A stretch of DNA of 64,000 nt from a virus. The position numbers and the translations under genes are program-made. Each line of letters begins with the position of its first letter. The first letter of the stretch is position 1. The stretch lies in the IMG/VR virus record IMGVR_UViG_3300025133_000029, positions 97,003-161,002 of that record; one strand, 5' to 3'. Positions 1-64,000 of this stretch are shown here, one piece after another. The notes beneath the pieces were generated by a model, which saw only the letters and a list, made by a program, of their open reading frames with translations, did not search any database and had not been told where the DNA came from.

Positions 1-285
1 TTGTCTATGGATATAGGAAGTCCCATCCACCAAACGGAGCTGCCTCTTTATTCAATGGAAGATGTGCAGCAAGATTATGCAGATTTCTATAATGAACCTC
101 CTGAAGTACAACAAAAACTCGAGCACCTACTGGCTAGCGCACGAAATAGCATGCTTGAGCAACAAATTTCTAATGCGAACTCAGTGAGGTCATTCTATAG
201 TCGTCTTCGTGGTGCGCCTACAAGGGATCCAGAACCACAAGAACCTATACAAAGCACTGCGTTAGAAGACGATACCGAATTTTAG
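1..285 (+). CDS. hypothetical protein, possibly 5'-truncated
   Basis: The frame is open from the first base of the window (TTG codon) to a TAA at 283-285, so the true start may lie upstream. The 94 residues are acidic and polar with no recognised motif. The stop is 30 bp before the start of the giant gene at 315, so both are probably in one operon with the capsid genes. Function unknown; a small virion or head-to-tail protein would fit the location, but that is inference only. Confidence 0.6.
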   Translation: MSMDIGSPIHQTELPLYSMEDVQQDYADFYNEPPEVQQKLEHLLASARNSMLEQQISNANSVRSFYSRLRGAPTRDPEPQEPIQSTALEDDTEF

Positions 286-314
286 AAAAAAAGTGTCACT
301 CGGAGATAGAGTCT

Positions 315-3300
315 ATGTCGGGAAAGATGAACTTGACCTTTGATGAAAGCGGTCAACTGAAAAGTGTGAATATCTCTGGTGATATTCCTCCAGATGCTCA
401 AGAACACGTCAAGCGAGCTTTGGGCTGGGAAGGGATGGAGGAAGAAGGATCTTTAGACGCTAAAGATTTGAATCATCCGACAACACCTCCGGGTGATAAA
501 CAAGACTTTGGGATGGAGACAGGAGATCCATCTTTGGATCAATCGCATGAGGAGCATGGTTCATTTCCTCACTCCGCTCCACCGAGTCTGGATCCTCCTC
601 CTCCTCAAGAGGATCCCGCGAATCATCCTCTGGAGACAGCTAATCCAAGAGCATCCGGTAATTCCTCTATGGGTCCTTTGCCGGTTATGCAGGATGCAGG
701 GATGGCAGGAGGGCCAGTAAATCCTCCCGATCCAGATTCCTTTATGACAACACCACCTCCGGAACTATCAGCTGGAACAGTTCGAGATTTGTATGGTCCG
801 AGTCCGGGGTCAGCAGAAGACGGGTTTCATGTGGCTCCTCCTGGTGAGAATGAACCAATCCTCAATCAAATGGTTCAAGATCAGCAGATGGAAGAGATGG
901 GTGCTTCCCCGGAGGCAGTCGTTGATATTCCGAGGGGGATTTCTCAGGAGCAATTTGCTCAACTGCCTCCTGAAGAACAGGAGGAATATCATGCTCTCCT
1001 GAGTCGTATGAACGATGCTATTGATGGGCACCAACATCAAACATTTCGTACATTGATAGGTCGTGTGCAAGAATTACAGCGGAAGATGAAGTCCTTTGCG
1101 CCAGAGCCCATGCAAGAGATGCCAGAAGTTCCGCCACCGCAGTATGCCAAGTCGGTGTCGGGGTATGATGTTTCTTATTATCTTGGAAGAGAAGGAAGTC
1201 TGCGAAAATCAGACGAAGATTCTCCGATGAGTGCAGACGGTCCGAATTTGAGATCGGCGGTTTCTTTGTCTACACCTTCTAGCAAGATGGATTCACCGGG
1301 GTCCGAAGGATCTGGTGGAGGCTTGTCTTCAGGAGAGTCGACATCTTCCTCGACTGCCTCCCCCGGTTCCTCGGTGAAGCAGAGTTCACTCTTCTCGTCT
1401 GGATCAGGATCAAATAAATCTCCTGGTCTTGGGTCCTCCTCGAGTTCAGATGAACCCGACTTGTCATCTTTTCCGGTTAGGCATGTGGCTCCGGGTAAAT
1501 TTCAAGAAAGCCAAGACAGTGGCGATAGTGCGTCTGTAGAAAGTACTGGATCGAGTGGGGTTTTCGGGGGTAGTAATGATGATGATGTTGATATCTCTTC
1601 GTTTCCAGTTCGGCATGTAGCGCCGAGCGGTCCCAGCGGAGGGAGCGGTGTGGATGATGGGAGAGAGCGGACAAACCTGCAGGCTCCTGCAGATGTTTTC
1701 GGTCGTCATTTGGATTCAAAAGGGGATCTTCATTCAAGAGGATCTCTCCATAGAATGAAACATCCAAAGTTTCATCATAGTCAGTCTCATGCTCGCTTAG
1801 TAAGTACGGGGAGCAGTCATCCCCACGAAGATCATGGTCAGATGGAGAATTATCTTCACGATCTTCTTAATCATCCCGATCATGCGGAGAGTTCCACGAA
1901 ACTTCGCGAACTTCGTGAGAAGTATGGAGAGGATTTTACTCCTTACGTCATGTCTTGGTTTGAGCACAAGCACCACTATGACCCGGAGCATCCGGAGCAA
2001 AATAGGGGTTCAAGAGCTTCTCGTGGTTCTGATGGCATTGTACCAATGATACAAGGGAAGTCCCATAATGGGCAGGGAGCACATATGTTCCAGTTCCAAG
2101 AGGGACCACACCCAGTTCATCATGGTTATGGGGGACCAGCCGCGACGGCAACTGGTCTAACGCAGGCTAAATGGCAGGATCGAGATGCTCGTGGGGCTTG
2201 GCACCAAGCCATTGCACGAACTCATTCGAACGAAGAAAACAATCACCCCAGCAACGTTGATTTTGAATTTCAGGGTGTGCCTCACACAGTTCAAATTCAT
2301 CCGGACCTATATGAGGATGTTGCTTCTGGTGAGATTTCGCCCCTCATGGCTTATCATCGAACGATGGAGATTTTAAGGGCGGAGAGTCCCGAGAAGCTAC
2401 GTTGGGGGATAAAGGACAGAGAGAATCCAGATAGATATCATGCTTATGAGCAGCAAGGGATGTCTGCGGGAGGAAAAACCAAGAGAATCGCAAATGGCCT
2501 AGCTGCGGATCAAGGGCACTACTTAGATGTCTTGGGACACGATGGTTCCTTACATGGGGAGCAATTACCCAACTGGGGAGATGATTTCAGTAGACAACAG
2601 CATTGGTTCTTTCATACCACTCAAGATGGATTTCTAGGTGGTATGAGTGACGAAGATGTTGATCTGGGAAGAATATTTGGTAAAGATAACCAATCCCTTC
2701 AAGATGGATTTTTGAAAGCTGCTCGTAGAGAAGGCAAAAAAGGACTTCATGGTAAGTTGAGTCCTTCGGGGTATAACCAGCGTCATTATTTGTATCACAG
2801 TGAGGATGATGATGCTCATCTGGGCGCGAGGTCGAAGGCTGCATTGCAGAGTGGTCGTTCTCATGTGGAGACATTCCGAAATGAAGACGGATCTCCACGA
2901 GCATCGTTGTTTCGGAGAGAGATTGGTCCCGATGCGAGTGATACTCGTCCAAGTTCACAGCCGTATGTTTTGGTGGAGCATAGTACGGATGATAAAGGAA
3001 ATCCGACACCAGGAAATAAGTGGTTTACCGCAGGAAAGGAAGGACAGGATCGTGTTTACTTTGGAACGGAGCATGGTGCTCGTCACGCGATAGATTTATT
3101 TGATCGGGTGAAGCGTGGTCAGCAGCATCCTAATGGGATTCATCAAGCGTATGCAGATTTGCAACTGCGAGAGAAGTGCCATCCCGCAATACGTGAACAA
3201 ATGGAACAACAATTTCCCTTGCTTTCGCGTATTCAATTTGGGGAGTTGCCTTATCAAGCAGTAGAGAAAGAAGTTCGACTTGGAACAGGCAAAGGTGGTG

Positions 3301-5258
3301 CGGATAAAACGTACCGAATGAGGTCGTTGAATCCTGTTATTACGGATGAAGAGTTCTGGGGAGACTACGAGTCTGTTCTGGCCACACGCGGGTCGCTGCG
3401 CCCTGAAGGGGAACAAGGTCAAGGATCTTTGCGTGCTCGTTTTGCTAATTCTGGCATGGTGGGTGAGATGTTCCCCATGATAGATAAAGCGATACGAGAA
3501 ACGAAGAATGCATGGGGACAGTTTGATGCTAAACATTGGCGTCACGATGCAAATGGAAATGTTGATTCCGACTACCAGCAAATGTTCATCGAGGCGGTCA
3601 GGGCAATCAGAGGAAAGTTTTTGACTGTTCGGCAAGGGGCGATGAACCAAGGAGGTTTTGTTCCAAACCAGGGGCCAACACAGGCAGCGCATCGTGGTAA
3701 AGGTGAAAGGGGGAAAGATTATGCTCCTCCAGGACGTCGGTGGGGAGCGGAGTGGAATGCGGGGCAGGGTAATTCCTTTATTGGATCCTATATCAGCACG
3801 CTCTTGCGATCTCAGGGTGGTCCTTTATCTAACTATTATCGTGACTATGTTGACCATGGTGCTAGCATTCCAGAAGATGTTTGGAAGAAAGAATTCCTGG
3901 ATGATTGGAAGCAAACTCAGGTAGATCAGTGGAATGTGGAGATTGGCCCATTTATACCCGAAGAGGAGCAGAGGAGTTTATTTAATGAGTTCGTAAAAGA
4001 CTTGCGGGGTATTGGGAATAGAAGTCAGGCCAGAGAGTTTTATCGAAGAAACCGTGGATGGGCGATGTATCCACAGTATAGGAAGAAGATAGGGCAGGGT
4101 GATCTGAGTGAGCGAACGGGTGTTGGGCATGGGGCAGATTATGCTTCTCAGGGGAGGCGTGAGGAGATCGCAGATGCGACGAGTGCTAGCATGGGGATGC
4201 TCAACCCAGAAGAAGCGATGATGGAGAAAGAGAGATTGGGGGGGAGTTATGCAGATAACTTATTATCGCTTGCCCCTGAATCTTCGGATTCGGAATCTGG
4301 TGTTGGGGGTCTTGATGCTTTAGCAGCTTTTGATCAAGGTGGAGAGGTGTCGGAAGAGGAACAGCGTTTTCATGACAGCATGGCTCGTATAAAAGGTGAA
4401 AAGAACGATCCTTCAAAGGAACTGTCAATCAAGGCAGGAGCGTATGTTCGGAGAAATGTCAACGCAGAGATGGATGCGTTGGTAAAGAATCACCCTGAGT
4501 TAACACAGGGGGTAGATTTGGACGAAGATGGTGATCATAACTTTCTTGACAACCATATCTATTGGCCCATCTATGATGCTTATCAGGCAATAATGACGGA
4601 GAAGGTGCTAAGGGCATCGGGGAAAGTGGTTAACAACGAAAATCTAATATCTCTGGGAAGCAGAATATTGGCTCGTTACATTTATGATCAGCATGGTGGT
4701 GAGATTGACTCCTTTGATCGAGAAGACATACAGCGCCTTGCAGAGATGAGTCGAAAGTATATTGAGCCTCTTGTGGAGAATCAAGAGCTTATGCAGGCTT
4801 TGACTAGCCATGGAAAGGCATCAACTCGAAAAAGTCTCTCTGGTTTAGATGCGGGACATATTTTGGCAACGAAACGACTGATACAGCAGAAGCGGAATAG
4901 TGTTGTGAAGTCCATATTGGATGCGGTTGCTCCTGAAAACGACATCAAGCGACTGGTTCTCTTGCGTCTCATTAAGTCACTCCGAAGTGGTGAGTTACTC
5001 AAGAGCCGTGGAGAAAGTTTAGTTGAATTGACGAGTCGATATCACCCAAAGATTTCAGAGTTTGTGGATTCAACGACTCCTCAAGAGTCGCTTCGACATG
5101 TATTGTCTTGGTATGCAGAGTTTCGCCATCATGAATTGTTCAAGGGTCTACTGGATCATGTTCAAGCGGAAATACGCTTAGATGAGGCGGATGCGCTTCA
5201 CAAGTCTGCGAAATTGAGGTTCGTATCTGCGTTTTATAATCCCTTACAGAGTAATTAG
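315..5258 (+). CDS. giant 1647-aa protein with long disordered N-terminal region, probable virion-associated protein
   Basis: Starts at ATG 315 after a GGAGATAGAG ribosome site. Residues 1 to about 500 are low complexity, rich in Pro, Ser, Gly and acidic residues. Within this part the motif D-(L/I)-SSFPVRHVAP occurs twice, about 45 residues apart, as an imperfect internal duplication. The remainder looks globular and rich in His, Trp and charged residues; the last 350 residues appear helical. I see no nuclease, peptidase or lysozyme motif. It lies just upstream of the prohead protease and capsid genes, so a structural or ejected internal protein is plausible (inference). Family not recognised. 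Confidence 0.85.
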   Translation: MSGKMNLTFDESGQLKSVNISGDIPPDAQEHVKRALGWEGMEEEGSLDAKDLNHPTTPPGDKQDFGMETGDPSLDQSHEEHGSFPHSAPPSLDPPPPQEDPANHPLETANPRASGNSSMGPLPVMQDAGMAGGPVNPPDPDSFMTTPPPELSAGTVRDLYGPSPGSAEDGFHVAPPGENEPILNQMVQDQQMEEMGASPEAVVDIPRGISQEQFAQLPPEEQEEYHALLSRMNDAIDGHQHQTFRTLIGRVQELQRKMKSFAPEPMQEMPEVPPPQYAKSVSGYDVSYYLGREGSLRKSDEDSPMSADGPNLRSAVSLSTPSSKMDSPGSEGSGGGLSSGESTSSSTASPGSSVKQSSLFSSGSGSNKSPGLGSSSSSDEPDLSSFPVRHVAPGKFQESQDSGDSASVESTGSSGVFGGSNDDDVDISSFPVRHVAPSGPSGGSGVDDGRERTNLQAPADVFGRHLDSKGDLHSRGSLHRMKHPKFHHSQSHARLVSTGSSHPHEDHGQMENYLHDLLNHPDHAESSTKLRELREKYGEDFTPYVMSWFEHKHHYDPEHPEQNRGSRASRGSDGIVPMIQGKSHNGQGAHMFQFQEGPHPVHHGYGGPAATATGLTQAKWQDRDARGAWHQAIARTHSNEENNHPSNVDFEFQGVPHTVQIHPDLYEDVASGEISPLMAYHRTMEILRAESPEKLRWGIKDRENPDRYHAYEQQGMSAGGKTKRIANGLAADQGHYLDVLGHDGSLHGEQLPNWGDDFSRQQHWFFHTTQDGFLGGMSDEDVDLGRIFGKDNQSLQDGFLKAARREGKKGLHGKLSPSGYNQRHYLYHSEDDDAHLGARSKAALQSGRSHVETFRNEDGSPRASLFRREIGPDASDTRPSSQPYVLVEHSTDDKGNPTPGNKWFTAGKEGQDRVYFGTEHGARHAIDLFDRVKRGQQHPNGIHQAYADLQLREKCHPAIREQMEQQFPLLSRIQFGELPYQAVEKEVRLGTGKGGADKTYRMRSLNPVITDEEFWGDYESVLATRGSLRPEGEQGQGSLRARFANSGMVGEMFPMIDKAIRETKNAWGQFDAKHWRHDANGNVDSDYQQMFIEAVRAIRGKFLTVRQGAMNQGGFVPNQGPTQAAHRGKGERGKDYAPPGRRWGAEWNAGQGNSFIGSYISTLLRSQGGPLSNYYRDYVDHGASIPEDVWKKEFLDDWKQTQVDQWNVEIGPFIPEEEQRSLFNEFVKDLRGIGNRSQAREFYRRNRGWAMYPQYRKKIGQGDLSERTGVGHGADYASQGRREEIADATSASMGMLNPEEAMMEKERLGGSYADNLLSLAPESSDSESGVGGLDALAAFDQGGEVSEEEQRFHDSMARIKGEKNDPSKELSIKAGAYVRRNVNAEMDALVKNHPELTQGVDLDEDGDHNFLDNHIYWPIYDAYQAIMTEKVLRASGKVVNNENLISLGSRILARYIYDQHGGEIDSFDREDIQRLAEMSRKYIEPLVENQELMQALTSHGKASTRKSLSGLDAGHILATKRLIQQKRNSVVKSILDAVAPENDIKRLVLLRLIKSLRSGELLKSRGESLVELTSRYHPKISEFVDSTTPQESLRHVLSWYAEFRHHELFKGLLDHVQAEIRLDEADALHKSAKLRFVSAFYNPLQSN

Positions 5259-5293
5259 TTTTATAGAGGAGAAGAGTGTCTGGTTTTCTTCGA

Positions 5294-5312
5294 ATCTTTA
5301 GAGTCTAAAGAT
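5294..5312. repeat. 19-bp palindrome
   Basis: Perfect ATCTTTAGA-G-TCTAAAGAT, first of a pair 57 bp apart before the zinc-ribbon gene. Confidence 0.95.
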
Positions 5313-5350
5313 TTCCTGATATGTTGATGGTGTGTCAATTGTCTTTATGG

Positions 5351-5369
5351 ATCTTTAGACTCTAAAGAT
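5351..5369. repeat. 19-bp palindrome
   Basis: Perfect, central C; 24 bp upstream of ATG 5393. Confidence 0.95.
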
Positions 5370-5392
5370 TTTCTTATTATTTGGATGGTGTA

Positions 5393-5689
5393 ATGAGTGA
5401 AATGCGAGAACTCCGATGTTCAAAGTGCGGCAATCGTATGTTGCGCAAATCGGGCAAGGACGGGCGTTGGAGGTTGAGCAGTTTGGTTATTACTATGGAT
5501 AACCAGGGGATGGATTTTACTATCATATGTAAGGATTGTCGGTCAGAGGAGAAGGTCCCTGTGCGATTACAAATGGCTCTCCCGCCGACCATCCCTGGTA
5601 ATCCTCTTGCTCCTCAAGAAGAGGATCGACCCAACACACCACTTACTTTTAAAGAGCAGAAAAAAACAAGCGGTGAAGCAATAGATTGA
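5393..5689 (+). CDS. small zinc-ribbon protein
   Basis: A 98-residue protein from ATG 5393; a TTG 12 bases upstream is in frame but less likely. It has two Cys pairs, CSKC near residue 10 and CKDC near residue 48, spaced as in a zinc ribbon, followed by a Pro-rich tail. It is preceded by two copies of the 19-bp palindrome (5294-5312 and 5351-5369), so it may be regulated separately from the giant gene upstream. Possible roles are nucleic-acid binding or a small structural protein; nothing decides between them. Confidence 0.75.
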   Translation: MSEMRELRCSKCGNRMLRKSGKDGRWRLSSLVITMDNQGMDFTIICKDCRSEEKVPVRLQMALPPTIPGNPLAPQEEDRPNTPLTFKEQKKTSGEAID

Positions 5690-5837
5690 AATTGTGTTTT
5701 TTGTAAAAAAACTTGACACGGATTTCATTTTGTTTGTAGTTTGAAAAGCACAGTTCTTCTTCGGACTTATTTTGGTTCATTTGAAATAAGTGTGAAGTGG
5801 TTCAAAGAAATGTATGCAAAGAATGTGTTTTGCATGG

Positions 5838-5870
5838 AAGGGAGAGTGCCCTACGGTCCTCTCCCTTTTT
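5838..5870 (+). terminator. intrinsic terminator upstream of prohead protease
   Basis: Stem GGGAGAG / CTCTCCC (5840-5846 and 5859-5865), 12-nt loop, then TTTTT. It could end transcription from the genes at 1-5689, or a short RNA from a weak TTGACA promoter at 5713. Confidence 0.75.
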
Positions 5871-5907
5871 GCATTTAAAGTGCAGAGTTTCTTCAATGAG
5901 ATGAAAA

Positions 5908-6858
5908 ATGCTTCCTTTTATACGACCCGCACAAGAAAAACAATATGACTATGGCACTCTAATAGACCCGTGGGACTTGCTTTCTAAAGCGATGCCTGAT
6001 GGACAGTTGGGTGATTTTGGTTTTGCCATAAAGGGCATGGCTCGAAAAGAGGAGAGCACTGGATTCCAGCGGAGGTGGATTCGCGGTGTTGCATCAACAC
6101 CGGATCTTGACTTGCAGGAAGAAACTATTATCCAGAAAGGCTTAGATCTTAGATATTTTCGTCAGTATGGTTTTTTCAATGATGACCATAAGCCGGGAAA
6201 TAATAACAAGGTCGGAGAACCCACAGTCGCTACACTTAAGACCGTAAAGAACAAGTCAGGGAAGTCTCTTCTTGGTTTGTGGACAGAGGGTTTTATTTGG
6301 GCAAAAGGACATCATCCTGGCGCAGACCATATATGGGAATTAGCGAAGGCGATGGAGATGAGCGGGTCTCGTCGTCAAATGGCATTCTCTATACAGGGGA
6401 AAGTCCTTCTTAGAGACGGTGGAAGAGTTCTAAAAGCTTGGGTTCAGGATATTGCCATTACACCAAGTCCCATTAATCCTGAGACATGGTTGGAGCTTGC
6501 TCCACAGTTAGCCAAGTCTTTGGACACACCACATGATAGAGATGTTATTTGTAAAAGCATTTCTATAGATCCAGATGCATTTGATGATTCTCCCTCTGTT
6601 GATCTTGGGGAAGCAATGGAGAGTCATAAGGCATTGAGTGTAGCAGGAGGTAGTATCCTGGTGCCTCAGTCATTAGAGGGTACTCGTAACGCAACGTTTC
6701 GATCCTATCCTCCTGGTCATCCCCAAAACAACGAAGCTCCTAGTGAACTTAATAAGAGTTTGGTTTTTGCTTTCAACGAATTTCGTCGTCGCAACTACAA
6801 TGAGCATCGTGCATGGCAGTTGGCTCAAGCCGCAGTGGCTAGAACCATGTTTCTTTAG
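5908..6858 (+). CDS. prohead maturation protease (U35/assemblin-like serine protease)
   Basis: The 316-residue protein carries the marks of the HK97-type prohead protease family: GVASTPDLDLQEE near residues 60-72, a catalytic His candidate in DDHKPG (His94), a catalytic Ser candidate in MAFSIQGK (Ser161), and the ITPSPINP turn near 184-191. In this family the enzyme acts inside the procapsid, cutting scaffold and capsid delta domains before packaging. The order protease, scaffold-position gene, capsid gene matches known phage modules. The region after residue 215 is less conserved and may be a self-cleaved tail. The start at ATG 5908 has only a weak ribosome site. Confidence 0.9.
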   Translation: MLPFIRPAQEKQYDYGTLIDPWDLLSKAMPDGQLGDFGFAIKGMARKEESTGFQRRWIRGVASTPDLDLQEETIIQKGLDLRYFRQYGFFNDDHKPGNNNKVGEPTVATLKTVKNKSGKSLLGLWTEGFIWAKGHHPGADHIWELAKAMEMSGSRRQMAFSIQGKVLLRDGGRVLKAWVQDIAITPSPINPETWLELAPQLAKSLDTPHDRDVICKSISIDPDAFDDSPSVDLGEAMESHKALSVAGGSILVPQSLEGTRNATFRSYPPGHPQNNEAPSELNKSLVFAFNEFRRRNYNEHRAWQLAQAAVARTMFL

Positions 6859-6893
6859 TGTATCTCCCCAACCTCACAAGAGGAGAATTTGAG

Positions 6894-8021
6894 ATGTCCC
6901 AACAACCAAACTCGAACACAGCACTCTTGCACAGCATCGATCATCTCGATGACCTGCTGTCCAAGTCCCAGATTGTTACGGGTGGAAATTCCGAACGCCG
7001 AGAATGGGCTGGTTCCCAGCATACGGATGAGAAAACCCCATCCCCGGCTCCTGATGGCACAAGCTATCAACCTGACAAACCTATCGCTCACAAGTCCATC
7101 GCGGAAATGTCGAATGAAGAGATCCAATCTTTTCTGGAGCTTCGCAAATCTGGACTCCCCAATGTTCGCGCAGCCGAAGCAGAGATTGAGCGCCTTCCTG
7201 GTGTTCACAAGTCTATCTGTGGCGATTGTGTTGGTGTTGGTCAGGACGTGATGCGCAAATCCCGATGTGGAAATTGCGCAGGACACGGTATTGTCTTTGC
7301 TTACCCAGATGCGATGACGGGTCAGCAAGCTATGGCTATCGCAGACAAGTATAACTGTGGTCCCAATAGCATTTCCAAGAGCCAACCTTCCAATGAAGGT
7401 GGTGCTCGAGCGCAAGATCCAGATGCATCCTCGGTTCCTAAGACCATGACTGACTATAACCCCGATAAAAAGGGTGAGACCAGTCAAGATGTGGCAAAGG
7501 GTGGCGGCGAGTGTGACGAAGATCTTCTCCCAGAAGAAGGCGAAGAGTGGATGAAGTCTCTCCGGACTATCCAGAAGGGTCTCCATGCAGCGCTTGCCAG
7601 CTTGAAAGAGCAGGGCGCTCGTTTGGCCCATGTGGAGCAGCTTGCCACAGCGAGTGGGCGAACGACCTCCAATATGGCCAAGAGTTTCTCTGGCTACCAA
7701 GGCAATCCCGATCAGTCTCGTGTTCCCGCTCGTGGTCCCATGGCGCAAGGCCACGGTCTGCAGATAAACCCGCAAGATGTCCAGGTTCTCAACAAGAGCC
7801 AGGGTCCTGGTCTGCAACAGCAGCCCCAGGAAATCTCCCGTGATCAGTGGACAGAGATGAAGAAGTCGGCTACGGCTCTCGTCTATGAAGGCAAACTCGA
7901 CCCTGGTGTTGTTTTGCGAATGGACACCGATCAGATGCCTACCCCTGAAATCATGCAAATGATTCAAGAGCGTATGCATGCAGGTCGCCAACAAGCCCCA
8001 CAACAGAATTACTACCAGTAG
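6894..8021 (+). CDS. scaffold-position protein with DnaJ-like CxxCxGxG zinc centre
   Basis: I chose ATG 6894 because GAGGAGAATTTGAG lies directly upstream; an in-frame ATG at 6858 overlaps the protease stop. The 375-residue protein is hydrophilic. Residues 109-128 hold two CxxC pairs (Cys109/112 and Cys125/128), the first followed by VGVG and the second by AGHG, resembling half of a DnaJ zinc centre. Residues about 210-250 look coiled-coil, and the C-terminus is Gln-rich. Its place between protease and capsid gene is where scaffolds usually lie, so scaffold or internal core protein is the best guess. Codon use is more C-rich than in neighbouring hypothetical genes, as for the capsid gene. Confidence 0.8.
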   Translation: MSQQPNSNTALLHSIDHLDDLLSKSQIVTGGNSERREWAGSQHTDEKTPSPAPDGTSYQPDKPIAHKSIAEMSNEEIQSFLELRKSGLPNVRAAEAEIERLPGVHKSICGDCVGVGQDVMRKSRCGNCAGHGIVFAYPDAMTGQQAMAIADKYNCGPNSISKSQPSNEGGARAQDPDASSVPKTMTDYNPDKKGETSQDVAKGGGECDEDLLPEEGEEWMKSLRTIQKGLHAALASLKEQGARLAHVEQLATASGRTTSNMAKSFSGYQGNPDQSRVPARGPMAQGHGLQINPQDVQVLNKSQGPGLQQQPQEISRDQWTEMKKSATALVYEGKLDPGVVLRMDTDQMPTPEIMQMIQERMHAGRQQAPQQNYYQ

Positions 8022-8127
8022 TCTCTCTTAGCGTTGCCGCGCTCAGAGAATAAAAAGGCAGGTTTACTTTTCATGAAATGGAATCTTTAGAACTCAAAAG
8101 ATCTTCTGGCAAACACAAAGTCAAAAA

Positions 8128-8146
8128 TCTTTAGATTCTAAAGATT
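8128..8146. repeat. 19-bp palindrome
   Basis: Perfect arms, central T, in the leader of the capsid gene. A decayed copy lies at 8083-8102. Confidence 0.9.
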
Positions 8147-8211
8147 CTAAAAGAAGACGTAGCCTCCTTTTGTCTCTTTAGAAACTCCCTCTTCACTTAG
8201 GAGAAGAAAAG

Positions 8212-9702
8212 ATGTACCCACCCGTCAGTCTTTCTCAATATAACGAGATGGGCTTGCATGGTTTTGGACATGGAACTCGACAGCAAGTCGACGAACTGAA
8301 CAAAGCCCTCTCCGCAGGCTACGTCACAGATCGGACCAACATGACAGGCGGCAACGCACTTCGTGTCGAGTCTTTGGAAGAATCTTTGAAGGTTCTCACC
8401 TTCACCGATCGCCACCTTAAGCTCTGGCCCAAAATCCACAAGAGCCCCGCGTACTCCACTGTAGAAGAATACAATCAGCTTACGAGCTATGGGAATGATT
8501 TCTACGGTCCCTTCATTGGAGAGGGACAAACTCCTCAGTCGAATGACTCCAACTTCCAGCGTAAAACTGCGCTCGTGAAGTTCATGGGCACGACCCGAGA
8601 AGTTTCACACCAAGCCACTCTCGTCCATCCAGCACACGGTGACTTGATTGCGCTCGAGAACCAGAACGGAATCATGTGGCTCCTTCGCCAGATTGAAGTC
8701 TTCTTGTTCAAAGGAAATCGAAACCTCGCCTTCAGTGGTGAGAGTGTGATGTTCGATGGGCTCGATCAACTGATCGATTCGAGCAACTATCTCGACGTTG
8801 AGGGTTCCCCTCTTCAAGAGAGCGACTTCGAAGAAGCCAGCAACCTGCTCGCCGAAAACTACGCCTTCCCCACTGACGCCTTCCTCGGCTTCCGTCCCAT
8901 GTCGGACCTCGTGAAGACCTTCTATCCCCGCCATCGTGTGCAGCTTCCTTCCCCCACGGATGGTCGCATTGGACAAGCCGTAACAAGCATGTCCACACAA
9001 GCGGGTGTGTTGAACTTCAACGCAGACGTCTTCATCCAACGACCTGAGACTGCTCCCGACACTGTTCGCGGTCCCTCCACTATGGTCCCCACCGCTCCTG
9101 CAGGATTCTCGACCCTCGCGGTTACCGTTTCGACAGACGGTGAATTCGATAAGAGCCAGGGTGCCGACGACGCCGTTTATGGATACAAGGTCTCGGCCTG
9201 TAACCAGTATGGCGAATCCGTGGCCTCTGTTGCCGCGATTACCCCCACCCTCACGGGCGCAAACGCAGAGGCGGGGCACGTCATCACCTTCGTCATCAAA
9301 AACGCCGCAGCGCTCACCAATCCTCCCGAATACTTTAACGTGTATCGGACCCTCGCTCTGACTGCGACGACAACCTTGTCCGACGTTCAAGCTCTCTCCG
9401 CTCTCGCGTTCTCTCGTATTCTTCAGGTCCGCGCACGATCCCAGGCCGCAAACGGTTTGACTCCTGCCTCTCCTGGTGTTGAGACAGACAAGAACCAATT
9501 CATGCCATTCACGGAGATGGCCTACGTTGGAGAGCTTTCTCCGCAGGTGATAACTTGTCGCCAATTGGCTCCTCTGATGAAGATCGACCTTGCCCTCCAA
9601 GGACCCGTCTATCGTTGGATGATCTTGGCGTACATGGTCCCGATTCTCTTCGCTCCGCTGAAGTTCATGAGAATTCTGAACATCGGTAGATTGGGTAGCT
9701 AG
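8212..9702 (+). CDS. major capsid protein (HK97-like) with Ig/FN3-like insertion
   Basis: The 496-residue protein starts at ATG 8212 after AGGAGAAGAAAAG. Residues 90-170 (FIGEGQTPQSND, VKFMGTTREVSHQA, WLLRQIEVFLFKGN) look like the N-arm and P-domain region of HK97-fold capsid proteins. Residues about 285-405 (YGYKVSACNQYGES, then PPEYFNVYRT) look like an immunoglobulin or fibronectin-III type insertion, probably exposed on the capsid surface. The hydrophobic C-terminus would complete the A domain. The gene has strong C-ending codon bias and a terminator right after it, as expected for an abundantly made protein. The capsid assignment rests on context plus motif resemblance, without an alignment. 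Confidence 0.85.
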   Translation: MYPPVSLSQYNEMGLHGFGHGTRQQVDELNKALSAGYVTDRTNMTGGNALRVESLEESLKVLTFTDRHLKLWPKIHKSPAYSTVEEYNQLTSYGNDFYGPFIGEGQTPQSNDSNFQRKTALVKFMGTTREVSHQATLVHPAHGDLIALENQNGIMWLLRQIEVFLFKGNRNLAFSGESVMFDGLDQLIDSSNYLDVEGSPLQESDFEEASNLLAENYAFPTDAFLGFRPMSDLVKTFYPRHRVQLPSPTDGRIGQAVTSMSTQAGVLNFNADVFIQRPETAPDTVRGPSTMVPTAPAGFSTLAVTVSTDGEFDKSQGADDAVYGYKVSACNQYGESVASVAAITPTLTGANAEAGHVITFVIKNAAALTNPPEYFNVYRTLALTATTTLSDVQALSALAFSRILQVRARSQAANGLTPASPGVETDKNQFMPFTEMAYVGELSPQVITCRQLAPLMKIDLALQGPVYRWMILAYMVPILFAPLKFMRILNIGRLGS

Positions 9703-9744
9703 GTAAAAGCTTTCCCAATCTAGGGACTCTCGTAAGAGTTCTCT

Positions 9745-9783
9745 AAAAGCCTCCCCTGATATTAGTCGGGGGAGGCTTTTTTG
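9745..9783 (+). terminator. intrinsic terminator after major capsid gene
   Basis: Long stem AAAAGCCTCCCC / GGGGAGGCTTTT followed by more T residues, 42 bp past the capsid stop. The A-tract upstream makes it workable on both strands. Confidence 0.9.
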
Positions 9784-9847
9784 TTCGTGGGAATGAAAAT
9801 CATGGCATTATATATGAACGGTTTTTCTATAAGAAGCGGGGCTTAGC

Positions 9848-10225
9848 GTGATTGATTTATATGATCCAGACTATTTTCAACCTTTCCCCGTGTTGTTATC
9901 TGTTGAGTTGTTGTCTATTCCTGGTGATTCGGAAGAGAAACAAGAAGGTGATGTCGAGTATTGGAAGTTATCTGTGGGGTGGGTGGATCGTGTGTATACG
10001 TATACGATGAGGGTGGAGTATCTAGATTTTGATGGGACTGTTGGGGGATGTTCTTCGGGGTGTAATTGTATTGTTGAGGATTATTGGAAGAGAGGGTTGA
10101 GAGGGGCGTGGTCGACGATGGAGTCGGCTTTGATTTTTGTGGCATCGAGGGTGTGTAGAGGGGTGATAGACTTGCCTGTATTGATTAATCCTCAGTGGAG
10201 TTTTTGGAGTTTCAAGGTTTCTTAG
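9848..10225 (+). CDS. hypothetical protein, 125 aa
   Basis: Starts with GTG 9848 after an AGAAGCGGGG ribosome-site-like stretch and follows the capsid terminator. No family recognised. It has three clustered Cys residues (GGCSSGCNC, near residues 66-74) and many aromatic residues. The coding strand is G/T-rich, unlike the capsid gene. Its 3' end overlaps by 14 bp the convergent gene ending at 10212. Confidence 0.55.
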   Translation: MIDLYDPDYFQPFPVLLSVELLSIPGDSEEKQEGDVEYWKLSVGWVDRVYTYTMRVEYLDFDGTVGGCSSGCNCIVEDYWKRGLRGAWSTMESALIFVASRVCRGVIDLPVLINPQWSFWSFKVS

Positions 10226-10493
10226 TGGAGTTTTGAAGAATAAGTTCAAGGAGAGAGTTAGTGTCGGCCACATAGGCAGAAATAACATATTGAGGTGGAA
10301 TGTTGTCAGAGAGCGATCCATCTCTATACCAAATACCATTACATCGTTTCCATTCGATGTTCTCATGAATGATTGTATATGTTCGGTGTGAGGCTTTTCC
10401 CGAAAAGGAACCACTCGGTTTTCTTTTCGAGGTGGAGTCTGTGATTCGATGCTTGGACATTGTTGTGGAGTCTGTGATTCGATGCTTGGACAT
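10212..10493 (-). CDS. hypothetical protein with duplicated N-terminal start segment
   Basis: About 93 residues. The first 11 codons (MSKHRITDST plus Thr) are present twice in tandem with a 33-bp period, so there are two equivalent ATG starts at 10493 and 10460. I took 10493 because it lies just beyond the stop of the preceding gene at 10504. An ATG further upstream at 10622 would overlap that gene heavily. Function unknown. Confidence 0.45.
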   Translation of the reverse strand: MSKHRITDSTTMSKHRITDSTSKRKPSGSFSGKASHRTYTIIHENIEWKRCNGIWYRDGSLSDNIPPQYVISAYVADTNSLLELILQNSTKKP

Positions 10494-10497
10494 TGTT
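10432..10497. repeat. 33-bp tandem duplication
   Basis: Two copies covering the first 11 codons of the gene 10212-10493, so its start codon is duplicated. Confidence 0.9.
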
Positions 10498-10503
10498 GTG
10501 GTT

Positions 10504-10686
10504 TTATTTCTTTTTGTATTTACGGGGCCAGTATTTTTCTTTAGTGCTTCCGAGTTCTTTTTGTAGGTAGAGATAGTATGTATATTCTGGGTCCAAATTA
10601 TCGAGGGTAGTTTGGCCTCCAAAAATGGTGTCAGGATCCACGGATTTCCTAACGTTTTCTATGTCTTCTATGGTTTTGTCTTTCAT
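10504..10686 (-). CDS. hypothetical protein, 60 aa
   Basis: Small charged protein starting at ATG 10686 with AAGGA upstream, 3 bp after the stop of the 191-aa gene, so translation is likely coupled. Lys-rich C-terminus. No recognised family. Confidence 0.55.
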   Translation of the reverse strand: MKDKTIEDIENVRKSVDPDTIFGGQTTLDNLDPEYTYYLYLQKELGSTKEKYWPRKYKKK

Positions 10687-10689
10687 TGC

Positions 10690-11265
10690 TTACATTCCTT
10701 GTTGTTCTGATTCGATGCGAAGTTTCTCGAGATGGTCTTGTAGGTTTGAGAAGGATCTCCATCCAGCCTCTGTGAGGTCCCTCCCGTAGACTTCGCCCCT
10801 TGGCTTTATGGGTTGCCATCCTTCGTCACAGAATAGCCTGAAGTGCCATGTTATTGGTCTGTTTGGCGTTAGGCTCATAAGGACTTCGTATGGGTCACGT
10901 CCATCTATATTCATGGGAGGTTCGGACCAGACCCACTTTGCGTAATTTCCATAGAAAGCCTTTACCCACTTTTCAGAGAGGGGAAAGTTATGTGGTGCAG
11001 GATCCATGGTTTGGGGATCGAAGTAGCTTAGAGAGAGGTGGTAGCATCTTTCGTAGTCGGGGTTTTTCCACCATCCACTGCTATGGTATCCGATGTCTCT
11101 TGTGAAGACGAGGCATGTTCCGGTTCTATTGCAGAGTCGTCTGGAGCTTTGGATAATTCGTCGGTTTGCGGGTCCTGGATGTCCGTTATAAGTAAACCGT
11201 TGTGAGTACAGTCGAAGTTCGTGAATTAGAAGTGGGTCGACTTCTTGGGATCTTATAATGTGCAT
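10690..11265 (-). CDS. hypothetical protein, 191 aa
   Basis: First gene of a leftward cluster (11265 to 10212). Rich in Trp, Tyr and Arg, probably a compact alpha/beta protein; no catalytic motif seen. A 19-bp palindrome (11283-11301) lies 18 bp upstream of the start, where an operator could act. Confidence 0.7.
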   Translation of the reverse strand: MHIIRSQEVDPLLIHELRLYSQRFTYNGHPGPANRRIIQSSRRLCNRTGTCLVFTRDIGYHSSGWWKNPDYERCYHLSLSYFDPQTMDPAPHNFPLSEKWVKAFYGNYAKWVWSEPPMNIDGRDPYEVLMSLTPNRPITWHFRLFCDEGWQPIKPRGEVYGRDLTEAGWRSFSNLQDHLEKLRIESEQQGM

Positions 11266-11282
11266 AAAATGCTCCCTCGCGA

Positions 11283-11301
11283 ATCTTTAGAGTCTAAAGA
11301 T
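11283..11301. repeat. 19-bp palindrome
   Basis: Perfect, central G; just upstream of the gene starting at 11265. Confidence 0.95.
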
Positions 11302-11319
11302 TGAGAAAATGGATAGTTT

Positions 11320-11700
11320 TTATTCTTCAGTTTCTTCTTGTAGTTCTTTGCATCCGCAGCATTCGATTAGTTGAATATGCAGTGTGCCATCTCTGTCTAC
11401 AGAGATTTTGGCGTCGAGTATTTGTTCTCTCCTTGTTTTGGTTTGTGCTTCGATGAGACCTTCTGGGGCATTCTCTTCGAGTGGTACGTAGCCTGCTTCA
11501 TATCCCCATAGACGATTGAGTTGCATGTTTAGCTCTCGACGTACTTGGGGTGTTATGGCTAAAGAGAGACCCGTGCTATACCCTTTGGAGCATTCGCTTA
11601 AAAGGATGTAGCCCTTCTTCCATCTTCTTTTTGATTTCCTGTTATATTTCTTCCATAGCGCGGCTATTTCGGGATGATTTAGATCGGGTAGTTCTCTCAT
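11320..11700 (-). CDS. hypothetical protein, 126 aa
   Basis: Starts at ATG 11700, right after the stop of the gene at 11702. Residues 18-30 are very basic (KKYNRKSKRRWKK); the C-terminus has a CCGC cluster followed by an acidic tail. Possibly nucleic-acid binding (inference). Last gene before a 19-bp palindrome. Confidence 0.65.
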   Translation of the reverse strand: MRELPDLNHPEIAALWKKYNRKSKRRWKKGYILLSECSKGYSTGLSLAITPQVRRELNMQLNRLWGYEAGYVPLEENAPEGLIEAQTKTRREQILDAKISVDRDGTLHIQLIECCGCKELQEETEE

Positions 11701-11701
11701 T

Positions 11702-12046
11702 TTACTCTTGACCCTGTTGAGCCCATCGTGGTTGAGGCCATCGTGAAAAAAGTCTTATTTGTGGGTCACTGAAGGTTACTATGGTAAATGGCCGATCGTA
11801 TCCCTTCACCCTGGCATACTGCTCCAGGCCCAACTCACTCCGCTGGATGTGGTCACTAATGGGGCGGTCACCGAGATATTTTCCAACAAGATCGAGCGCC
11901 CTTCTTATGGAGAAAGAGGTTAGTACTTTTTTTGGGATCTCACCTCTATATTTCCTGCCATCTTTCCACCACGCTCCATCCCAGTGAGTCCAAAGGTTTC
12001 CCTCGAATTGGAAGAAGAATCGTCCGTCAAAATAGCCGTGGAACAT
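11702..12046 (-). CDS. hypothetical protein, 114 aa
   Basis: I chose ATG 12046, which is preceded by AAAGAGGATGG and lies 16 bp after the stop of the 109-aa gene. In-frame ATGs at 12088 and 12190 would overlap that gene. The N-terminal half is rich in Trp, Phe and Gly, suggesting a small beta domain. Function unknown. Confidence 0.6.
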   Translation of the reverse strand: MFHGYFDGRFFFQFEGNLWTHWDGAWWKDGRKYRGEIPKKVLTSFSIRRALDLVGKYLGDRPISDHIQRSELGLEQYARVKGYDRPFTIVTFSDPQIRLFSRWPQPRWAQQGQE

Positions 12047-12062
12047 AACGAGTCCATCCTCT

Positions 12063-12392
12063 TTACATGGGAATAAGGGAACCATCATCTTGTTCAACAA
12101 AAAAGACAACCAACGCGGGAGTTGTCTCTCCGTCCCAAGGGAAGTCTGCTTGGATGCAGAGTCGCGCTTCTTTTGAGTGTGACTCTGCATCTATTTTTTC
12201 TTTTATAGAATGACATTCTTGGATGGCTTCTTCGCGAGAATCAAATCCGTTAGTGTGGTGTCCTTTTGACTTGTGACGAATGGGCTTATCTGCAGATGGA
12301 GGTCCAGGAAGGGGAGACTCTCTAAAGATTATAGGGTGAAAGCGATTTGTTGTGGTGTTGTGAAGGTTTCCAACAATCGGGTTAAGAAGCAT
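12063..12392 (-). CDS. hypothetical protein, 109 aa
   Basis: ATG 12392 follows TTGGAGAATAGCG. Residues 50-75 contain a DSREEAIQECHSIKEKI helix and residues 80-105 a probable beta hairpin, a layout common in small phage proteins. No family recognised. Confidence 0.6.
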   Translation of the reverse strand: MLLNPIVGNLHNTTTNRFHPIIFRESPLPGPPSADKPIRHKSKGHHTNGFDSREEAIQECHSIKEKIDAESHSKEARLCIQADFPWDGETTPALVVFFVEQDDGSLIPM

Positions 12393-12448
12393 TCGCTATT
12401 CTCCAAATTGAGAAAGTTTCCTGTGTTTCAGTTGGTTTTTTGAATATT

Positions 12449-12820
12449 TTAGGTGGGGTCTTCTTCGTCGTATTCGGGGGTTTCATTGTGCAGGAATTCT
12501 TCCATTCCAGTTTCAAGGATTCGCCCTATTTTCATCAAACCTATCTCTATTGATTCTCCAATTTTATTACCTGCGTATTTGAAGACAGATTGTCCAAGAC
12601 TTCCCATAGTGAAAGCTCTTGCGATTTTAGCAAGAGGGTTAGTTGCGGCAGTGTCAGATCGCCCCAGGCTTTGATTGATGCTTTCGGCTAATCCATCGAC
12701 AGAGGATGCCATTTTTACCCCGACTTTTTCAACAGCATCGGCCAGCAAGGCAATCGCATAAGCTTCTTGGGATGTCACATGGGGTCCGGACTCTTGTAGT
12801 TTTTCAAGATTACTCTTCAT
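12449..12820 (-). CDS. hypothetical protein, 123 aa, helical
   Basis: I chose ATG 12820 because it follows GAGGAAAGAAGAAGA and overlaps the preceding stop by a few bases; an in-frame ATG at 12868 lies deep inside that gene. Predominantly helical with amphipathic segments and an acidic C-terminus. Function unknown. Confidence 0.6.
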   Translation of the reverse strand: MKSNLEKLQESGPHVTSQEAYAIALLADAVEKVGVKMASSVDGLAESINQSLGRSDTAATNPLAKIARAFTMGSLGQSVFKYAGNKIGESIEIGLMKIGRILETGMEEFLHNETPEYDEEDPT

Positions 12821-13085
12821 TCTTCTTCTTTCCTCGGGTGTAACGAAAACGAGGGATGGGATTGTCAAGAATATCTTGGACCCACTGTGGGCGTTTTCGT
12901 CTTTGTTGGAGTTCTTCTTTTTCGGAGAGAGTTATCCAGAACAACTTCTCTACTTCTGGCATTTTGTCCCATTCTTTTTCCCATATTTTATGGGGTATGC
13001 CTTTTATTCCTTTGTGTGGGTTTGCTTTGGCAAAGTTGATTTGGTGTTCTATAAAACAAAATTTGGCTTTTGTTTCATTTTCCAT
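12810..13085 (-). CDS. hypothetical protein, 91 aa
   Basis: Highly charged protein with a Lys-rich N-terminal half and a basic C-terminus (TRGKKKNEE). Starts at ATG 13085 with GAGAAC upstream. It overlaps the start of the next gene, so translational coupling is likely. Family not recognised. Confidence 0.6.
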   Translation of the reverse strand: MENETKAKFCFIEHQINFAKANPHKGIKGIPHKIWEKEWDKMPEVEKLFWITLSEKEELQQRRKRPQWVQDILDNPIPRFRYTRGKKKNEE

Positions 13086-13127
13086 GGATTGAGTGTTCTC
13101 TTTATTTGAAGATGTGGAGAGTGGGTT

Positions 13128-13970
13128 TTACTTTTGGTCTCGAATCCATTTTCTGTGTCTAGATGTGTTGCATGATGTGGATGTTCCATATCTGAGGGAT
13201 CGGAGGGCAACACTCCTAGTCGTTCCGCAAACACACATACATCGTATATAGCGGCGTCCCTTTTTTTTTCTCTTTAGTTCTCGGACAACAGTCCATTGAC
13301 CAATAACTGTTCCTTCTTCAATAAGGACTCGACGGCTTCTTCGACATCCGCAGGATGCGGGATATCTTCTAGTATTTTCGATGCTCTGGAGCTGCTGAAT
13401 TTGTGCGGCACTCTTGGTAAGTGTTGTGCCGCATTCGCAAGTACAGTTCCACAGGAGTTCATCCGAGTCGAAAACTCTTTCGTTGATTGTGAGCAGCCCG
13501 AAAACAGTTCCACAGTATTCCCTGGCGTTATGGTGTTCCTGGCATTCTCCGCAAGAGCGGGAGAGTCCCTGTCTTAGATTGCCAAGCCCAACGCCTTTCT
13601 CTTTTCCGCATGAACATCTGCATAAAAAATACCGCATGTTTTTTTTCTTTTCTATTTCTTCAATAACTGTCCAATGGTTATAGGAGTCCCCTGGGGAAAT
13701 TGTTAATTTTTCTTTATTGCCTTGGCCTTTTATGCACCCACAAGACTGTGTTCTTCCATTGCGAAGGTTGGAGTGTATCACTTCTGTGCTATTGCCACAT
13801 TCACAAACACAAACGGCATAATACCGCCGCTGTACTTGTTTTGGTGAACAATACCTAGAGATGCCGACTTGAGTGACGGTGAGCATGTTTATTTTTTGCC
13901 CCAAGATTTCTAAGTGGCTTGGGAGTGGTTCTCTTTCTTCTCGTTCTTGCCAAGCAATGTCTTCTGTCAT
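13128..13970 (-). CDS. protein with four repeated CxCG zinc-binding modules
   Basis: ATG 13970 is preceded by GAAGGAGCG and lies 6 bp before the preceding stop. The 280-residue protein is built from four copies of a module of about 50 residues: a beta-rich lead (W/LTV..E), then CxCxCG, a V..(N/R)LR.G segment and SCGC or a variant. The same module occurs in many phage proteins and near AP2/HNH-type domains, where it is thought to bind DNA (family knowledge, from memory). The final module ends SCNTS, so its last Cys pair is degenerate. No nuclease residues seen. Confidence 0.75.
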   Translation of the reverse strand: MTEDIAWQEREEREPLPSHLEILGQKINMLTVTQVGISRYCSPKQVQRRYYAVCVCECGNSTEVIHSNLRNGRTQSCGCIKGQGNKEKLTISPGDSYNHWTVIEEIEKKKNMRYFLCRCSCGKEKGVGLGNLRQGLSRSCGECQEHHNAREYCGTVFGLLTINERVFDSDELLWNCTCECGTTLTKSAAQIQQLQSIENTRRYPASCGCRRSRRVLIEEGTVIGQWTVVRELKRKKKGRRYIRCMCVCGTTRSVALRSLRYGTSTSCNTSRHRKWIRDQK

Positions 13971-13975
13971 TGTCT

Positions 13976-14929
13976 TTATTCGCTCCTTCCATGGATGACT
14001 GGACCTTTGCCTTGGACCCACAGAAGTAATTCTTCGATGCTATACCAGCCGGATTTTGGTTCATACCCTTTCTCTCTAGCGAACTCTGGTGGTTGATGAC
14101 ATCCTGAAACTCGACTTCTTAGGGTGGATGGATTGAGCCAAAAAACAAGCTCTTTCTTCTTGTCGTTTTTAAATCTTCCCGCTAAGGCGTAGTATCGAAG
14201 TCCAGCATCGTCGACTGTTTTGTGTATGCCAGACTCTTCGATTGCATCTTCTAATATTTCTTGCTCCCTTTGTTCTTCTCGAGCTTTTTCCCAATGTTCT
14301 TGGGGGATTCTGTCTGCTATGAATATTCCAAGAGATCCATTTGCAAAAGCAGGCATTGCAGCTTTTAGGATGTAGAAGACTGCATTCCTTGCAAGAATCT
14401 CTTCGTATAATTTCTTCAGGTAGGGAATATTGTCCTCTCCTACAACAATCTGAGCGGATCGATCATCCCAAGAGCAATGTATTGATGAAGTTACTTCTTC
14501 TGCTCCATTCTTGCTCCATCGAGACCATTTGATTCTATCGAGGTTGTAGTGGTGTAGGTGTCTTTCAAATCTTTTTGTTTCGTCATCTCCATCTTTCTCA
14601 AGATGTTCTCTGATAAATGGATAATTTATGTTGAGGATGGCAAAACTTACTATTATTGGTTCGTTCGATTTGCGAGTTGGTGGTGAGATGGTGTGTAGAT
14701 CTACGTTGTCAAACCTCTCGAAGAAAAGATTATTGGATTGTGTGATTCTTCGAGACTCGAGCGTTTTGTCGGGATCATCTATTCCCAAGGCATAGTTTAG
14801 AGTCTCACATGAAAATTCATGCTCGGCAGTAAAATCCCAACCCAGAGTAATGCCTGTGAAAAGTTTTTCTTCCGGGTATTTATCGTCCTCCAGGAATATG
14901 AGTTCTCTTTCTCGTTCTCCGTACTTCAT
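13976..14929 (-). CDS. hypothetical protein, 317 aa
   Basis: Starts at ATG 14929 after TTAGGAGATTCCT. No catalytic motif recognised. Residues 195-240 are a probable helix rich in Glu and Gln. Second gene of the leftward cluster 15250 to 13128. Confidence 0.7.
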   Translation of the reverse strand: MKYGERERELIFLEDDKYPEEKLFTGITLGWDFTAEHEFSCETLNYALGIDDPDKTLESRRITQSNNLFFERFDNVDLHTISPPTRKSNEPIIVSFAILNINYPFIREHLEKDGDDETKRFERHLHHYNLDRIKWSRWSKNGAEEVTSSIHCSWDDRSAQIVVGEDNIPYLKKLYEEILARNAVFYILKAAMPAFANGSLGIFIADRIPQEHWEKAREEQREQEILEDAIEESGIHKTVDDAGLRYYALAGRFKNDKKKELVFWLNPSTLRSRVSGCHQPPEFAREKGYEPKSGWYSIEELLLWVQGKGPVIHGRSE

Positions 14930-14938
14930 AGGAATCTC

Positions 14939-15250
14939 CTAAAATAAATCTTCTTCGAGAAATAAAGTTTCTTCGAGTACGTCTTTTTGCCGCAACCGAA
15001 CCACCCGCTGCCGAAGGACGGTGAGTAGCTTTTGCCTTTCTTTCTTTTTGTCTTTTCTTTGAAGACCCCTTTTTTCTATTAGTCTTATAAAAATATCGAC
15101 GGTCGCGTTGAGGCTTTCGTGACGAACGCTATCATTTTGATCGGAGAAGGAGATTTCCTCCGGAGAGATGGTTGGACTTAGGAATCCTCCTAACATCTCT
15201 CTTACAATATCTCTCACTTGTTGTTTGCTATCGTTTTCTTTCGATGACAT
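14939..15250 (-). CDS. hypothetical protein, 103 aa, basic coiled region
   Basis: First gene behind a promoter-like element at 15280-15305. Residues 60-90 are Arg/Lys-rich and helical; the C-terminus ends in EETLFLEEDLF, faintly like the tail of the paralogous proteins at 20.9 and 30.6-34.4 kb. Function unknown. Confidence 0.6.
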   Translation of the reverse strand: MSSKENDSKQQVRDIVREMLGGFLSPTISPEEISFSDQNDSVRHESLNATVDIFIRLIEKRGLQRKDKKKERQKLLTVLRQRVVRLRQKDVLEETLFLEEDLF

Positions 15251-15279
15251 GATTTCGTCTCTTGTTCTGTTGTAGTGTC

Positions 15280-15305
15280 TTATAGTCAGGTGCTAAAGCA
15301 TTTAC
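15280..15305 (-). promoter_or_regulatory. promoter-like element (GTAAATGCT family)
   Basis: GTAAATGCTTTAG box with TATAAGA downstream, 30 bp before the gene starting at 15250. Confidence 0.6.
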
Positions 15306-15327
15306 CTGTTGGGAGTGATTAAGTTAG

Positions 15328-15771
15328 ATGTATATAGAATACAAATTTCTAAAAATACCTGAAAAATATTTAGATGCAGTAAGTGCGATGATTGCAGAGT
15401 ATTTATTTGGTTGGACTGATTTGGAGGAAGTAATTGTTTTTGACGATGAGGTTATCTGGTATGGAGTTGACGTATCAACGGGGCTAAGGTCTCCTGTTCA
15501 CAGCTATCATAATGTGACTGATATTCGAGTTTTTATCTTAGAGATGGCTAAGAAGGGATTGGAAGTTGATATAGGATCGTGTTTGTATTTATATCCAGAG
15601 CGATTTAGGTATTTGAGTACGGTGACGAAAATAAGAAAAAAAACAAAAGGTCCTGTAATCTTAGCAGAGCGATATGGGGATGTTTTGACTTTGACACTAC
15701 TAGAAGCTATTTTATGTTCTCTGGGTCACGAAAATGAGTTGGAAACACTGCGGCGAAATTATAACCTTTAG
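15328..15771 (+). CDS. hypothetical protein, 147 aa, possible ABA-sandwich-like fold
   Basis: Divergent from the gene at 15250. It opens with (A/S)xMIAEYLFGW, followed by a central strand and helix (DIRVFILEMAKKG) and a C-terminal ALxxAIL-like helix. This order resembles small phage proteins of the BC1872/ABA-sandwich type, seen also in the gene at 17661-18173. The TAG stop is formed by the left arm of a 19-bp palindrome copy (15764-15782). Confidence 0.6.
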   Translation: MYIEYKFLKIPEKYLDAVSAMIAEYLFGWTDLEEVIVFDDEVIWYGVDVSTGLRSPVHSYHNVTDIRVFILEMAKKGLEVDIGSCLYLYPERFRYLSTVTKIRKKTKGPVILAERYGDVLTLTLLEAILCSLGHENELETLRRNYNL

Positions 15772-15782
15772 AGTCTAAAGAT
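15764..15782. repeat. 19-bp palindrome, one mismatch
   Basis: Second base is C instead of T; supplies the TAG stop of the gene 15328-15771. Confidence 0.85.
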
Positions 15783-15868
15783 TTACGATAGAGTGATGGT
15801 GTTGAATTACAAGAGTCGAGGTAGACGAGGAACGGTCTTTTAAGTTTTACAATTTAGGAGATTTGTTC

Positions 15869-16096
15869 ATGAAAAAGAAGAACAGAATTAGTTTACGTAG
15901 AGCTTTTGGTGAGGATGAGTATGGCGAGCTAATGCTTCCCAGAAAGATGTCGGGGGTGAGGATTTCTCGACTTTTTTTTGGTGAGTGGATGGGTTGCTCG
16001 TTTTGCTTTCCGCATGGCAGAGATACAATCAATAACAGAAGGAAAAAGCCACTAAGGAGTTGGAAGGGGTACAGGAGAACACAGTGGAAGAGTTAG
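15869..16096 (+). CDS. hypothetical basic protein, 75 aa
   Basis: ATG 15869 follows TTAGGAGATTTG. Strongly basic at both ends with a central CSFC motif. Could bind nucleic acid; no family recognised. Confidence 0.5.
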   Translation: MKKKNRISLRRAFGEDEYGELMLPRKMSGVRISRLFFGEWMGCSFCFPHGRDTINNRRKKPLRSWKGYRRTQWKS

Positions 16097-16177
16097 TATT
16101 TCTTTTTCCTGTGTATCTCATATAGGGTGTTTTTTTGGGTTAGATTGTAATAGAAAGACACTTTATGGAGAAAGAGA

Positions 16178-16450
16178 ATGCTTTACAAGGTAAGTGATGG
16201 TTCGGTGAGTTACCATGTCTTTGCGGCTATGGATGAGATGGTTCTGGGGGTGTTGCAAGAGGGTGCAGATCTATCTGATGAGGAGATGGAGGGGTTCTCG
16301 ATTGAACGACACTATCCAAATGATGTTGTCGTTACTGTTTCTTTTGAGGGAGGGGTGTGCGATCCCGTCCATCTGGCTGCCGAGCAATGGGTTGCCTTAT
16401 GGGAGAGCTTCTTGGGGAAAGGTTCTGCTATCTTGTCTTGTTCAGAGTGA
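16178..16450 (+). CDS. hypothetical acidic protein, 90 aa
   Basis: ATG 16178 after GGAGAAAGAGA. Acidic, with a probable mixed alpha/beta fold. It ends 15 bp before the nucleotidyltransferase gene, suggesting joint transcription. Confidence 0.6.
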   Translation: MLYKVSDGSVSYHVFAAMDEMVLGVLQEGADLSDEEMEGFSIERHYPNDVVVTVSFEGGVCDPVHLAAEQWVALWESFLGKGSAILSCSE

Positions 16451-16464
16451 TAGGGGTTTATAAA

Positions 16465-17685
16465 ATGATAATAGATGAAGTTGTACAGAATTTATGTTTT
16501 TTGACTCTTCATGGTTCAAGAGCTTATGGAACATCTCGTCCTGATTCAGATTGGGATGTTCGTGGAGTCGCCATAAGTTCGATGGATTGGCATCTGGGTT
16601 CAAGGAAATGGGAGCAGACTCAAGAAAATCATCCTCGAGTGAAACATTTATTGGGTGAGAGATTCCCATCTGCTCTCGAACATCCCGATCCTTTGGATTG
16701 CGAGATAAGGTGTTTGAGAAAATTTGTATCTTTGGCATCGGATTGCAATCCAAACGTTCTGGATGTTCTCTTTGCGGATCCAAAAGATTGGATTTTTGCA
16801 ACGCGCCCATGGATAAACCTTTATGAAGAGAGACATCGCTTTCTTTCTCTTAGAGTCCAGCATACTTATACAGGGTATGCCGTATCGCAACTGAAGCGAA
16901 TTGTTCGTCATAGGGGGTGGTTACTTAATCCACCGTCTAAAAAACCAACGAGAGAGGGGTTTGGTCTTCCTCCACATAAGAAATTAGTAAACAAGGAACT
17001 GAGTGATCTTGTGGAGTCTTTGTTATCAAAAAAAATAAATGAGTGGAGACTAGATCAGTGGTTTGAATCGATGCCCGAAGAGGTGAGGGATTCTTTTCGT
17101 GAAGATTTGTCTGCTTATTTTGAGATGGTTCACGGTCGTCATATGGATGGGCATAAAGAGCATGAGCGGTATCAGGCTTCGCAAGCGGTGGGTTTGCCGG
17201 ATCATTTATTTGAGGAGATTGAGAGAGAGAGAAGATTCCCCAATGCTATGAAACAATGGAAGCAATATCAAAGTTGGAAAAAAAACAGAAACCCAGAAAG
17301 AGCGAAACTAGAAGAAGAGTTTGGGTATGACTCCAAACACGCGAGTCATTTGGTGCGACTCCTCCTAAGTGCTCAAGAAATATTGAGTACGGGAACACTG
17401 AGTGTTCGGCATCCCTATGCAGAATTACTGAAAGAAGTACGTTCTGGTGAGTGGGAATATGATCAACTAATTGAGGAGGCAGAGAATCATAAGGAAGCAA
17501 TTAAGGAATTGGTAAGAGAAAACCCAAAGAATCTTCCGAAGTCTACGGATAAATATTCTATTGGAATGATCTCAACAGAAATTATATTGGAAGCAAATGG
17601 ATATGTCCCAATGGGAAGTGGATTGGATGAAATTTTCCCTTATCCAAACTTGGCAGGGATCTATCCAAACTTAGGAGGGGATTGA
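16465..17685 (+). CDS. RlaP/YcgL-like predicted nucleotidyltransferase
   Basis: I chose ATG 16465 because it follows ATAGGGG; longer in-frame starts would overlap the preceding gene. Residues 17-34 form the pol-beta-type nucleotidyltransferase signature GSRAYGTSRPDSDWDVRG, with the metal-binding Asp pair at 29 and 31. Further along, HASHLVRLLLSAQEIL and the GTLSVRHPYAELL region match the helical C-terminal half of the RlaP family (COG3541, PF10127), whose founders are linked to RNA ligase or repair operons. Substrate here is unknown; no ligase gene is seen nearby. At 406 residues it is longer than typical members, with an insertion near residues 190-250. Confidence 0.8.
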   Translation: MIIDEVVQNLCFLTLHGSRAYGTSRPDSDWDVRGVAISSMDWHLGSRKWEQTQENHPRVKHLLGERFPSALEHPDPLDCEIRCLRKFVSLASDCNPNVLDVLFADPKDWIFATRPWINLYEERHRFLSLRVQHTYTGYAVSQLKRIVRHRGWLLNPPSKKPTREGFGLPPHKKLVNKELSDLVESLLSKKINEWRLDQWFESMPEEVRDSFREDLSAYFEMVHGRHMDGHKEHERYQASQAVGLPDHLFEEIERERRFPNAMKQWKQYQSWKKNRNPERAKLEEEFGYDSKHASHLVRLLLSAQEILSTGTLSVRHPYAELLKEVRSGEWEYDQLIEEAENHKEAIKELVRENPKNLPKSTDKYSIGMISTEIILEANGYVPMGSGLDEIFPYPNLAGIYPNLGGD

Positions 17686-18173
17686 TTCGAGATCATCAAG
17701 AGTGACGGGGCGGGGAGATGGGGAGAGGGGCTTTCGGAGGGTGTGGGTTCCTGGATGGGGTCATCTATGGCGTTTTGAAAGGCTTTGGCTACGAGAAGGG
17801 GGATGTTGTCGTAGGAGTCGTTATCGGAAGCGGACCATCTTCCAATATCATAACCTTGGGCGGGGTGTTTCTCTACGATAGTCACAGAGCTTAGATCTGC
17901 GTGAACAACATCAATGGAAACTTCAAAGAGTCGCTCTGGGTGTTTCATTATTGTTTTTATTATATGGAGAAGCCAGTATCCGCCCCTGTCTGTATAGGCA
18001 GGGACAACACTGCTTATCATTGTTGGAGAAGATGGCCTTGTACCCGTTGGTATTTCGCCCGACCATCGGATTTGGTTCCATCCAAAAAGATGCTCTGCCA
18101 GGAAGGCGTCGGCCTTTCTCTTTGCCATATATGAACTTCCCACGTTTTTTTCTTTGCGTTTTTCTTCGGGCAT
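17661..18173 (-). CDS. hypothetical protein, 170 aa, possible ABA-sandwich-like fold
   Basis: ATG 18173 follows GAGGGATAAGACATC; a second ATG at residue 16 is possible. Residues 20-33 (ADAFLAEHLFGW) and the later S..DN.PLLVAKAF helix resemble the phage ABA-sandwich type also suspected at 15328-15771. The Pro/Ser-rich tail overlaps the convergent nucleotidyltransferase gene by 25 bp. Confidence 0.55.
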   Translation of the reverse strand: MPEEKRKEKNVGSSYMAKRKADAFLAEHLFGWNQIRWSGEIPTGTRPSSPTMISSVVPAYTDRGGYWLLHIIKTIMKHPERLFEVSIDVVHADLSSVTIVEKHPAQGYDIGRWSASDNDSYDNIPLLVAKAFQNAIDDPIQEPTPSESPSPHLPAPSLLMISNQSPPKFG

Positions 18174-18179
18174 GATGTC

Positions 18180-18809
18180 TTATCCCTCGGAGGGGTTGGT
18201 TGGGATTTGCTCATACTTTCTGTAGTGCTTCAGTCTCTTGAGCTTTATCTTGCTTTTTCTTTTTTTCTCCACACCATCCACAGTGACTTTGCATATAGCT
18301 TCTTCTTCTGGTGTGACCTCTTCGACGATGAGAATGCGTCCTGGACGCCGGGGGTCTTTATCTCTGAATCGGCATCCAACCCATGATTGACTTACTGTGA
18401 TGTGTCCCTCTGCTTCACTAGTGTCGGAGTGGGATTGTTGTTTCTCTGTTTCCACATGGGAGCACATTTCTTCTTGTTCGTCTTCGGTTGACTTTGGGAT
18501 GGGTATATTCTGTTCTCTACAGAGATTCAGAATAAGAGAGAGGCGAGCTAATCTTAGAGCGCGATTGAGTCTTTCTCTGGGTATGAGAACTAAATCTTCC
18601 CATCGAATTGGGGCGCTATCCTTGCCTAACCATGCGATGCGATGCGTGTGATCGGTTCTTTTGATAAGTCCTGTTGTATGTGGCTTACTTTTTCTAAAGA
18701 CGTGGTCGCCGGGAGAGAATAAGATTTTCCCTCTTGAGGCCAATTTGGATCTCACCTCTTCGGAAAGACCACCTCCATCACGACCCGCAGCCTCAGATGC
18801 GTTTGACAT
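18180..18809 (-). CDS. hypothetical protein with two small beta-barrel-like segments
   Basis: ATG 18809 after TTGGAGATAAAAAA. Residues 25-75 (SPGDHVFRK, GLIKRTDHTHRIAW) and 140-195 (WVGCRFRDKD, GRILIVEEV) look like two SH3/KOW-like beta barrels joined by an acidic linker. Such folds often bind nucleic acid; no firm family. A palindrome copy lies 37 bp upstream. Confidence 0.65.
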   Translation of the reverse strand: MSNASEAAGRDGGGLSEEVRSKLASRGKILFSPGDHVFRKSKPHTTGLIKRTDHTHRIAWLGKDSAPIRWEDLVLIPRERLNRALRLARLSLILNLCREQNIPIPKSTEDEQEEMCSHVETEKQQSHSDTSEAEGHITVSQSWVGCRFRDKDPRRPGRILIVEEVTPEEEAICKVTVDGVEKKRKSKIKLKRLKHYRKYEQIPTNPSEG

Positions 18810-18845
18810 TTTTTTATCTCCAAAACATTCTACTTGTGTTCTTAG

Positions 18846-18864
18846 ATCTTTAGACTCTAAAGAT
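18846..18864. repeat. 19-bp palindrome
   Basis: Perfect, central C; upstream of 18809. Confidence 0.95.
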
Positions 18865-18985
18865 CTTCTTTTTTTGGTCGAAGAGCTTCAAGAGGTTCAA
18901 GACACATACTGGAAAATAACATTCTTTTTCTTTCTTCGAGTAACTCGATTATTTTCCTCCTTTCTTCTTCTTTTTTAGTAGAAAG

Positions 18986-19735
18986 TTAAATGGGCATAAT
19001 GTGTGTCCACATGCCAATAGGAAGTTTTTCAATGAGCTTATCTGCGGCGGTTGAGGCATCTAAATTTATGGCATTGCCCAGAGGAACGAGTATTTCAAAT
19101 GCGGCGTCTTTCAATTCTTGTGGCAATAAAACCCATTTATTAGAGACTGCTACTTCTTTCAAAAGGTTATAGGCAAGAACAGACATTTCCCCCACAGCAT
19201 CTTGCTGCGCCAGGAGAATGGACCTTCTTATGTTGTCCTTCATTGAGATTGGCGGGGTTGTTGGAGAATCTTTGTCTTCTTCTGGTGTGTGATTGTTTTT
19301 CTTGGGAGCAGGAGTTACTTCTTCATCTGATTCGGTATTAGTTCGAACATCGTCAAGGGCTTCGGAGAGAAACTGCATCTGTTCTCCGAGAAGTTGGAAT
19401 GTTCGAAAAAACTCCCACTGTTCTTTTATATAGTTTCCTGCTTCCATGTATAGACTGGCTACATATTTACGAAGAAGATACATAGCATGGTGGAAACTTC
19501 TTACTTTGATAAGCCAATCTTCTTCGGCTTCTGGAGGAGCAAAAACTCTTTCGATTAAATCTACTTGCCAGTCCGCGTTTTGGAAAAACCTCTTCGTGGG
19601 AAGACCCCAAACACGCTCGTTCACTCTGTGTATGAGTTCGAGATGTTCGATAATAGCATCCGCAACAATCGCGAGATCTTTATCTCTGTCGCGACCGTCT
19701 AGATCTTCTTTAGTTATTCTGGTGAGGTCATTCAT
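18986..19735 (-). CDS. hypothetical protein, 249 aa, helical
   Basis: I chose ATG 19735, preceded by AAGGAAAAAAAC and overlapping the previous stop by 8 bases. Two helical halves are joined by an acidic, Pro-rich linker near residues 145-170. After its TAA stop the same frame stays open for about 42 codons (see finding). Function unknown. Confidence 0.65.
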   Translation of the reverse strand: MNDLTRITKEDLDGRDRDKDLAIVADAIIEHLELIHRVNERVWGLPTKRFFQNADWQVDLIERVFAPPEAEEDWLIKVRSFHHAMYLLRKYVASLYMEAGNYIKEQWEFFRTFQLLGEQMQFLSEALDDVRTNTESDEEVTPAPKKNNHTPEEDKDSPTTPPISMKDNIRRSILLAQQDAVGEMSVLAYNLLKEVAVSNKWVLLPQELKDAAFEILVPLGNAINLDASTAADKLIEKLPIGMWTHIMPI

Positions 19736-20024
19736 TCTTGTTTTTTTCCTTTTTGCATCTAGCAATGGCTTTTAGGACTTTTGGGGTACATGGAACATAA
19801 GTGTATCCATGTGGGGGTGAGGAGGAAAAGCAGATGTCTGTTCTTTTGTCTTGCCAGTAGTAGTTATGGCCACAAGCTTTTCTTATGCGATTTTCTTCTT
19901 GTGTTATCCCGGAGAGGCTTGATAAGAGATAAGCAAAAGACACAATAAAAATACAAGCGATAACAACGAAGGCTACTGCTTTTAAAATTGTTTGTGCGGT
20001 CGACATTGTTTTGCTTTCTTGCAT
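19728..20024 (-). CDS. single-pass membrane protein, 98 aa
   Basis: A hydrophobic segment (AVAFVVIACIFIVSFAYLL) near residues 16-34 should span the membrane. The C-terminal part has four Cys residues and a Lys-rich end. ATG 20024 and ATG 20006 are both possible starts. It follows another membrane protein gene, so the pair may act at the cell envelope (inference). Confidence 0.6.
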   Translation of the reverse strand: MQESKTMSTAQTILKAVAFVVIACIFIVSFAYLLSSLSGITQEENRIRKACGHNYYWQDKRTDICFSSSPPHGYTYVPCTPKVLKAIARCKKEKNKNE

Positions 20025-20028
20025 ACTT

Positions 20029-20235
20029 TTACCAATCTTCGGGAAAGAAACAGGAGATGAGGAGAAATCCGCAAATAAAGGTCGCGGTATTCCAATTATG
20101 TTTATAGAACCCTATTGTGAGAGTAAGCCAGAAGAGGGCGGCGATGGCGCGTTGTGAACGATAAGAGAGAAGGGCAGCCGAGAGTCCGATGGCAGCTATG
20201 GTAAACATATACGTTCCTTTTTTGTTAGGGGGCAT
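20029..20235 (-). CDS. small membrane protein, 68 aa, two or three TM segments
   Basis: Hydrophobic stretches near residues 10-25, 31-44 and 51-63. ATG 20235 has AAGGTACC upstream and lies 24 bp downstream of a promoter-like element (20259-20278). A holin-like role is possible but cannot be shown. Confidence 0.6.
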   Translation of the reverse strand: MPPNKKGTYMFTIAAIGLSAALLSYRSQRAIAALFWLTLTIGFYKHNWNTATFICGFLLISCFFPEDW

Positions 20236-20258
20236 AAAGGTACCTTACGACATCGACA

Positions 20259-20278
20259 TTATAGATTAGAGCATTTAC
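20259..20278 (-). promoter_or_regulatory. promoter-like element
   Basis: GTAAATGCTCTA box followed by TATAATG, upstream of the membrane protein gene starting at 20235. Confidence 0.6.
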
Positions 20279-20344
20279 GTTCTAATATTATCAAAAGGAG
20301 AGGGGGGAAAGAGGGAGTGAGGGAGAGAGGTGGGAGGGTAAGTT

Positions 20345-20878
20345 CTATTGCTCGGCCCATTGTTCAATGGGGCCGTATCCGGCGAATTCTTCCTCCTCGG
20401 GTTCCCTCTTTGCTTGGTTTGTGGGGAAATCTTCTTCTGAGCAAACAGTCTCCAAGAGATCTTCGTTTAGAGTTTCCATTGCGAGACCGAGATTTCCACC
20501 TGGAACCATATAGGTTGCGTAATAGATAACAGGAACTCTGATGCAGTGGTTTGTTTCTTCCAGAACCATTTTCTCTGCAACAGAGGGGTAGTTGTCTTTG
20601 ATCTTCTTTTGTAGTTGCTGAGATGGTACTTTTGACCAGAACTCGACAACTTCTTGGAGGGTTGGGTGGCGCATAATGGTATCGGATGAGATAGAGTCAT
20701 TTTTTCCACTACTCAACCAGTGGCCTGTTATGTTTCGACCTCGAGTATTGGGTGATGCTCCAAACCCGCCAGTAACAAACATAGCGCAGTGAAAGATGCT
20801 ACGGGGTAGCGTTTTAAATGATTCGGGTCCGATGATAACAATCTGATTGGTGATATCACAACGAAGGGGGTTGCTCAT
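20345..20878 (-). CDS. hypothetical protein, 177 aa
   Basis: ATG 20878 follows TTAGGAGAACAAGC. Contains a Gly-rich stretch (TGGFGASP) and an acidic C-terminus. No recognised family. Co-oriented with and 10 bp from the 301-aa gene. Confidence 0.65.
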   Translation of the reverse strand: MSNPLRCDITNQIVIIGPESFKTLPRSIFHCAMFVTGGFGASPNTRGRNITGHWLSSGKNDSISSDTIMRHPTLQEVVEFWSKVPSQQLQKKIKDNYPSVAEKMVLEETNHCIRVPVIYYATYMVPGGNLGLAMETLNEDLLETVCSEEDFPTNQAKREPEEEEFAGYGPIEQWAEQ

Positions 20879-20888
20879 GCTTGTTCTC

Positions 20889-21794
20889 CTAAACAGGTTC
20901 TTCGAAGATTGTGTCTTCTAGTTTATCCCTCCATGAGGCGAGATTGTTTTCTAATAACTTTTCTCGAAGATATAGGGAGCTAAGAAGTGATTTGCGGTGA
21001 TTCAAAAGTATTTCAAGTTTTTGCTTAAAAACTTTTTCGATCTTCTGTATTACTTCAAGGCGATATTTGTGAATCATGCATCCTATAATAGTTCCAGAAG
21101 TTCTTGTATCGAAAAATACCAAGTCGGACCAGCGAGACCGTGCGATATTTCCAAGGGCAATTGTTTTTACGGAAGCGTAAGCTTCTATAAGGAATCCTAG
21201 AAAGACCTCTCTTGTTGTTCCTGCTCTTCTGAGATTCTCTATATCCCATGCAGCTTGTGTTTGTGTAATGTTTGTATATGGAAGAACTAAACTAACAATA
21301 AGACGAACGAACAGATGTATGGTTAGGCAATATGCGTTTCTAATAGTGCGGTCTTGTGAACGAAGGTCTTCGGGGGACTGAAGGAACACTTCTGGGTTTT
21401 GGCGTTCCATGAGACAAATAAGACCATTAGATGCAGTATTTCGGATGAGGTGCTCGTTGTATCGAAGATACCCTAGTATGCCTATTTCACCGTAAGGATA
21501 TAGTGTTTCTTCCAGAAGGCTTCTGCCTGCGGTGAGCGTCTTAGATAGGTTTGAATAGAAACTACGGTTCATGTTGAATTCATGAACAAGGTCTCTGCCG
21601 ATTTTCTCTGCCATGTCGAATAAGAATCCGAGGAATACTTTTCTGGTCACAGTCTGATGACAGAGTTTACTGACGAGATCTTCTCGGCGATTCTGTAATT
21701 CGGTAAAGAGTTCTGTTTGGATTTCCAGGAGTCCATTCGAAGAATGTATACCTCGCGCTGTTAGGGTTTGAGCAAACTTTACATATTCTTGCAT
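20889..21794 (-). CDS. tail-motif paralog family protein, 301 aa
   Basis: Helical protein whose last residues (WRDKLEDTIFEEPV) match the C-terminal tail shared with the genes ending at 30610, 31486, 32619 and 33574. It also contains an internal repeat: TR(K/E)VFLGFL occurs near residues 50 and 195. Function unknown. The ribosome site is weak. Confidence 0.65.
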   Translation of the reverse strand: MQEYVKFAQTLTARGIHSSNGLLEIQTELFTELQNRREDLVSKLCHQTVTRKVFLGFLFDMAEKIGRDLVHEFNMNRSFYSNLSKTLTAGRSLLEETLYPYGEIGILGYLRYNEHLIRNTASNGLICLMERQNPEVFLQSPEDLRSQDRTIRNAYCLTIHLFVRLIVSLVLPYTNITQTQAAWDIENLRRAGTTREVFLGFLIEAYASVKTIALGNIARSRWSDLVFFDTRTSGTIIGCMIHKYRLEVIQKIEKVFKQKLEILLNHRKSLLSSLYLREKLLENNLASWRDKLEDTIFEEPV

Positions 21795-21822
21795 CGTGAT
21801 TTTCTTTTTTTACAGGGGAGGG

Positions 21823-22017
21823 TTATTTGCCAACCTGGGTTATAATTGCTCTCTTGGCATCCCATTTGTGTGTAAAGTATCGGGAGTAGAGTACAAAGTA
21901 GTCAACCGGGCATCGTGGGTCTGACACCCATTCGCGAATGGTTTTGGTTTCCCCCCATGCGGTGATAGTGAGTGTGTTTCTTTTGGATGGAGTAGTGATT
22001 GCTTCCTCGGCGCTCAT
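21823..22017 (-). CDS. HTH-like repeat protein, possibly incomplete at its start
   Basis: The first canonical start is ATG 22017, but GGA abuts it and the frame is open further upstream (to about 22165) with no ATG, GTG or TTG. The upstream codons continue the repeat (LRRIQKG before MSAEEAITTP), and a Cys aligns with the DPRC Cys of the repeats in the gene at 22262. The rest holds a second repeat beginning AWGETKTIREWVSDPRC. The module is typical of small phage DNA-binding helical domains found with homing-type proteins (family knowledge). Possibly an eroded or frameshifted gene. Confidence 0.5.
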   Translation of the reverse strand: MSAEEAITTPSKRNTLTITAWGETKTIREWVSDPRCPVDYFVLYSRYFTHKWDAKRAIITQVGK

Positions 22018-22052
22018 TCCTTTTTGTATGCGTCGGAGGATCGTAAGTCCTG

Positions 22053-22232
22053 TTATTGAGCAGTGTCGAGTTCTATGCCCGTAAGGTTTGCAATCCTTAC
22101 ATCGTGTCCAGCCTGCTCTAGAGCATATGCTATCGCGAAAGCGGATTCAGGATCTGCGAGAGCCATTTTTACATCAAATGGATCGAACTCGGGGTCTGGC
22201 TTGAAAAGGATTTGGAGCAGAGATTTCGACAT
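22053..22232 (-). CDS. hypothetical protein, 59 aa
   Basis: Small ORF from ATG 22232 with a reasonable leader (AGGAAGATAGAAAA). Its residues (LADPESAFAIAYALEQAGHD) look like real protein: an amphipathic helix ending in Gly then a strand. It ends 36 bp before the ATG of the HTH-repeat gene and overlaps that gene's upstream open frame. Confidence 0.55.
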   Translation of the reverse strand: MSKSLLQILFKPDPEFDPFDVKMALADPESAFAIAYALEQAGHDVRIANLTGIELDTAQ

Positions 22233-22261
22233 TTTTCTATCTTCCTTTGTGATGGATCGAT

Positions 22262-23116
22262 CTAGTCACGAGGAGGATGTGTTTGGTTTGTTTCCCTTTG
22301 TCCTCCAATGGGAGTGGAAACAGCTTCCTCGGGCGTCCAACCCAAAACGCGCACACGCTGTCGGATAGCAGAGTTGTTGGATTTGCAGCGTTCGTCTTCT
22401 TCCCACTCAGAGAATTTTTTTTCTTCTCCCCATGCCGTGAGGGTTTGACAGGTTGTTTTTTGGGGCTTAGGCTTTTTTCTTGGCATTATGCGAAGGGAGG
22501 TGGTCATTGCTTCTTCAATGCCCCAACCATTGCGAACTCGGCTTTTCAGTGTCCCAAGCCGCACAATGCACCTGGGATCTCTGCTCCAGTCTGTGATTGT
22601 TTTCTTTGTGCCGAAAGCATAACGTAGGTAGGGGACAAGGTGAGGAGGGTACCCATAGTCTTCTTCGGGTTCCTCTTCTTTAGGACCTGCTTCCTCTTCG
22701 AGGGTTTTAGGTTTTTTTTCGGAGTTTTCTTTTGTTCTTCCGAGGTATTCATCAAGGAACTCGAAGAGATGGGGGTCGAGGGTTCGGCGAAGGTCTTCTA
22801 GGCGCTGATCTATCTGTTGTGATGAAAGGAAGTGCGGATTGTATTTTTTCCCTGCAGGAACTTTCATCCTGATACAGATGTAATCCGATTCTTCTTCGTA
22901 TTCAATCGTCACGTTTTCCCACCCACGCTCCATATACCAGCTTGTGATGATCACGATTTCTTTGTCAGTCACTTCAAGGATGTTCGAAAGTTGAATTCGG
23001 ATAGCTGCTTGTCCTATATAGTCTCGCGCAAGATGATAGTCTATGGTTGCGGCTATATAGTAGCATTGGTTGAGGACAGACGGATATTCGAGTGCTTCTT
23101 CTGGCGATAAAGGCAT
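22262..23116 (-). CDS. protein with N-terminal unknown domain and two HTH-like repeats
   Basis: 284 residues. Residues 1-120 form an unrecognised mixed domain, residues 120-155 are an acidic linker, and residues about 166-207 and 222-265 are two copies of the AWGE/FGTKKTxxxW..D.RC...(L)..R...GW..EEA.(T/S)T module. Each module is probably a small helical DNA-binding unit. No HNH or GIY-YIG catalytic motif is seen, so a regulator or a nuclease relic are both possible. A promoter-like element (23160-23183) lies upstream. Confidence 0.7.
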   Translation of the reverse strand: MPLSPEEALEYPSVLNQCYYIAATIDYHLARDYIGQAAIRIQLSNILEVTDKEIVIITSWYMERGWENVTIEYEEESDYICIRMKVPAGKKYNPHFLSSQQIDQRLEDLRRTLDPHLFEFLDEYLGRTKENSEKKPKTLEEEAGPKEEEPEEDYGYPPHLVPYLRYAFGTKKTITDWSRDPRCIVRLGTLKSRVRNGWGIEEAMTTSLRIMPRKKPKPQKTTCQTLTAWGEEKKFSEWEEDERCKSNNSAIRQRVRVLGWTPEEAVSTPIGGQRETNQTHPPRD

Positions 23117-23159
23117 GGTGGCCTCCTTTGTGGTTTTGTAGCCATATTTATTTCTTCGC

Positions 23160-23183
23160 TAACAAAAGAAGCAAACCATTTAC
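23160..23183 (-). promoter_or_regulatory. promoter-like element, divergent form
   Basis: GTAAATGGTTTGCTT box, upstream of the gene at 23116; one base of the core differs. Confidence 0.4.
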
Positions 23184-23200
23184 CCTTTAATTATAAGAAG

Positions 23201-23219
23201 ATCTTTAGACTCTAAAGAT
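23201..23219. repeat. 19-bp palindrome
   Basis: Perfect, central C; between divergent genes 23116 and 23279. Confidence 0.95.
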
Positions 23220-23278
23220 TCTGATATTTCTACACTGAGTTGTTATTGTCTTATAAAATAAATAAGGAGATTTATTAT

Positions 23279-23923
23279 ATGTCTTTATCAAAAGATGAAG
23301 CTTTGGGTATGGCGAGATTGGCTATAAGGGGTTGGGGTGATCGTGCATCCCTTATAGGACCAATAGAAATAGAAGAAAATGATAATGGCTTGGAAGCAGT
23401 TGAGGATTGTTTCCTACGGATGTGTTCGGATAATTATTTATCTGGCAAGAGTTTACCCACTCTGATGTTTTTCTTATTTGAAGATCTTCGGCCCGAGAAG
23501 AACGATAAGTATATATTAGCTCTTGATATAAAAGACTTATATCGAACAAAAAAGAGTCAAATGCTTATGGTGGCAATTGCGAGAATGGTAAGGAAACATT
23601 TGCGAGCAAGCTTCACATGTTTGTCTAAGACTTCGAATGCAGTTTACTACCAGAATGATCGCGAGGGTGTCGATTGTTCAACTGAAGATATGGAAACATA
23701 TAGTGAGACAAAAAATATCCCGAAATCGATAGAGGTTGTCTCTATGACCTTTGATTTTAGAGACAAGGACACACCTCCACGTTTGGTTTTATTTAAGATC
23801 TCTGACAGTGGACTTGTGGATTTAGAGAGTCGAGATGAAATCTTTGGCCCATTCGATGTGAAGTTAAGTGAGAACGCTAGAATTGCAAGACTCTTCCTGG
23901 ACCAGAAAAGAATCACAAACTAA
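23279..23923 (+). CDS. hypothetical protein, 214 aa
   Basis: ATG 23279 follows AAGGAGATTTATTAT. Single + strand gene between two - strand blocks; it is divergent from the HTH-repeat gene, with a 19-bp palindrome (23201-23219) in the shared upstream region, a good place for an operator. Alpha/beta composition, no recognised motif. Confidence 0.65.
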   Translation: MSLSKDEALGMARLAIRGWGDRASLIGPIEIEENDNGLEAVEDCFLRMCSDNYLSGKSLPTLMFFLFEDLRPEKNDKYILALDIKDLYRTKKSQMLMVAIARMVRKHLRASFTCLSKTSNAVYYQNDREGVDCSTEDMETYSETKNIPKSIEVVSMTFDFRDKDTPPRLVLFKISDSGLVDLESRDEIFGPFDVKLSENARIARLFLDQKRITN

Positions 23924-23928
23924 TCTGC

Positions 23929-25725
23929 CTACGACTTCATCTCTTTTTGAATCTCAGATTGATATTTTTTATCGAGTTTCCGTGGCTTCAGTATTTTTGA
24001 TCGAACAAGCGCCTGCATGAGGAATTTGAACTCCTCGAGCGACCATTCGGTTATTCCCTTTGTTTCACCATCGGGCAGGTATCTATCTGGTGTGTCGTAC
24101 ATGCGGCGAAAAGCACCGATCGCCTGTTGTTTACTTGGGAAGTTGAGAGCCACTTTGTCATCGTAAGGCTCGTCGTCTGTGTGTGGGTCTACAACGTGAA
24201 ATACCCAAACCTTCTTTGGAGATTCTTCGTTTCCAAGAAAAACATCCAGGTGGTCTCCATCCGGTGCTATGCCAAGAGTTCCGCGGATATATCCATAATC
24301 AGCAGGCATCGTTGTTGACCAAGATTTTCCTTGTGGTGATTCTCCTGATCTAGTGTTTCCTTGCGAGGTCTCGATCGAAATTCTCAGACCGTGATCATAT
24401 TGTCTGGCATCGAGGGCACGTCTTCCTTTGTTTACATTGTCTATGGCCAGTGGGTCATTGTTTTGTGGGATAAAGATGTGTCGCAAGTGATCGATGTATT
24501 GACGATGGAACTCGATACCTAAGAGGTTAGCAAGAGAGGAGATGGCTTCGATGTGTTGGATGATATAGCTGAAGCCCCAATAACCATCTTGTCGATCATA
24601 GTGCAATGGAACACCCAGGACGGGACTAAGTAATTCTTCAAACAGTCGAGCTAAACATCTCCGAGGAGCGTCATTGTTGTGCAACCCATCCATGCGCCGT
24701 TTGTAGTGTTGTTGCATTTTATGTTCTGGGGTGAAGTGCAGTGGATGAATTCCGGTGCTTTTATCGGGGACGATGAGATTCCATTCTTGCGATGCTCGGA
24801 TAAATTCTCTGACGTTTTTGTCCGCACTGGATGCTCTCTGTCCAAATCCTGTGTGGAAATCGAGCGCTTCCAGGAGGGCATGGGTCAGTGTATTGTTAGG
24901 CTTGTTTTTGTCTGGTTCCAGAATTGCTAAAGTGCGCCAATGAGATCGGTAGTAGCCAATCATCGAGTCGCCGGAGGATTTGTGTGTTTCTACAACAAGA
25001 CCAATCCCGTGTCTTGCTAATGCTTCTCTTACACAAAATGCTCGATGGAGCTTGCCCATGTATGCAGTCAGTTGTTGAAACACAGGAAGTGCTAATTCAT
25101 ATTGTCCTGCGAGCGGACCATCTTGTGGAGAGAAAAGTATCAAACCCCATCGATCCCATGCTTGTTGGATGTATTGTTCATACATTCGAACCCAAGGATG
25201 TGCATCGGGATCTACTCCGAAAGACTTATAGTATTCTCTCCAGCCTATCGGGTTGTTTACCAAGTACTCTCTGGCAATAACGGCATCTCGTGTATGCCCA
25301 GAAAGCAGAAAGTGTTGGGGCGTGGTTTTATTCTGTTGGCTTTCTACCTGCGAAAGCATGAACACATAACTGGATGCGTCTTGTATAGCATCTTCGCTCA
25401 TGGAGGGATGATTGTCTTCTTCCATGACTTGATGTTGTTGTAGTTCTACCAGAGCAGTAGAGCGAGATGTTTCTTCAGGAGCATCCATCAGAGCTTTGTA
25501 TAGAGTTATTCGCTTTTGATGCAGAAAGAGATCTCGTCCACGAGTAGAAAGAGATGCGGCACCAGAACTTAATGTTGGCGCTGCATCTGTCGTCCATATT
25601 TTTTCTATCTCAAGAGGAGGAGGTGGCGGGAGAGTTCCTTGTGTGTTGGTCCATTGTGGTGACCATGATACCTTTTTCTCACAGGGATGTTTATCGTCTA
25701 GACTGCCAAATGCAAAAGTAAACAT
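23929..25725 (-). CDS. degenerate zincin-like segment fused to phage pyrophosphatase-like domain
   Basis: 598 residues. Residues about 446-545 (GLRISIETSQGNTRSG, KSWSTTMPADYGYI, GDHLDVFLG, KVWVFHVVDP) match the inorganic-pyrophosphatase-like domain carried by large phage polyproteins. Residues 279-290 (TLTHALLEALDF) align with the TLxHELGHALDF metallopeptidase motif of large polyvalent phage proteins, but the metal-binding Glu and second His are replaced; LARLFEELL (358-366) fits the usual downstream FARAFEAY element. The N-terminal 130 residues are Pro/Ser-rich. Probably a virion-associated protein, with the peptidase part inactive (inference). Confidence 0.75.
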   Translation of the reverse strand: MFTFAFGSLDDKHPCEKKVSWSPQWTNTQGTLPPPPPLEIEKIWTTDAAPTLSSGAASLSTRGRDLFLHQKRITLYKALMDAPEETSRSTALVELQQHQVMEEDNHPSMSEDAIQDASSYVFMLSQVESQQNKTTPQHFLLSGHTRDAVIAREYLVNNPIGWREYYKSFGVDPDAHPWVRMYEQYIQQAWDRWGLILFSPQDGPLAGQYELALPVFQQLTAYMGKLHRAFCVREALARHGIGLVVETHKSSGDSMIGYYRSHWRTLAILEPDKNKPNNTLTHALLEALDFHTGFGQRASSADKNVREFIRASQEWNLIVPDKSTGIHPLHFTPEHKMQQHYKRRMDGLHNNDAPRRCLARLFEELLSPVLGVPLHYDRQDGYWGFSYIIQHIEAISSLANLLGIEFHRQYIDHLRHIFIPQNNDPLAIDNVNKGRRALDARQYDHGLRISIETSQGNTRSGESPQGKSWSTTMPADYGYIRGTLGIAPDGDHLDVFLGNEESPKKVWVFHVVDPHTDDEPYDDKVALNFPSKQQAIGAFRRMYDTPDRYLPDGETKGITEWSLEEFKFLMQALVRSKILKPRKLDKKYQSEIQKEMKS

Positions 25726-25836
25726 GGTGAACTCCGGTGAGTATAAAAGCTATCTTTATCGTAGAGTGAATTTATTTCATACACATCAATCTTGTATCAG
25801 ATTATATAGGGTTTGATCGAGAACATGTAAAAAAAT

Positions 25837-25870
25837 AAAAAGGCCCAAGATATAAACCTTGGGCCTTTTT
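25837..25870. terminator. bidirectional intrinsic terminator
   Basis: Stem AAAAAGGCCCAAG / CTTGGGCCTTTTT with an 8-nt loop, past the stop of the IPT/TIG protein gene and before the next gene. Confidence 0.9.
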
Positions 25871-25963
25871 ACAAGGAGATAGGAGAGAGAGTGACAAAAA
25901 CCTCGATGATCGTAGAGGAATCGTCAAGACAATTAGATCACACAGAGTAGATAATCGTCAAGT

Positions 25964-26878
25964 TTATGAGTTTGGTATTTGTGTAAAGATATTTGCCGTG
26001 GCTTGGTTTGGTGTGGTGAATACTCTTTTGTACCGTGTCGCGGGAATTCTAATCTGCACCCTAACTCCTCTTGGTAGCTTGAGTGAAAAGAATCCGTTAC
26101 TGTCCGTTTTGACCTTTTGTTCTCTATCTCCCCAGGCAACTCCCATTGTTAGGTTGGGCATGGCGATGAGTCTTCCAAAGACAGGGACATCAGCATATGG
26201 GGTTGGGGGGTAATTCTCGGGATTCCACACTTGACCTGTCAGTTCAATAATTCCACTTCCAGGGATGCTCGAGGCATCATAGGTTACCTCCACTTTTCCA
26301 CTGACTCTCCCACCGGGAGTATCGATATTAATAACCTTGTTTTTTCCCGGAGATATTGCGGTTCCAACGGTGACTTGTATTTGTGAGTCGGTATTGGCAG
26401 TGATGGCAACAATAACACCATCAATGGTAACAGATGTAGCGTTCGCTAAATCCTTCCCATTTAGATTGAGTGTGGCGTTGTGAGCTACTGGATCTGTTCC
26501 AACTCCTGGAGGTGCGTCAGTTTGCAGATTGAGTGTTGGTGGATCTTGAGCAGGATAGGTTGGGAAAGTGGTGACAACGTGTAGTTGATCTTGATATGTA
26601 ACAAAGGCTCCAGGCGTTACCGGAGTTATTCGGTATCGAAAAATCCCGGCAGTATCAACATCGCCGATGCTAAATTTCAGGGTATATAGACCTGGAGTGA
26701 CAGCGGTTCTATCAATCCAATCGGATATCAGTATTGATTTTGAAGTAAATCCTGGATCTCCTTCTTTTTTTATAGTCACTAGTACTTCGGAATGTAGCAG
26801 GTTATCAACGGGAACATTATTGCTATCGAAAAGTTGTACTGCGTCTTCGGTTGCTACGCTTTTAAGGACTGTGTTCAT
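25964..26878 (-). CDS. probable virion protein with IPT/TIG-like Ig domain
   Basis: ATG 26878 was chosen because GAGGTG lies upstream; a longer in-frame start lacks a ribosome site. Residues about 115-200 (PPTLNLQTDAPPG, LNLNGKDLANATSVTIDG, GGRVSGKVEVTY) read as an IPT/TIG Ig-like domain. Residues 205-300 look like a carboxypeptidase-regulatory or similar beta domain (GQVWNPENYPP, TDSNGFFSLKLPRG). Such combinations occur in capsid decoration and tail proteins. It is followed by a strong bidirectional terminator. Confidence 0.7.
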   Translation of the reverse strand: MNTVLKSVATEDAVQLFDSNNVPVDNLLHSEVLVTIKKEGDPGFTSKSILISDWIDRTAVTPGLYTLKFSIGDVDTAGIFRYRITPVTPGAFVTYQDQLHVVTTFPTYPAQDPPTLNLQTDAPPGVGTDPVAHNATLNLNGKDLANATSVTIDGVIVAITANTDSQIQVTVGTAISPGKNKVINIDTPGGRVSGKVEVTYDASSIPGSGIIELTGQVWNPENYPPTPYADVPVFGRLIAMPNLTMGVAWGDREQKVKTDSNGFFSLKLPRGVRVQIRIPATRYKRVFTTPNQATANIFTQIPNS

Positions 26879-26943
26879 ATTATGGCACCTCTTTTTCAAA
26901 ACTTTATACTTTTCCAAGATACAGTGGTCTTGTGAAAGGTACA

Positions 26944-26962
26944 ATCTTTAGAGTCTAAAGAT
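26944..26962. repeat. 19-bp palindrome
   Basis: Perfect, central G; upstream of 26878. Confidence 0.95.
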
Positions 26963-27043
26963 TATATAGATGGGGTGGGGAGAGGATTTAGATTAGGAGT
27001 GTGGGGGAGGGGAAGTGGTGGGATTGGGGTGGGGTGTTTGGGC

Positions 27044-27457
27044 TTAGGAGATTCGGTGGAATTCGACTTCGACCCAAAGCTCGAGGATGCCAGCATCGCC
27101 ATCGGTCAGTTCGATATCAACAGTATCGACGCCACCTGTAAAGAGGGAGTAGGCAGCGGTTGTGCTCAGGTCGCCAGAATTGACGGACTTGCCAACGGCA
27201 GTGGCACTGGAAAGATCCATGACAGCAGCGAGGGCAGAGTTTGCACCGCTCTTTATATCGAGGGTGTCACCTGCGCCACCGACTCCACCAACGAGGAGGG
27301 CTTTGGCGGATTTGAATTGCAAGACCATTCCAGTGGGAACAGCAACACTGACAGTCCCTGCAGCAGTGAGTTTTTGTACAAACTTAGGATTGTTTGACCA
27401 TGCTCCATTGAGTTGTGGGGCAGAGTTTTCGGCACCTATTTGCGTGGGAAACGACAT
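27044..27457 (-). CDS. probable virion decoration protein, 137 aa
   Basis: ATG 27457 after TATAGGAGAAATTCCTT. Beta-rich, Gly/Ala/Ser/Val-rich and low in Cys, typical of capsid decoration or minor structural proteins. Lies between two other probable structural genes. C-rich codon use resembles the capsid gene. Confidence 0.6.
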   Translation of the reverse strand: MSFPTQIGAENSAPQLNGAWSNNPKFVQKLTAAGTVSVAVPTGMVLQFKSAKALLVGGVGGAGDTLDIKSGANSALAAVMDLSSATAVGKSVNSGDLSTTAAYSLFTGGVDTVDIELTDGDAGILELWVEVEFHRIS

Positions 27458-27519
27458 AAGGAATTTCTCCTATATTGTGGGGTATATGCTTTGTTTGTGA
27501 TGTTTGCGTGTGTAGGGGT

Positions 27520-28128
27520 TTAGGATTTGCGGGTAGAGCGTCGGAAGTGTGCAGAGTTCACGTCAAGAGCTTTGGCGATGTCACTCGGCTCGAGTCGCAT
27601 TTTATCAGTGGGGGATGCGATGAGAGAGACACCGATGGTTCGAACGCCTACTTCCGCATTGTTGAAGGAAACGTAGATGAGGGTTTGTTTGGGGATGATG
27701 ATGTTTGATTTTTTCCCAGTGACGGTATCTCCGATAGCCACTCCATCGATTTGCTTGAGGAACTTGATGGACTTTGCGGGAAAGTTATTGGTAGCAAACC
27801 CGGTCACGCCGAAAGTTGTCCCTTCGGTGCCAGTTCCCCCAACGACGTCAGCATCAGCTGCAGTTCGTGTATGCAGCTTGATGGTCGTACCCGCTGCGAT
27901 AAGAGCATTGTTCTGAAGGTTTGCGATAGCGATTTGTTTGATATGTACAGGATGCTCGAAGAAGCCAAGGCAGACGTGTTTTTCTTGTCCACTATTTGTT
28001 TCGATTTCACGCATACTGCAAATTTCAGCAACGTTGAGTTGCTCTGTGATCTCACGAACAACATTCGATCCAAGATCATCAATAACGCGAATCTCGTTTC
28101 CAGATCCGGCTCTGCGGTTTCTACCCAT
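27520..28128 (-). CDS. probable virion protein, 202 aa
   Basis: ATG 28128 after AGGAGAACAAAACA. Beta-rich middle section (HVCLGFFEHPVHIKQIAIANLQ, then Gly/Thr-rich loops) suggests a jelly-roll-like structural protein. First gene of the leftward structural cluster 28128 to 25964. No firm family. Confidence 0.6.
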   Translation of the reverse strand: MGRNRRAGSGNEIRVIDDLGSNVVREITEQLNVAEICSMREIETNSGQEKHVCLGFFEHPVHIKQIAIANLQNNALIAAGTTIKLHTRTAADADVVGGTGTEGTTFGVTGFATNNFPAKSIKFLKQIDGVAIGDTVTGKKSNIIIPKQTLIYVSFNNAEVGVRTIGVSLIASPTDKMRLEPSDIAKALDVNSAHFRRSTRKS

Positions 28129-28216
28129 TGTTTTGTTCTCCTGTGTTTGCCAATTGAATCTATAAACAAGCCTATAAAAATAATGACTTGCTCGTTATTC
28201 TTACACGTAGGAGGGT

Positions 28217-28462
28217 ATGCGAAAGATTCTTTTCTGGTCAAGTTATAAAAAAATGTCAGCTTTTTATTTAGTATTACGTTATATTGTATATAGCATTCTG
28301 CGAAGTACCCCCTCACTGATCAGAATGCTGCCCTTGGAAGCCTTTCAGGCAGGTGATTGTTTTATTCTAACGCGAGTTGAGACCCAACCCTTCCCTCCGG
28401 GTTGGAGTTTCCTCCCTCAGAATAGAGATGAGTGGATCCCCACCAAAGAACTCATCTCATAA
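28217..28462 (+). CDS. uncertain small + strand ORF
   Basis: Open frame in a 400-bp gap. The part from ATG 28325 (46 residues, AGDCFILTRVETQPFPPGW) looks protein-like, but no ribosome site precedes it, and the upstream 36 residues look random. The frame covers a GC-rich hairpin (CCAACCC / GGGTTGG at 28384-28405), so the region may instead encode an RNA structure. Confidence 0.25.
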   Translation: MRKILFWSSYKKMSAFYLVLRYIVYSILRSTPSLIRMLPLEAFQAGDCFILTRVETQPFPPGWSFLPQNRDEWIPTKELIS

Positions 28463-28509
28463 AACGTTCGCCTCCTGGAAGGCTTCTTGTTTTTTGTAGT
28501 TCTTTTCTT

Positions 28510-28524
28510 CTTTAGACTCTAAAG
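28510..28524. repeat. partial palindrome (15 bp)
   Basis: CTTTAGA-C-TCTAAAG only, just past the stop of 28530. Confidence 0.75.
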
Positions 28525-28529
28525 AAATA

Positions 28530-29522
28530 CTAATCTCCTTTTGTAGTTCGTGACCACTCTCTATACATTTTTCTTTTTTGATGCTCGTATTCGGCTTCAT
28601 CTGAGGAGATGATATTGTAATAATCATCCTCGTTGAAAACTAACCAGCCTAGCTCTCTAAATTCTTCTGGAGGGATGGTAGAGTCAACTTCGGACTCCTC
28701 TATGATAAACCTTCCGTTGTAGAAGATCCCAAAAAACTCTTTCGAGTATGCGAATGTCTTGGAGTCTACCCAGTTTTCAAAATTCCACCCACCTGTCACA
28801 TAATCCACAAGTTCCAAAGGCAGTCCCCCTTCTGGGTTAAAGAAGTTCATTATCCGCAATTCAAACTCCCCTCCCCAAAAGCAACCATCGGCAACGAGCA
28901 GGTTTCCATCTGGGCTTGCGACCATTGACGAGATGCACCAACCGAACCCCTGCAACTTTCCAGCGTGGATTAAACACCAGCGTTGCCGGGTATCGAGGTT
29001 TATCAGGTCTAGTCCTTGGTAGTCTTCTCCACATAAAAGGTATTCATTCCCATTGAGATGATCTACAAAGCAATGCCAGAAGGATGAGTAATTTCTATAT
29101 ATGGCAAAGTGTTCTTTTGTATCATATGGGATTCTTATTGTGCCCTTTGTCAGCTTCCAGGTCCTTCGCCCCGCTTGATAGAAATCAATAGAGAGTTCCC
29201 ATCTACCTGAAGGAGAGGTGAAAAACTTTTTAACCCCTCTAACTTTATTTTTGTCTGCGTAGAGGTGCATTCTGTCTCTGCGCATAAGAGCCATATATTC
29301 TTCTATAGGTATGGATTTGTGTATATTTTCTAGTTCAGTCCATAGCGCTCCAGAGATTGCGCTGTAGGCATCCCCAAGTATTTTTCTGTCCAGGTGTCGT
29401 ATTTCGTATCGCACCATATCCATTCTTCTAAGCTTCTGTGTAGTCTCGAACGACCACGGGAGTTTTCGAAGATTGTGTATGATCCGACGAAGCTTCATTC
29501 CTATTTTTTGAAAAATGTTCAT
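28530..29522 (-). CDS. hypothetical protein with possible beta-propeller segment, 330 aa
   Basis: ATG 29522 after AAGGAGAAGATGGAAGAAA. Residues 110-270 alternate Trp/Phe-rich strands and contain SPDGNLLVADG, a phrase typical of WD/NHL-type propeller blades. The N-terminal 70 residues are basic and helical. Function unknown. An incomplete palindrome copy lies just past its stop. Confidence 0.65.
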   Translation of the reverse strand: MNIFQKIGMKLRRIIHNLRKLPWSFETTQKLRRMDMVRYEIRHLDRKILGDAYSAISGALWTELENIHKSIPIEEYMALMRRDRMHLYADKNKVRGVKKFFTSPSGRWELSIDFYQAGRRTWKLTKGTIRIPYDTKEHFAIYRNYSSFWHCFVDHLNGNEYLLCGEDYQGLDLINLDTRQRWCLIHAGKLQGFGWCISSMVASPDGNLLVADGCFWGGEFELRIMNFFNPEGGLPLELVDYVTGGWNFENWVDSKTFAYSKEFFGIFYNGRFIIEESEVDSTIPPEEFRELGWLVFNEDDYYNIISSDEAEYEHQKRKMYREWSRTTKGD

Positions 29523-29610
29523 TTTCTTCCATCTTCTCCTTGTTTATTTTTTGTTCTATATAAAGTAATCGTAAAGGGTTGATCGGCGCGAAGGTTTTTT
29601 ATTATCTGCT

Positions 29611-29638
29611 TTGTTTGTCTTTTTTTTTTGTGTATAGT
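29611..29638 (+). promoter_or_regulatory. possible sigma70-like promoter
   Basis: TTGTTT, 16-bp T-rich spacer, TATAGT, about 78 bp before the + strand gene at 29716. Only the -10 is a good match. Confidence 0.35.
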
Positions 29639-29715
29639 GTAGAGGTTTTTTACAAAACTTGGCGATAGTCTTGGTTTCTATTGTCATTCTTCCCTTAGTA
29701 GACAGGAGAGCAGAG

Positions 29716-30279
29716 ATGGCGAGGTTATACGTTGATCAGTATGTTGGCAGGGCGAGAACAGTTAGTGTGGGTGGGCACAATGTTCGGTTCGATGAGAACG
29801 GTGTGTGTGAACACGAAAGCCTTTCCTTTTTAGAGACGGTTCGAAGGGTTGTGCCGAGCGGTGTTATTCTTTCTGAAGAAGTGGTTGCCGAAGAAGTTCC
29901 AGAGGTAGTTGAGGAGCCTGTTGAAGTTGCTCCAGAAGCTCCAGAGGTAGTTGAGGAGCCTGCCGAACCAGAGGTGAAGCTTGCGATTGAATCGCCAAAA
30001 GAAGTCGAAAAAGACACTCCCGCTCCTGCTCCCGCCTCTGGTGATTGGAGAGAAGATGTTCGTCGGAAGGTGGAAGAGGATAAGAAGGCAAAAGAATCCG
30101 AGGCGCCTGCAGTTCCTACTACTTCTGTTCCCGAAGCTCCAGTGGTTCCGGAAGCTCCAGCAACACCTGTCCCTGAAGCTCCTTCAGCGAAAAAGAAAGC
30201 AGGGAGCAAGAAGAAGTCTTCGAATAAAAAGAAGTCGTCGAATAAAAAGAAGGGAAAGCGCAGTAAGATAAAAGAGTAG
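29716..30279 (+). CDS. small N-terminal domain with Pro/Glu-rich linker and Lys-rich tail
   Basis: ATG 29716 was chosen because GACAGGAGAGCAGAG lies directly upstream. The first 55 residues form a small beta domain (VGGHNVRFDENGVCEH). Residues 60-150 are Glu/Pro/Val/Ala repeats (PEAPEVVEEP-like units), and the last 30 residues are Lys/Ser-rich (KKKAGSKKKSSNKKK), histone-tail-like. Probably an abundant structural or DNA-binding protein; a similar Lys-rich tail ends the unrelated protein at 43484. Confidence 0.7.
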   Translation: MARLYVDQYVGRARTVSVGGHNVRFDENGVCEHESLSFLETVRRVVPSGVILSEEVVAEEVPEVVEEPVEVAPEAPEVVEEPAEPEVKLAIESPKEVEKDTPAPAPASGDWREDVRRKVEEDKKAKESEAPAVPTTSVPEAPVVPEAPATPVPEAPSAKKKAGSKKKSSNKKKSSNKKKGKRSKIKE

Positions 30280-30301
30280 ACATGATCGCTAGGAGAGAGA
30301 T

Positions 30302-30595
30302 ATGGCAGGAAAAGATTCTTTCATTTGTCCCAATTGCAAGGGTTCTTACTTTGGGACAACCCGAGACAAAAAGAGAAAGACAACAACCTTGAACTGTCAT
30401 GGTTATATCTCAACAGGCCCCGGGAAACATTCTCGCCCTTGTGGATACAGTGTCCCTTATACCCTGGAAGGTCTTGGCGAAGACAACTATCGTCGCCTAA
30501 CCAGAAATGCAGGAACTGTTATGGTTGGAGTGAGTGTGGGTCCGATCAAGACGGTCGAGGTAAAGAAGCGATCTCCTGGATACACTTTGCCTTAG
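30302..30595 (+). CDS. zinc-ribbon protein, 97 aa
   Basis: ATG 30302 after GGAGAGAGAT, 22 bp beyond the preceding gene. CPNC near residue 9 and Cys residues at about 32 and 47 suggest a single zinc ribbon. Role unknown. Confidence 0.65.
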   Translation: MAGKDSFICPNCKGSYFGTTRDKKRKTTTLNCHGYISTGPGKHSRPCGYSVPYTLEGLGEDNYRRLTRNAGTVMVGVSVGPIKTVEVKKRSPGYTLP

Positions 30596-30609
30596 ATAAG
30601 CCCCTCGCC

Positions 30610-31449
30610 CTATGAATGGAAGAGGGCATCCTGCCATTCACTTCTCCACCTCTCTGCTCTCTCAGACATTTGAAATCCTCTCCTCTTTATGACCTCCAGA
30701 ATCTCCCTCTCCCAGAAGCCTCTTGTTAGTTCACACCAAAAGTCAAAGACCAGTTCATCCACGATGTCGCTTGTGCTAAAGGCACTGTATATAGGTTCCC
30801 GCATGTTGTTTCTGAGGTATCTGATTGTTCTGGCGATGGCTCGAATGACTTCGATCTGTCTATCAAATAAATCAATATCGTTCCCCAGGAACTCCCACAC
30901 AAGATTAGCAGTACTTATGTATTGATTGGTTTGAATTGCTATTTGATAGGCTTGCGGGGAGAGTGAAGGATCCGGAGATGGAGACTCCTCTTCTCTTTTT
31001 CGTAGTCTCTTACCACAAAGATCCAGTTCTGTTTTTATCTTTCTAATGAGTGCTTCGAACCCAAGGATGATCTGGTTCTTGGAGAGTCGCATCAGAAATG
31101 TGTTATTTGTGGGAGCCAATGCCATCCAGTGTCTGTGTTCTTCTCTAAAATATCTGTAGGAGACTTTGACCTCTCCCTCCCATATTGGCTTTGGGGACAA
31201 ATGCCCTTCAGGGAAGTCTTCTCCCAAGAGGGGCATCTGTCCCCATCTATATAAGTAGTCATCCGCTTGTTTATATTCGGATAATAACCAAGGACAGATA
31301 TGTATCGCAAGGTTTTCATTCTCTAGGCCCAATCCCATACTTCGGAGGTTCCTCTCGCCCTTAGCTATGAGGTTGCCCATAGTGATGAGGAACTTTTTAG
31401 CACCAAGTGCTCTTTGTCCGGGGATGAGGTCTCTACCTTCTATAAGCAC
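30610..31449 (-). CDS. tail-motif paralog family protein, 279 aa
   Basis: GTG 31449 start after AAAGGACAGAATC. Helical; ends RWRSEWQDALFHS, matching the shared C-terminal motif (W/F)R..(L/W)(E/Q/D)(D/E).(L/I)F. A palindrome copy (31475-31493) lies 26 bp upstream. Function unknown. Confidence 0.65.
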   Translation of the reverse strand: MLIEGRDLIPGQRALGAKKFLITMGNLIAKGERNLRSMGLGLENENLAIHICPWLLSEYKQADDYLYRWGQMPLLGEDFPEGHLSPKPIWEGEVKVSYRYFREEHRHWMALAPTNNTFLMRLSKNQIILGFEALIRKIKTELDLCGKRLRKREEESPSPDPSLSPQAYQIAIQTNQYISTANLVWEFLGNDIDLFDRQIEVIRAIARTIRYLRNNMREPIYSAFSTSDIVDELVFDFWCELTRGFWEREILEVIKRRGFQMSERAERWRSEWQDALFHS

Positions 31450-31474
31450 GATTCTGTCCTTTCTTTGTAGAAAA

Positions 31475-31493
31475 ATCTTTAGACTCTAAAGAT
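31475..31493. repeat. 19-bp palindrome
   Basis: Perfect, central C; between genes 31486 and 31449, overlapping the stop region of the former. Confidence 0.95.
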
Positions 31494-32274
31494 CCATAAA
31501 GAGAGCTTGGTCTAATTCTTCTTTCAGAGACTCCAGATTTACACGGCGGGGAGCGTTCTCCAATATGAGGTTAGCAAGTCTTCTTCGCCACGCCACTTGC
31601 TCTCTCTCTCTTTGAATCCACAGGTAAAGCATCAGTTGTGTCTGACTCACAGCTGGTATTGGGGTGCGAACGTAGTATTTGTGTATGGCGGCATAGAGTA
31701 TTCCTGGGAGGAAATCGATGAGCCTCGAGTGCCTTTGAAGGGGAAGGCTTGTTCGGAGAAGAGATGTAGCGCTTCTTTTGTTGGGGATGTGATATTCTTC
31801 TGCGATGCGAATCCACTCTTCCAGGAGTTGGATGTGATGATTCCGCACTTCTTCCAACTCCTCCACCCCTTGATATTGTTGCACCCATGTTGGTATTTTG
31901 ATCTGGTGTGTTTCTTTCAGCAATTGCTTCATCAAGTCTACAACGATCTTGCAGCTTGTGGCCTCCAGCCACTCCTGTGTCTGGGGTTTGACGATGATGG
32001 CATTCTTCGGGAGGTCTCCAAAAATTGCGATCTGCCCTTCGAGGTAATCTATTCCAGAGAGGATGTGAAACCGAATATTAAACTTGCCTTCGTTGATATG
32101 AAAGTCACCTACGCAAGCATGGGGGGTTATTCTGGAGATGGCTTCGAGGCTTCTCTGGTATCTGTAGGGTGACATACAAACGAGGACATGCCTGTCCCAT
32201 TCAAGACGGGAGGCACCCCATAGGGACTCTCGCTTGTTGCTCTCGAGTATTTCCTTTGCTTCTTGGTCATTCAT
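31486..32274 (-). CDS. tail-motif paralog family protein, 262 aa
   Basis: Starts at ATG 32274. Ends LKEELDQALFMDL, again the shared tail. N-terminal half is mixed, C-terminal half helical. It follows the 102-aa gene by 11 bp. Confidence 0.65.
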   Translation of the reverse strand: MNDQEAKEILESNKRESLWGASRLEWDRHVLVCMSPYRYQRSLEAISRITPHACVGDFHINEGKFNIRFHILSGIDYLEGQIAIFGDLPKNAIIVKPQTQEWLEATSCKIVVDLMKQLLKETHQIKIPTWVQQYQGVEELEEVRNHHIQLLEEWIRIAEEYHIPNKRSATSLLRTSLPLQRHSRLIDFLPGILYAAIHKYYVRTPIPAVSQTQLMLYLWIQREREQVAWRRRLANLILENAPRRVNLESLKEELDQALFMDL

Positions 32275-32285
32275 GGACGGTGGCC

Positions 32286-32594
32286 CTATTCCTTTTTATC
32301 CAGTCTTGGTAGGATGGCGATAATATTTGGGTCAGTCTCTTTACTGAAGATGTGTTGAACAATTGCGAGGACGTTGGGTGGGAGTTTATCTTTTGGACCC
32401 CGATGGATTTGGTAGTCGTCGAGGCATACTATTCCTAGATCTCCTGACTTCCCTTCGTGAATGACTCCTCCATAAGAGAGAGAGTGTTCAAAGAAGGAAA
32501 AGATCTCTTCGTCCGATGTGTTAGCTGGTATCATTCTGGTGGCGACTGCGCTTAGGCCGTTTATGCTAGCGCATAGTATCTTCCTGTTTCCCAT
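32286..32594 (-). CDS. hypothetical protein, 102 aa
   Basis: ATG 32594 after GACAGGAGAACAAAGCC. Small alpha/beta protein lying between two tail-motif paralogs, so possibly a partner of that family. No motif recognised. Confidence 0.65.
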   Translation of the reverse strand: MGNRKILCASINGLSAVATRMIPANTSDEEIFSFFEHSLSYGGVIHEGKSGDLGIVCLDDYQIHRGPKDKLPPNVLAIVQHIFSKETDPNIIAILPRLDKKE

Positions 32595-32618
32595 GGCTTT
32601 GTTCTCCTGTCGTAGGTG

Positions 32619-33497
32619 TTATTGCGCAAACAACCCATCTTCTAATTGGTCCCGGAAGTCTCGTGCTTTGGTTAGTTTGTACTGACGTTCTCTTAGGGAG
32701 TCTAGGAATAGTCGGTGCCAGTATGTTTTATTTGCTTCTAGCCATAGGTTGCAGAGGAGTTCTCTTTTTCTTATGGAGGGTCCATCGTTGCCGGATATTT
32801 TCATGTGGTAGCCAGCGCGGACGCGAAAGAAAACGCCCGAGAGTTGTTCTATTATGTTTGATTCTTGGTAGACGTATGCGCTTATCTCGTTCCATCTTGC
32901 TCCGGTGAAGATCTGGTCGGCGAGTTCCCGCATAAAGAGTCTGTCCTCGTTTATCCAGTAGGCTATCCGTTCTTCTTCTTTTGTCATCCTGGCTTCGCTT
33001 ACTGTTCCTGCTAATAGTTCTCTCACCTTTCTTTGTTCACGCGCAGCCACGACGCTGATTTGTTGATGGTAGAGCCACCACACCCATGTATTGATGTTTG
33101 TGATGTGTTCTTCGTTGTGCATCCAGCCTAGTTCAAATGGCATGGCAACTACCATGTTCTCTGGCATCAGGTTATCTACGCACCAGACAAGATATGTTTG
33201 GTCGTAGACTATGGAGTCAAATCCATCATCGGGTGCCTTGACTCGGTGGATTCCAAAGGGGGAGTGACTGGTGAGGTAGACCCCACCGTTTTCTTTTCTT
33301 AGGGTGAGCATGTCGACGTTTGAAAAAAAGTGCCCTCTTTTAGCCCCCTGGAGGCTCTTCTTGCCAACCATCAAGGTAAGTATCCTCTTCCCTGCCCTGC
33401 GCTCCACACAGAGGACGAGAGACCTATCAGAATGGATTCTAGATGTCTGGTGTATGGCCTGCATCGCAATATTGTCTAGAAAAGTATTCTCACTCAT
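32619..33497 (-). CDS. tail-motif paralog family protein, 292 aa
   Basis: ATG 33497 with CAGGGAGTAG upstream. Ends FRDQLEDGLFAQ, the clearest version of the shared tail. N-terminal half has strands and a Trp-rich helix (WVWWLYHQQ). Palindrome copy 33540-33558 lies upstream. Confidence 0.65.
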   Translation of the reverse strand: MSENTFLDNIAMQAIHQTSRIHSDRSLVLCVERRAGKRILTLMVGKKSLQGAKRGHFFSNVDMLTLRKENGGVYLTSHSPFGIHRVKAPDDGFDSIVYDQTYLVWCVDNLMPENMVVAMPFELGWMHNEEHITNINTWVWWLYHQQISVVAAREQRKVRELLAGTVSEARMTKEEERIAYWINEDRLFMRELADQIFTGARWNEISAYVYQESNIIEQLSGVFFRVRAGYHMKISGNDGPSIRKRELLCNLWLEANKTYWHRLFLDSLRERQYKLTKARDFRDQLEDGLFAQ

Positions 33498-33539
33498 CGC
33501 GCAAACTACTCCCTGAAATTATCTAAGATCTTTACCAAA

Positions 33540-33558
33540 ATCTTTAGACTCTAAAGAT
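33540..33558. repeat. 19-bp palindrome
   Basis: Perfect, central C; marks the left edge of the base-skew island. Confidence 0.95.
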
Positions 33559-33573
33559 TTTCCTGTCGCGTTT

Positions 33574-34395
33574 TCACCCAACGTCAAACAAAACTTCGTC
33601 CCACATCCCCCTCCATCTCTCCACGCTCTCCCCTAAACCCTTCTCGCGTATCCCAAATAACTCACGCAGCCTCCGTATAGAGCTAAACCACTCTAGAGAC
33701 TTTCTATAGAACCCCAGCTTTATGACGTTCGTAACATGTGGGTTTCCAAATATAGAGCGAAGGGTATAGTCCAACCTCACCCGACCAGAGTACAGATCCA
33801 AGAGTCTTATGTTTCGAGTCTCAACTTCAACACGAGAAGAGCTATTGGGTCGAAATAAATACACAAAGAGGTCGGATGGATTTCTTATTTCCCTGATATG
33901 CCGAAGATTAGCAGTAGCATCAGCTATCTTTTTTTCGCGCTTCTCTACAGTAAGTGCAGGATCCAATAGTCTGACCACCAAGTCATTGTAGCGATTGTGA
34001 CGATCACGATCCGCAGACCGATTCAACACCCCCCACGTATGCATCGTATCCCAGGTAACTCGCCACACCACACATGAATAATCAAAGAGCAAGCCATCAG
34101 GAGCATGCAGTAGTAGGCTTTTCATCTGTGGAATGAACCAAACCTCACCATTATCCAAACCATTATCCAATGAACCATGGACAAAGAACTCCACCCTTCT
34201 ACTGTTTATAGAGTCTCCCAAATAGTCATCCCTAAACTCTATACGCGCCCCATACCCCAACCCACCCACCAAGTCTTCACAAACTTTTAGGCCACACGCC
34301 ACCATCCCCAACCCAAGTCCCTCTCCCTCCAACCACCACCTACACGCATCCAGCGCCCCAAAGAACTGATCGCTGTCCCTGTATACAACGCGCAT
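33574..34395 (-). CDS. tail-motif paralog family protein in G-rich coding context, 273 aa
   Basis: ATG 34395 after GGGAGTGAGATAG; a promoter-like element is at 34446-34469. Ends RWRGMWDEVLFDVG, the shared tail. Unlike its paralogs its coding strand is strongly G-rich, giving many Gly, Val and Arg codons. It opens the skewed island that runs to about 35.45 kb. Confidence 0.65.
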   Translation of the reverse strand: MRVVYRDSDQFFGALDACRWWLEGEGLGLGMVACGLKVCEDLVGGLGYGARIEFRDDYLGDSINSRRVEFFVHGSLDNGLDNGEVWFIPQMKSLLLHAPDGLLFDYSCVVWRVTWDTMHTWGVLNRSADRDRHNRYNDLVVRLLDPALTVEKREKKIADATANLRHIREIRNPSDLFVYLFRPNSSSRVEVETRNIRLLDLYSGRVRLDYTLRSIFGNPHVTNVIKLGFYRKSLEWFSSIRRLRELFGIREKGLGESVERWRGMWDEVLFDVG

Positions 34396-34445
34396 CTATC
34401 TCACTCCCTACATGAGTCTCACCCCACCCCAACTAATCTCTCACG

Positions 34446-34469
34446 CAATAAACAAATCAGAGCATTTAC
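34446..34469 (-). promoter_or_regulatory. promoter-like element
   Basis: GTAAATGCTCTG box then TTTGTTTATTG, upstream of the gene at 34395. Confidence 0.6.
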
Positions 34470-34484
34470 CACCACTACCCACCA

Positions 34485-34685
34485 TTATTCATCCATCAAC
34501 TGACCCAACTCCTCCTTCTCCCCATAACACCTCCTACACAACAACAACCTCACCCACGGCGTCTCATCATGACACCCCCTATCCACATACACCCTCACCC
34601 ACCTACACACCATCCTCCTCTCACACACATCACACACCTCCCTCACCATCTTCTTTCCCTTCCTCATCTCTTCAACTCCCCACAC
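34485..34685 (-). CDS. small zinc-finger protein, 66 aa
   Basis: Two CxxC pairs (CDVC near residue 18 and CRRC near residue 50) in a basic protein, suggesting a treble-clef or ribbon. It overlaps the end of the 220-aa gene by 22 bp and shares its G-rich coding strand. Confidence 0.55.
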   Translation of the reverse strand: MWGVEEMRKGKKMVREVCDVCERRMVCRWVRVYVDRGCHDETPWVRLLLCRRCYGEKEELGQLMDE

Positions 34686-35326
34686 AATGGAGCCACACCC
34701 AACACTCCATCACCCAAATCTTTAGACTCTAAAGATCCACCAACTTCTGAACCCAACTCACCACCCGCCAAACACTCACCACCCGCCAAACACTCACTAC
34801 ACGAATACTCCTCCAACACACCATCCACACCATAATAACCAGCAAACACATTCAACGCCGCAAACAAACCACATCCCACACACGAACCCTCCAAACCATC
34901 CCTACCCACAAACCTAACCCAATACCTCTCACCACACAATACATCAAAACTCTCATCCTCCAACGTACACACATAACCCAAACGACGCATACCACCCCAC
35001 AACTCAAACATACCCCTACCCGACCAATAATATGGTAACTCCTCACCACCCAATATCATTCCACCCATCCTCACACCCACCCATCCCCTAAACCCCCTCG
35101 CCTTCCTTATCTTACTCCAACCCAAACACCTACCCACATACTTGTCTATCTCCCTACTCCCCTCCAATACACTAACACCCAAGCCACCCAGCACATCACC
35201 ACATAATCCCAATAACCCATCCTCATACGGATGCACACCCACACCCTCCAATGAAGGCATCTCAACCACTACACCCAAGCCACCCATACCCACCCTCTCC
35301 CTATACCCACCCAAACCAAATATCAT
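34664..35326 (-). CDS. Gly/Val-rich hypothetical protein, 220 aa
   Basis: ATG 35326 with GGAGGAGAGAAGAGG upstream. Composition is extreme: Gly, Val, Leu and Glu dominate because the coding strand is very G-rich. Near the C-terminus ECLAGG(E) is repeated in tandem, followed by a palindrome copy (34718-34736) read as SLESKDL. It carries about ten Cys residues. No family recognised. Confidence 0.55.
   Translation of the reverse strand: MIFGLGGYRERVGMGGLGVVVEMPSLEGVGVHPYEDGLLGLCGDVLGGLGVSVLEGSREIDKYVGRCLGWSKIRKARGFRGWVGVRMGGMILGGEELPYYWSGRGMFELWGGMRRLGYVCTLEDESFDVLCGERYWVRFVGRDGLEGSCVGCGLFAALNVFAGYYGVDGVLEEYSCSECLAGGECLAGGELGSEVGGSLESKDLGDGVLGVAPLCGELKR
34718..34736. repeat. 19-bp palindrome inside a coding region
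   Basis: Perfect, central C; within the 3' end of the gene 34664-35326, the only clearly intragenic copy. Confidence 0.95.
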
Positions 35327-35552
35327 CCTCTTCTCTCCTCCTTCTCACCTCCTTCTCACACACCCTTACACACGCCACCATATCCACACATATACAACAC
35401 ACCCCAAAAATTCCTACCCATATAAACAAACATAACATCTGATCCAACGAAATAAATTATTACACTATAAAAACATACCCTACTCACTCACACACCTAAC
35501 CACTACCACACCCACTCACACCACCCATATAACCCAATAAACCACTAATCTA

Positions 35553-35571
35553 ATCTTTAGACTCTAAAGAA
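35553..35571. repeat. 19-bp palindrome, last base changed
   Basis: Central C; at the left edge of the inverted-repeat array. Confidence 0.85.
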
Positions 35572-35599
35572 ATACATCATCTAATTCCTCACTGAACCA

Positions 35600-35925
35600 T
35601 AGAGGATTCTTCTCAGACCCTCTCTGAGATTAGAGAATCCCACCTAGTCCTCTCGGACCCTCTCTGAGATTAGAGAATCCCACCTAGTCCTGTGAGGATT
35701 TCAGGGCATTCTCTAATCCTCTCGGACCCCATCTAATCTTAGAGAGGGCCACCTAGTCCTGTGAGGATTCCAGAGAATTCTATAATCCTCTCGGACCCCA
35801 TCTAATCTCAGAGAGGGTCTATTGCCAGCCTATCTAATCTCAGAGAGGGCTTATTGCGAGGATTCTAGAGGACTAGATGGGATTCTCTAATCTCAGAGAG
35901 GGTCTATTGCCAGCCTAGACCCTTG
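35600..35925. repeat. inverted-repeat array
   Basis: The core CCCTCTCTGAGATTAG occurs twice in direct orientation (from about 35618 and 35658) and several times inverted as CTAATCTCAGAGAGGG (from about 35803, 35833 and 35887, plus a variant near 35734). Linkers CCACCTAGTCCT and TCTATTGCCAGCCTA are also repeated. The 35327-35942 gap holds no credible gene. Confidence 0.85.
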
Positions 35926-35942
35926 GGGGGGTGGAAAAAAAT

Positions 35943-36731
35943 TTATTTTTTTATTAAAACCGGCGCAAGAGGGACAATACCGAGGCTGCGGCCATTGTTG
36001 GGTGGTGCCTGGGTTTCGCTGGGGTTCTCTAGTGGTGCCGGGGTGAGGATATAGGGTGAGATGCGCCACTTGTCTTTTGGGTTTCCTTCGATGTGGGCAG
36101 AGACGGTTCTCTTGTTTACCCTTATAACGATGGCGTGTTCTGTGTTTCCTTGGTATGGGAAGCTTACGCGCTGCCCTGGGTAGAACTCCTGGATCTCTTC
36201 ATTGGGTCGTAGGTATTCGAGAGGGGGTAGTCCGGCGTCCCGTGCTTCACTATATATATAGATAGAAAGCTCTTGTGGAAGGTCGTGGTTGCGGTGGAGG
36301 TCATCGAGGATGCGATAGAAGGCGGGGCTGTGTACGTTGTTGCGGGTGGGATGTCCCCGATAAACTTGTATGAGGTGTGCGTATTCATGGAGGCACAGCG
36401 CGACCAACTGACATAGGAAGGAGTTGGGGTTGTCTTCTGAGGAGAAGTATCCACGTTCTCGTATCTCACTAGATGCGGTCCATCCGTGGGCGTGGCGCGG
36501 GGATTCCATTTTTTGGCGGATGGCTTTTTTGCCGTATCGGATGTAGTGCGTGCCTCGTTTTTTGATGTGGTGAGATGTCTTTCTATTGGACACTCCAAAG
36601 TCTACGGGGATATATGCAGTTGTTTGCATGATTTCGCGTATGGCGTAGTGGTGAATTACCTCTTTGGTGGCACTTGCCAGGATTAGGGCGAGTCTTTCTA
36701 TCTGTATATTGGTCCATGGTTGAGGTGTCAT
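35943..36731 (-). CDS. SprT-like zinc metallopeptidase
   Basis: Residues 115-119 are HEYAH within VALCLHEYAHLIQVY, followed by a third-ligand candidate His134 in VHSPAFYRIL, the layout of SprT/WSS1-type metallopeptidases. In cells these relate to proteolysis of DNA-bound proteins; the phage role is unknown. Residues 180-225 form a small beta barrel-like segment (PGQRVSFPYQG, AIVIRVNKRTVSA). ATG 36731 follows AAAAAGGATAACC, with a promoter element at 36801-36822. Confidence 0.8.
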   Translation of the reverse strand: MTPQPWTNIQIERLALILASATKEVIHHYAIREIMQTTAYIPVDFGVSNRKTSHHIKKRGTHYIRYGKKAIRQKMESPRHAHGWTASSEIRERGYFSSEDNPNSFLCQLVALCLHEYAHLIQVYRGHPTRNNVHSPAFYRILDDLHRNHDLPQELSIYIYSEARDAGLPPLEYLRPNEEIQEFYPGQRVSFPYQGNTEHAIVIRVNKRTVSAHIEGNPKDKWRISPYILTPAPLENPSETQAPPNNGRSLGIVPLAPVLIKK

Positions 36732-36800
36732 GTGGGGTTATCCTTTTTATATGGTGTGGTGATCCTCTTTCTTGTGTTGCTATCGTCCTGTCTGCGTATT

Positions 36801-36822
36801 GTATAGAAAGCAAAGCATTTAC
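36801..36822 (-). promoter_or_regulatory. promoter-like element
   Basis: GTAAATGCTTTGC box then TATACAAT, upstream of the SprT-like gene. Confidence 0.7.
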
Positions 36823-37025
36823 GTGTGGTTAGTCTTGGTGCGGGAGGACTTGGTGTACTGTCTGTAAAAATGGAGAATGTGGGGATTGTCCGAAAAAAAA
36901 AGATCCGGACAGTGAGCGGGTTTGATTAGGGTCTCTCACAGGGGAAGTAAGAGCTTTTTTGGTGGGGATTGTGGTTTTTGTGAAAAAGGGTAGTTTTGGG
37001 GTGTTTTTGGTGGGGAAAGGTGTGG
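36823..37025. other. gap without recognised gene
   Basis: About 200 bp between the SprT-gene promoter and a palindrome. It holds a TGTCCG / CGGACA inverted repeat around an A-run near 36890-36915. I see no ORF. Confidence 0.5.
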
Positions 37026-37044
37026 ATCTTTAGAGTCTAAAGAT
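37026..37044. repeat. 19-bp palindrome
   Basis: Perfect, central G; 7 bp from the AT-cored hairpin at 37052. Confidence 0.95.
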
Positions 37045-37051
37045 TTTCATG

Positions 37052-37107
37052 TAGAGGACCCCACTCGCTTATATATATAAATATATATAAGCTCGTTGGG
37101 GCCTCTA
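37052..37107 (-). repeat. AT-cored long hairpin, copy 1
   Basis: On the - strand TAGAGG and CCCC arms pair with GGGG and CCTCTA, enclosing AACGAGC...GCGAGT and a long TA-alternating core. It includes the stop codon of the gene ending at 37105. Confidence 0.85.
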
Positions 37108-37602
37108 TGGTGATTTGTCTTTGGGTTGGGATATGTCGAAGATCTCTTGTGGGGTTCTCATGAAGGTTTTTGTACGTTGTTCTGGGTCAGGGTGGTTGTG
37201 GTATCGGATGGGTATGGGGGTGTGGGGGTCTGTTTTTAGAAGATTTGCGACAATGCTTCGTCCTTTTCCGATTCCACCAGTGTGATAGTTGACGTGCGCG
37301 ATGGGGAAAGTTTTGGTGAGAAGCTCTTCGGTTCCAGATTCTCTGGAGATGTCGAGAGGGGACATGGATGTTTCAGCGGATATGGTGGTGAGTTCGTGGC
37401 ATCCCGGTTGTTGTAGCACTTGGTCGATGCGCTCAATGCCACCTGCAACACCCGAAAACCCCTCGTCGCTGGATGAAGCCTGGAGGTAGTGTCGAGGGCA
37501 GGAGGTTGTTGGGTATAGTAGGATGCGGAGTCGGTATTGTTTGCCTGGGACGGGTTTGAATCGTTGGTGTTTGGATTGTGGTGGGCTGGAGGTGGGCTTC
37601 AT
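37105..37602 (-). CDS. hypothetical protein, 165 aa
   Basis: ATG 37602 after AAGGATAAAAAATAAAC. No motif recognised. Its TAG stop is built into the outer arm of the large AT-cored hairpin at 37052-37107. Last gene of the unit that starts with the ComM-like gene. Confidence 0.65.
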   Translation of the reverse strand: MKPTSSPPQSKHQRFKPVPGKQYRLRILLYPTTSCPRHYLQASSSDEGFSGVAGGIERIDQVLQQPGCHELTTISAETSMSPLDISRESGTEELLTKTFPIAHVNYHTGGIGKGRSIVANLLKTDPHTPIPIRYHNHPDPEQRTKTFMRTPQEIFDISQPKDKSP

Positions 37603-37604
37603 GT

Positions 37605-37763
37605 TTATTTTTTATCCTTTTTGAGTTTGAAGTGGAGTTGAGTAAAGGAGGTGTCGCCATCGGAGGTCGTTCTTCTTTTGTAGACACGAAAGGAGATGGG
37701 GTGGGGAGAGGGTGGGGAGTGATGGATGCTATCCCAGCATGTCTCGGAGTTCTTCGAAGGCAT
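37605..37763 (-). CDS. uncertain ORF, about 52 aa
   Basis: Open frame between the 123-aa and 165-aa genes; the part after residue 20 (ISFRVYKRRTTSDGDTSF) looks protein-like and it ends 2 bp before the next ATG. The start is unclear: ATG 37763 overlaps the upstream gene and has no good ribosome site. Confidence 0.3.
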   Translation of the reverse strand: MPSKNSETCWDSIHHSPPSPHPISFRVYKRRTTSDGDTSFTQLHFKLKKDKK

Positions 37764-38100
37764 CTCCGATGTCGTCGGAGTGTTCGCCCTGTGTCCATTC
37801 GAGGGCATAGGCGAGTCCTTGCACTTGGCACATCCAAATCAGTGCGCCGAGCTTTTCGGCCCCCTTGGGTCCAAAGATTTGACTGAAGTGGGATACCAGT
37901 TGAGGGTGCATCTCTACCTGGGCCTGGAGGGCTTCCCGCAGATTTTGGGTGGTGTCGGGGACGGACGCGGTGCGTTGTGGGTTTCCGACAATGGAGTAGG
38001 GGATGTGTGCTGCTGCTAGCAGTTGTTTTGCGCGTCCTGTGTTTTCTTCGACTGTGTTGTTGGGGCTGTCGTGGATGATGATTGTTTCTATTGGTTTCAT
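37729..38100 (-). CDS. hypothetical protein, 123 aa
   Basis: ATG 38100 is 11 bp after the ComM-like stop, so probably co-transcribed. Mostly helical after a short strand (TIIIHDSP). No family recognised; may be a partner of the ATPase (context only). Confidence 0.65.
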   Translation of the reverse strand: MKPIETIIIHDSPNNTVEENTGRAKQLLAAAHIPYSIVGNPQRTASVPDTTQNLREALQAQVEMHPQLVSHFSQIFGPKGAEKLGALIWMCQVQGLAYALEWTQGEHSDDIGDAFEELRDMLG

Positions 38101-38111
38101 GTGTGCTGGGC

Positions 38112-39686
38112 CTACTGGTTAGGGGGGAGGAGGTCGAGGGCTTCTTTGAGGTGTTCGTCGAGGATGTGGATGGAGCCTTCGATGTCGGCGATGGTTCTGG
38201 CGAGTCTTCTGGCGGTGATTTTATTATAGAATCGGTGTGCTTGATTGAGGAGTCTGGTGTCGTTGCAGGATGTGAGGGCGAAGTCGTTGTGAGAGAGAAC
38301 GAAGTCGGGAGGGCATGTTCCGTTGTTGTTGAGATTGGGGGCGAAGAAGTTACGGAATCGTATTCGTTGGGCGTTACGGGCGAGGAGGAGAAACACTTGA
38401 AGTTCATCGCTGGTGGGGGCGTGGTGATTGTCTTTGGGGTCGTTGGGTGTTGGTGTGGGGAGGTGAGTCCATATCTGTACCCTATTGGCAATTCTTTGGT
38501 TGCCGGGAGTCATTTGTCGTCTTGAGCTATGGGGAGCTTGTGTGGAAAAAACGGGGAGTGTGTGAATGGGGAAGGTTGTGGTGGTGTGGAATGTGTTTCC
38601 GCGGAGTTTGTAGTTTTTTTGGAAGGAGTTGCTTGCTCGTGGTATTTGTCTTTCGCGTGGTGGAGAGTCGAGGGTTCCCTCGGGGGTGTGATACATGCAG
38701 TGAAAGAGTCGCTCGAGGGTGTCTTCGAAGAGGGTGGCTTCATCGAGGAAGAGGATTCCGTGCAGTGCTCGATGGAGTTCACCGGGGTGGTCGTGATTGC
38801 CGGTAAGACCCTTTGTGCTGATGGTGTGGTGGGGGGCGCGAAAGGGAGGGGCATTGATGGGTTCGGGGTTGTGTCTTGCGTAGAGGAGATTGAGGTCGCG
38901 CTGTTGGTATTCGTCGAGGGGTGGGAGGATAGTGTTGATGCGTCGGGCGAGCATGGTTTTGCCTGTGCCTGCTTCTCCGTGGATGGCGATGGGGTGCCAT
39001 CCGGATGCGGCGATCAGAGCATGGCGGATATTAGGGAGGAGGTGGCGAGGGAGTTGTGAGAAGCATAGGTGGGTCGATCGAGACAGTGTTTGTGGCTCTG
39101 TGGGGCTCTCAGGGGGGCTGTAGGGGACGAGGGCTCTGCCCTCTTGAGTCATTGCGTCGAGGAGGTAGGTGAGTTGTTCGATGTCTTCACATGGGATGAT
39201 GTCGACCTTGTCGGCGAAGAGGTTGAGGATGTTGGAGTGGGATCTGATGCAGTCAGTGGAGAGAAAGACTCGTGCGATAGTGTCGCACTGGGAGGCGTGG
39301 TGGAGAAGGGTGTAGAGTCCGTGACATGGTTTGATTCGGCCAGAGAGGGCCAGTTCGCCCCAAAAGATGGAGTTTAGGGTGGGGATAAAGGGGATGCGTT
39401 CTTGGGCGAGGAGGAGGGAGACCGCGATGGGGAGGTCGAGGCATTCGGTGTTATTGGTGTTGGGTTGTGCTTCGATAGTAGTGCGGTAGGGGATGGTGCG
39501 TGAGAAGGAGGTTGCGGAGTTGCGGAGAGCGGCGGTGACGCGGATCTTTGTTTCGCGGAGGGGTTTTTGGAGATCTTGTTGAGAGTGCTTGATGGTGAGT
39601 GCGGGTTCACCTGCTTGTAGAACTTCCGTTCCGATGAGCGCGGGGAGGGGGCGTGGTCCTCGCGAGAGAAATCCATTTACGTACAT
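38112..39686 (-). CDS. ComM/YifB-like AAA+ ATPase (Mg-chelatase family)
   Basis: ATG 39686 was chosen because CCAGGAGCTACC precedes it; the upstream ATG at 39749 lies inside the promoter region. In this numbering, residues 80-120 are the Lon-like ChlI domain (CLDLPIAVSLLLA, FWGELALSGRIKP), Walker A GEAGTGKT is at 237-244, the family motif RAPHHTIS at 283-290, and Walker B GILFLDEA at 310-317. ARRLARTIADIEGS sits in the C-terminal domain. The NPCPCG/zinc segment and the LLDRxDL motif of bacterial ComM are degenerate. Bacterial ComM is a branch-migration helicase in natural transformation; here a recombination role is inferred. Confidence 0.85.
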   Translation of the reverse strand: MYVNGFLSRGPRPLPALIGTEVLQAGEPALTIKHSQQDLQKPLRETKIRVTAALRNSATSFSRTIPYRTTIEAQPNTNNTECLDLPIAVSLLLAQERIPFIPTLNSIFWGELALSGRIKPCHGLYTLLHHASQCDTIARVFLSTDCIRSHSNILNLFADKVDIIPCEDIEQLTYLLDAMTQEGRALVPYSPPESPTEPQTLSRSTHLCFSQLPRHLLPNIRHALIAASGWHPIAIHGEAGTGKTMLARRINTILPPLDEYQQRDLNLLYARHNPEPINAPPFRAPHHTISTKGLTGNHDHPGELHRALHGILFLDEATLFEDTLERLFHCMYHTPEGTLDSPPRERQIPRASNSFQKNYKLRGNTFHTTTTFPIHTLPVFSTQAPHSSRRQMTPGNQRIANRVQIWTHLPTPTPNDPKDNHHAPTSDELQVFLLLARNAQRIRFRNFFAPNLNNNGTCPPDFVLSHNDFALTSCNDTRLLNQAHRFYNKITARRLARTIADIEGSIHILDEHLKEALDLLPPNQ

Positions 39687-39733
39687 GGTAGCTCCTGGGT
39701 GGTGGGGGGGTGTTTTTTTATTAGTTGCTTCGT

Positions 39734-39758
39734 GAATGAAAGAAAGCAAAGCATTTAC
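39734..39758 (-). promoter_or_regulatory. promoter-like element
   Basis: GTAAATGCTTTGC box, 48 bp before the ComM-like start; supports ATG 39686. Confidence 0.65.
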
Positions 39759-39768
39759 GTGAGGGGAA

Positions 39769-39787
39769 ATCTTTAGAGTCTAAAGAT
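39769..39787. repeat. 19-bp palindrome
   Basis: Perfect, central G; between the ComM promoter and an AT-cored hairpin. Confidence 0.95.
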
Positions 39788-39808
39788 TTTGGATAGAGGT
39801 GTTGTGGG

Positions 39809-39852
39809 TATACAACGAGCATATATATATAATATATATGCGAGTGTATAGG
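39809..39852 (+). repeat. AT-cored long hairpin, copy 2
   Basis: TATAC arm, AACGAGC, TA-rich core, GCGAGT, GTATA arm on the + strand. Same inner motif as copies 1 and 3 with a different outer stem. Confidence 0.85.
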
Positions 39853-39858
39853 TGTGAA

Positions 39859-39948
39859 TTAGAGGGTGACTCTTTTGGTTTCTTCTTCGGTGAGGCCATC
39901 GATGGTCTCGAGGTATTTTCGAGTGAGCCACGTTCTACGCATGCTCAT
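39859..39948 (-). CDS. 29-aa micro-ORF coupled to upstream gene
   Basis: ATG 39948 overlaps the TGA of the 380-aa gene (ATGA). The peptide is basic at its N-terminus and acidic near its end (LETIDGLTEEETKRV), a plausible helix. The AT-cored hairpin at 39809-39852 begins 7 bp past its stop. Confidence 0.45.
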   Translation of the reverse strand: MSMRRTWLTRKYLETIDGLTEEETKRVTL

Positions 39949-41087
39949 GACTTATTGTCCTTTTCGCGCAGCGCCGCGCCGATGGTTTCCAGAGCGTCGT
40001 GTTCGTTGCTGGTGAGGAGGAAGTGGAGTTGCGCTTTAAAGCCTTCTTTCTCTAGATCCTGATTGCATTTTTCAAGGATGGCTTCGGTTCTATCGTTAAG
40101 GAAAAGCTGAACCCAGTCAGGAAGCTCTGTGATGTTGGGGTCGATGTCGTAGAGTTCGCAGAGGAGTTGCCAGTCACTCTTGTGTGGCCACCCGCAGCGT
40201 GAGGTGAAGTCCTGCCATGTTTGGGTGATCTCCGCGAGACCTTCCTTCACGTTATCACTCCACTCGTTGAAGTGGTCGACAAACCGCGACAGGGTGCGTA
40301 GCTGGGAAAGGAGACTGCTAGAGACTTGCTCGAAGTGTTCGACTTGAGCGCGGTGTCCATTTTGGGATAGAGACAAGATGTCCTTTGTTTCGCGGTAAAC
40401 CTCTGCCAGTTCAAGGCCAACCTTCCCAAAATGGTCGTGTCGTACTTTGAGTCGTCGCTTTTCTTCAACAATGAGGCGACGGATGGTTTCATCCAAGTGG
40501 GGGGTTCCATCTTCTGAGATGTCTTCGTCTTGTGTGTAGAAGGCTCCTCCTTGTATATCCCTGGCATCCTTGCAGGCATAGTACCAGTAAGGGACAGTGA
40601 CGGTGCTTTCGTAGGGGAAGGAGTAGTGGTTGGCGTTCAGGTAGTGGGAGAGGGGGCTTCCTTCGAGCGCTTCTTCGATCCGGGCTTCCTGGGTTTTGGC
40701 GAGGCTTGCTTGAATGGGTTGTCCGATGTAGGAGAGGGGTTTTTCGATTTGCCACTCGCCTTTAAAGGTGACCGTGATGGCTCCATCGGCTTCGTTGTCT
40801 TCCACATGGGAGACACCATAGATGACACGAATCATTCCCTCTTCGCGAAGGAACATGTTTTTGTCCAGGTAGAGAAGGAGTTCGCTTTGATCGGGATGTC
40901 CTTCGTTGCCTGGAGTTTCAAGTTCGTTAGCAAACTTGCAGGACTCTTCTGTTTTCTGATTCCCTCGCCAGTAGTAGGCAATCGTTTCAAGTATTGCCAC
41001 CGCTTGGGAGGCTTCCTGGGCTTCGTCCTCCGCATCAACATGGCGGTCCCAATCCTCACTGGGGCACCTCATTCTTGTCTTAGACAT
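39945..41087 (-). CDS. hypothetical protein, 380 aa
   Basis: ATG 41087 after AAGGAGTCAACG, behind the promoter element at 41121-41147. Acidic protein with a predicted coiled-coil near residues 225-275. No catalytic motif recognised. Confidence 0.7.
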   Translation of the reverse strand: MSKTRMRCPSEDWDRHVDAEDEAQEASQAVAILETIAYYWRGNQKTEESCKFANELETPGNEGHPDQSELLLYLDKNMFLREEGMIRVIYGVSHVEDNEADGAITVTFKGEWQIEKPLSYIGQPIQASLAKTQEARIEEALEGSPLSHYLNANHYSFPYESTVTVPYWYYACKDARDIQGGAFYTQDEDISEDGTPHLDETIRRLIVEEKRRLKVRHDHFGKVGLELAEVYRETKDILSLSQNGHRAQVEHFEQVSSSLLSQLRTLSRFVDHFNEWSDNVKEGLAEITQTWQDFTSRCGWPHKSDWQLLCELYDIDPNITELPDWVQLFLNDRTEAILEKCNQDLEKEGFKAQLHFLLTSNEHDALETIGAALREKDNKS

Positions 41088-41120
41088 CGTTGACTCCTTA
41101 TTGGTTACTAGTGTTTTCTC

Positions 41121-41147
41121 ATATATGAAAAAAAACAGAGCATTTAC
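41121..41147 (-). promoter_or_regulatory. promoter-like element
   Basis: GTAAATGCTCTG box then T-run and CATATATG, upstream of 41087. Confidence 0.7.
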
Positions 41148-41199
41148 GTGTATTGGGAAGTGAGGAAAAAAGGAAGGGTAGAGAAAGATGGGGAGAGAA

Positions 41200-41218
41200 A
41201 TCTTTAGACTCTAAAGAT
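41200..41218. repeat. 19-bp palindrome
   Basis: Perfect, central C; past the stop of 41239. Confidence 0.95.
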
Positions 41219-41238
41219 TTCTGTGTGTGTTGGTGGGG

Positions 41239-41523
41239 TTAGTTGGCGGGTCCGATGGAGATGTCGGTGTAGCCGTCCTGGGAAAGTTTTTCGTGGGTGG
41301 TTTGTTGTGTGCGGATAGCGAACTCTATCAATTTTTCAGAGGGAAACCATCGACAGTTGTTGGGGTCATATTCAGCTATGGTTTCCCCGTCCTTTGTGTC
41401 GAGGTCGGGGTTGGCCCCCATGCGAAGTTCGTCATATGTGAGTTGAAAAAAAGGAGACTCGAGGTGTTTGATGACGAAGCTTTTGTCTTCGTGGATATTC
41501 ATAAATTCTATGGAGAAGATCAT
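41239..41523 (-). CDS. hypothetical protein, 94 aa
   Basis: ATG 41523 follows AAAGGAACAACA; the longer open frame upstream overlaps the 194-aa gene out of frame. Third gene of the unit 42451 to 41239. Its stop lies in a 23-bp sequence repeated at the end of the gene upstream. Confidence 0.65.
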   Translation of the reverse strand: MIFSIEFMNIHEDKSFVIKHLESPFFQLTYDELRMGANPDLDTKDGETIAEYDPNNCRWFPSEKLIEFAIRTQQTTHEKLSQDGYTDISIGPAN

Positions 41524-41551
41524 TGTTGTTCCTTTGAGTGTGTTGGTGGGG

Positions 41552-42136
41552 TTAGTTGGCGGCTTCTTTGATGTATTGGTTGAGGCGCATGGCACGTTTG
41601 AGGAGGTTGTCACTCCAATCCGCGCCAGCGTAGAGCGGTTGAAGGGCAGGGCGTTGGGGCATGCCGTATCGCGTGTTGCCGAAACTGTTTGTGTTTTCTT
41701 CGATCCACTCATTCAGTTCATTGATGAGTCTGGACGCGCGGCGTTGCTGACAGTTACAGAGGGCATCGATGATAGCCTCGTGCTTGGTCCGAGCGATGTT
41801 GGCTTCTCTGATGGTGTCGTCGTCCCCAACCCATCGTTGTTCAGCTTTGGCGTCAAGGAGGGCGCGGTGGACAGCGGCGTCAATCCAGTCCCAGAGACAT
41901 GCGTCCTTGAGCATGGTGGGGCGTTCGGCTTTGATGTGGTCGTATATTTGGCGCAGGGAGGGTGGATACCCGACTCGATGATATCGTCGGAGGGCGTCTT
42001 TGACGAGACTGATCATCTCGTTCTTTTCTTCTTGGGTATAGGGGATGTTGTCGGTGGAGGACTTGAGTGGCCATCCACAGTTATCGCGACTGAGAACTTT
42101 GCAGTAGTTGGGTACGTATCCGTGGGCGTAAGACAT
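41552..42136 (-). CDS. hypothetical protein, 194 aa, helical
   Basis: ATG 42136 after AATAGGAGCTACCC. Residues 35-75 have a winged-helix-like pattern (EEKNEMISLVKDALRRY, PSLRQIYDHIK), so DNA binding is possible. No firm family. Confidence 0.65.
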   Translation of the reverse strand: MSYAHGYVPNYCKVLSRDNCGWPLKSSTDNIPYTQEEKNEMISLVKDALRRYHRVGYPPSLRQIYDHIKAERPTMLKDACLWDWIDAAVHRALLDAKAEQRWVGDDDTIREANIARTKHEAIIDALCNCQQRRASRLINELNEWIEENTNSFGNTRYGMPQRPALQPLYAGADWSDNLLKRAMRLNQYIKEAAN

Positions 42137-42145
42137 GGGTAGCTC

Positions 42146-42451
42146 CTATTGGTTGTCTTGTTCTTCTTCAAGCGCAGAGAGGCGCTCAAGTCGCCAGCCC
42201 TTCAATTTTTCGAGGAGGGCGATAAGACTGTCGATTTCTTTCGTGGTTTCAAGATACAGGTGAATCTTCCTGCGGAAGGTGTACTGGTCATGATCGTCGG
42301 GGATGTTGAAGGTGATACATGAGTTGACCCGTGCTTCGAGATCGGCCACATCGTCGTCGGGTCCGAGGGCTCTTGTACTTGAGCTGGCCCCGGCGCTACA
42401 TCCTGGGAAGTGTTTAGTGGTTTTGCGTCGGTGCATGCTAGTGAGGATCAT
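42146..42451 (-). CDS. hypothetical protein, 101 aa
   Basis: ATG 42451 after AACAAGGAGAAAGAAG, first gene behind the promoter at 42484-42505. C-terminal half is a long charged helix. Function unknown. Confidence 0.6.
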   Translation of the reverse strand: MILTSMHRRKTTKHFPGCSAGASSSTRALGPDDDVADLEARVNSCITFNIPDDHDQYTFRRKIHLYLETTKEIDSLIALLEKLKGWRLERLSALEEEQDNQ

Positions 42452-42483
42452 CTTCTTTCTCCTTGTTGGCTAGGTGTCACCTA

Positions 42484-42505
42484 CATAAGAAAGCAGAGCA
42501 TTTAC
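42484..42505 (-). promoter_or_regulatory. promoter-like element
   Basis: Full box, then CTTATG; heads the three-gene unit 42451-41239. Confidence 0.7.
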
Positions 42506-42557
42506 GTGTCGGGGGGGTGAAAAAGAGGAGGGGGGAGGTTGTTGGGGGGAGGTTTTA

Positions 42558-43025
42558 CTAGCAGAGGATGGAATCACTTTCTTCAACAGTGAGGATGACT
42601 GCGGGGAGGTATTCGAGTCCTAACATTTTTGCTTTAGCGATGCGGTGCCAGCCATCAATAATGAAAAGGGATGTTTGCCCTTCGTGTGGGGGGGAGGTGA
42701 GTACTTTTGTTATAGCGATGAGCGGGATACTGAGGTTGAAGCGACCCAGACGCTGCTGGACATCTGCCAGGATGGCATCCCAGTCAACGGAGATCATCAT
42801 CATTTGTAGCTTGCGCTTGCCGTCAGGACCCGGTGGATTGCCTACGTAGTCTGCAAGACCTTCTATTCCAATTTTGATAATTTCGCGCTCGTCTTGTCGG
42901 AGGATTTCTTTAGCTTTCACAACATCCCACATGGTGCGCATGAGTTGAAACGCTTCATCCTCGCAATGTTCACTGGTGGTGTCCCATTCAAAGTCGGGAA
43001 CTTCCATCGTGGGGTAGTGTGTCAT
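42558..43025 (-). CDS. ParB-like nuclease-fold domain protein, 155 aa
   Basis: ATG 43025 after TAAGGAATAGATC. Residues about 100-148 (IPLIAITKV, FIIDGWHRIAKAKMLGLEYLPAVIL) match the ParB/sulfiredoxin-like DGxHR motif region. Phage proteins of this type include DNA-modifying and partition-like enzymes; no DNA-binding HTH is attached here. The upstream 450 bp hold structured, non-coding DNA. Confidence 0.7.
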   Translation of the reverse strand: MTHYPTMEVPDFEWDTTSEHCEDEAFQLMRTMWDVVKAKEILRQDEREIIKIGIEGLADYVGNPPGPDGKRKLQMMMISVDWDAILADVQQRLGRFNLSIPLIAITKVLTSPPHEGQTSLFIIDGWHRIAKAKMLGLEYLPAVILTVEESDSILC

Positions 43026-43048
43026 GATCTATTCCTTAATATAAAAAA

Positions 43049-43212
43049 AGAGCAGGCATGTTAGTGCTTGGTTGGGCGCTACTTCAAAGAACAAAAACTT
43101 TTTTATCAGGAGCCGTTTTGAACTTTGTGGGGATTGAGAGCCGCCTGTAGCGCCTCCATGAACACCCTTTTTTACCACCTAGCATTTAGCGGTTATCTAA
43201 CATGCCCGCTCT
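43049..43212 (-). ncRNA. candidate structured RNA, three nested stems
   Basis: Nested complementary arms: 43049-43064 with 43197-43212 (15 of 16 paired), 43075-43082 with 43147-43154 (GGCGCTAC / GTAGCGCC), and CAAAG...AAAAC at 43085-43098 with GTTTT...CTTTG at 43115-43127. On the - strand the last arm runs into TTTTTTTA. The left arm also resembles a degenerate promoter box for the ParB-like gene, so a regulatory DNA site is the alternative. Confidence 0.45.
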
Positions 43213-43252
43213 CATGTGTTTAAGTATCAGTCATGTGAGAGGGAAAAGGAAG

Positions 43253-43345
43253 CCCCGCGCTGCGCATCAGTTGTTTGCTTATGCCAAAGTCTGGTGTGTG
43301 GGTTAGTTTTGGCAAATAGTGATTCGTTTGATGCGAAGCGCAGGG
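43253..43345. ncRNA. candidate structured RNA, long stem
   Basis: 17-nt arms 43253-43269 and 43329-43345 pair with two mismatches, enclosing TGCCAAA / TTTGGCA (43282-43288 and 43308-43314). Strand undecided. No ORF covers it. Confidence 0.4.
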
Positions 43346-43483
43346 ATTCCAATCGTAACGTTTGGGGTTATTGTTGTTAGAGAAACGGGTTGGGGTTGAG
43401 TTTTGAGAACTGCGGGTTAGGGTTGTTGTTTAGTGTGGGCGAGTGTGGGGCCAAATGGCCCCGTGTGGGGGTGGAGTTGTTTC

Positions 43484-44170
43484 TTAGGAGGTTTGGGCCG
43501 AGGTAGCTTTCTTTTTGCCCTTAGCGCTTTTCTTTTTGCCTTTGGCGCTTTTCTTTTTGCCCTTGGTGGAGGCTTTGGGTTCCTCAACCTGGGGTTCGGG
43601 GGTGGCTTCGGCTTGCGCTTCGGCTTCGGGGGTGGCTTCGGCTTGCGCCTCGGTGGTGGGGGGGGAGGGGACCGTGGCGGTCTCTTCGGTGAGGGTGGCT
43701 TCGTTGCTCATGCCTTTGGTGGAGTGAGCCAGCCGTTTGGCGGTCTCTTCTTCGGTGGAGAAGCGCTTGCCCTTGTAGTTGTAGATGGCGTCGACACCGT
43801 TGTCGTGGATGCTCATCGGGGAGTCGCTCACCGTGGCGAAGGCGTCGGTCATGCCGGGGAGGTTTTCGAGGTAGAGGGGGATCTTGGTGCCGTTGGGCGT
43901 GGTCAACATGAGGACTTTGCCGTCGAGTTCGAGGTTAGCCTCGCTCAGTCCGTCGAACAGGGTGGAGGCGGGGACCGTGGCGGTGCCGAAGCTTTCGAGT
44001 CGGAGGTCGCATTCGACACCGTGTTTGATGGTGAAGCCTCGGTCGATGTCGTCGAAGGAGCGTCGTTCTTCGATCACGATGCCATCGGCGTAGATCACGG
44101 CGACCTGGGCGCTCTTGAGGAGTTTGGTGAGCTTGGAGTTGGGTTGGAAGCTGGTGTTCTCTTTCTTCAT
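43484..44170 (-). CDS. paralog of the 52.9-kb gene, with Lys-rich repeat tail, 228 aa
   Basis: ATG 44170 after AGGAGAACAATC. Residues 10-50 (NSKLTKLLKSAQVAVIYADG, RRSFDDIDR) and 120-145 (DNGVDAIYNYKGKRFS) are clearly related to the protein at 52908-53525. The tail after residue 165 is Ala/Glu/Pro-rich and then repeats SAKGKKK three times, like a basic DNA-binding tail. Function unknown. Confidence 0.75.
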   Translation of the reverse strand: MKKENTSFQPNSKLTKLLKSAQVAVIYADGIVIEERRSFDDIDRGFTIKHGVECDLRLESFGTATVPASTLFDGLSEANLELDGKVLMLTTPNGTKIPLYLENLPGMTDAFATVSDSPMSIHDNGVDAIYNYKGKRFSTEEETAKRLAHSTKGMSNEATLTEETATVPSPPTTEAQAEATPEAEAQAEATPEPQVEEPKASTKGKKKSAKGKKKSAKGKKKATSAQTS

Positions 44171-44268
44171 GATTGTTCTCCTGCCCTATTTTTAGGGGCT
44201 TTGCTAGGAAGTTGCGCTAAAGTGCGCTGTGGCGTGTTCGCTAGTTGTTAGCGTTTCGCCGGGTTCGC

Positions 44269-44293
44269 TATTGAGAGAAAGCAGAGCATTTAC
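44269..44293 (-). promoter_or_regulatory. promoter-like element
   Basis: Full box, then CTCAATAG; about 100 bp before the gene starting at 44170. Confidence 0.65.
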
Positions 44294-44311
44294 GGGAAGT
44301 CAGTCAAAACA

Positions 44312-44339
44312 AAAAAGGATGACCGGGAGGCCATCCTTA
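44312..44339 (-). terminator. intrinsic terminator
   Basis: On the - strand AAGGATG / CATCCTT then TTTT, just past the stop at 44370. Confidence 0.8.
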
Positions 44340-44369
44340 GACAGTTGGGGTTTGGGTGTGTGTTGGGGC

Positions 44370-45077
44370 TTAGATTCGGCCATATCGTCGAAGGAGGGCC
44401 AGGATGGCTTCGTGGTGGTTTTCGATGTTTGCCATTTGTTCCATCTTTTGGAAGCCTCGTGCCAGGGTGGTGGCATCTTCGAAGATAGTGGAGACATGAA
44501 GCTCATAGAGAAGATCTAGTGTTTCTTCGAAGCTCTGGGTATCCCTTTCCTGGTTGTTGCATGTGTCGCAGCGTTTGACTGCAATGTTACTGCCGCCGAA
44601 GTCATTGTAGCGCCAGACCTCACATCCGCATGTGAGGAACATTCTGTCCTCGTTTTCCTGGAGGAGGGCGTCGTAGGGAAGCTCGATGGGTTCATCAATG
44701 AGAGCTTCTTCGTAGAGCATGAGGTGGGGACAGAGGACACCCTGTACAAAGCTGTCCATGTCTTTGATCATTGCGGCGATGTTCCATTCGCGCATGGGGA
44801 AGTGTTCTTCGTGAAGCTCTGGAGAGAAGAGGTCTCGATAGTAGGGGTTCAGTTGAAAAAAGAAGGAGGCGGTCTCTTGTTCGGCGAGTGCGTGATGTTG
44901 AATGATGTGGCCAATGCTCATGGTTCCATCATCATAGTATGTGCAATTGGTAAAGCCATACTTCACCCGCCACACTTTTTGATCTTTGTTGCTCTTGAAG
45001 TAGTGTTCGGGTTCTTCAGTGTCGTGGGGACAAAACTGAAGAGATTCGAGACTGCCTACGATTTCGGGAACGTTCAT
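44370..45077 (-). CDS. hypothetical protein, 235 aa
   Basis: ATG 45077 (after GCGAGGCAATAGCA) was chosen because the longer in-frame ATG at 45122 lies inside the promoter element 45121-45143. CGC and CDTC near residues 165-190 may bind zinc. Otherwise unrecognised. Followed by an intrinsic terminator. Confidence 0.65.
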   Translation of the reverse strand: MNVPEIVGSLESLQFCPHDTEEPEHYFKSNKDQKVWRVKYGFTNCTYYDDGTMSIGHIIQHHALAEQETASFFFQLNPYYRDLFSPELHEEHFPMREWNIAAMIKDMDSFVQGVLCPHLMLYEEALIDEPIELPYDALLQENEDRMFLTCGCEVWRYNDFGGSNIAVKRCDTCNNQERDTQSFEETLDLLYELHVSTIFEDATTLARGFQKMEQMANIENHHEAILALLRRYGRI

Positions 45078-45120
45078 TGCTATTGCCTCGCTAGGTGGTG
45101 GGTGGGTTGACTTGTCGCTC

Positions 45121-45143
45121 ATGTAAAAAAGCAGAGCATTTAC
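45121..45143 (-). promoter_or_regulatory. promoter-like element
   Basis: Full box, then TTTTTTACATG; a palindrome copy abuts it upstream (45151). Confidence 0.75.
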
Positions 45144-45150
45144 GAGAAGA

Positions 45151-45169
45151 ATCTTTAGAGTCTAAAGAT
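45151..45169. repeat. 19-bp palindrome
   Basis: Perfect, central G; 7 bp upstream of a promoter box and 21 bp from an AT-cored hairpin. Confidence 0.95.
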
Positions 45170-45190
45170 TCTGAGAAGTGTTTGCGCAGG

Positions 45191-45235
45191 AACCCAACGA
45201 GCTTATATATATATATATATATAAGCGAGTGGGTT
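45191..45235 (+). repeat. AT-cored long hairpin, copy 3
   Basis: AACCC arm, AACGAGC, TA-alternating core, GCGAGT, GGGTT arm. Flanked on both sides by 19-bp palindromes. Confidence 0.85.
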
Positions 45236-45257
45236 GTTTGATTGTGGTGGTGACAGA

Positions 45258-45276
45258 ATCTTTAGACTCTAAAGAT
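45258..45276. repeat. 19-bp palindrome
   Basis: Perfect, central C; on the other side of the same hairpin, 2 bp past the stop of 45279. Confidence 0.95.
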
Positions 45277-45278
45277 TC

Positions 45279-45812
45279 TCAGTCGAGAGGTGTCGGGACG
45301 GGGAGGGTCTGTTTTTCAGGGGTGGGGGCGATGATGGGGAGGTTGTCAAAAAGCTCTGCGTTGCGTTGGCAAGCCTTCTGAAGCATCTCGATGGCAAGAA
45401 GGAAGTCGTTTTTATCCAGGTATTCAATCAGAATACCCCGCGAAGAACCAATGTTAGGTTGGAGCATCCAGAGGTTGAGTTCTAGAACGGGGGCCTCGAC
45501 AACAACTTCCTCAGTGAAGTCCAAGACGGTCGCGATGGTGAAGTAGAAAGCGTGGATGGTGGCAAACGCACCGGGAACCTCGTCTTTTGGCCACTCATTG
45601 CGAAAGTGCTCCCAAAGAGTATAAAAGGCAGGTTCGCGGTTGGGAAAAAAGCCGTCCCCTTTTCCCATGTAGTCATCACCAGCGCTCCAGCTTTGATGTT
45701 GTACTGGGTTGAGTCTGAGCGTTTCTTTCATCCACTCGGGGATACTGTCTTTGAATAGTGCGATCTCCGTCACATTGAGGTGTTGTGCGCGGATGGTAAT
45801 GTTTTCGGTCAT
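45279..45812 (-). CDS. hypothetical protein, 177 aa
   Basis: ATG 45812 overlaps the upstream TGA (ATGA), so it is translationally coupled to the 245-aa gene; AAGGAGACCC precedes it. Rich in Phe, Trp and acidic residues. Function unknown. Confidence 0.65.
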   Translation of the reverse strand: MTENITIRAQHLNVTEIALFKDSIPEWMKETLRLNPVQHQSWSAGDDYMGKGDGFFPNREPAFYTLWEHFRNEWPKDEVPGAFATIHAFYFTIATVLDFTEEVVVEAPVLELNLWMLQPNIGSSRGILIEYLDKNDFLLAIEMLQKACQRNAELFDNLPIIAPTPEKQTLPVPTPLD

Positions 45813-46546
45813 AGGGTCTCCTTACATTCTTCATCGGTAATGGGTTTGACTTCCCAAAATTGTCCGTCGATAGTATAGAGGCGGTCTTCGAAGGCTTCGC
45901 GGAGAGCTTCCTCACTGCAAAGATACTCATACTGAGCAACAAGCGATCGGAAGGCACTGTCCATCAGGTCGTCGAAACGATCCATTGCGCGGTGAATGAG
46001 GCGATAGACTTTTTCGCTCTGATCCTGGTTATAGCAGGGTTCTTCGCGTTCGTCACTCCACCACTCCGGTCCCATCGACTCCAAGAAGTCCTCGTCTTCA
46101 TTGAAGATCGGGTTTTCAAGCTCCAGCTTGGTGGTGGGGTACATCTTGGACGAGTTCTTGAAGCTCCAGTCGAGCGCCCAATCAGGCTGACGTGGATCGC
46201 CTTGTTCCCATAACCACTTGGGGATACCGAGGAGTAGGCGGAAGACCTCAAAGCCTTCTTCTCTGACCTCCAGGTCTTCAAAGGCGAGGTGTTGTCGGTG
46301 TCCTTCGATATCGAAGCTGCAGATCTTTTTCCACTTGAAGACCTGGGCACCGTGTAATTCTTCGGGGACGCCAGCAGCTTCTAGCTGCTCTTTGGTGGGT
46401 TCTAACCAGCAGTCGCCGTCCCACCATTCGTTGTGTTCAATATTGTAAAAACCGTCTCTTTCGAGGATGCGTTGTTGGATAGGATCGGGCAATTGGTTGA
46501 GACGATAGAGAGGAAGGTCAACGTGCTTAAAGGGTGTGGGGTTCAT
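45809..46546 (-). CDS. hypothetical acidic protein, 245 aa
   Basis: ATG 46546 after CACAGGAGCAACC. Residues 30-75 (NIEHNEWWDGDC, KKICSFDIEG) loosely resemble a phage protein type with a DxxWW signature followed by an I.FSG motif; the resemblance is weak. Very Trp- and Glu-rich. Confidence 0.65.
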   Translation of the reverse strand: MNPTPFKHVDLPLYRLNQLPDPIQQRILERDGFYNIEHNEWWDGDCWLEPTKEQLEAAGVPEELHGAQVFKWKKICSFDIEGHRQHLAFEDLEVREEGFEVFRLLLGIPKWLWEQGDPRQPDWALDWSFKNSSKMYPTTKLELENPIFNEDEDFLESMGPEWWSDEREEPCYNQDQSEKVYRLIHRAMDRFDDLMDSAFRSLVAQYEYLCSEEALREAFEDRLYTIDGQFWEVKPITDEECKETL

Positions 46547-46574
46547 GGTTGCTCCTGTGGGTTGCTAGGTTCGT

Positions 46575-46599
46575 ATATGTAAAAAAGCAAAGCATTTAC
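46575..46599 (-). promoter_or_regulatory. promoter-like element
   Basis: GTAAATGCTTTGC box, then TTTTTTACATATAC; heads the 46546/45812 pair. Confidence 0.75.
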
Positions 46600-46642
46600 G
46601 TATCTGTGTGGTCGGCAAGCAACGATGCCTACCTCTCTTGGG

Positions 46643-46993
46643 CTACAGGGGATTCCAACCCCAGAGCCCTCGACTGTTTTGTTCTCTGATATGGATGGAG
46701 GTGCAACCCAGAGCGGGCATACAGTAGTCATGGAGCGGGGCGAAGGAATCAATATCTTCGCCGGGTCCCATCATGACCCCTTCGGTATAGAGAACACCGT
46801 CGTCGTCGTAGCAACGCCACTGGGCGAAGCTCAATCCTTTTTCATCGGCGACCTGTTGGGTGACTTCTTCGTCAAAGCAGTTGCTCGGACCTTCGACTCC
46901 TGCGCAGGATTCGCCTTCGTAGAACTCGTCCCCTTCAAAGGACTCGTGAAGGTGGTCTTTGGTAATTTTCCATTTATAGTTAGCAGACATCAT
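46643..46993 (-). CDS. hypothetical protein, 116 aa
   Basis: ATG 46993 (or 46990) after CAAAAGGTTCAC. It reads W.IT.D....F.G.....G, then ADEKGLSFAQWRCYDDDGVLYTEGVM, a small alpha/beta layout common to short phage proteins. Probably co-transcribed from the promoter at 47361. Confidence 0.65.
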   Translation of the reverse strand: MMSANYKWKITKDHLHESFEGDEFYEGESCAGVEGPSNCFDEEVTQQVADEKGLSFAQWRCYDDDGVLYTEGVMMGPGEDIDSFAPLHDYCMPALGCTSIHIREQNSRGLWGWNPL

Positions 46994-47050
46994 GTGAACC
47001 TTTTGCTTGTGTAGTTAGTGAGTACTTACTGGTCTTTGATTCGTGGATCT

Positions 47051-47314
47051 CTAGTAGTGACTGAAGTGGTCTTTCTTACCGTAGCGAAGCTGTCTGCCTT
47101 CCATGATGATGATGTCGTATTGGGTTTTGCCGTCAGTGTTGTCTTCTTCGTCCTCGGGGAAGGTGCCGTCCAGGCCGTGTCGCTGGTCGACGGCTCGGAT
47201 GGAATTCTCGAAGGGGTAGCTGGGCTGGCTCAGGAAGATCACTTCTGGGTCAATCTCTTCCGGGGTCGCTTCACGAAGATCTTGGAGAACTTCGAGGAGT
47301 TGGTCAAGAGTCAT
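47051..47314 (-). CDS. hypothetical protein, 87 aa
   Basis: ATG 47314 after GCAAGAGGTAAAAACC, 47 bp downstream of a promoter element. Opens with TLDQLLEVLQDL, a helix common at the N-terminus of small phage proteins. Function unknown. Confidence 0.65.
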   Translation of the reverse strand: MTLDQLLEVLQDLREATPEEIDPEVIFLSQPSYPFENSIRAVDQRHGLDGTFPEDEEDNTDGKTQYDIIIMEGRQLRYGKKDHFSHY

Positions 47315-47360
47315 GGTTTTTACCTCTTGCTAGGTGGTGTGTAGCTCATTGCTTTCGTAT

Positions 47361-47383
47361 GTGTAAAAAAGCAGAGCATTTAC
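47361..47383 (-). promoter_or_regulatory. promoter-like element
   Basis: Full box, then TTTTTTACACATAC; upstream of 47314. Confidence 0.75.
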
Positions 47384-47393
47384 CTGTCGAAGA

Positions 47394-47452
47394 ATAAAAA
47401 ACAGGGATAGGGGAAGCAAAAAGCTACCCCTAGCAACCCCCCTTATCCCTGT
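47394..47452 (-). terminator. large terminator hairpin after helicase gene
   Basis: On the - strand an outer stem ACAGGGATA / TATCCCTGT encloses an inner GC-rich hairpin and ends in TTTTTTA, 16 bp past the helicase stop. Confidence 0.8.
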
Positions 47453-47467
47453 CATGTGTGGGGGAGG

Positions 47468-49063
47468 CTAGTTCCAGCCCTGGCCTTGCTTGCTTTTCTT
47501 GACAACTACCGCATGCTCAACCGCTCGTGTGAGCGCAGTGTAGCTCCATCGGTAAACCTGATTGGGGTCGTTATCGGCGATAAAGTCAACCATGTCGGCG
47601 ATGATCATCACTTCTTTATATTGAGACCCTTGGGAGGCGTGGCAGGTGATGGCATAGCCGCTATCAACGGCAGCCATGTATTGCTGGAGGTAGAGGGCGT
47701 GCGCGCCGACATCACGAGCAACCTGTGCTTTCCAGATACGGAGCAGCCACTTGGAAGCTTCGCGTCCGTTTTTGCGTTCCCAGCGGTCGGCCATACGGGT
47801 GACTCGTTTATCAATCTCTCTGCCGTGTTCGCGCATATCATCTTCGCAGTATTCTTCGAAGGCATCGCGGATGGATCGGGGGATAAGCCCTCGGTGTTTT
47901 GCGAGGGTGCGTCCGGTTGTGTCGGTGGAGATGTCCCAGGTGCGCCGGAGGATAGCGATCTCGCGATCGTGTGGCTTGCCTACGTTGACACGTAACACCC
48001 AACCGTCGCCAAAGCGAGGGCCGAAGTCGGCAGGGGTTACTTCCGTTACGAGCATGGTGTCAGCGTTGCGTAAGCCTGCGCTTCCTGCGCGGCAGATCAG
48101 AAGCTCGCCGAGTTGGGGGCCTTCGGATCGAGTGGGGAAGCCGAGGAAGATGCGGCAGGTGTCGTTGAGTTTGACTCGGCTTCGATGGGTGCCGACAACC
48201 GCGACTGCATCGCCGTTGGTGCGTCGGAACATATCTGCGAGTTGAAGTCCTGCCTCGTGTGCGTCCTTCCAGGGGGAGGGTACACCAGATCGTCGGAGGG
48301 CGTCGGCTCCTGCCTTGTAGTTTGCACCGCATCGGCTATAAGTGAAGGGGATGCGTCGGGTGCGGATCTCGGTAGCAGCTTTCAAAACGGGCGAGGCGTC
48401 GGCTTGTCTGTATACGGTGGTTAGCTCGACGGGCGCTTTGTCGAGGGGGAAGCCAGCGGGTTCCCCTACGGGGGGGAGTTGGTGGGGATCGCCCATGGCA
48501 ATCACGGCGACATTGTGCGGAAGGGCGTCCCACATATCTGCCGCGAGTCTTTCGCCGACCATGCTAGCTTCGTCGAGGAGGAGAACGTCGCCGACCTTAG
48601 CGGTGCCGGGGTCGCGTTCATTGAAAAGAAGCTCTTCGCCGAATTCTTCTTTGACGAGGATGGTGTTGCCTTCTTCGTCTTCTTCTTCGTGAGTCTCGAC
48701 TTTTTCTTCGGCTCCGGCGTAGATCACGCTATGGATGGTCTTGACGTCCATTTTGCCGTCTTCTGCCATATCGCCGAGGGTCTCTTTGGCGCGTCCTGCA
48801 GCCTTCCAGGTGGGGGCGCAGAAAGTGATTGTCTTTCGACAATCCCAGAGAACCAGGATCATCAGTTTTGCGGTGGTCGTTTTGCCGGTTCCTGCGGCTC
48901 CGGGAAAGAGGCACAATCGCTCCCCGTTATTGAGCCTTTTGAGGCAGTGCGCGATGAGGTCGCGTTGTTCGCGACCCGGCTCGAAGTCGAGCCCATAGAG
49001 GGGGGCGAGGGGTTCATCCCCCTCGAAGAGAAGGGCGGCAGTGGCGTAGGTTTGGGGCTTCAT
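47468..49063 (-). CDS. SF1 helicase of Dda/RecD2 type
   Basis: 531 residues with helicase motifs in order: Walker A GAAGTGKT (55-62), motif II DEAS (164-167), motif III GDPHQLPP (191-198), YRQAD (motif IV region), an ITCHASQGSQYKEV motif V, and YTALTRA (motif VI) near the C-terminus. This is the SF1B layout of T4 Dda and RecD2, enzymes that unwind DNA 5'-3' during replication initiation and recombination. ATG 49063 after AAGGATTGAGCT. An acidic insertion lies at about 118-150. A large terminator hairpin follows the gene. Confidence 0.9.
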   Translation of the reverse strand: MKPQTYATAALLFEGDEPLAPLYGLDFEPGREQRDLIAHCLKRLNNGERLCLFPGAAGTGKTTTAKLMILVLWDCRKTITFCAPTWKAAGRAKETLGDMAEDGKMDVKTIHSVIYAGAEEKVETHEEEDEEGNTILVKEEFGEELLFNERDPGTAKVGDVLLLDEASMVGERLAADMWDALPHNVAVIAMGDPHQLPPVGEPAGFPLDKAPVELTTVYRQADASPVLKAATEIRTRRIPFTYSRCGANYKAGADALRRSGVPSPWKDAHEAGLQLADMFRRTNGDAVAVVGTHRSRVKLNDTCRIFLGFPTRSEGPQLGELLICRAGSAGLRNADTMLVTEVTPADFGPRFGDGWVLRVNVGKPHDREIAILRRTWDISTDTTGRTLAKHRGLIPRSIRDAFEEYCEDDMREHGREIDKRVTRMADRWERKNGREASKWLLRIWKAQVARDVGAHALYLQQYMAAVDSGYAITCHASQGSQYKEVMIIADMVDFIADNDPNQVYRWSYTALTRAVEHAVVVKKSKQGQGWN

Positions 49064-49128
49064 AGCTCAATCCTTATGGCTAGGGGATCATAAGGTGCGT
49101 TAGCCGGGGTGGCTTATACGCTTCGTGA

Positions 49129-49151
49129 ATATAAGAAAGCAGAGCATTTAC
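49129..49151 (-). promoter_or_regulatory. promoter-like element
   Basis: Full box, then CTTATATTC; upstream of the helicase gene. Confidence 0.75.
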
Positions 49152-49208
49152 GAGAAGTGGAATAGGAGGGGAAGGGGGTAAGCCCTCTCCCCCTCCCGTG
49201 TTTTGTGA

Positions 49209-49808
49209 TTAATCAACGGTGGGGTAGGGGAGAACGTGGTAGGTAAGGGGTCCGTCGCTTGTGTAGAACCAGCCATTTGTGCCATCGGGGTCGCCGCCGA
49301 GGGTAAACTGTCGATCGTCGGCCCATTTTTCAACACGGTCTTTTGTACCGACATACACAAGGGATTCGGTTCCGTTGGAGTCGCGGAGGTAGACACCGTA
49401 TTCAACAGGTTCGACGATAGCGGGGGGGGTGTTGGGGGCTTGCGGTGGGTCGAAAGAAACTTCGTCTTCGCGAACACCCGCCCACATGATCGCGGGGACA
49501 ATCTTCCACCCGGAGACTCGTTCGTATTGAACAATCTCGAGCTTTGCGTGGGGGTATTCTTTCGCTCCGAAGCTCCTGCAGTACTCTTCCGCATCCCTGG
49601 TGGAGTCGAAGGAGATGCCGTCGATCATCATCCAAAAGGAGTCTGAGTTCTGAGTCCCTTTCTCCATTTGGTCGAGAAACGCCTGAGCGACCTCGCGGTT
49701 CGTTTCGTCGAGGCGAACGATGTTCTCTATTGCGTTATAAACGCATTCGGGAACGGTAATCAGTCGTGCGAGTCGATACTTTTGACTGTTGTCTAGAAAA
49801 CTCTTCAT
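49209..49808 (-). CDS. hypothetical protein, 199 aa
   Basis: ATG 49808 after AAGGAGCTACCATGCC. N-terminal helical part, then an alpha/beta segment. A region near 140-170 (YGVYLRDSNGTESLVYVG) looks like a small beta sheet. No family recognised. Confidence 0.65.
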   Translation of the reverse strand: MKSFLDNSQKYRLARLITVPECVYNAIENIVRLDETNREVAQAFLDQMEKGTQNSDSFWMMIDGISFDSTRDAEEYCRSFGAKEYPHAKLEIVQYERVSGWKIVPAIMWAGVREDEVSFDPPQAPNTPPAIVEPVEYGVYLRDSNGTESLVYVGTKDRVEKWADDRQFTLGGDPDGTNGWFYTSDGPLTYHVLPYPTVD

Positions 49809-49844
49809 GGCATGGTAGCTCCTTGTTAGCTAAGTGGCTCACTC

Positions 49845-49867
49845 GTATAAGAAAGCAGAGCATTTAC
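49845..49867 (-). promoter_or_regulatory. promoter-like element
   Basis: Full box, then CTTATACGAG; upstream of 49808. Confidence 0.75.
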
Positions 49868-49887
49868 GAGAAGTGTGTGGTGCAAGA

Positions 49888-49906
49888 ATCTTTAGAGTCT
49901 AAAGAT
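49888..49906. repeat. 19-bp palindrome
   Basis: Perfect, central G; between the 45-aa gene and the promoter at 49845. Confidence 0.95.
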
Positions 49907-49913
49907 TCTTGTG

Positions 49914-50051
49914 TTAGAGAAAAACAAGATAGAGGATGGGCGCGAGGATGCAGGTGAAGCAGATAAATAGTTCAAGGTCTCGACGCCAGAGGGGTTGAGG
50001 GCTTTTGAGGTTATGGTGGTGCTTGTACTTTCGCAGGGGTGCAGTTTTCAC
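49914..50051 (-). CDS. 45-aa single-pass membrane protein
   Basis: GTG 50051 overlaps the upstream TGA (GTGA), so it is probably translated by coupling. The N-terminal half is basic; residues about 27-45 (LELFICFTCILAPILYLVF) form one membrane segment ending at the C-terminus. An envelope-acting role is likely; holin or inhibitor functions are possible but unproven. Confidence 0.55.
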   Translation of the reverse strand: MKTAPLRKYKHHHNLKSPQPLWRRDLELFICFTCILAPILYLVFL

Positions 50052-50527
50052 AGGGGGACGTCCTCGCAGTATGGGGGGAGACCCAACTTGTTGATGGGCT
50101 CGGTTCCGACAACCCGACCTTTTTTTCGAATAAAGCGAGGGGAGTCGGGGATGGGGGCCTCGGAGGTGCCGGAGGTGCCGGGGGGGCGCGGAGGGGAAGG
50201 GAGCGTAGGGGGAGGGTTCTCCATTCGCTCGTTTGCGATGCGGGTGAGTTGCGCGGCGTGAAACATTGCGATCTCTCTTGCCTCATCAATAAATTTGCCC
50301 GACAGCCTCCTATCGCCGAGAACCCATCGGGCGAAGTAGGTGCCTCGGGCAACAGTTTTAGTGGCGAACCCTCGCCTGTTGTTCTTATTGACCGATCCGG
50401 TGGACCCCTCTCGTTCATCATCGGTTTGTTGTTCGTAGAGCGAGACCATCGCTCTTTCCACGGCGCTGGGTCGCTGGAGGAGTTCTTCAATCTCGCCTCG
50501 GGTCCAGGGTCGGGTTCGTCTACTCAT
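50048..50527 (-). CDS. hypothetical protein, 159 aa
   Basis: ATG 50527 after AAGGAGCTATC. Residues 65-105 (ARWVLGDRRLSGKFIDEAREIA, QLTRIANER) resemble a recurrent helical segment in small phage proteins of unknown role. The middle is Pro-rich. Confidence 0.65.
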   Translation of the reverse strand: MSRRTRPWTRGEIEELLQRPSAVERAMVSLYEQQTDDEREGSTGSVNKNNRRGFATKTVARGTYFARWVLGDRRLSGKFIDEAREIAMFHAAQLTRIANERMENPPPTLPSPPRPPGTSGTSEAPIPDSPRFIRKKGRVVGTEPINKLGLPPYCEDVPL

Positions 50528-50560
50528 GATAGCTCCTTGTGTTAGCTAAGTGGTTCACTC

Positions 50561-50583
50561 ACATAAGAAAGTAAAGCATTTAC
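50561..50583 (-). promoter_or_regulatory. promoter-like element
   Basis: GTAAATGCTTTAC box, then CTTATGTG; heads the 50527/50051 pair. Confidence 0.75.
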
Positions 50584-50635
50584 GTGTGGGACGTCGCACA
50601 AGAGGTGCCCCCGCCCTCCCCCTGTTGCTGGCAGG

Positions 50636-51082
50636 CTAGAACCCACCCAACTGTTGTCGAAGAACATAGTCGTGTTCGATCATGATGTCTCGGAAGTCAG
50701 ACTCGCTCATAATCGAGAAGGGGTGCTTGTTGTTGTGAGTGTCATAGATGATGGTGGGAACGTAGATGTCCCCCATATTGATGTAGGAGAAGTTTTTGTC
50801 TTCCGTTCCGACCGGACCCTCGAAGGTCCAGCCCTCGACCCCGCAGCCTTCGAGGAGTTGGTTGCAGGCGTACATGAAGCGCATGGCGAGGGACACCAGC
50901 GATCGGTTTTGATCCACATAGTCTTGGACCTGGGTGTAGGCGGTTGTGAGGATGTTCTCCAGCATACACTGGGCCACGTATTCGCCGCTTGTGAGGGCAT
51001 CGAGGTAATCCTCGATAAGAGAGAGAGCGTGCTGGGTGCCGGGGAGTTCTTGAATCTCTGCTTTCATCGTCTTGGTCATCAT
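50636..51082 (-). CDS. hypothetical protein, 148 aa
   Basis: ATG 51082 follows CACAAGGAGCTACCCC; the longer in-frame ATG at 51136 falls in the promoter element and is rejected. Helical N-terminal half, then a beta-rich segment. Function unknown. Confidence 0.65.
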   Translation of the reverse strand: MMTKTMKAEIQELPGTQHALSLIEDYLDALTSGEYVAQCMLENILTTAYTQVQDYVDQNRSLVSLAMRFMYACNQLLEGCGVEGWTFEGPVGTEDKNFSYINMGDIYVPTIIYDTHNNKHPFSIMSESDFRDIMIEHDYVLRQQLGGF

Positions 51083-51118
51083 GGGGTAGCTCCTTGTGTT
51101 AGCTAAGTGGTTCGTATG

Positions 51119-51140
51119 TATAAAAAAGCAGAGCATTTAC
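51119..51140 (-). promoter_or_regulatory. promoter-like element
   Basis: Full box, then TTTTTTATACATAC; its overlap with the ATG at 51136 rules out that start. Confidence 0.8.
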
Positions 51141-51183
51141 GAGAAGTGGGTTGGTGTCCTCTTGAGGGGACACGTCCATTCCT

Positions 51184-51801
51184 CTAGATATATCCTCGGT
51201 CTGTAAAGGAGAGGTAATCAGTGTTGGAGATGATGATGTGGTCGATAATCTCCAGACCAAGGAGCTTTGCAATTTTCTGGAGTCTGGTGGTGAGGGCTCG
51301 ATCTTGTGTGGAGGGTTCCACGTTCCCGCTCGGATGGTTGTGAATAAGAATCAAGCGCAGAGCTTTCATCCGCAGGGCGGGGGCGAAGATCTCTTGTGGC
51401 GATAGGGGGCAGAGGGACACCGACCCCTTGCTCACGACCTCGGTGTCTATGATGCGGTTTTTGTTGTCGAGGAAGAGTACTGCAAAGTGCTCCTGTTCAG
51501 CGGTGCCGATGCGGGTTCGCCAGTGTTCCCACACGGATCGGGAGGATGTGAATGCTTCGCCTCGCATGAGGGGAGTGTTCTGAGCCTGCATTCCGATTGC
51601 CATGGCAGCGCGAAGGCGCTCGATGGCTTTGCGTCCGACGTATCTGCATTGGAGGAGGTCTTGGTCGCCTGCGGTGAGAAGTTGTCGGGGGTTGTTGTAT
51701 CGTTCCAACACTCCATCGGCAGCTTTGTCGCCGAGAAGAGCACGCAGGTTCCTCTCGAAGACATCTGGCTCGTAGGTGGGGAGGGATTCGTGAATCAACA
51801 T
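51184..51801 (-). CDS. RadC-like JAB/MPN domain protein
   Basis: 205 residues with the RadC signature: HNHPSG at 154-159, a metal-ligand Asp at 167, EIFAPALRMKALRLIL before it, and a C-terminal DHIIISNTDYLSF. The N-terminal 75 residues look helix-hairpin-helix-like, the full RadC layout. RadC proteins are JAMM-fold with uncertain DNA-repair links and occur often on mobile elements. ATG 51801 follows AAGGAGCTACC. Confidence 0.85.
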   Translation of the reverse strand: MLIHESLPTYEPDVFERNLRALLGDKAADGVLERYNNPRQLLTAGDQDLLQCRYVGRKAIERLRAAMAIGMQAQNTPLMRGEAFTSSRSVWEHWRTRIGTAEQEHFAVLFLDNKNRIIDTEVVSKGSVSLCPLSPQEIFAPALRMKALRLILIHNHPSGNVEPSTQDRALTTRLQKIAKLLGLEIIDHIIISNTDYLSFTDRGYI

Positions 51802-51832
51802 GGTAGCTCCTTATAGCTAGGTGGTTCACTTG

Positions 51833-51854
51833 TATAAAAAAGCAAAGCATTTAC
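51833..51854 (-). promoter_or_regulatory. promoter-like element
   Basis: Box plus TTTTTTATACAAG; upstream of the RadC-like gene. Confidence 0.8.
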
Positions 51855-51874
51855 CAGACGCAGTTATCCTGCAG

Positions 51875-51893
51875 ATCTTTAGAGTCTAAAGAT
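51875..51893. repeat. 19-bp palindrome
   Basis: Perfect, central G; upstream of the RadC promoter. Confidence 0.95.
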
Positions 51894-51900
51894 CTTGGTT

Positions 51901-52407
51901 TTATTTGGAGTAGCAGACCTCGGCGCAGACAATATTGTTTTGCCTGGACTTGAACTTCGGTGCCCCACAGTGGTGACACTTGAAGGGTTCGATGCTTTGG
52001 ATTCTTTCGATCGCGTTGATTACGTTATCGACAATCTCCTGACATGGGACTCCTGGTTCTCGCTTGATCCGGATCTCTCTTGGCTTCGCTAGGATGCGCT
52101 CTGTACCATCGGAAGCCGTATAGATGATGTGGAGGGTGAGGGGGTTCAGTCCGTCGTCGAAGACAAGGGCGCTTTCAGGCAGCCCCAGGAGAACGAAGAG
52201 GGACTTTCTGTCTTCGATCGGCTTGCGATAACCCACCTCGTTCGAGGATGTTGTAAACCGCAGGTAGTCATCTGCGATGAGGAGGTTACGAAGACTGTTG
52301 ACCAGCCCGGTGCGTTGCTCATGGTCTTCTGGATCATATGTCGAGGATGGACTGTAGGTCGAAGACACCGGCAACGGGGTCTGGTCCGAGTGGGGGGGCG
52401 AATTCAT
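51901..52407 (-). CDS. hypothetical protein with C-terminal zinc motif, 168 aa
   Basis: ATG 52407 was chosen because GGAG lies 8 bp upstream; it overlaps the 155-aa gene by 74 bp and no later in-frame ATG exists nearby. C-terminus has CHHCGAPKF and later C..VC, a zinc-ribbon pattern. Confidence 0.55.
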   Translation of the reverse strand: MNSPPHSDQTPLPVSSTYSPSSTYDPEDHEQRTGLVNSLRNLLIADDYLRFTTSSNEVGYRKPIEDRKSLFVLLGLPESALVFDDGLNPLTLHIIYTASDGTERILAKPREIRIKREPGVPCQEIVDNVINAIERIQSIEPFKCHHCGAPKFKSRQNNIVCAEVCYSK

Positions 52408-52801
52408 AGCGTGATGCTCCATGGCTTGCGTGGCGCTCAAGAAGTGCCTTCGCGGTTAGGTGTTCCCAGCCCATGGAGGTTATCAATGTTTGTTCAACAT
52501 CAGAGAGGGTGTCTGCAAGGTATCGCGCTGTTATTGCAATGGTGCGAGCGAGTTCCCCTTGCTTGAATCCTGCTCCCGTTACGGTGGATGTCATACAAGG
52601 GGAACCGTCTGCATTCAGCGTGCGGACGCGATAGTGTGCGAACAATCTCCCATACACATCGTGTTTTCTTGCACAGATCTCGACAATCTCGGATTCTCTT
52701 CCAAAGGGGGTGAGTCCGACATCCCCGACTTTTAGTTCGCGGATAAAGTTATAGTTGGGGATAATCCATATCAAGTTATCGTTGCATCGCTTGTGTAACA
52801 T
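52334..52801 (-). CDS. hypothetical protein, 155 aa
   Basis: ATG 52801, 33 bp downstream of a promoter element. Residues 20-60 (KVGDVGLTPFGRESEIVEI) form a small beta-barrel-like segment, then a helical C-terminal half. Function unknown. Confidence 0.6.
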   Translation of the reverse strand: MLHKRCNDNLIWIIPNYNFIRELKVGDVGLTPFGRESEIVEICARKHDVYGRLFAHYRVRTLNADGSPCMTSTVTGAGFKQGELARTIAITARYLADTLSDVEQTLITSMGWEHLTAKALLERHASHGASRYEFAPPLGPDPVAGVFDLQSILDI

Positions 52802-52833
52802 CGGCCACCTCTAGGGCTGGGGGTTAGCTTTCA

Positions 52834-52859
52834 CAATAAAAAGAAAACAGAGCATTTAC
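52834..52859 (-). promoter_or_regulatory. promoter-like element
   Basis: Full box, then TTTTTATTGTG; heads the 52801/52407 pair. Confidence 0.7.
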
Positions 52860-52907
52860 GTACCAAATATTGAAAGGCGGCGAGCGCCTCCCCCCGTTTT
52901 GCTGTTT

Positions 52908-53525
52908 CTAGCAGGCTTGCGCCGATTCGTCGGTGCTTTGGTTGTTGTGGCTCATGCCGTTAGAGGGTGTCGTTTCCTTCGAGGCTTGGTGCGCTTGTTT
53001 CGCTTCGTCGGCTTCGCTCGGAGAGAGCTTTTTGCCCCGGTTGTTGTAGGCGACGTCGATCTGGTTATCGAAAATGGATCGGGTGCCGTCCGTGTTGCCG
53101 TAGACATAGCCCATGAAGGGCATGCCTTCGCCTTCGAACATGAAGAATCGGTGGGCAGCGTTCGAGGGTGTCCAGTATCTGATCTCGTGTCCCATAAACT
53201 CGCCGTTTTCGCCGTTTTCAGCCAGATGGTGTCGGGGCTTGACGTGGATGGCGTCGAGTCCATCCATCAGGCGTCGGGCTTCGAGGTAGACGCATCCGGT
53301 GGGGGCTTGCTCGTCGGGTCGGATGGGGCTAATGATCCGTCCTCTCATGTTTGTGTCACAAAGCACACCGTGGAACACGGTGTAGGTGCGATCGACATCG
53401 TCAAACTTGCGGGATTCGGCGATGAGGATGCCGTCGTTGTACACCTGGACAAAGGCGTCGGTTCTCTCAAGAAGTTTGCGAATCTTGGAACTGGGGGAGA
53501 AGTGGGTGGATTCTTGCTTGCTCAT
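52908..53525 (-). CDS. paralog of the 43.5-kb gene, 205 aa
   Basis: ATG 53525 follows GAGGAAAAGAAAA. SSKIRKLLERTDAFVQVYNDG, RKFDDVDR and DNQIDVAYNNRGKKLS align with the protein at 43484-44170; this copy lacks its Lys-rich repeat tail and has a longer middle part. Function unknown. Confidence 0.75.
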   Translation of the reverse strand: MSKQESTHFSPSSKIRKLLERTDAFVQVYNDGILIAESRKFDDVDRTYTVFHGVLCDTNMRGRIISPIRPDEQAPTGCVYLEARRLMDGLDAIHVKPRHHLAENGENGEFMGHEIRYWTPSNAAHRFFMFEGEGMPFMGYVYGNTDGTRSIFDNQIDVAYNNRGKKLSPSEADEAKQAHQASKETTPSNGMSHNNQSTDESAQAC

Positions 53526-53580
53526 TTTTCTTTTCCTCATGCTAGGTGGGCTTCGGGTTATCCGTTGCCTTGTTCACTCG

Positions 53581-53602
53581 TATAAAAAAGTAGAGCATTT
53601 AC
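53581..53602 (-). promoter_or_regulatory. promoter-like element
   Basis: Box plus TTTTTTATACGAG; palindrome copy 8 bp upstream (53610). Confidence 0.8.
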
Positions 53603-53609
53603 ATGTCAA

Positions 53610-53628
53610 ATCTTTAGAGTCTAAAGAT
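53610..53628. repeat. 19-bp palindrome
   Basis: Perfect, central G; 7 bp upstream of the promoter at 53581. Confidence 0.95.
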
Positions 53629-53695
53629 TTCCAGAGGTGTTCCTTGCAGCAAATAGCGCTAGATGAAAGGGCCATAGCGCTATCAGTTGGGGTTA

Positions 53696-54193
53696 CTAGC
53701 CCTGGGGATAGACAACGTGCCCCATGCCCATGTTATCGCTTTGACAAAGGACAGTGGTGGCCGCATGCGCTTCCTGAAGGTAGTCTACGTTCACGGCGGG
53801 ACCTTCCCAGAAGTTGCGACCCCGATAATGATAGGGGTTGAGTCCCGCAGCTCTCATCTCCGCGACAAAGGTTCTATAGGTCTCTTTGTCGTATTCGGGC
53901 AGGGCAGGCTCCTTGTCACCATCCACATCGATCGAGATCCAGGTATCGTTATAGGAAGAGAGGGCGTGTTCGAACTCGGTGCTTTGGGGTTCAACTTCAA
54001 TACACAAGCCAATCCCACCACCTCTTTCCTCAAAATAATCAAAGAGCGCAGTCGCATCCTCGGGATGCCGATTGATGTGTTTTTGAATCTCGTCGAAAAG
54101 CACCAGGAGGAGGCGCTCAACGATCAAAGGTTCTTTGTGGTGGTGGAGGGATAATAATTTTGCCTGCGCGGTTAGCCAAGTGATTCGTTCCAT
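53696..54193 (-). CDS. hypothetical protein, 165 aa
   Basis: ATG 54193 after TAAGGAGCTAGA. Helical N-terminal half and acidic middle; no motif recognised. Separated from the gene on the left by a palindrome and a promoter. Confidence 0.65.
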   Translation of the reverse strand: MERITWLTAQAKLLSLHHHKEPLIVERLLLVLFDEIQKHINRHPEDATALFDYFEERGGGIGLCIEVEPQSTEFEHALSSYNDTWISIDVDGDKEPALPEYDKETYRTFVAEMRAAGLNPYHYRGRNFWEGPAVNVDYLQEAHAATTVLCQSDNMGMGHVVYPQG

Positions 54194-54224
54194 TCTAGCT
54201 CCTTATAGCTAAGTGGTTCACATG

Positions 54225-54246
54225 TATAAAAAAGCAGAGCATTTAC
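54225..54246 (-). promoter_or_regulatory. promoter-like element
   Basis: Full box plus TTTTTTATACATG; upstream of 54193. Confidence 0.8.
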
Positions 54247-54328
54247 CTCAAAGAGATGTGTGGGTAGTATTAGAGAAGGACAGCCTTCCTCCCGTGTCTG
54301 TTGTCCTCTTAGGGGAAGGGTGTCGTTA

Positions 54329-54583
54329 CTATCCTTTGTTAGCGTCAATAGCGTCGGATAGTTCCTGTAGCTCTTCTTCAGAAAAATGGGCCTCATAGTC
54401 TTCGGGATGCGGACCTTGAGGGCATCCTGGGCACGCCACCCATGCGTCAAAGGGAGTCAGACGCCAGCCTCCTGAGCATCCACACTCGCCGTCTTCTTCT
54501 GTATCGCGTCGTGCGTGTTGTCTGGCGTATTCCTGTGTGGCGTCGGGCAGGTAGGTGGGGTCATGATAAAAGGGGTTTGACAT
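54329..54583 (-). CDS. small CxC...CxxC zinc protein, 84 aa
   Basis: ATG 54583 after AAGAGGTAACCTGAC. Residues 34-55 (CGCSGGWRLTP...CPGC) resemble half of a DnaJ-like or rubredoxin-like zinc centre; the C-terminus is acidic and helical. Function unknown. Confidence 0.65.
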   Translation of the reverse strand: MSNPFYHDPTYLPDATQEYARQHARRDTEEDGECGCSGGWRLTPFDAWVACPGCPQGPHPEDYEAHFSEEELQELSDAIDANKG

Positions 54584-54625
54584 GTCAGGTTACCTCTTAG
54601 GTGTCGGGGTTATTGCTCTCATACG

Positions 54626-54647
54626 TATAAAAAAGCAGAGCATTTAC
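54626..54647 (-). promoter_or_regulatory. promoter-like element
   Basis: Full box plus TTTTTTATACGTATG; upstream of 54583. Confidence 0.8.
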
Positions 54648-54732
54648 GTCTTCAAGGATAAAGAAAAAGCACACCCCTTAGCGTGAGCGTTATAACCCTA
54701 TAGCTAAGGAGGTTAGGAGGAGGGCTTAGAAC

Positions 54733-55149
54733 CTAGTTGAGCGCGGCGTGGGCCACCGTTTCGCGGCGCATACGTCGGTGTCTTTTCCGAATCTGGTTGC
54801 ACTCGGTCAACACCCAGGCCGCAGCGGCCCGAAGATGCTTGCAAAGCTTGTGGTCCTGAGTTTGAAAGTCAGGGCAGTCGCATGTGCATTCCTGGTCCTG
54901 ATGAAGAACGACCGCATAGAACGTGTTTTCATCGGTCTGAGACCCGACTGTGATGTTGAGTCCGTGTCCGACCCATACCGCTTCAATGGATGTAGCCAGC
55001 AATACCATGGCCTTGCTCGTTCTTTCACAGTCCGGATGCTCCGCATCTCTACGTCGCGCTTTGTCACGCAGTTCCAGAGCTTTTTTGCGGTAGCGGGCGA
55101 TTTGTCGCTCAAATGCGACTATGGAACGATCCATAACTCTGTTTTTCAT
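54733..55149 (-). CDS. SWIM zinc-finger protein, 138 aa
   Basis: ATG 55149 after TAGGAGTAGGGAC. Residues about 92-118 (ECTCDCPDFQTQDHKLCKH) give the SWIM CxC...CxH motif, found in DNA- and protein-binding proteins including SWI2/SNF2 partners and MuDR-type proteins. The N-terminal half is basic and coiled, the C-terminus basic. Probably binds nucleic acid. Confidence 0.75.
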   Translation of the reverse strand: MKNRVMDRSIVAFERQIARYRKKALELRDKARRRDAEHPDCERTSKAMVLLATSIEAVWVGHGLNITVGSQTDENTFYAVVLHQDQECTCDCPDFQTQDHKLCKHLRAAAAWVLTECNQIRKRHRRMRRETVAHAALN

Positions 55150-55185
55150 GTCCCTACTCCTATGCTAAGGGATGTGCTTCACATG

Positions 55186-55207
55186 TATAAAAAAGCAGAG
55201 CATTTAC
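55186..55207 (-). promoter_or_regulatory. promoter-like element
   Basis: Full box plus TTTTTTATACATG; upstream of the SWIM gene; palindrome 8 bp away. Confidence 0.8.
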
Positions 55208-55214
55208 GATAAAA

Positions 55215-55233
55215 ATCTTTAGAGTCTAAAGAT
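55215..55233. repeat. 19-bp palindrome
   Basis: Perfect, central G; between a terminator and the SWIM-gene promoter. Confidence 0.95.
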
Positions 55234-55241
55234 CCGAACGA

Positions 55242-55262
55242 GAAAAGCCCCCTTTCGGGGGC
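55242..55262 (-). terminator. intrinsic terminator with GAAA loop
   Basis: On the - strand GCCCCC-GAAA-GGGGGC then TTTT, after the stop at 55294. Confidence 0.85.
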
Positions 55263-55293
55263 GTGGGGAGGGGGGAGGGGGGCGGGGGGCGGC

Positions 55294-55533
55294 CTATTGG
55301 GCCTGATGAGCCGCCTTGCGTTTGGCGCGTTCCCGGTCGAGGCGTTTTTTGTGGGCGTAGGTCGGGCGTCGGCGCTTGTTGCCGTTGCTCAACCGGGTTT
55401 CCGTGTAGCCGTAACAAAGGGCGTAGGGGGTCGCTTCCTCGGCAGCGGCGGGGGCATTGCCGTTTTGGCGGTCGATGCGTCGGAGGGCGTTGTCTTCGTT
55501 GTAGTTCCGGCGCATTCCGTGTTTTTTACTCAT
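55294..55533 (-). CDS. basic hypothetical protein, 79 aa
   Basis: ATG 55533 with AGGAGCTTGTG upstream. Arg/Lys-rich throughout, especially the C-terminus (HKKRLDRERAKRKAAHQ). Likely nucleic-acid binding. Followed by a clear terminator at 55242-55262. Confidence 0.6.
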   Translation of the reverse strand: MSKKHGMRRNYNEDNALRRIDRQNGNAPAAAEEATPYALCYGYTETRLSNGNKRRRPTYAHKKRLDRERAKRKAAHQAQ

Positions 55534-55594
55534 CACAAGCTCCTGCTAGGCTTTTTGGCTAGCGGGTTATCCGCTAGCTCTCTTTGTTCATGTG

Positions 55595-55616
55595 TATAAA
55601 AAACCAGAGCATTTAC
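55595..55616 (-). promoter_or_regulatory. promoter-like element
   Basis: GTAAATGCTCTGG box plus TTTTTTATACACATG; upstream of 55533. Confidence 0.8.
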
Positions 55617-55658
55617 GAGAAGGGTGGGGTGGGCTAACAGCCCCGAATACATGGGTGA

Positions 55659-56018
55659 CTAGCTAGGATATTTTATAGAGGTCGGTTGAACATTCAGAGG
55701 CGTAAAACAAGCTATGCTAGGGGACCAGCCGTTCCGGACTCTTTGAATAAACACGTCTATGGGCGTAGACAACAGGTGGGCTTCTTCAAGAACTTTGGCC
55801 ATATCGGGAACGGTGTGTGCTTCCCCGACATGCTTTGCGATATCCAGTGTCGGCCATACCGATTCGCGACACGGATCGGTCCATTCTTTCTTTTTTTCTG
55901 TGTGGTGCCATTCTGATAGATAGAAACCTTCTTCAAGTGATTCTATTACGGAGATCCTCGTCCCGTAATGCTTTGTTTCGGTTTGTTTTTCGTGTCGTTT
56001 GTCTTGACTTTTCCACAT
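55659..56018 (-). CDS. hypothetical protein, 119 aa
   Basis: ATG 56018 after GCGAGGATATAAAAA. Residues 22-50 (RISVIESLEEGFYLSEWHH) suggest a strand-rich start; the rest is helical. No family recognised. Confidence 0.6.
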   Translation of the reverse strand: MWKSQDKRHEKQTETKHYGTRISVIESLEEGFYLSEWHHTEKKKEWTDPCRESVWPTLDIAKHVGEAHTVPDMAKVLEEAHLLSTPIDVFIQRVRNGWSPSIACFTPLNVQPTSIKYPS

Positions 56019-56048
56019 TTTTTATATCCTCGCTATAGGTTGCGTGGA

Positions 56049-56070
56049 TATAAAAAACCAGAGCATTTAC
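56049..56070 (-). promoter_or_regulatory. promoter-like element
   Basis: GTAAATGCTCTGG box plus TTTTTTATATCC; upstream of 56018. Confidence 0.8.
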
Positions 56071-56087
56071 GTGTGGTGAGCTTAAAT

Positions 56088-56110
56088 GAAAAAGCCCCCG
56101 AGGTGGGGGC
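56088..56110 (-). terminator. intrinsic terminator of an ORF-less unit
   Basis: On the - strand GCCCCC-ACCTC-GGGGGC then TTTTTC. Ends the non-coding unit that starts at the promoter near 56525. Confidence 0.8.
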
Positions 56111-56520
56111 GAGGTAGCGCTTGGGCTAAGGCGGGAAAGGGCGACCCCGTGGGGTCTCGTGAGGGATGGGGCGGGTTAGGGTTGGCGGGGTGTCGGGTTA
56201 GGGTGTCGCGTCAAAACACCGTGTACTTTTTGGGGAACATGATAGTCCTCTTTTGGCGTAGATTGGGCCGCGATAGATTCGGTGCGGTCCCGTTATTTGG
56301 ATGTTGCCGGTCGCATCCGCCTTGCGGTGCGGTGCGCGTTGGTGGGGCTATCCCCTAAACCTAATGGTAGCCGGTGGGGTATTGTGATCGCATGTGAATC
56401 CTTATGTGTTAGTGGTGGGCAAGGACAAGGCTAACCGTCACTAGGGGCTAACGTAATCGCGGCCATGATTCTCGATGGCGGCTAGTGTAATCACTCACTA
56501 GCGGGGCCAGCCTCATCCTC
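56111..56520 (-). ncRNA. candidate non-coding transcript between promoter 56525 and terminator 56088
   Basis: A promoter element and an intrinsic terminator bound about 410 bp with no - strand ORF longer than about 10 codons. Two mini-ORFs of 10 and 9 codons have decent ribosome sites (AAGGATTCAC-ATG and AGAGGACTATC-ATG). It may be a regulatory RNA or encode tiny peptides. Confidence 0.4.
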
Positions 56521-56524
56521 ACAC

Positions 56525-56547
56525 ATCAAAGAAAGCAGAGCATTTAC
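56525..56547 (-). promoter_or_regulatory. promoter-like element heading an ORF-less unit
   Basis: Full box then TTTCTTTGATG; no usable ORF before the terminator at 56088. Confidence 0.7.
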
Positions 56548-56588
56548 CTATAAACATCGAAGCGAGGTTCCCCTGGCCCCTTTTCTGT

Positions 56589-56792
56589 TTACACTTTCTC
56601 CCAGGCTCCGTATCGTATCGACCTTATCCCTAATTCAGCTTTCATCGCTTTCATGCGATGTTCACCCTGCCAAGGACCTTTGTTCGCTTCCTCTTTATCC
56701 CCCGCGAATAAGCGGGGGCTGTGATGAATCACTTCATTTTCTTCATACCCGACAAGGGCTTCATCCCCTATCACTTCTCTCATAACGCTCAT
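56589..56792 (-). CDS. hypothetical protein, 67 aa
   Basis: ATG 56792 after AACAAGGATAAAAA, behind a promoter element at 56825-56846. Charged, no motif recognised. Confidence 0.6.
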   Translation of the reverse strand: MSVMREVIGDEALVGYEENEVIHHSPRLFAGDKEEANKGPWQGEHRMKAMKAELGIRSIRYGAWEKV

Positions 56793-56824
56793 TTTTTATC
56801 CTTGTTAGCTATAGGGTTCATACC

Positions 56825-56846
56825 TATAACAAAACAAAGCATTTAC
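56825..56846 (-). promoter_or_regulatory. promoter-like element
   Basis: GTAAATGCTTTG box, then GTTATAGG; upstream of 56792. Confidence 0.7.
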
Positions 56847-56904
56847 GTGTTGAAAGGACAAGGGGCTAGCTAATCCCTAGCTAGCCCCCCTCGGATGTTA
56901 GCGG

Positions 56905-57357
56905 TTACAGTTGATCGGCACACTCGGCGAGTCTCAGATAGGTTTTGTCAAAAGCCCGAAGGTATACCTCGGGCCATTTTTCGCTATAAGCCCCGGCGAG
57001 GCGTTCGCGGGTGTAGCGTTTGTAGCCGTGTTCAATGATCGCTTTGATCGCGATCACTACCCCGTTGAAGGTCATATCAATACGGTCTTCGTTGAAAACA
57101 ATGTATTGAGTGAGATCCTCGGTGAACGGTTGTCGGACACGATCGCTAACACTTTGATTCAAGACGTCTTCGGTGTACACCGTGAGTTCATCCTCATCGG
57201 TTGATTCAATTGCAACCGCGTCGTTGAGGTAAGCGCTAAGTAAGGCAAGCGCTTGTTTTTGTTGATTGCTCGCCTTGTCGGCGGCAAGGCTCAATCCTTT
57301 GTCGGTTAGGGCGCGAAGGTCGGTTAGTTCAAAGGGGTCTTCAGGTGAACGGTGCAT
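56905..57357 (-). CDS. hypothetical protein, 150 aa
   Basis: ATG 57357 after AGTGAGGTAAAAA. Mainly helical and acidic. Promoter element 57401-57422 upstream. Function unknown. Confidence 0.65.
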   Translation of the reverse strand: MHRSPEDPFELTDLRALTDKGLSLAADKASNQQKQALALLSAYLNDAVAIESTDEDELTVYTEDVLNQSVSDRVRQPFTEDLTQYIVFNEDRIDMTFNGVVIAIKAIIEHGYKRYTRERLAGAYSEKWPEVYLRAFDKTYLRLAECADQL

Positions 57358-57400
57358 TTTTTACCTCACTAAGGTTTATCTAGTCTAACGCTTTCATACA

Positions 57401-57422
57401 CATAACAAAGCAAAGCATTTAC
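57401..57422 (-). promoter_or_regulatory. promoter-like element
   Basis: GTAAATGCTTTGC box, then GTTATGTG; upstream of 57357. Confidence 0.7.
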
Positions 57423-57442
57423 CTAATAAAAGCGGAATAGAG

Positions 57443-57460
57443 AACCCGCCTAAGCGGGTT
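57443..57460 (-). terminator. weak terminator hairpin
   Basis: On the - strand AACCCGC-TTAG-GCGGGTT after the stop at 57478; the following bases are only moderately T-rich. Confidence 0.5.
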
Positions 57461-57477
57461 GTGGGGGATTAGTTCAG

Positions 57478-57813
57478 CTACCCTTCTTGAGGTTGTCCTG
57501 CGTGGTCGATCTCTTGAAGGTCGAGCTTGAACCCCGTGTCACGAAGCATTTGGGCGGCTTGAACGGGGTCGATCACGATGCACTCGAGCGCGGTCCCAGA
57601 CCCATATTCCGGTTCTTCGCCCCATCGGTCGGGGTTGGCCGCCCGATCGAACGTTTGGAGAGAGAAGTCTCCATCATCTTCAAATTTGATAACAAGGTCA
57701 CATTGATCTTCGAATCGCTTTGTCCATTTCACGGCGACACTCAGGGTTCGCGTGCGGGGGTTGAAAATGATAGGGCTGTAGTTCACCGGGGTTTTCATCA
57801 GTTCGGTCATTTT
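57478..57813 (-). CDS. paralog of the 62.6-kb gene, 111 aa
   Basis: ATG 57813 after GAGGTAGAAAAA. SPIIFNPRTRTLSVAV, ANPDRWGEE and SGTALEC align with the protein at 62564-63013, so the two are duplicates. Probably a small beta domain. Function unknown. Confidence 0.7.
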   Translation of the reverse strand, partial: KMTELMKTPVNYSPIIFNPRTRTLSVAVKWTKRFEDQCDLVIKFEDDGDFSLQTFDRAANPDRWGEEPEYGSGTALECIVIDPVQAAQMLRDTGFKLDLQEIDHAGQPQEG

Positions 57814-57865
57814 TTCTACCTCATAGGGTTTGTTAGCCGGGTTCATCCCGGCCTAACGTTCACAC

Positions 57866-57888
57866 CCGCAACAAAATAAAGCATTTAC
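57866..57888 (-). promoter_or_regulatory. promoter-like element
   Basis: GTAAATGCTTTA box, then GTTGCGGG; upstream of 57813; the TATA part is poor. Confidence 0.55.
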
Positions 57889-58013
57889 GTGTTGAGGTAT
57901 AGATCCCCTTATAGCGCCCTTAAGGGTTGTTTTGTCTATAGCGCCCCTAGCGCCCCTAGCCCTTTATAAAGCCCTAGCGCCCTTATAAGGCCCTTTGTTA
58001 TATAAGACAACCG

Positions 58014-58063
58014 CGCCCTTAGTTGACTATGATCACCCCGCCCTTAGTTGACTATGATCACCC
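58014..58063. repeat. two tandem 25-bp repeats
   Basis: CGCCCTTAGTTGACTATGAT plus CACCC, exactly twice in tandem, ending 11 bp before a forward promoter box. Possible activator sites for the gene at 58129. Confidence 0.85.
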
Positions 58064-58074
58064 TAGACCTTGAG

Positions 58075-58097
58075 GTAAATGCTCTAGTTTTTTAGGT
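58075..58097 (+). promoter_or_regulatory. forward promoter-like element
   Basis: GTAAATGCTCTAG plus TTTTTTAGG reading rightward, 31 bp before the + strand gene at 58129; confirms that the element is directional. Two tandem 25-bp repeats lie just upstream. Confidence 0.75.
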
Positions 58098-58128
58098 AGT
58101 TGATAACACTAATAACTAAGGAGCTAAC

Positions 58129-58287
58129 ATGAACTACCTGACTTATTTGAAAAGCCGCCGAGCCAAGGCGATCCGCGAGATGAGAAACGCCGCTCATGAG
58201 GGCAATTGGGCGGTTTATGAAAAACTCTTAGATCTGATAAATGAGCTTGATCAAGATATTATGATAGAGGGGATTTTTGAGGGTTAA
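58129..58287 (+). CDS. 52-aa + strand protein
   Basis: ATG 58129 after CTAAGGAGCTAAC, behind a forward copy of the promoter element (58075-58097). Basic N-terminal half, then an amphipathic helix (EKLLDLINELDQDI). One of only two + strand genes to the right of 31 kb. Confidence 0.65.
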   Translation: MNYLTYLKSRRAKAIREMRNAAHEGNWAVYEKLLDLINELDQDIMIEGIFEG

Positions 58288-58290
58288 CTA

Positions 58291-58345
58291 AGGCTTAGGG
58301 GGGGCTTAGGGGGGGCTTAGGGGGGGCTTAGGGGGGCTTAGGGGC
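58291..58345. repeat. G-tract repeat GGCTTAGGGGG
   Basis: About five tandem units after the + strand gene at 58129; low complexity. Confidence 0.85.
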
Positions 58346-58408
58346 TAACACATACATATAGCCGGGGCTAACACAAACAAGCCCCTTGTTATAAAAACAA
58401 AGGGCTTA

Positions 58409-58430
58409 GTAAATGCTCTAGTTTTTTATA
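58409..58430 (+). promoter_or_regulatory. forward promoter-like element facing a - strand gene
   Basis: GTAAATGCTCTAG plus TTTTTTATA, then a palindrome at 58438; points into the 3' end of the gene 58482-58769. Confidence 0.7.
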
Positions 58431-58437
58431 CCTATAA

Positions 58438-58456
58438 ATCTTTAGACTCTAAAGAT
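58438..58456. repeat. 19-bp palindrome
   Basis: Perfect, central C; directly after a forward promoter element, near the expected transcription start. Confidence 0.95.
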
Positions 58457-58481
58457 CCCCCTCACCCCCCCTTTTGTTGTT

Positions 58482-58769
58482 TTATTCGACGTTGATAACA
58501 ACGGTCACAAAGTGTCCCGGTGCGGGGTGAATATTTTCCGGGAACCCTTGTCTCGCTGAAAACTTTTTAGACGCGTTCATATTGAATTCGGGATTGTGTT
58601 TATAGCGGTCCCCGGCGATTGATTGATCGGCTTGATCTATCGCGTCTGCAAGGGCGTCGTACCAAGTTGGCCCTGTTCCTAAGAAGCCTTCGGGCGGGAT
58701 CTCATTGATAGGCTTCGGGTAGCTCGGCTCTTTGATTGAGGGGCAGGCCGCGTACAAAAGTTTAATCAT
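58482..58769 (-). CDS. hypothetical protein, 95 aa
   Basis: ATG 58769 after GAGGATAAACACA. Begins with MIKLLYAACPS and contains TWYDALADAIDQADQSI. A forward promoter at 58409-58430 points into its 3' end, so antisense transcription is possible. Confidence 0.6.
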   Translation of the reverse strand: MIKLLYAACPSIKEPSYPKPINEIPPEGFLGTGPTWYDALADAIDQADQSIAGDRYKHNPEFNMNASKKFSARQGFPENIHPAPGHFVTVVINVE

Positions 58770-58799
58770 TGTGTTTATCCTCGTTATAGGGTTCAAACT

Positions 58800-58821
58800 T
58801 ATAAGAACCTAGAGCATTTAC
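58800..58821 (-). promoter_or_regulatory. promoter-like element
   Basis: GTAAATGCTCTAGG box then CTTATAAG; upstream of 58769. Confidence 0.75.
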
Positions 58822-58856
58822 CTAAAAAGCCCCTTGTTATAACAACAAAGGGCTTA

Positions 58857-58878
58857 GTAAATGCTCTAGTTTTTTATA
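58857..58878 (+). promoter_or_regulatory. forward promoter-like element facing a - strand gene
   Basis: Second copy of the 58409 element, followed by a palindrome at 58886; points into 58935-59306. Confidence 0.7.
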
Positions 58879-58885
58879 CCTATAA

Positions 58886-58904
58886 ATCTTTAGAGTCTAA
58901 AGAT
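58886..58904. repeat. 19-bp palindrome
   Basis: Perfect, central G; same position relative to the second forward promoter copy. Confidence 0.95.
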
Positions 58905-58934
58905 CCCCCTCACCCCCCTAAGCCTAGCCCTATC

Positions 58935-59306
58935 TTAGTTATCAGTCGCCCGATATCGTCTGATCCGGGGAGCGTATTTTTGATGAAAGTCCTCATACGT
59001 GTTATGCAGGGGAAAGGTGTGGGTCAAAACGGTTACGGCGGTGTAGCAGTGGTCACCAAGATCGTCGATCGTGACCGTGAGGGTCAGTTCCCCGACAAGC
59101 ATGAAACAGGTCGTTTGACCGTGGCCGCATAGCCACTCACACTTATCGGGGTCGGCCTCAAACTCAACATCTTCAACCGTCACCTTAGCGTTGCCTATGT
59201 TGTTATTGAGTTCCTCATCAATCCCCCAACCCTCGACGTCATGGGGGCTGGCGGCAGTGATCGCCGCCGCGATTTCTTCCGCCGTAGCGGGTTTGTTAAA
59301 CATCAT
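58935..59306 (-). CDS. hypothetical protein, 123 aa
   Basis: ATG 59306 (or the next codon) after AAGGAGCTAACAAG. Contains a CEWLCGHGQTTC segment that could bind a metal. A forward promoter at 58857-58878 points into its 3' end. Confidence 0.65.
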   Translation of the reverse strand: MMFNKPATAEEIAAAITAASPHDVEGWGIDEELNNNIGNAKVTVEDVEFEADPDKCEWLCGHGQTTCFMLVGELTLTVTIDDLGDHCYTAVTVLTHTFPLHNTYEDFHQKYAPRIRRYRATDN

Positions 59307-59340
59307 CTTGTTAGCTCCTTATAGCTATAGGGTTCAAACT

Positions 59341-59362
59341 TATAAAAACCTAGAGCATTTAC
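59341..59362 (-). promoter_or_regulatory. promoter-like element
   Basis: GTAAATGCTCTAGG box, then TTTTTATAAG; upstream of 59306. Confidence 0.75.
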
Positions 59363-59397
59363 CTATCAAGACCCTTAAAGGGGTTAGCCCCGGCTAG

Positions 59398-59630
59398 CCT
59401 TATTTGTTCCACTTGGGGCGCTGGTTCAGCGCTAAGGCTAGGCGCGGGGCCTGTTTACGGCGTCGGGTTCATGCCTAGCGGGGTGAAAATACTTTCAACT
59501 AGGGCCGTCTTAGATCGGGATATCCCCCCCGATCAACCGCTCACTTGAGCGCTAAGGTTATCACGGGTAAGGGATGCTTTGATTGCCCTTTTGGGTGACC
59601 CGTGAGCCGTTAGCTCAACGTCGTTCACCT
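59398..59630 (-). ncRNA. candidate non-coding transcript, hairpin-rich
   Basis: Downstream of the promoter at 59631 there is no gene. On the - strand I see consecutive hairpins CACGGGT / ACCCGTG, GCGCTCA / TGAGCG, GATCGGG / CCCGATC and GCGCTG-AAC-CAGCGC. Confidence 0.4.
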
Positions 59631-59653
59631 ATATAATAAAACAAAGCATTTAC
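59631..59653 (-). promoter_or_regulatory. promoter-like element heading an ORF-less unit
   Basis: GTAAATGCTTTG box, then TTATTATATAGG; followed leftward by hairpin-rich DNA without a gene. Confidence 0.7.
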
Positions 59654-59673
59654 ATGAACACGCTATAAACAAC

Positions 59674-59695
59674 AAAAGCCCCGTTAGGGGCTAGC
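59674..59695 (-). terminator. intrinsic terminator
   Basis: On the - strand AGCCCC-TAAC-GGGGCT then TTTG, after the stop at 59711. Confidence 0.7.
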
Positions 59696-59710
59696 TAGAC
59701 TTAGTGGGGG

Positions 59711-60193
59711 CTAGTGTTTGAACACCCATCGCATCAGTTGACGGATCGGGTTATTATAGGCGAGTCCCCACCCGGCGATCTTAGATCGTGTGAGGTTGAA
59801 GGGGTGATTATAGCCAGCCAGGATCTCCCCTGCCGCCCCGGCGCTGAGAGAGATCATAGCTATGTTGTCGGGGTTGTCCGGATCGCGGAAAGGGTTGTCT
59901 TCACGGGGGATCATATAGGTCGACATAGACCTGATCCTTAGCGCGACAGTGTGAATAGTCGGAAGCTTGAGACAGGGGTGCTCACGTAATAACTCCGCAG
60001 TGTCATCAACCTTTTTATATTCACGAAGATCAAGGATCAGGTCATAGTGACCGAGTTCCCAAAACTTCTTAGGGTCGGGCTGATTGATCACAATCACGCC
60101 CCCCCCGTTCAAAAATAAGATCGGGTCTTGTCTTAGTTTTGAGATGAGAATCGGGTCATCAGGGATCACCTTTACCTCAATTTTCTTTTTCAT
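59711..60193 (-). CDS. hypothetical protein, 160 aa
   Basis: ATG 60193 after TAGGAGCTAACAAA. Alpha/beta, with a Gly-rich stretch (SLSAGAAGEILAGY). Family not recognised. Followed by a terminator at 59674-59695. Confidence 0.65.
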   Translation of the reverse strand: MKKKIEVKVIPDDPILISKLRQDPILFLNGGGVIVINQPDPKKFWELGHYDLILDLREYKKVDDTAELLREHPCLKLPTIHTVALRIRSMSTYMIPREDNPFRDPDNPDNIAMISLSAGAAGEILAGYNHPFNLTRSKIAGWGLAYNNPIRQLMRWVFKH

Positions 60194-60240
60194 TTTGTTA
60201 GCTCCTAGCTAATAAAGGGTATATAGGGGATCACTCAACC

Positions 60241-60262
60241 TATAACAACCCAGAGCATTTAC
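60241..60262 (-). promoter_or_regulatory. promoter-like element with conserved leader
   Basis: GTAAATGCTCTGGG box, then GTTATAGGTTGAGTGATCCC, a leader shared with the elements near 61824, 62237, 63059, 63356 and 63747. Confidence 0.75.
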
Positions 60263-60426
60263 CCTGCTAGGGTTAGCGGGGGTTAGCTAGGGTTAGCGGG
60301 GGCTAGCGGGGGTTAGCTAGGGTTAGTGGGGGCTAGTGGGGGCTAGTGGGGGCTAGCGGGGGTTAGCGGGGGCTAGCGGGGGCTAGCGGGGGCTAGCGGG
60401 GGTTAGCGGGGGCTAGCGGGGGTTAG
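60263..60426. repeat. decamer G-tract array (GGGGGCTAGC type)
   Basis: About 16 units of ten bases, mostly GGGGG(C/T)TAG(C/T), between a leftward and a forward promoter element. G-tracts of five spaced by five bases suit G-quadruplex folding. Confidence 0.9.
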
Positions 60427-60450
60427 GTAAATGCTTTGTTTTGTTGCACT
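60427..60450 (+). promoter_or_regulatory. forward promoter-like element
   Basis: GTAAATGCTTTG then TTTTGTTGC, at the end of a G-tract array and facing the 3' end of the membrane protein gene. Confidence 0.5.
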
Positions 60451-60461
60451 AGCTCGAACAA

Positions 60462-60483
60462 CAAAAGCCCCTAACGGGGCTAG
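60462..60483 (-). terminator. intrinsic terminator
   Basis: On the - strand GCCCC-GTTA-GGGGC then TTTT, after the membrane protein gene ending at 60500. Confidence 0.7.
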
Positions 60484-60499
60484 TTAGGGCGCGGGGGGT

Positions 60500-60907
60500 C
60501 TACTTGATCCAGATCGCCGCGTCAACCGTCAGGGCGTAGGCGGTCATAGCGATCAGGCCGATGACCGCGCCGATCATGAGAAGTTTGAGTGTTTTTTTGA
60601 GCGTGATCGGGCGCTCAGGCTTAGGGGCCTCAAGGCCGCGTAGGTCAACGAGCGTGGGCATTTGCCCGAACAATCCTTCTTCGTGAAGGGGCTTAGGGGG
60701 GGCTTGTTGAGGGGTCGCGGTGTCAATCTTAAGCCAACCCTTGGGCACACGCGGCTCGTGTGTCGAGGGCGCGGGGTAGCTCAGGGGGGGGGTGATCGCG
60801 GGGTGTTCGGGGTAGTTGAGCGCGGGGGGGGCCGTTTTCACGGTGTCATTAGGGGTGTCGGTAATAACGCGGGTGAAGGGGCTTTTGTAGGCTGCGGTCA
60901 TGTTCAT
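60500..60907 (-). CDS. single-pass membrane protein, 135 aa
   Basis: ATG 60907 (or 60901, after AGGAAAGAAAA). Pro-rich N-terminal two-thirds, then a basic stretch and a membrane segment near residues 107-127 (LLMIGAVIGLIAMTAYAL). Probably anchored with its N-terminus inside. Confidence 0.65.
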   Translation of the reverse strand: MNMTAAYKSPFTRVITDTPNDTVKTAPPALNYPEHPAITPPLSYPAPSTHEPRVPKGWLKIDTATPQQAPPKPLHEEGLFGQMPTLVDLRGLEAPKPERPITLKKTLKLLMIGAVIGLIAMTAYALTVDAAIWIK

Positions 60908-60974
60908 TTTTCTTTCCTATAGCTAGGGGGGCGACCGGGTTGTTGATCCCGGTCAGGGTGTTTTGTGCTCAACC

Positions 60975-60996
60975 TATAACAACCCAACGCATTTAC
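60975..60996 (-). promoter_or_regulatory. promoter-like element
   Basis: GTAAATGCGTTGGG variant, then GTTATAGGTTG; upstream of 60907. Confidence 0.65.
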
Positions 60997-61014
60997 CTAA
61001 ACCCCTATAAATAG

Positions 61015-61038
61015 GTAAATACTCTAGTCTTTTGTAGG
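61015..61038 (+). promoter_or_regulatory. forward promoter-like element heading an ORF-less unit
   Basis: GTAAATACTCTAG then TCTTTTGTAGG, divergent from the element at 60975; followed by a hairpin-rich region and a terminator at 61202. Confidence 0.6.
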
Positions 61039-61040
61039 GG

Positions 61041-61237
61041 TGAGCTAACAAGTGTTCGGGCCTCGCCCCTTGTTAGCCTAAGCCCCGGCTAGGGGTCACG
61101 GATCTAACACCGCGACCTGACCCTATAGCCCAGGCTAACGCCCCGTTAGGGGGCCAACGGTTAGGGATCTATGATCGCGGCCTAACCCTAAGCCCCCTAA
61201 CAAAAAGGGCACCTAAGCGGCTATAAGCCCCTTTTTT
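61041..61237 (+). ncRNA. candidate non-coding transcript with duplicated hairpin module
   Basis: Forward promoter 61015 and terminator 61202 bound a unit with no ORF. It holds two related hairpins, GGGTCA / TGACCC and GGTTAGG / CCTAACC, whose loops share GGATCTA and CGCG. Confidence 0.45.
61202..61237 (+). terminator. intrinsic terminator of a forward ORF-less unit
   Basis: AAAAAGGGC / GCCCCTTTTTT on the + strand, about 170 bp after the forward promoter at 61015. Confidence 0.75.
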
Positions 61238-61285
61238 GACAATGTTTTGGGCTTTTTATAGGCGCTTAGGTTTATCCTGGCTTAG

Positions 61286-61310
61286 GTAAATACTCTAGGT
61301 TTTTATAAGT
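61286..61310 (+). promoter_or_regulatory. forward promoter-like element
   Basis: GTAAATACTCTAGG then TTTTTATAAG, 31 bp before the + strand gene at 61341. Confidence 0.75.
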
Positions 61311-61340
61311 TTGAACCCTATAACTATAAGGACAAAAAAA

Positions 61341-61541
61341 ATGTTCAAAGGCTTTAAAATGATCGCCGCCCTCGCCGCTAACGCCGCTAACATCCGGATC
61401 GCCGCCCTGGAGGCCAAAATTGAGTGGCTTTTCGACAACTTTGAAGGTTGTGACTGGTGTGACGAATGTGGCGGGGGTGACCGCTTATTAGCGGCCTATG
61501 AGGCGGAGATCGCCGCCCTTGAGGCTAGCTTAGGTCGCTAA
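61341..61541 (+). CDS. 66-aa + strand protein with CxxC...C motif
   Basis: ATG 61341 after TATAAGGAC, behind a forward promoter element (61286-61310). Helical Ala/Ile/Glu repeats flank a CDWCDEC motif (near residues 37-43); zinc binding or disulfide possible. A leftward promoter at 61587-61610 faces its 3' end. Confidence 0.65.
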   Translation: MFKGFKMIAALAANAANIRIAALEAKIEWLFDNFEGCDWCDECGGGDRLLAAYEAEIAALEASLGR

Positions 61542-61586
61542 CACAAAAAGGGGGGGGCGGGGGATTTTTTTGACTTTAAAGGTTCT

Positions 61587-61610
61587 TATATAACAAAGCA
61601 GAGCATTTAC
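61587..61610 (-). promoter_or_regulatory. promoter-like element facing a + strand gene
   Basis: Full box then GTTATATAAG, pointing into the 3' end of 61341-61541. Confidence 0.65.
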
Positions 61611-61623
61611 CTTAGTCCAACAA

Positions 61624-61645
61624 CAAAGCCCCGTTAGGGGCTAGC
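61624..61645 (-). terminator. intrinsic terminator
   Basis: On the - strand AGCCCC-TAAC-GGGGCT then TTG, after the stop at 61661. Confidence 0.6.
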
Positions 61646-61660
61646 TAGGGTTAGCGGGGG

Positions 61661-61780
61661 TTATTTTTTGTTAGGGGTGGGGGCGTTTTTTGAACGCCAC
61701 ATCACCCATGATTTTTTAGTGCATGCGCAGTTGTGAATAAACCAAATTTCGTAATTGTAATTTTTGTTAGAATCTTTCAT
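61661..61780 (-). CDS. 39-aa small protein
   Basis: ATG 61780 after AAGGAACAAA, 44 bp downstream of a promoter element (61824-61845). It holds IHNCACTKKSW, a Cys pair, and a basic C-terminus. The promoter and ribosome site support it as real. Confidence 0.5.
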   Translation of the reverse strand: MKDSNKNYNYEIWFIHNCACTKKSWVMWRSKNAPTPNKK

Positions 61781-61823
61781 TTTGTTCCTTATCTAATAAA
61801 GGGTCATAGGGGATCACTCAACC

Positions 61824-61845
61824 TATAACAACCCAGAGTATTTAC
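61824..61845 (-). promoter_or_regulatory. promoter-like element
   Basis: GTAAATACTCTGGG box, then GTTATAGG; upstream of the 39-aa gene. Confidence 0.65.
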
Positions 61846-61863
61846 CCCTAGCCGCTATAAACG

Positions 61864-61885
61864 AGAAAAGCCCCGCTAGGGGCTA
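61864..61885 (-). terminator. intrinsic terminator
   Basis: On the - strand GCCCC-TAGC-GGGGC then TTTT, after the stop at 61899. Confidence 0.75.
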
Positions 61886-61898
61886 GCTAGGGTGTGAC

Positions 61899-62195
61899 CT
61901 AACCGCGCGGGTCTTCATAGTCAAGCCCTAGCGCGGCGGCGAGGTCCGGGCTAAGATCCCAAGCGCTAGCGATCTGCCACCGGATCGGGTAGATCGCTTC
62001 ACCGGGGTGATCGGTGTGTTGACGGGTGAGGGGGTGCGTGTTATAAACGCGGCTATCCGCGTCAATAACAAGAGTGTTACCCTTGAAGGTGACCCCCTTG
62101 AGGGCTTCAGCGGCAGGGATAGCCCCCTCGCTGTAACCCTCAATCGCGGGGCGCGGGTCAGTGAATCGGCGGCTAGTGAAGTTAGGCTTAGTCAT
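61899..62195 (-). CDS. hypothetical protein, 98 aa
   Basis: ATG 62195 after AAGGAGCTAAC. Small alpha/beta protein with no recognised motif; ends just before a terminator (61864-61885). Confidence 0.65.
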   Translation of the reverse strand: MTKPNFTSRRFTDPRPAIEGYSEGAIPAAEALKGVTFKGNTLVIDADSRVYNTHPLTRQHTDHPGEAIYPIRWQIASAWDLSPDLAAALGLDYEDPRG

Positions 62196-62236
62196 GTTAG
62201 CTCCTTAGCTAATAATAAATAGGGGATCACTCAACC

Positions 62237-62258
62237 TATAACAACCCAGAGCATTTAC
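62237..62258 (-). promoter_or_regulatory. promoter-like element
   Basis: GTAAATGCTCTGGG box, then GTTATAGG; upstream of 62195, with the G-tract array behind it. Confidence 0.75.
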
Positions 62259-62462
62259 CCGTTAGGGTTAGCTAGGGCTAGCTAGGGCTAGCGGGGGCTA
62301 GCGGGGGCTAGCGGGGGCTAGCGGGGGCTAGCGGGGGCTAGCTAGGGTTGTTAGGGTTGTTAGCTAGGGTTGTTAGGGTTGTTAGGGTTGTTAGGGTTGT
62401 TAGCTAGGGCTAGCTAGGGTTGTTAGCTAGGGCTAGGGTTGTTAGCTAGGGTTAGCTAGGGT
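62259..62462. repeat. decamer G-tract array, second block
   Basis: GGGGGCTAGC units grade into TTGTTAGGG and GCTAGGG units; lies between two leftward promoter elements. Confidence 0.9.
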
Positions 62463-62482
62463 TAGCTAGTACAACAAAAGGT

Positions 62483-62505
62483 TTATAACAAAGCAGAGCA
62501 TTTAC
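62483..62505 (-). promoter_or_regulatory. promoter-like element behind G-tract array
   Basis: Full box, then GTTATAAACC; would transcribe the array leftward. No ORF follows. Confidence 0.65.
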
Positions 62506-62525
62506 CCCTAAGCCGCTATAAACGA

Positions 62526-62547
62526 GAAAAGCCCCGCTAGGGGCTAG
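62526..62547 (-). terminator. intrinsic terminator in duplicated cassette
   Basis: Same hairpin as at 61864, after the stop at 62564; part of the 109-bp repeat. Confidence 0.75.
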
Positions 62548-62563
62548 CTAGGGGCGCGGGGGG

Positions 62564-63013
62564 CTAGCTAAGGGTCAGATTAGCTTTGATCTCAACCCGG
62601 CGGTTTTCAAGATCGCCGTATGTCAGGGGGATCACACCGTTAGCGAACACTTGATCGCGCTTGAGGGGGGGGTGGCTAGGGTCACACCGCTTGATCCAAC
62701 TGTTAGCTTGTTGAAGGGTCAAGGGGCGGCACTCAAGCGCGGTGCCCTCACCGATCTCAAGATCTTCACCCCAGCGATCGGGGTTAGCCGATCGGTCTAA
62801 CACACCGTGATTGATCACGCCGCGCCGGTGGCTAAGCGTAAGGATAAGATCATAATCACCGACAACCGTCGATCCGTTATATTCTTGATTAGGATCAACC
62901 GGGGCGGCAACGCTAAGCGTCATAGTTTGAGGGTTGAAAATGATCGGGCTAACGTTATTGATGTCGGGGATTTTTTGATCTAACATTTTCTTTCGGCGAT
63001 CGGTTTGACTCAT
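62564..63013 (-). CDS. paralog of the 57.5-kb gene, 149 aa
   Basis: ATG 63013 after AAGGAGCTAACAAAC; the longer in-frame start overlaps the promoter and is rejected. SPIIFNPQTMTLSVA, ANPDRWGED and EGTALEC match the protein at 57478-57813. The C-terminal 50 residues are extra. Function unknown. Confidence 0.7.
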   Translation of the reverse strand: MSQTDRRKKMLDQKIPDINNVSPIIFNPQTMTLSVAAPVDPNQEYNGSTVVGDYDLILTLSHRRGVINHGVLDRSANPDRWGEDLEIGEGTALECRPLTLQQANSWIKRCDPSHPPLKRDQVFANGVIPLTYGDLENRRVEIKANLTLS

Positions 63014-63058
63014 GTTTGTTAGCTCCTTAGCTAATAATAAATAGGGGATCACTCAACC

Positions 63059-63080
63059 TATAACGGATCAAAGCATTTAC
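63059..63080 (-). promoter_or_regulatory. promoter-like element
   Basis: GTAAATGCTTTGATCC box, then GTTATAGG; upstream of 63013. Confidence 0.75.
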
Positions 63081-63130
63081 CTGTTAGGGCTAGGGGCCAA
63101 CTAGCCCCGCCTAACTAGCCAACGTTGATC

Positions 63131-63310
63131 TCACGGCTGAACTTGTACCAATACCGCGGCCCCCAAGCTAATAATGCCCCAGGCCCTCATCATTTTTCGA
63201 GAGGCGGATTTCCTAAGAAAAGCGGGGGGGAGGGTCAATTGGCCCTTGTGGCCCCCCCGCGTGAAGCTTTTGTTAGGGGTGATCATTTCAGTTTTGACAA
63301 AAAATTTCAT
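63131..63310 (-). CDS. 59-aa small protein
   Basis: ATG 63310 after TAGGAGCTAACAA, behind a promoter element (63356-63377). Basic, with a hydrophobic C-terminal stretch (AWGIISLGAAVLVQV) that may touch the membrane. Confidence 0.5.
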   Translation of the reverse strand: MKFFVKTEMITPNKSFTRGGHKGQLTLPPAFLRKSASRKMMRAWGIISLGAAVLVQVQP

Positions 63311-63355
63311 TTGTTAGCTCCTAGCTAATAAAAGGGTATAGGGGATCACTCAACC

Positions 63356-63377
63356 TATAACGGATCAAAGCATTTAC
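63356..63377 (-). promoter_or_regulatory. promoter-like element
   Basis: GTAAATGCTTTGATCC box, then GTTATAGG; upstream of the 59-aa gene at 63310. Confidence 0.75.
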
Positions 63378-63395
63378 CTTAGCTTGATCAATAAC

Positions 63396-63426
63396 AAAAA
63401 CCCCGCCTAAGCGAGGCGCGGCGGGG
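63396..63426 (-). terminator. intrinsic terminator
   Basis: On the - strand CCCCGCC / GGCGGGG with a 12-nt loop, then TTTTT, directly at the stop of the gene ending at 63428. Confidence 0.8.
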
Positions 63427-63427
63427 A

Positions 63428-63709
63428 TTAGCGGCGGCTATAGCGGATCAAATCATAGCCCCAAATCTGCCGGATCTTAGACCCGCTTTTAACAACGCGG
63501 CTAAGGGTTAAGCCGAGATTATAGGCGCTAACAAAACGCGGGGGGGCGGCGCTCATAAGCGGCCACAAGGACAGGCGGCTATCATAATAAAAGCCCTTGG
63601 CGGGGTCGTCCTTAGAGATCCGGTCAAAGGCATAGCGGGGGGAGATCCGGTCAAAAATGATAGGATAGTTGATAGCGGCTTGTTTGTGTTGTTTTTGTTG
63701 TTTAAACAT
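63428..63709 (-). CDS. hypothetical basic protein, 93 aa
   Basis: ATG 63709 after AAGGAGCTAGCA. Basic and aromatic; contains two DRIS motifs (FDRISPRYAFDRIS). No family recognised. Confidence 0.6.
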   Translation of the reverse strand: MFKQQKQHKQAAINYPIIFDRISPRYAFDRISKDDPAKGFYYDSRLSLWPLMSAAPPRFVSAYNLGLTLSRVVKSGSKIRQIWGYDLIRYSRR

Positions 63710-63746
63710 TGCTAGCTCCTTATAGGGTATAGGGGATCACTCAACC

Positions 63747-63768
63747 TATAACGGATCAAAGCATTTAC
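63747..63768 (-). promoter_or_regulatory. promoter-like element
   Basis: GTAAATGCTTTGATCC box, then GTTATAGG; upstream of 63709. Confidence 0.75.
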
Positions 63769-63888
63769 CCGCTAGGGTTAGCGGGGGCTAGCGGGGGCTA
63801 GCTAGGGTTAGCTAGGGTTAGCGGGGGCTAGCGGGGGCTAGCTAGGGTTAGCGGGGGCTAGCTAGGGTTAGCGGGGGCTAGCTAGGGC
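63769..63888. repeat. decamer G-tract array, third block
   Basis: About 12 units mixing GGGGGCTAGC and TAGGGTTAGC; same flanks as the second block. Confidence 0.9.
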
Positions 63889-63908
63889 TAGCTAGTACAA
63901 CAAAAGGT

Positions 63909-63931
63909 TTATAACAAAGCAGAGCATTTAC
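63909..63931 (-). promoter_or_regulatory. promoter-like element behind G-tract array
   Basis: Second copy of the 62483 element within the 109-bp duplication. Confidence 0.65.
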
Positions 63932-63951
63932 CCCTAAGCCGCTATAAACGA

Positions 63952-63971
63952 GAAAAGCCCCGCCAGGGGCT
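63952..63971 (-). terminator. intrinsic terminator in duplicated cassette
   Basis: Second copy of the 62526 hairpin, with one compensating-type change in the loop region. It implies another - strand gene beyond the window edge. Confidence 0.7.
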
Positions 63972-64000
63972 AGCTAGGGGCGCGGGGGGCTAGCTAATAA

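Follow-up and report, generated by a model that had tools for sequence, protein, structure and literature searches.

Three AT-cored hairpins in the gene-end slots of the early region of a distant SPO1-like phage

Three related hairpins with pure A+T cores lie within 8 kb of one virus genome, and raise the question of whether such elements act on RNA, act on DNA or are functionless repeats. The window analysed here was a stretch of 64,000 nucleotides corresponding to bases 97003-161002 of the 161,002-bp virus record IMGVR_UViG_3300025133_000029. Its major head protein displayed 40-43% identity to those of SPO1-group Herelleviridae and up to 62% identity to those of uncultured viruses; the record hosting the hairpins is a distant SPO1-like phage. 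From ~34 kb to the end of the window, genes were mostly found on the minus strand, and most early minus-strand genes were preceded by a promoter-like motif, CGTAAATGCTNTGCTTTC (30 matches versus 0.09 expected).

The motif AACGAGC-N-GCGAGT was found at 37063-37097 (minus strand), 39814-39845 (plus strand) and 45196-45230 (plus strand), in agreement with the initial annotation. These three occurrences compare with 0.04 expected by chance in the window, a number reached in none of 100 shuffles, and no further copy was found elsewhere in the 161-kb record, all three lying within 8 kb of a single genome. According to motif scan and folding, and for copy 3 also to repeat comparison, copy 1 (37052..37107, minus strand) reads TAGAGG-CCCC-A-ACGAGC-AT22-GCGAGT-GGGG-(bulge)-CCTCTA, copy 2 (39809..39850, plus strand) TATAC-A-ACGAGC-AT19-GCGAGT-GTATA and copy 3 (45191..45235, plus strand) AACCC-A-ACGAGC-AT22-GCGAGT-GGGTT. 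The helix proceeds through A-U, C-G, tandem G-A/A-G, G-C and C-G pairs, with one bulged A and complementary outer arms. The spacer between ACGAGC and GCGAGT consisted of A+T only in all three copies (22, 19 and 22 nt, respectively). The outer stem of copy 1 extended further than previously annotated, with a second 1-nt bulge (T) followed by six further pairs. Copies 1 and 3 proved to be a single 41-nt element in inverted orientation, differing by one substitution (98% identity; core 45193-45233 in copy 3). As already noticed in the initial annotation, orientation relative to transcription was mixed: the G-A strand is the early-gene sense (minus) strand in copy 1 only and antisense (plus) in copies 2 and 3, so that a G-A motif in sense RNA cannot be common to all.

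For either strand, minimum free energy (MFE) folding of the RNA recovered the hairpin (z -2.3 to -8.0), with the pairing described above, which had been proposed earlier. The differing outer arms were each complementary to their own partner over the 4, 5 and 5 bp that immediately follow the bulged A, the chance per site being 0.004 for at least 4 bp and 0.001 for at least 5 bp. Within the shared helix, three out of 16 pairs changed between copy 2 and copies 1/3, all of them on both sides, and one-sided changes were absent; this was equalled by 19 of 500 shuffles, close to the best result attainable with three rows. A six-row pair count was set aside, as each copy entered it with its two strands, which doubled the data. 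Since copies 1 and 3 are near-identical 41-mers, two independent versions, not three, stand behind the covariation. The earlier reading of this covariation as selection on structure was therefore retained in part: the comparison supports the view that pairing of the stems was kept during divergence, while selection for the tandem G-A did not emerge from two versions. Six random substitutions over 41 positions would all miss the 15 motif positions with a probability of ~0.05 (hand calculation), so the apparently conserved G-A may reflect common ancestry only, and conservation of the G-A/A-G motif beyond common descent was not demonstrated statistically.

The three hairpins occupy the usual gene-end slot of the early region. 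For these minus-strand genes, all three copies displayed the same order: stop codon, hairpin, 19-bp palindrome and promoter-like motif. Copy 1 begins at the stop codon itself, that of ORF 37105-37602 (minus strand), which is thus included in the hairpin; a palindrome (37026..37044) lies on its promoter-proximal side and the early promoter-like motif CGTAAATGCTTTGCTTTC downstream (36806..36823, minus strand). Copy 2 is preceded by the stop of a putative ORF of 29 aa deduced from the sequence itself, and a palindrome (39769..39787) is located between it and the next promoter-like motif (39742..39759, minus strand). Copy 3 is followed by a palindrome (45151..45169) and a motif match (45127..45144, minus strand), with another palindrome on its gene side (45258..45276). 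These palindromes, identified by palindrome scan, were 7, 21 and 21/22 nt away from the outer arms of copies 1, 2 and 3, within the 25 bp announced earlier. Among 26 stop-to-promoter slots, hand-picked from the ORF list and the promoter-like motif, on which their boundaries rest rather than on annotation or RNA data, 21 harbored a non-palindrome hairpin of -12 kcal/mol or lower, versus 40% of coding controls. The enrichment was modest (Mann-Whitney p 0.012) for a slot set that takes in the three copies. Most sister slots carried a stable hairpin unrelated in sequence to the three copies; some of these hairpins combined a GC stem with a U-tract, and around one half were devoid of one, which leaves the function of the slot-hairpin class itself unproved.

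The chances appear near even, tilted slightly in favor, that the hairpins serve the early transcription units of this distant SPO1-like phage as stem-loops at gene 3' ends. Slot order, slot enrichment, fold z-scores, compensated pairs and the inverted 41-nt duplicate were counted for it; against it stand the missing U-tract and the AT core, which is poorly suited to a terminator stem. Like phage intrinsic (bidirectional) terminators, the hairpins form a stable stem-loop shortly after the gene end and before the next promoter, with stems that vary while pairing is kept. Unlike them, they combine an AT-rich upper stem and an internal G-A loop with the absence of a U-tract directly after the stem, on either strand and in any copy (minus-strand tails CATGAAA, CCCACAACA and CCTGCGCAA; plus-strand tails without T-run), and therefore fall outside the classical definition of an intrinsic terminator. 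No competing terminator hairpin was found in the three slots (in that of copy 1, within the part near the stop codon). From position, pairing and duplication, all directly observed, we infer an action on RNA, in which the stem-loop would define or protect the 3' end of early mRNA. It might do so through polymerase pausing or termination with weak U dependence or, by analogy, as a processing site for a double-strand endonuclease of RNase III type. RNase III cleavage sites are reported for early mRNA of SP82, an SPO1-group phage (Panganiban and Whiteley 1983, Cell 33:907, cited in PMC12502629); the apparent likeness, cleavage of early mRNA in this phage group, serves as a lead. Copies would have spread among slots by local duplication, tolerated in either orientation because an inverted repeat works in both, and would then have drifted under a pairing constraint. 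Tandem G-A in 5'-CGAG-3' forms stable non-Watson-Crick pairing; the shared G-A/A-G context may be mainly due to common ancestry and perhaps be kept for this stability. The small, local hairpin family is real and probably made of ordinary gene-end hairpins copied locally. If so, they bring an AT-cored, U-tract-free form into the arrangement of early genes in a distant SPO1-like phage, and suggest that copying of such hairpins from gene to gene is possible in both orientations.

Action at the DNA level, with the AT-cored repeats extruding as cruciforms or folding single-stranded during replication and a phage protein binding or cutting the loop, seems unlikely. Orientation would then be irrelevant, which accommodates the G-A strand being antisense to genes in two of three copies, and the hairpin cores are AT-alternating palindromes, a classical cruciform-prone sequence. 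DNA folds were stable too (z about -5 to -6), recovering the full hairpin for copies 1 and 3, but the MFE fold of copy 2 paired the inner stem only. All three copies adjoin the 19-bp palindrome, which occurred in nine of the 26 slots (p ~0.03, hypergeometric by hand). However, there are only three copies, all inside 8 kb, and no partner protein was identified. GC skew did not switch at the copies, which disfavors DNA-level action as well as the replication origin for which the initial annotation proposed a test.

Somewhat less likely still, the hairpins could be a selfish or passively duplicated REP-like repeat without function, the pairing of which is maintained by template-switch homogenisation. 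The near-identity of the inverted 41-nt copies and their restriction to 8 kb of a single genome would agree with this, and template switching can homogenise the arms of inverted repeats with no need for selection (PMC7202029, PMC8604942). Yet the same GA/GA mismatch is found in all three copies between perfect flanks; since template switching should have erased it, a pairing constraint is the better reading. The consistent placement in gene-end slots also argues against passive duplication. REP and REPIN elements are likewise short imperfect intergenic palindromes, present in both orientations with variable stems, but the three copies in 161 kb, all in one 8-kb region and with no common GTAG/GGAG head at the stem foot, led to rejection of a REP element proper.

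A phage-specific structured element, either RNA or extruded DNA, in which a dedicated phage protein would read the internal loop (bulged A, A-U, C-G and tandem G-A) independently of orientation and together with the 19-bp palindrome, was judged improbable. Kink-turns similarly display tandem sheared-type G-A/A-G pairs beside a bulge, but the bulge here is 1 nt long and two Watson-Crick pairs separate it from the G-A pairs. By inspection, the 3-nt-bulge form was possible in copy 2 only, copies 1 and 3 requiring a C-T mismatch in the C stem, and a kink-turn was rejected. A duplex DNA binding site made of direct CGAG repeats flanking an AT-rich bendable spacer is very improbable: CGAG does occur in direct orientation in ACGAGC and GCGAGT around a pure A+T spacer in all copies, but the 3-bp difference between spacers of 19 and 22 would rotate the half-sites by ~1/3 helix turn, and the complementary outer arms would be left unexplained.

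The further homologues with compensatory changes on which the initial annotation had staked its claim were not encountered in viral contigs, bacterial genomes or virus records related through the major capsid protein (MCP). In viral contigs, exact motif scans gave no match and relaxed scans nine chance matches, none of which folded as the hairpin; a scan of bacterial genomes gave none. A covariance model applied to 39 other virus records (38 MCP-related and a 66-kb contig, G001, described below) matched in one record only; the sole match outside the phage at E<=1 was a simple (TA)n stretch preceding a gene and was discarded as a homologue. Another scan, which covered 733 kb of sequence, most of it related, returned weak scores only, and protein searches with the adjacent genes 44370-45122 and 38112-39686 revealed no closer relatives. 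No Rfam family matched in the window at gathering score, and at E<=1 a single chance miRNA match appeared. An integron attC site (RYYYAAC ... GTTRRRY) was rejected by inspection, one end being matched only in copy 3 (ACCCAAC) and the other being absent in all.

The 19-bp palindrome ATCTTTAGANTCTAAAGAT is a more unusual feature than the hairpins. It was found in 54 copies in the 161-kb record with up to three mismatches (e.g. at window positions 5294, 8127, 11283, 37026, 45151 and 58886), 47 of which were located outside called genes, the calls from a simple script being approximate. Mean spacing was 2.9 kb with a coefficient of variation (CV) of 0.50, where random placement gave 0.97 and random intergenic slots 0.88; such regularity was attained in none of 5000 placements. 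A relative, G006, carried a different palindrome, GTTCAGTNACTGAAC, in 32 copies (up to two mismatches) every 3.3 kb (CV 0.44), and by eye both shared the core TTYAGWNWCTRAA; no such palindrome was found in four other relatives. The regularly spaced palindrome, whose counterpart in a related phage has another sequence but the same spacing, may represent a phage site of genome-wide extent. The nearest known idea is that of stoperators, dispersed repressor sites that stop transcription (PMC9283540); this concept does not readily account for the regular spacing and the intragenic copies. Upstream of the window, at G000 10021-10075 and 66811-66855, palindrome copies were included in longer perfect inverted repeats with arms of 26 and 21 bp, respectively. 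Seventeen copies of the same palindrome were also present on the 66-kb contig IMGVR_UViG_3300006923_000020 (L027-L030; G001), which had several proteins in common with G006 and none convincingly in common with the hairpin-bearing record. This contig may come from elsewhere in the same phage genome or from that of a sister phage. That it displayed the palindrome without common proteins had suggested a host-recognised sequence, an idea weakened by the proteins shared between G001 and G006.

Other features of the early region were observed. Between 34453 and 63932, [CG]GTAAATGCTYTGCTTT occurred in some 28 promoter-like copies, nearly all of them minus-strand, and most early genes had a single one; this extended pattern had no match in the viral contigs scanned. 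The gene at 38112-39686 (minus strand) encodes an AAA+ protein of the ComM/ChlI-like magnesium-chelatase type, apparently an unusual product for a phage early region. At 43036-43232 (minus strand), a non-coding stretch of ~180 nt was predicted to form a single long hairpin with GCUC-U7 at its end (-62 kcal/mol, z -4.5); it had no Rfam match and has the appearance of a phage small RNA with a 6S-like outline. The stretch between called genes at 35604-35905 contained inverted and tandem repeats some 36-69 nt long, and tandem G-rich decamers (GGGGGCTAGC, GGGTTAGC and variants) separated early genes at 58292-63907.
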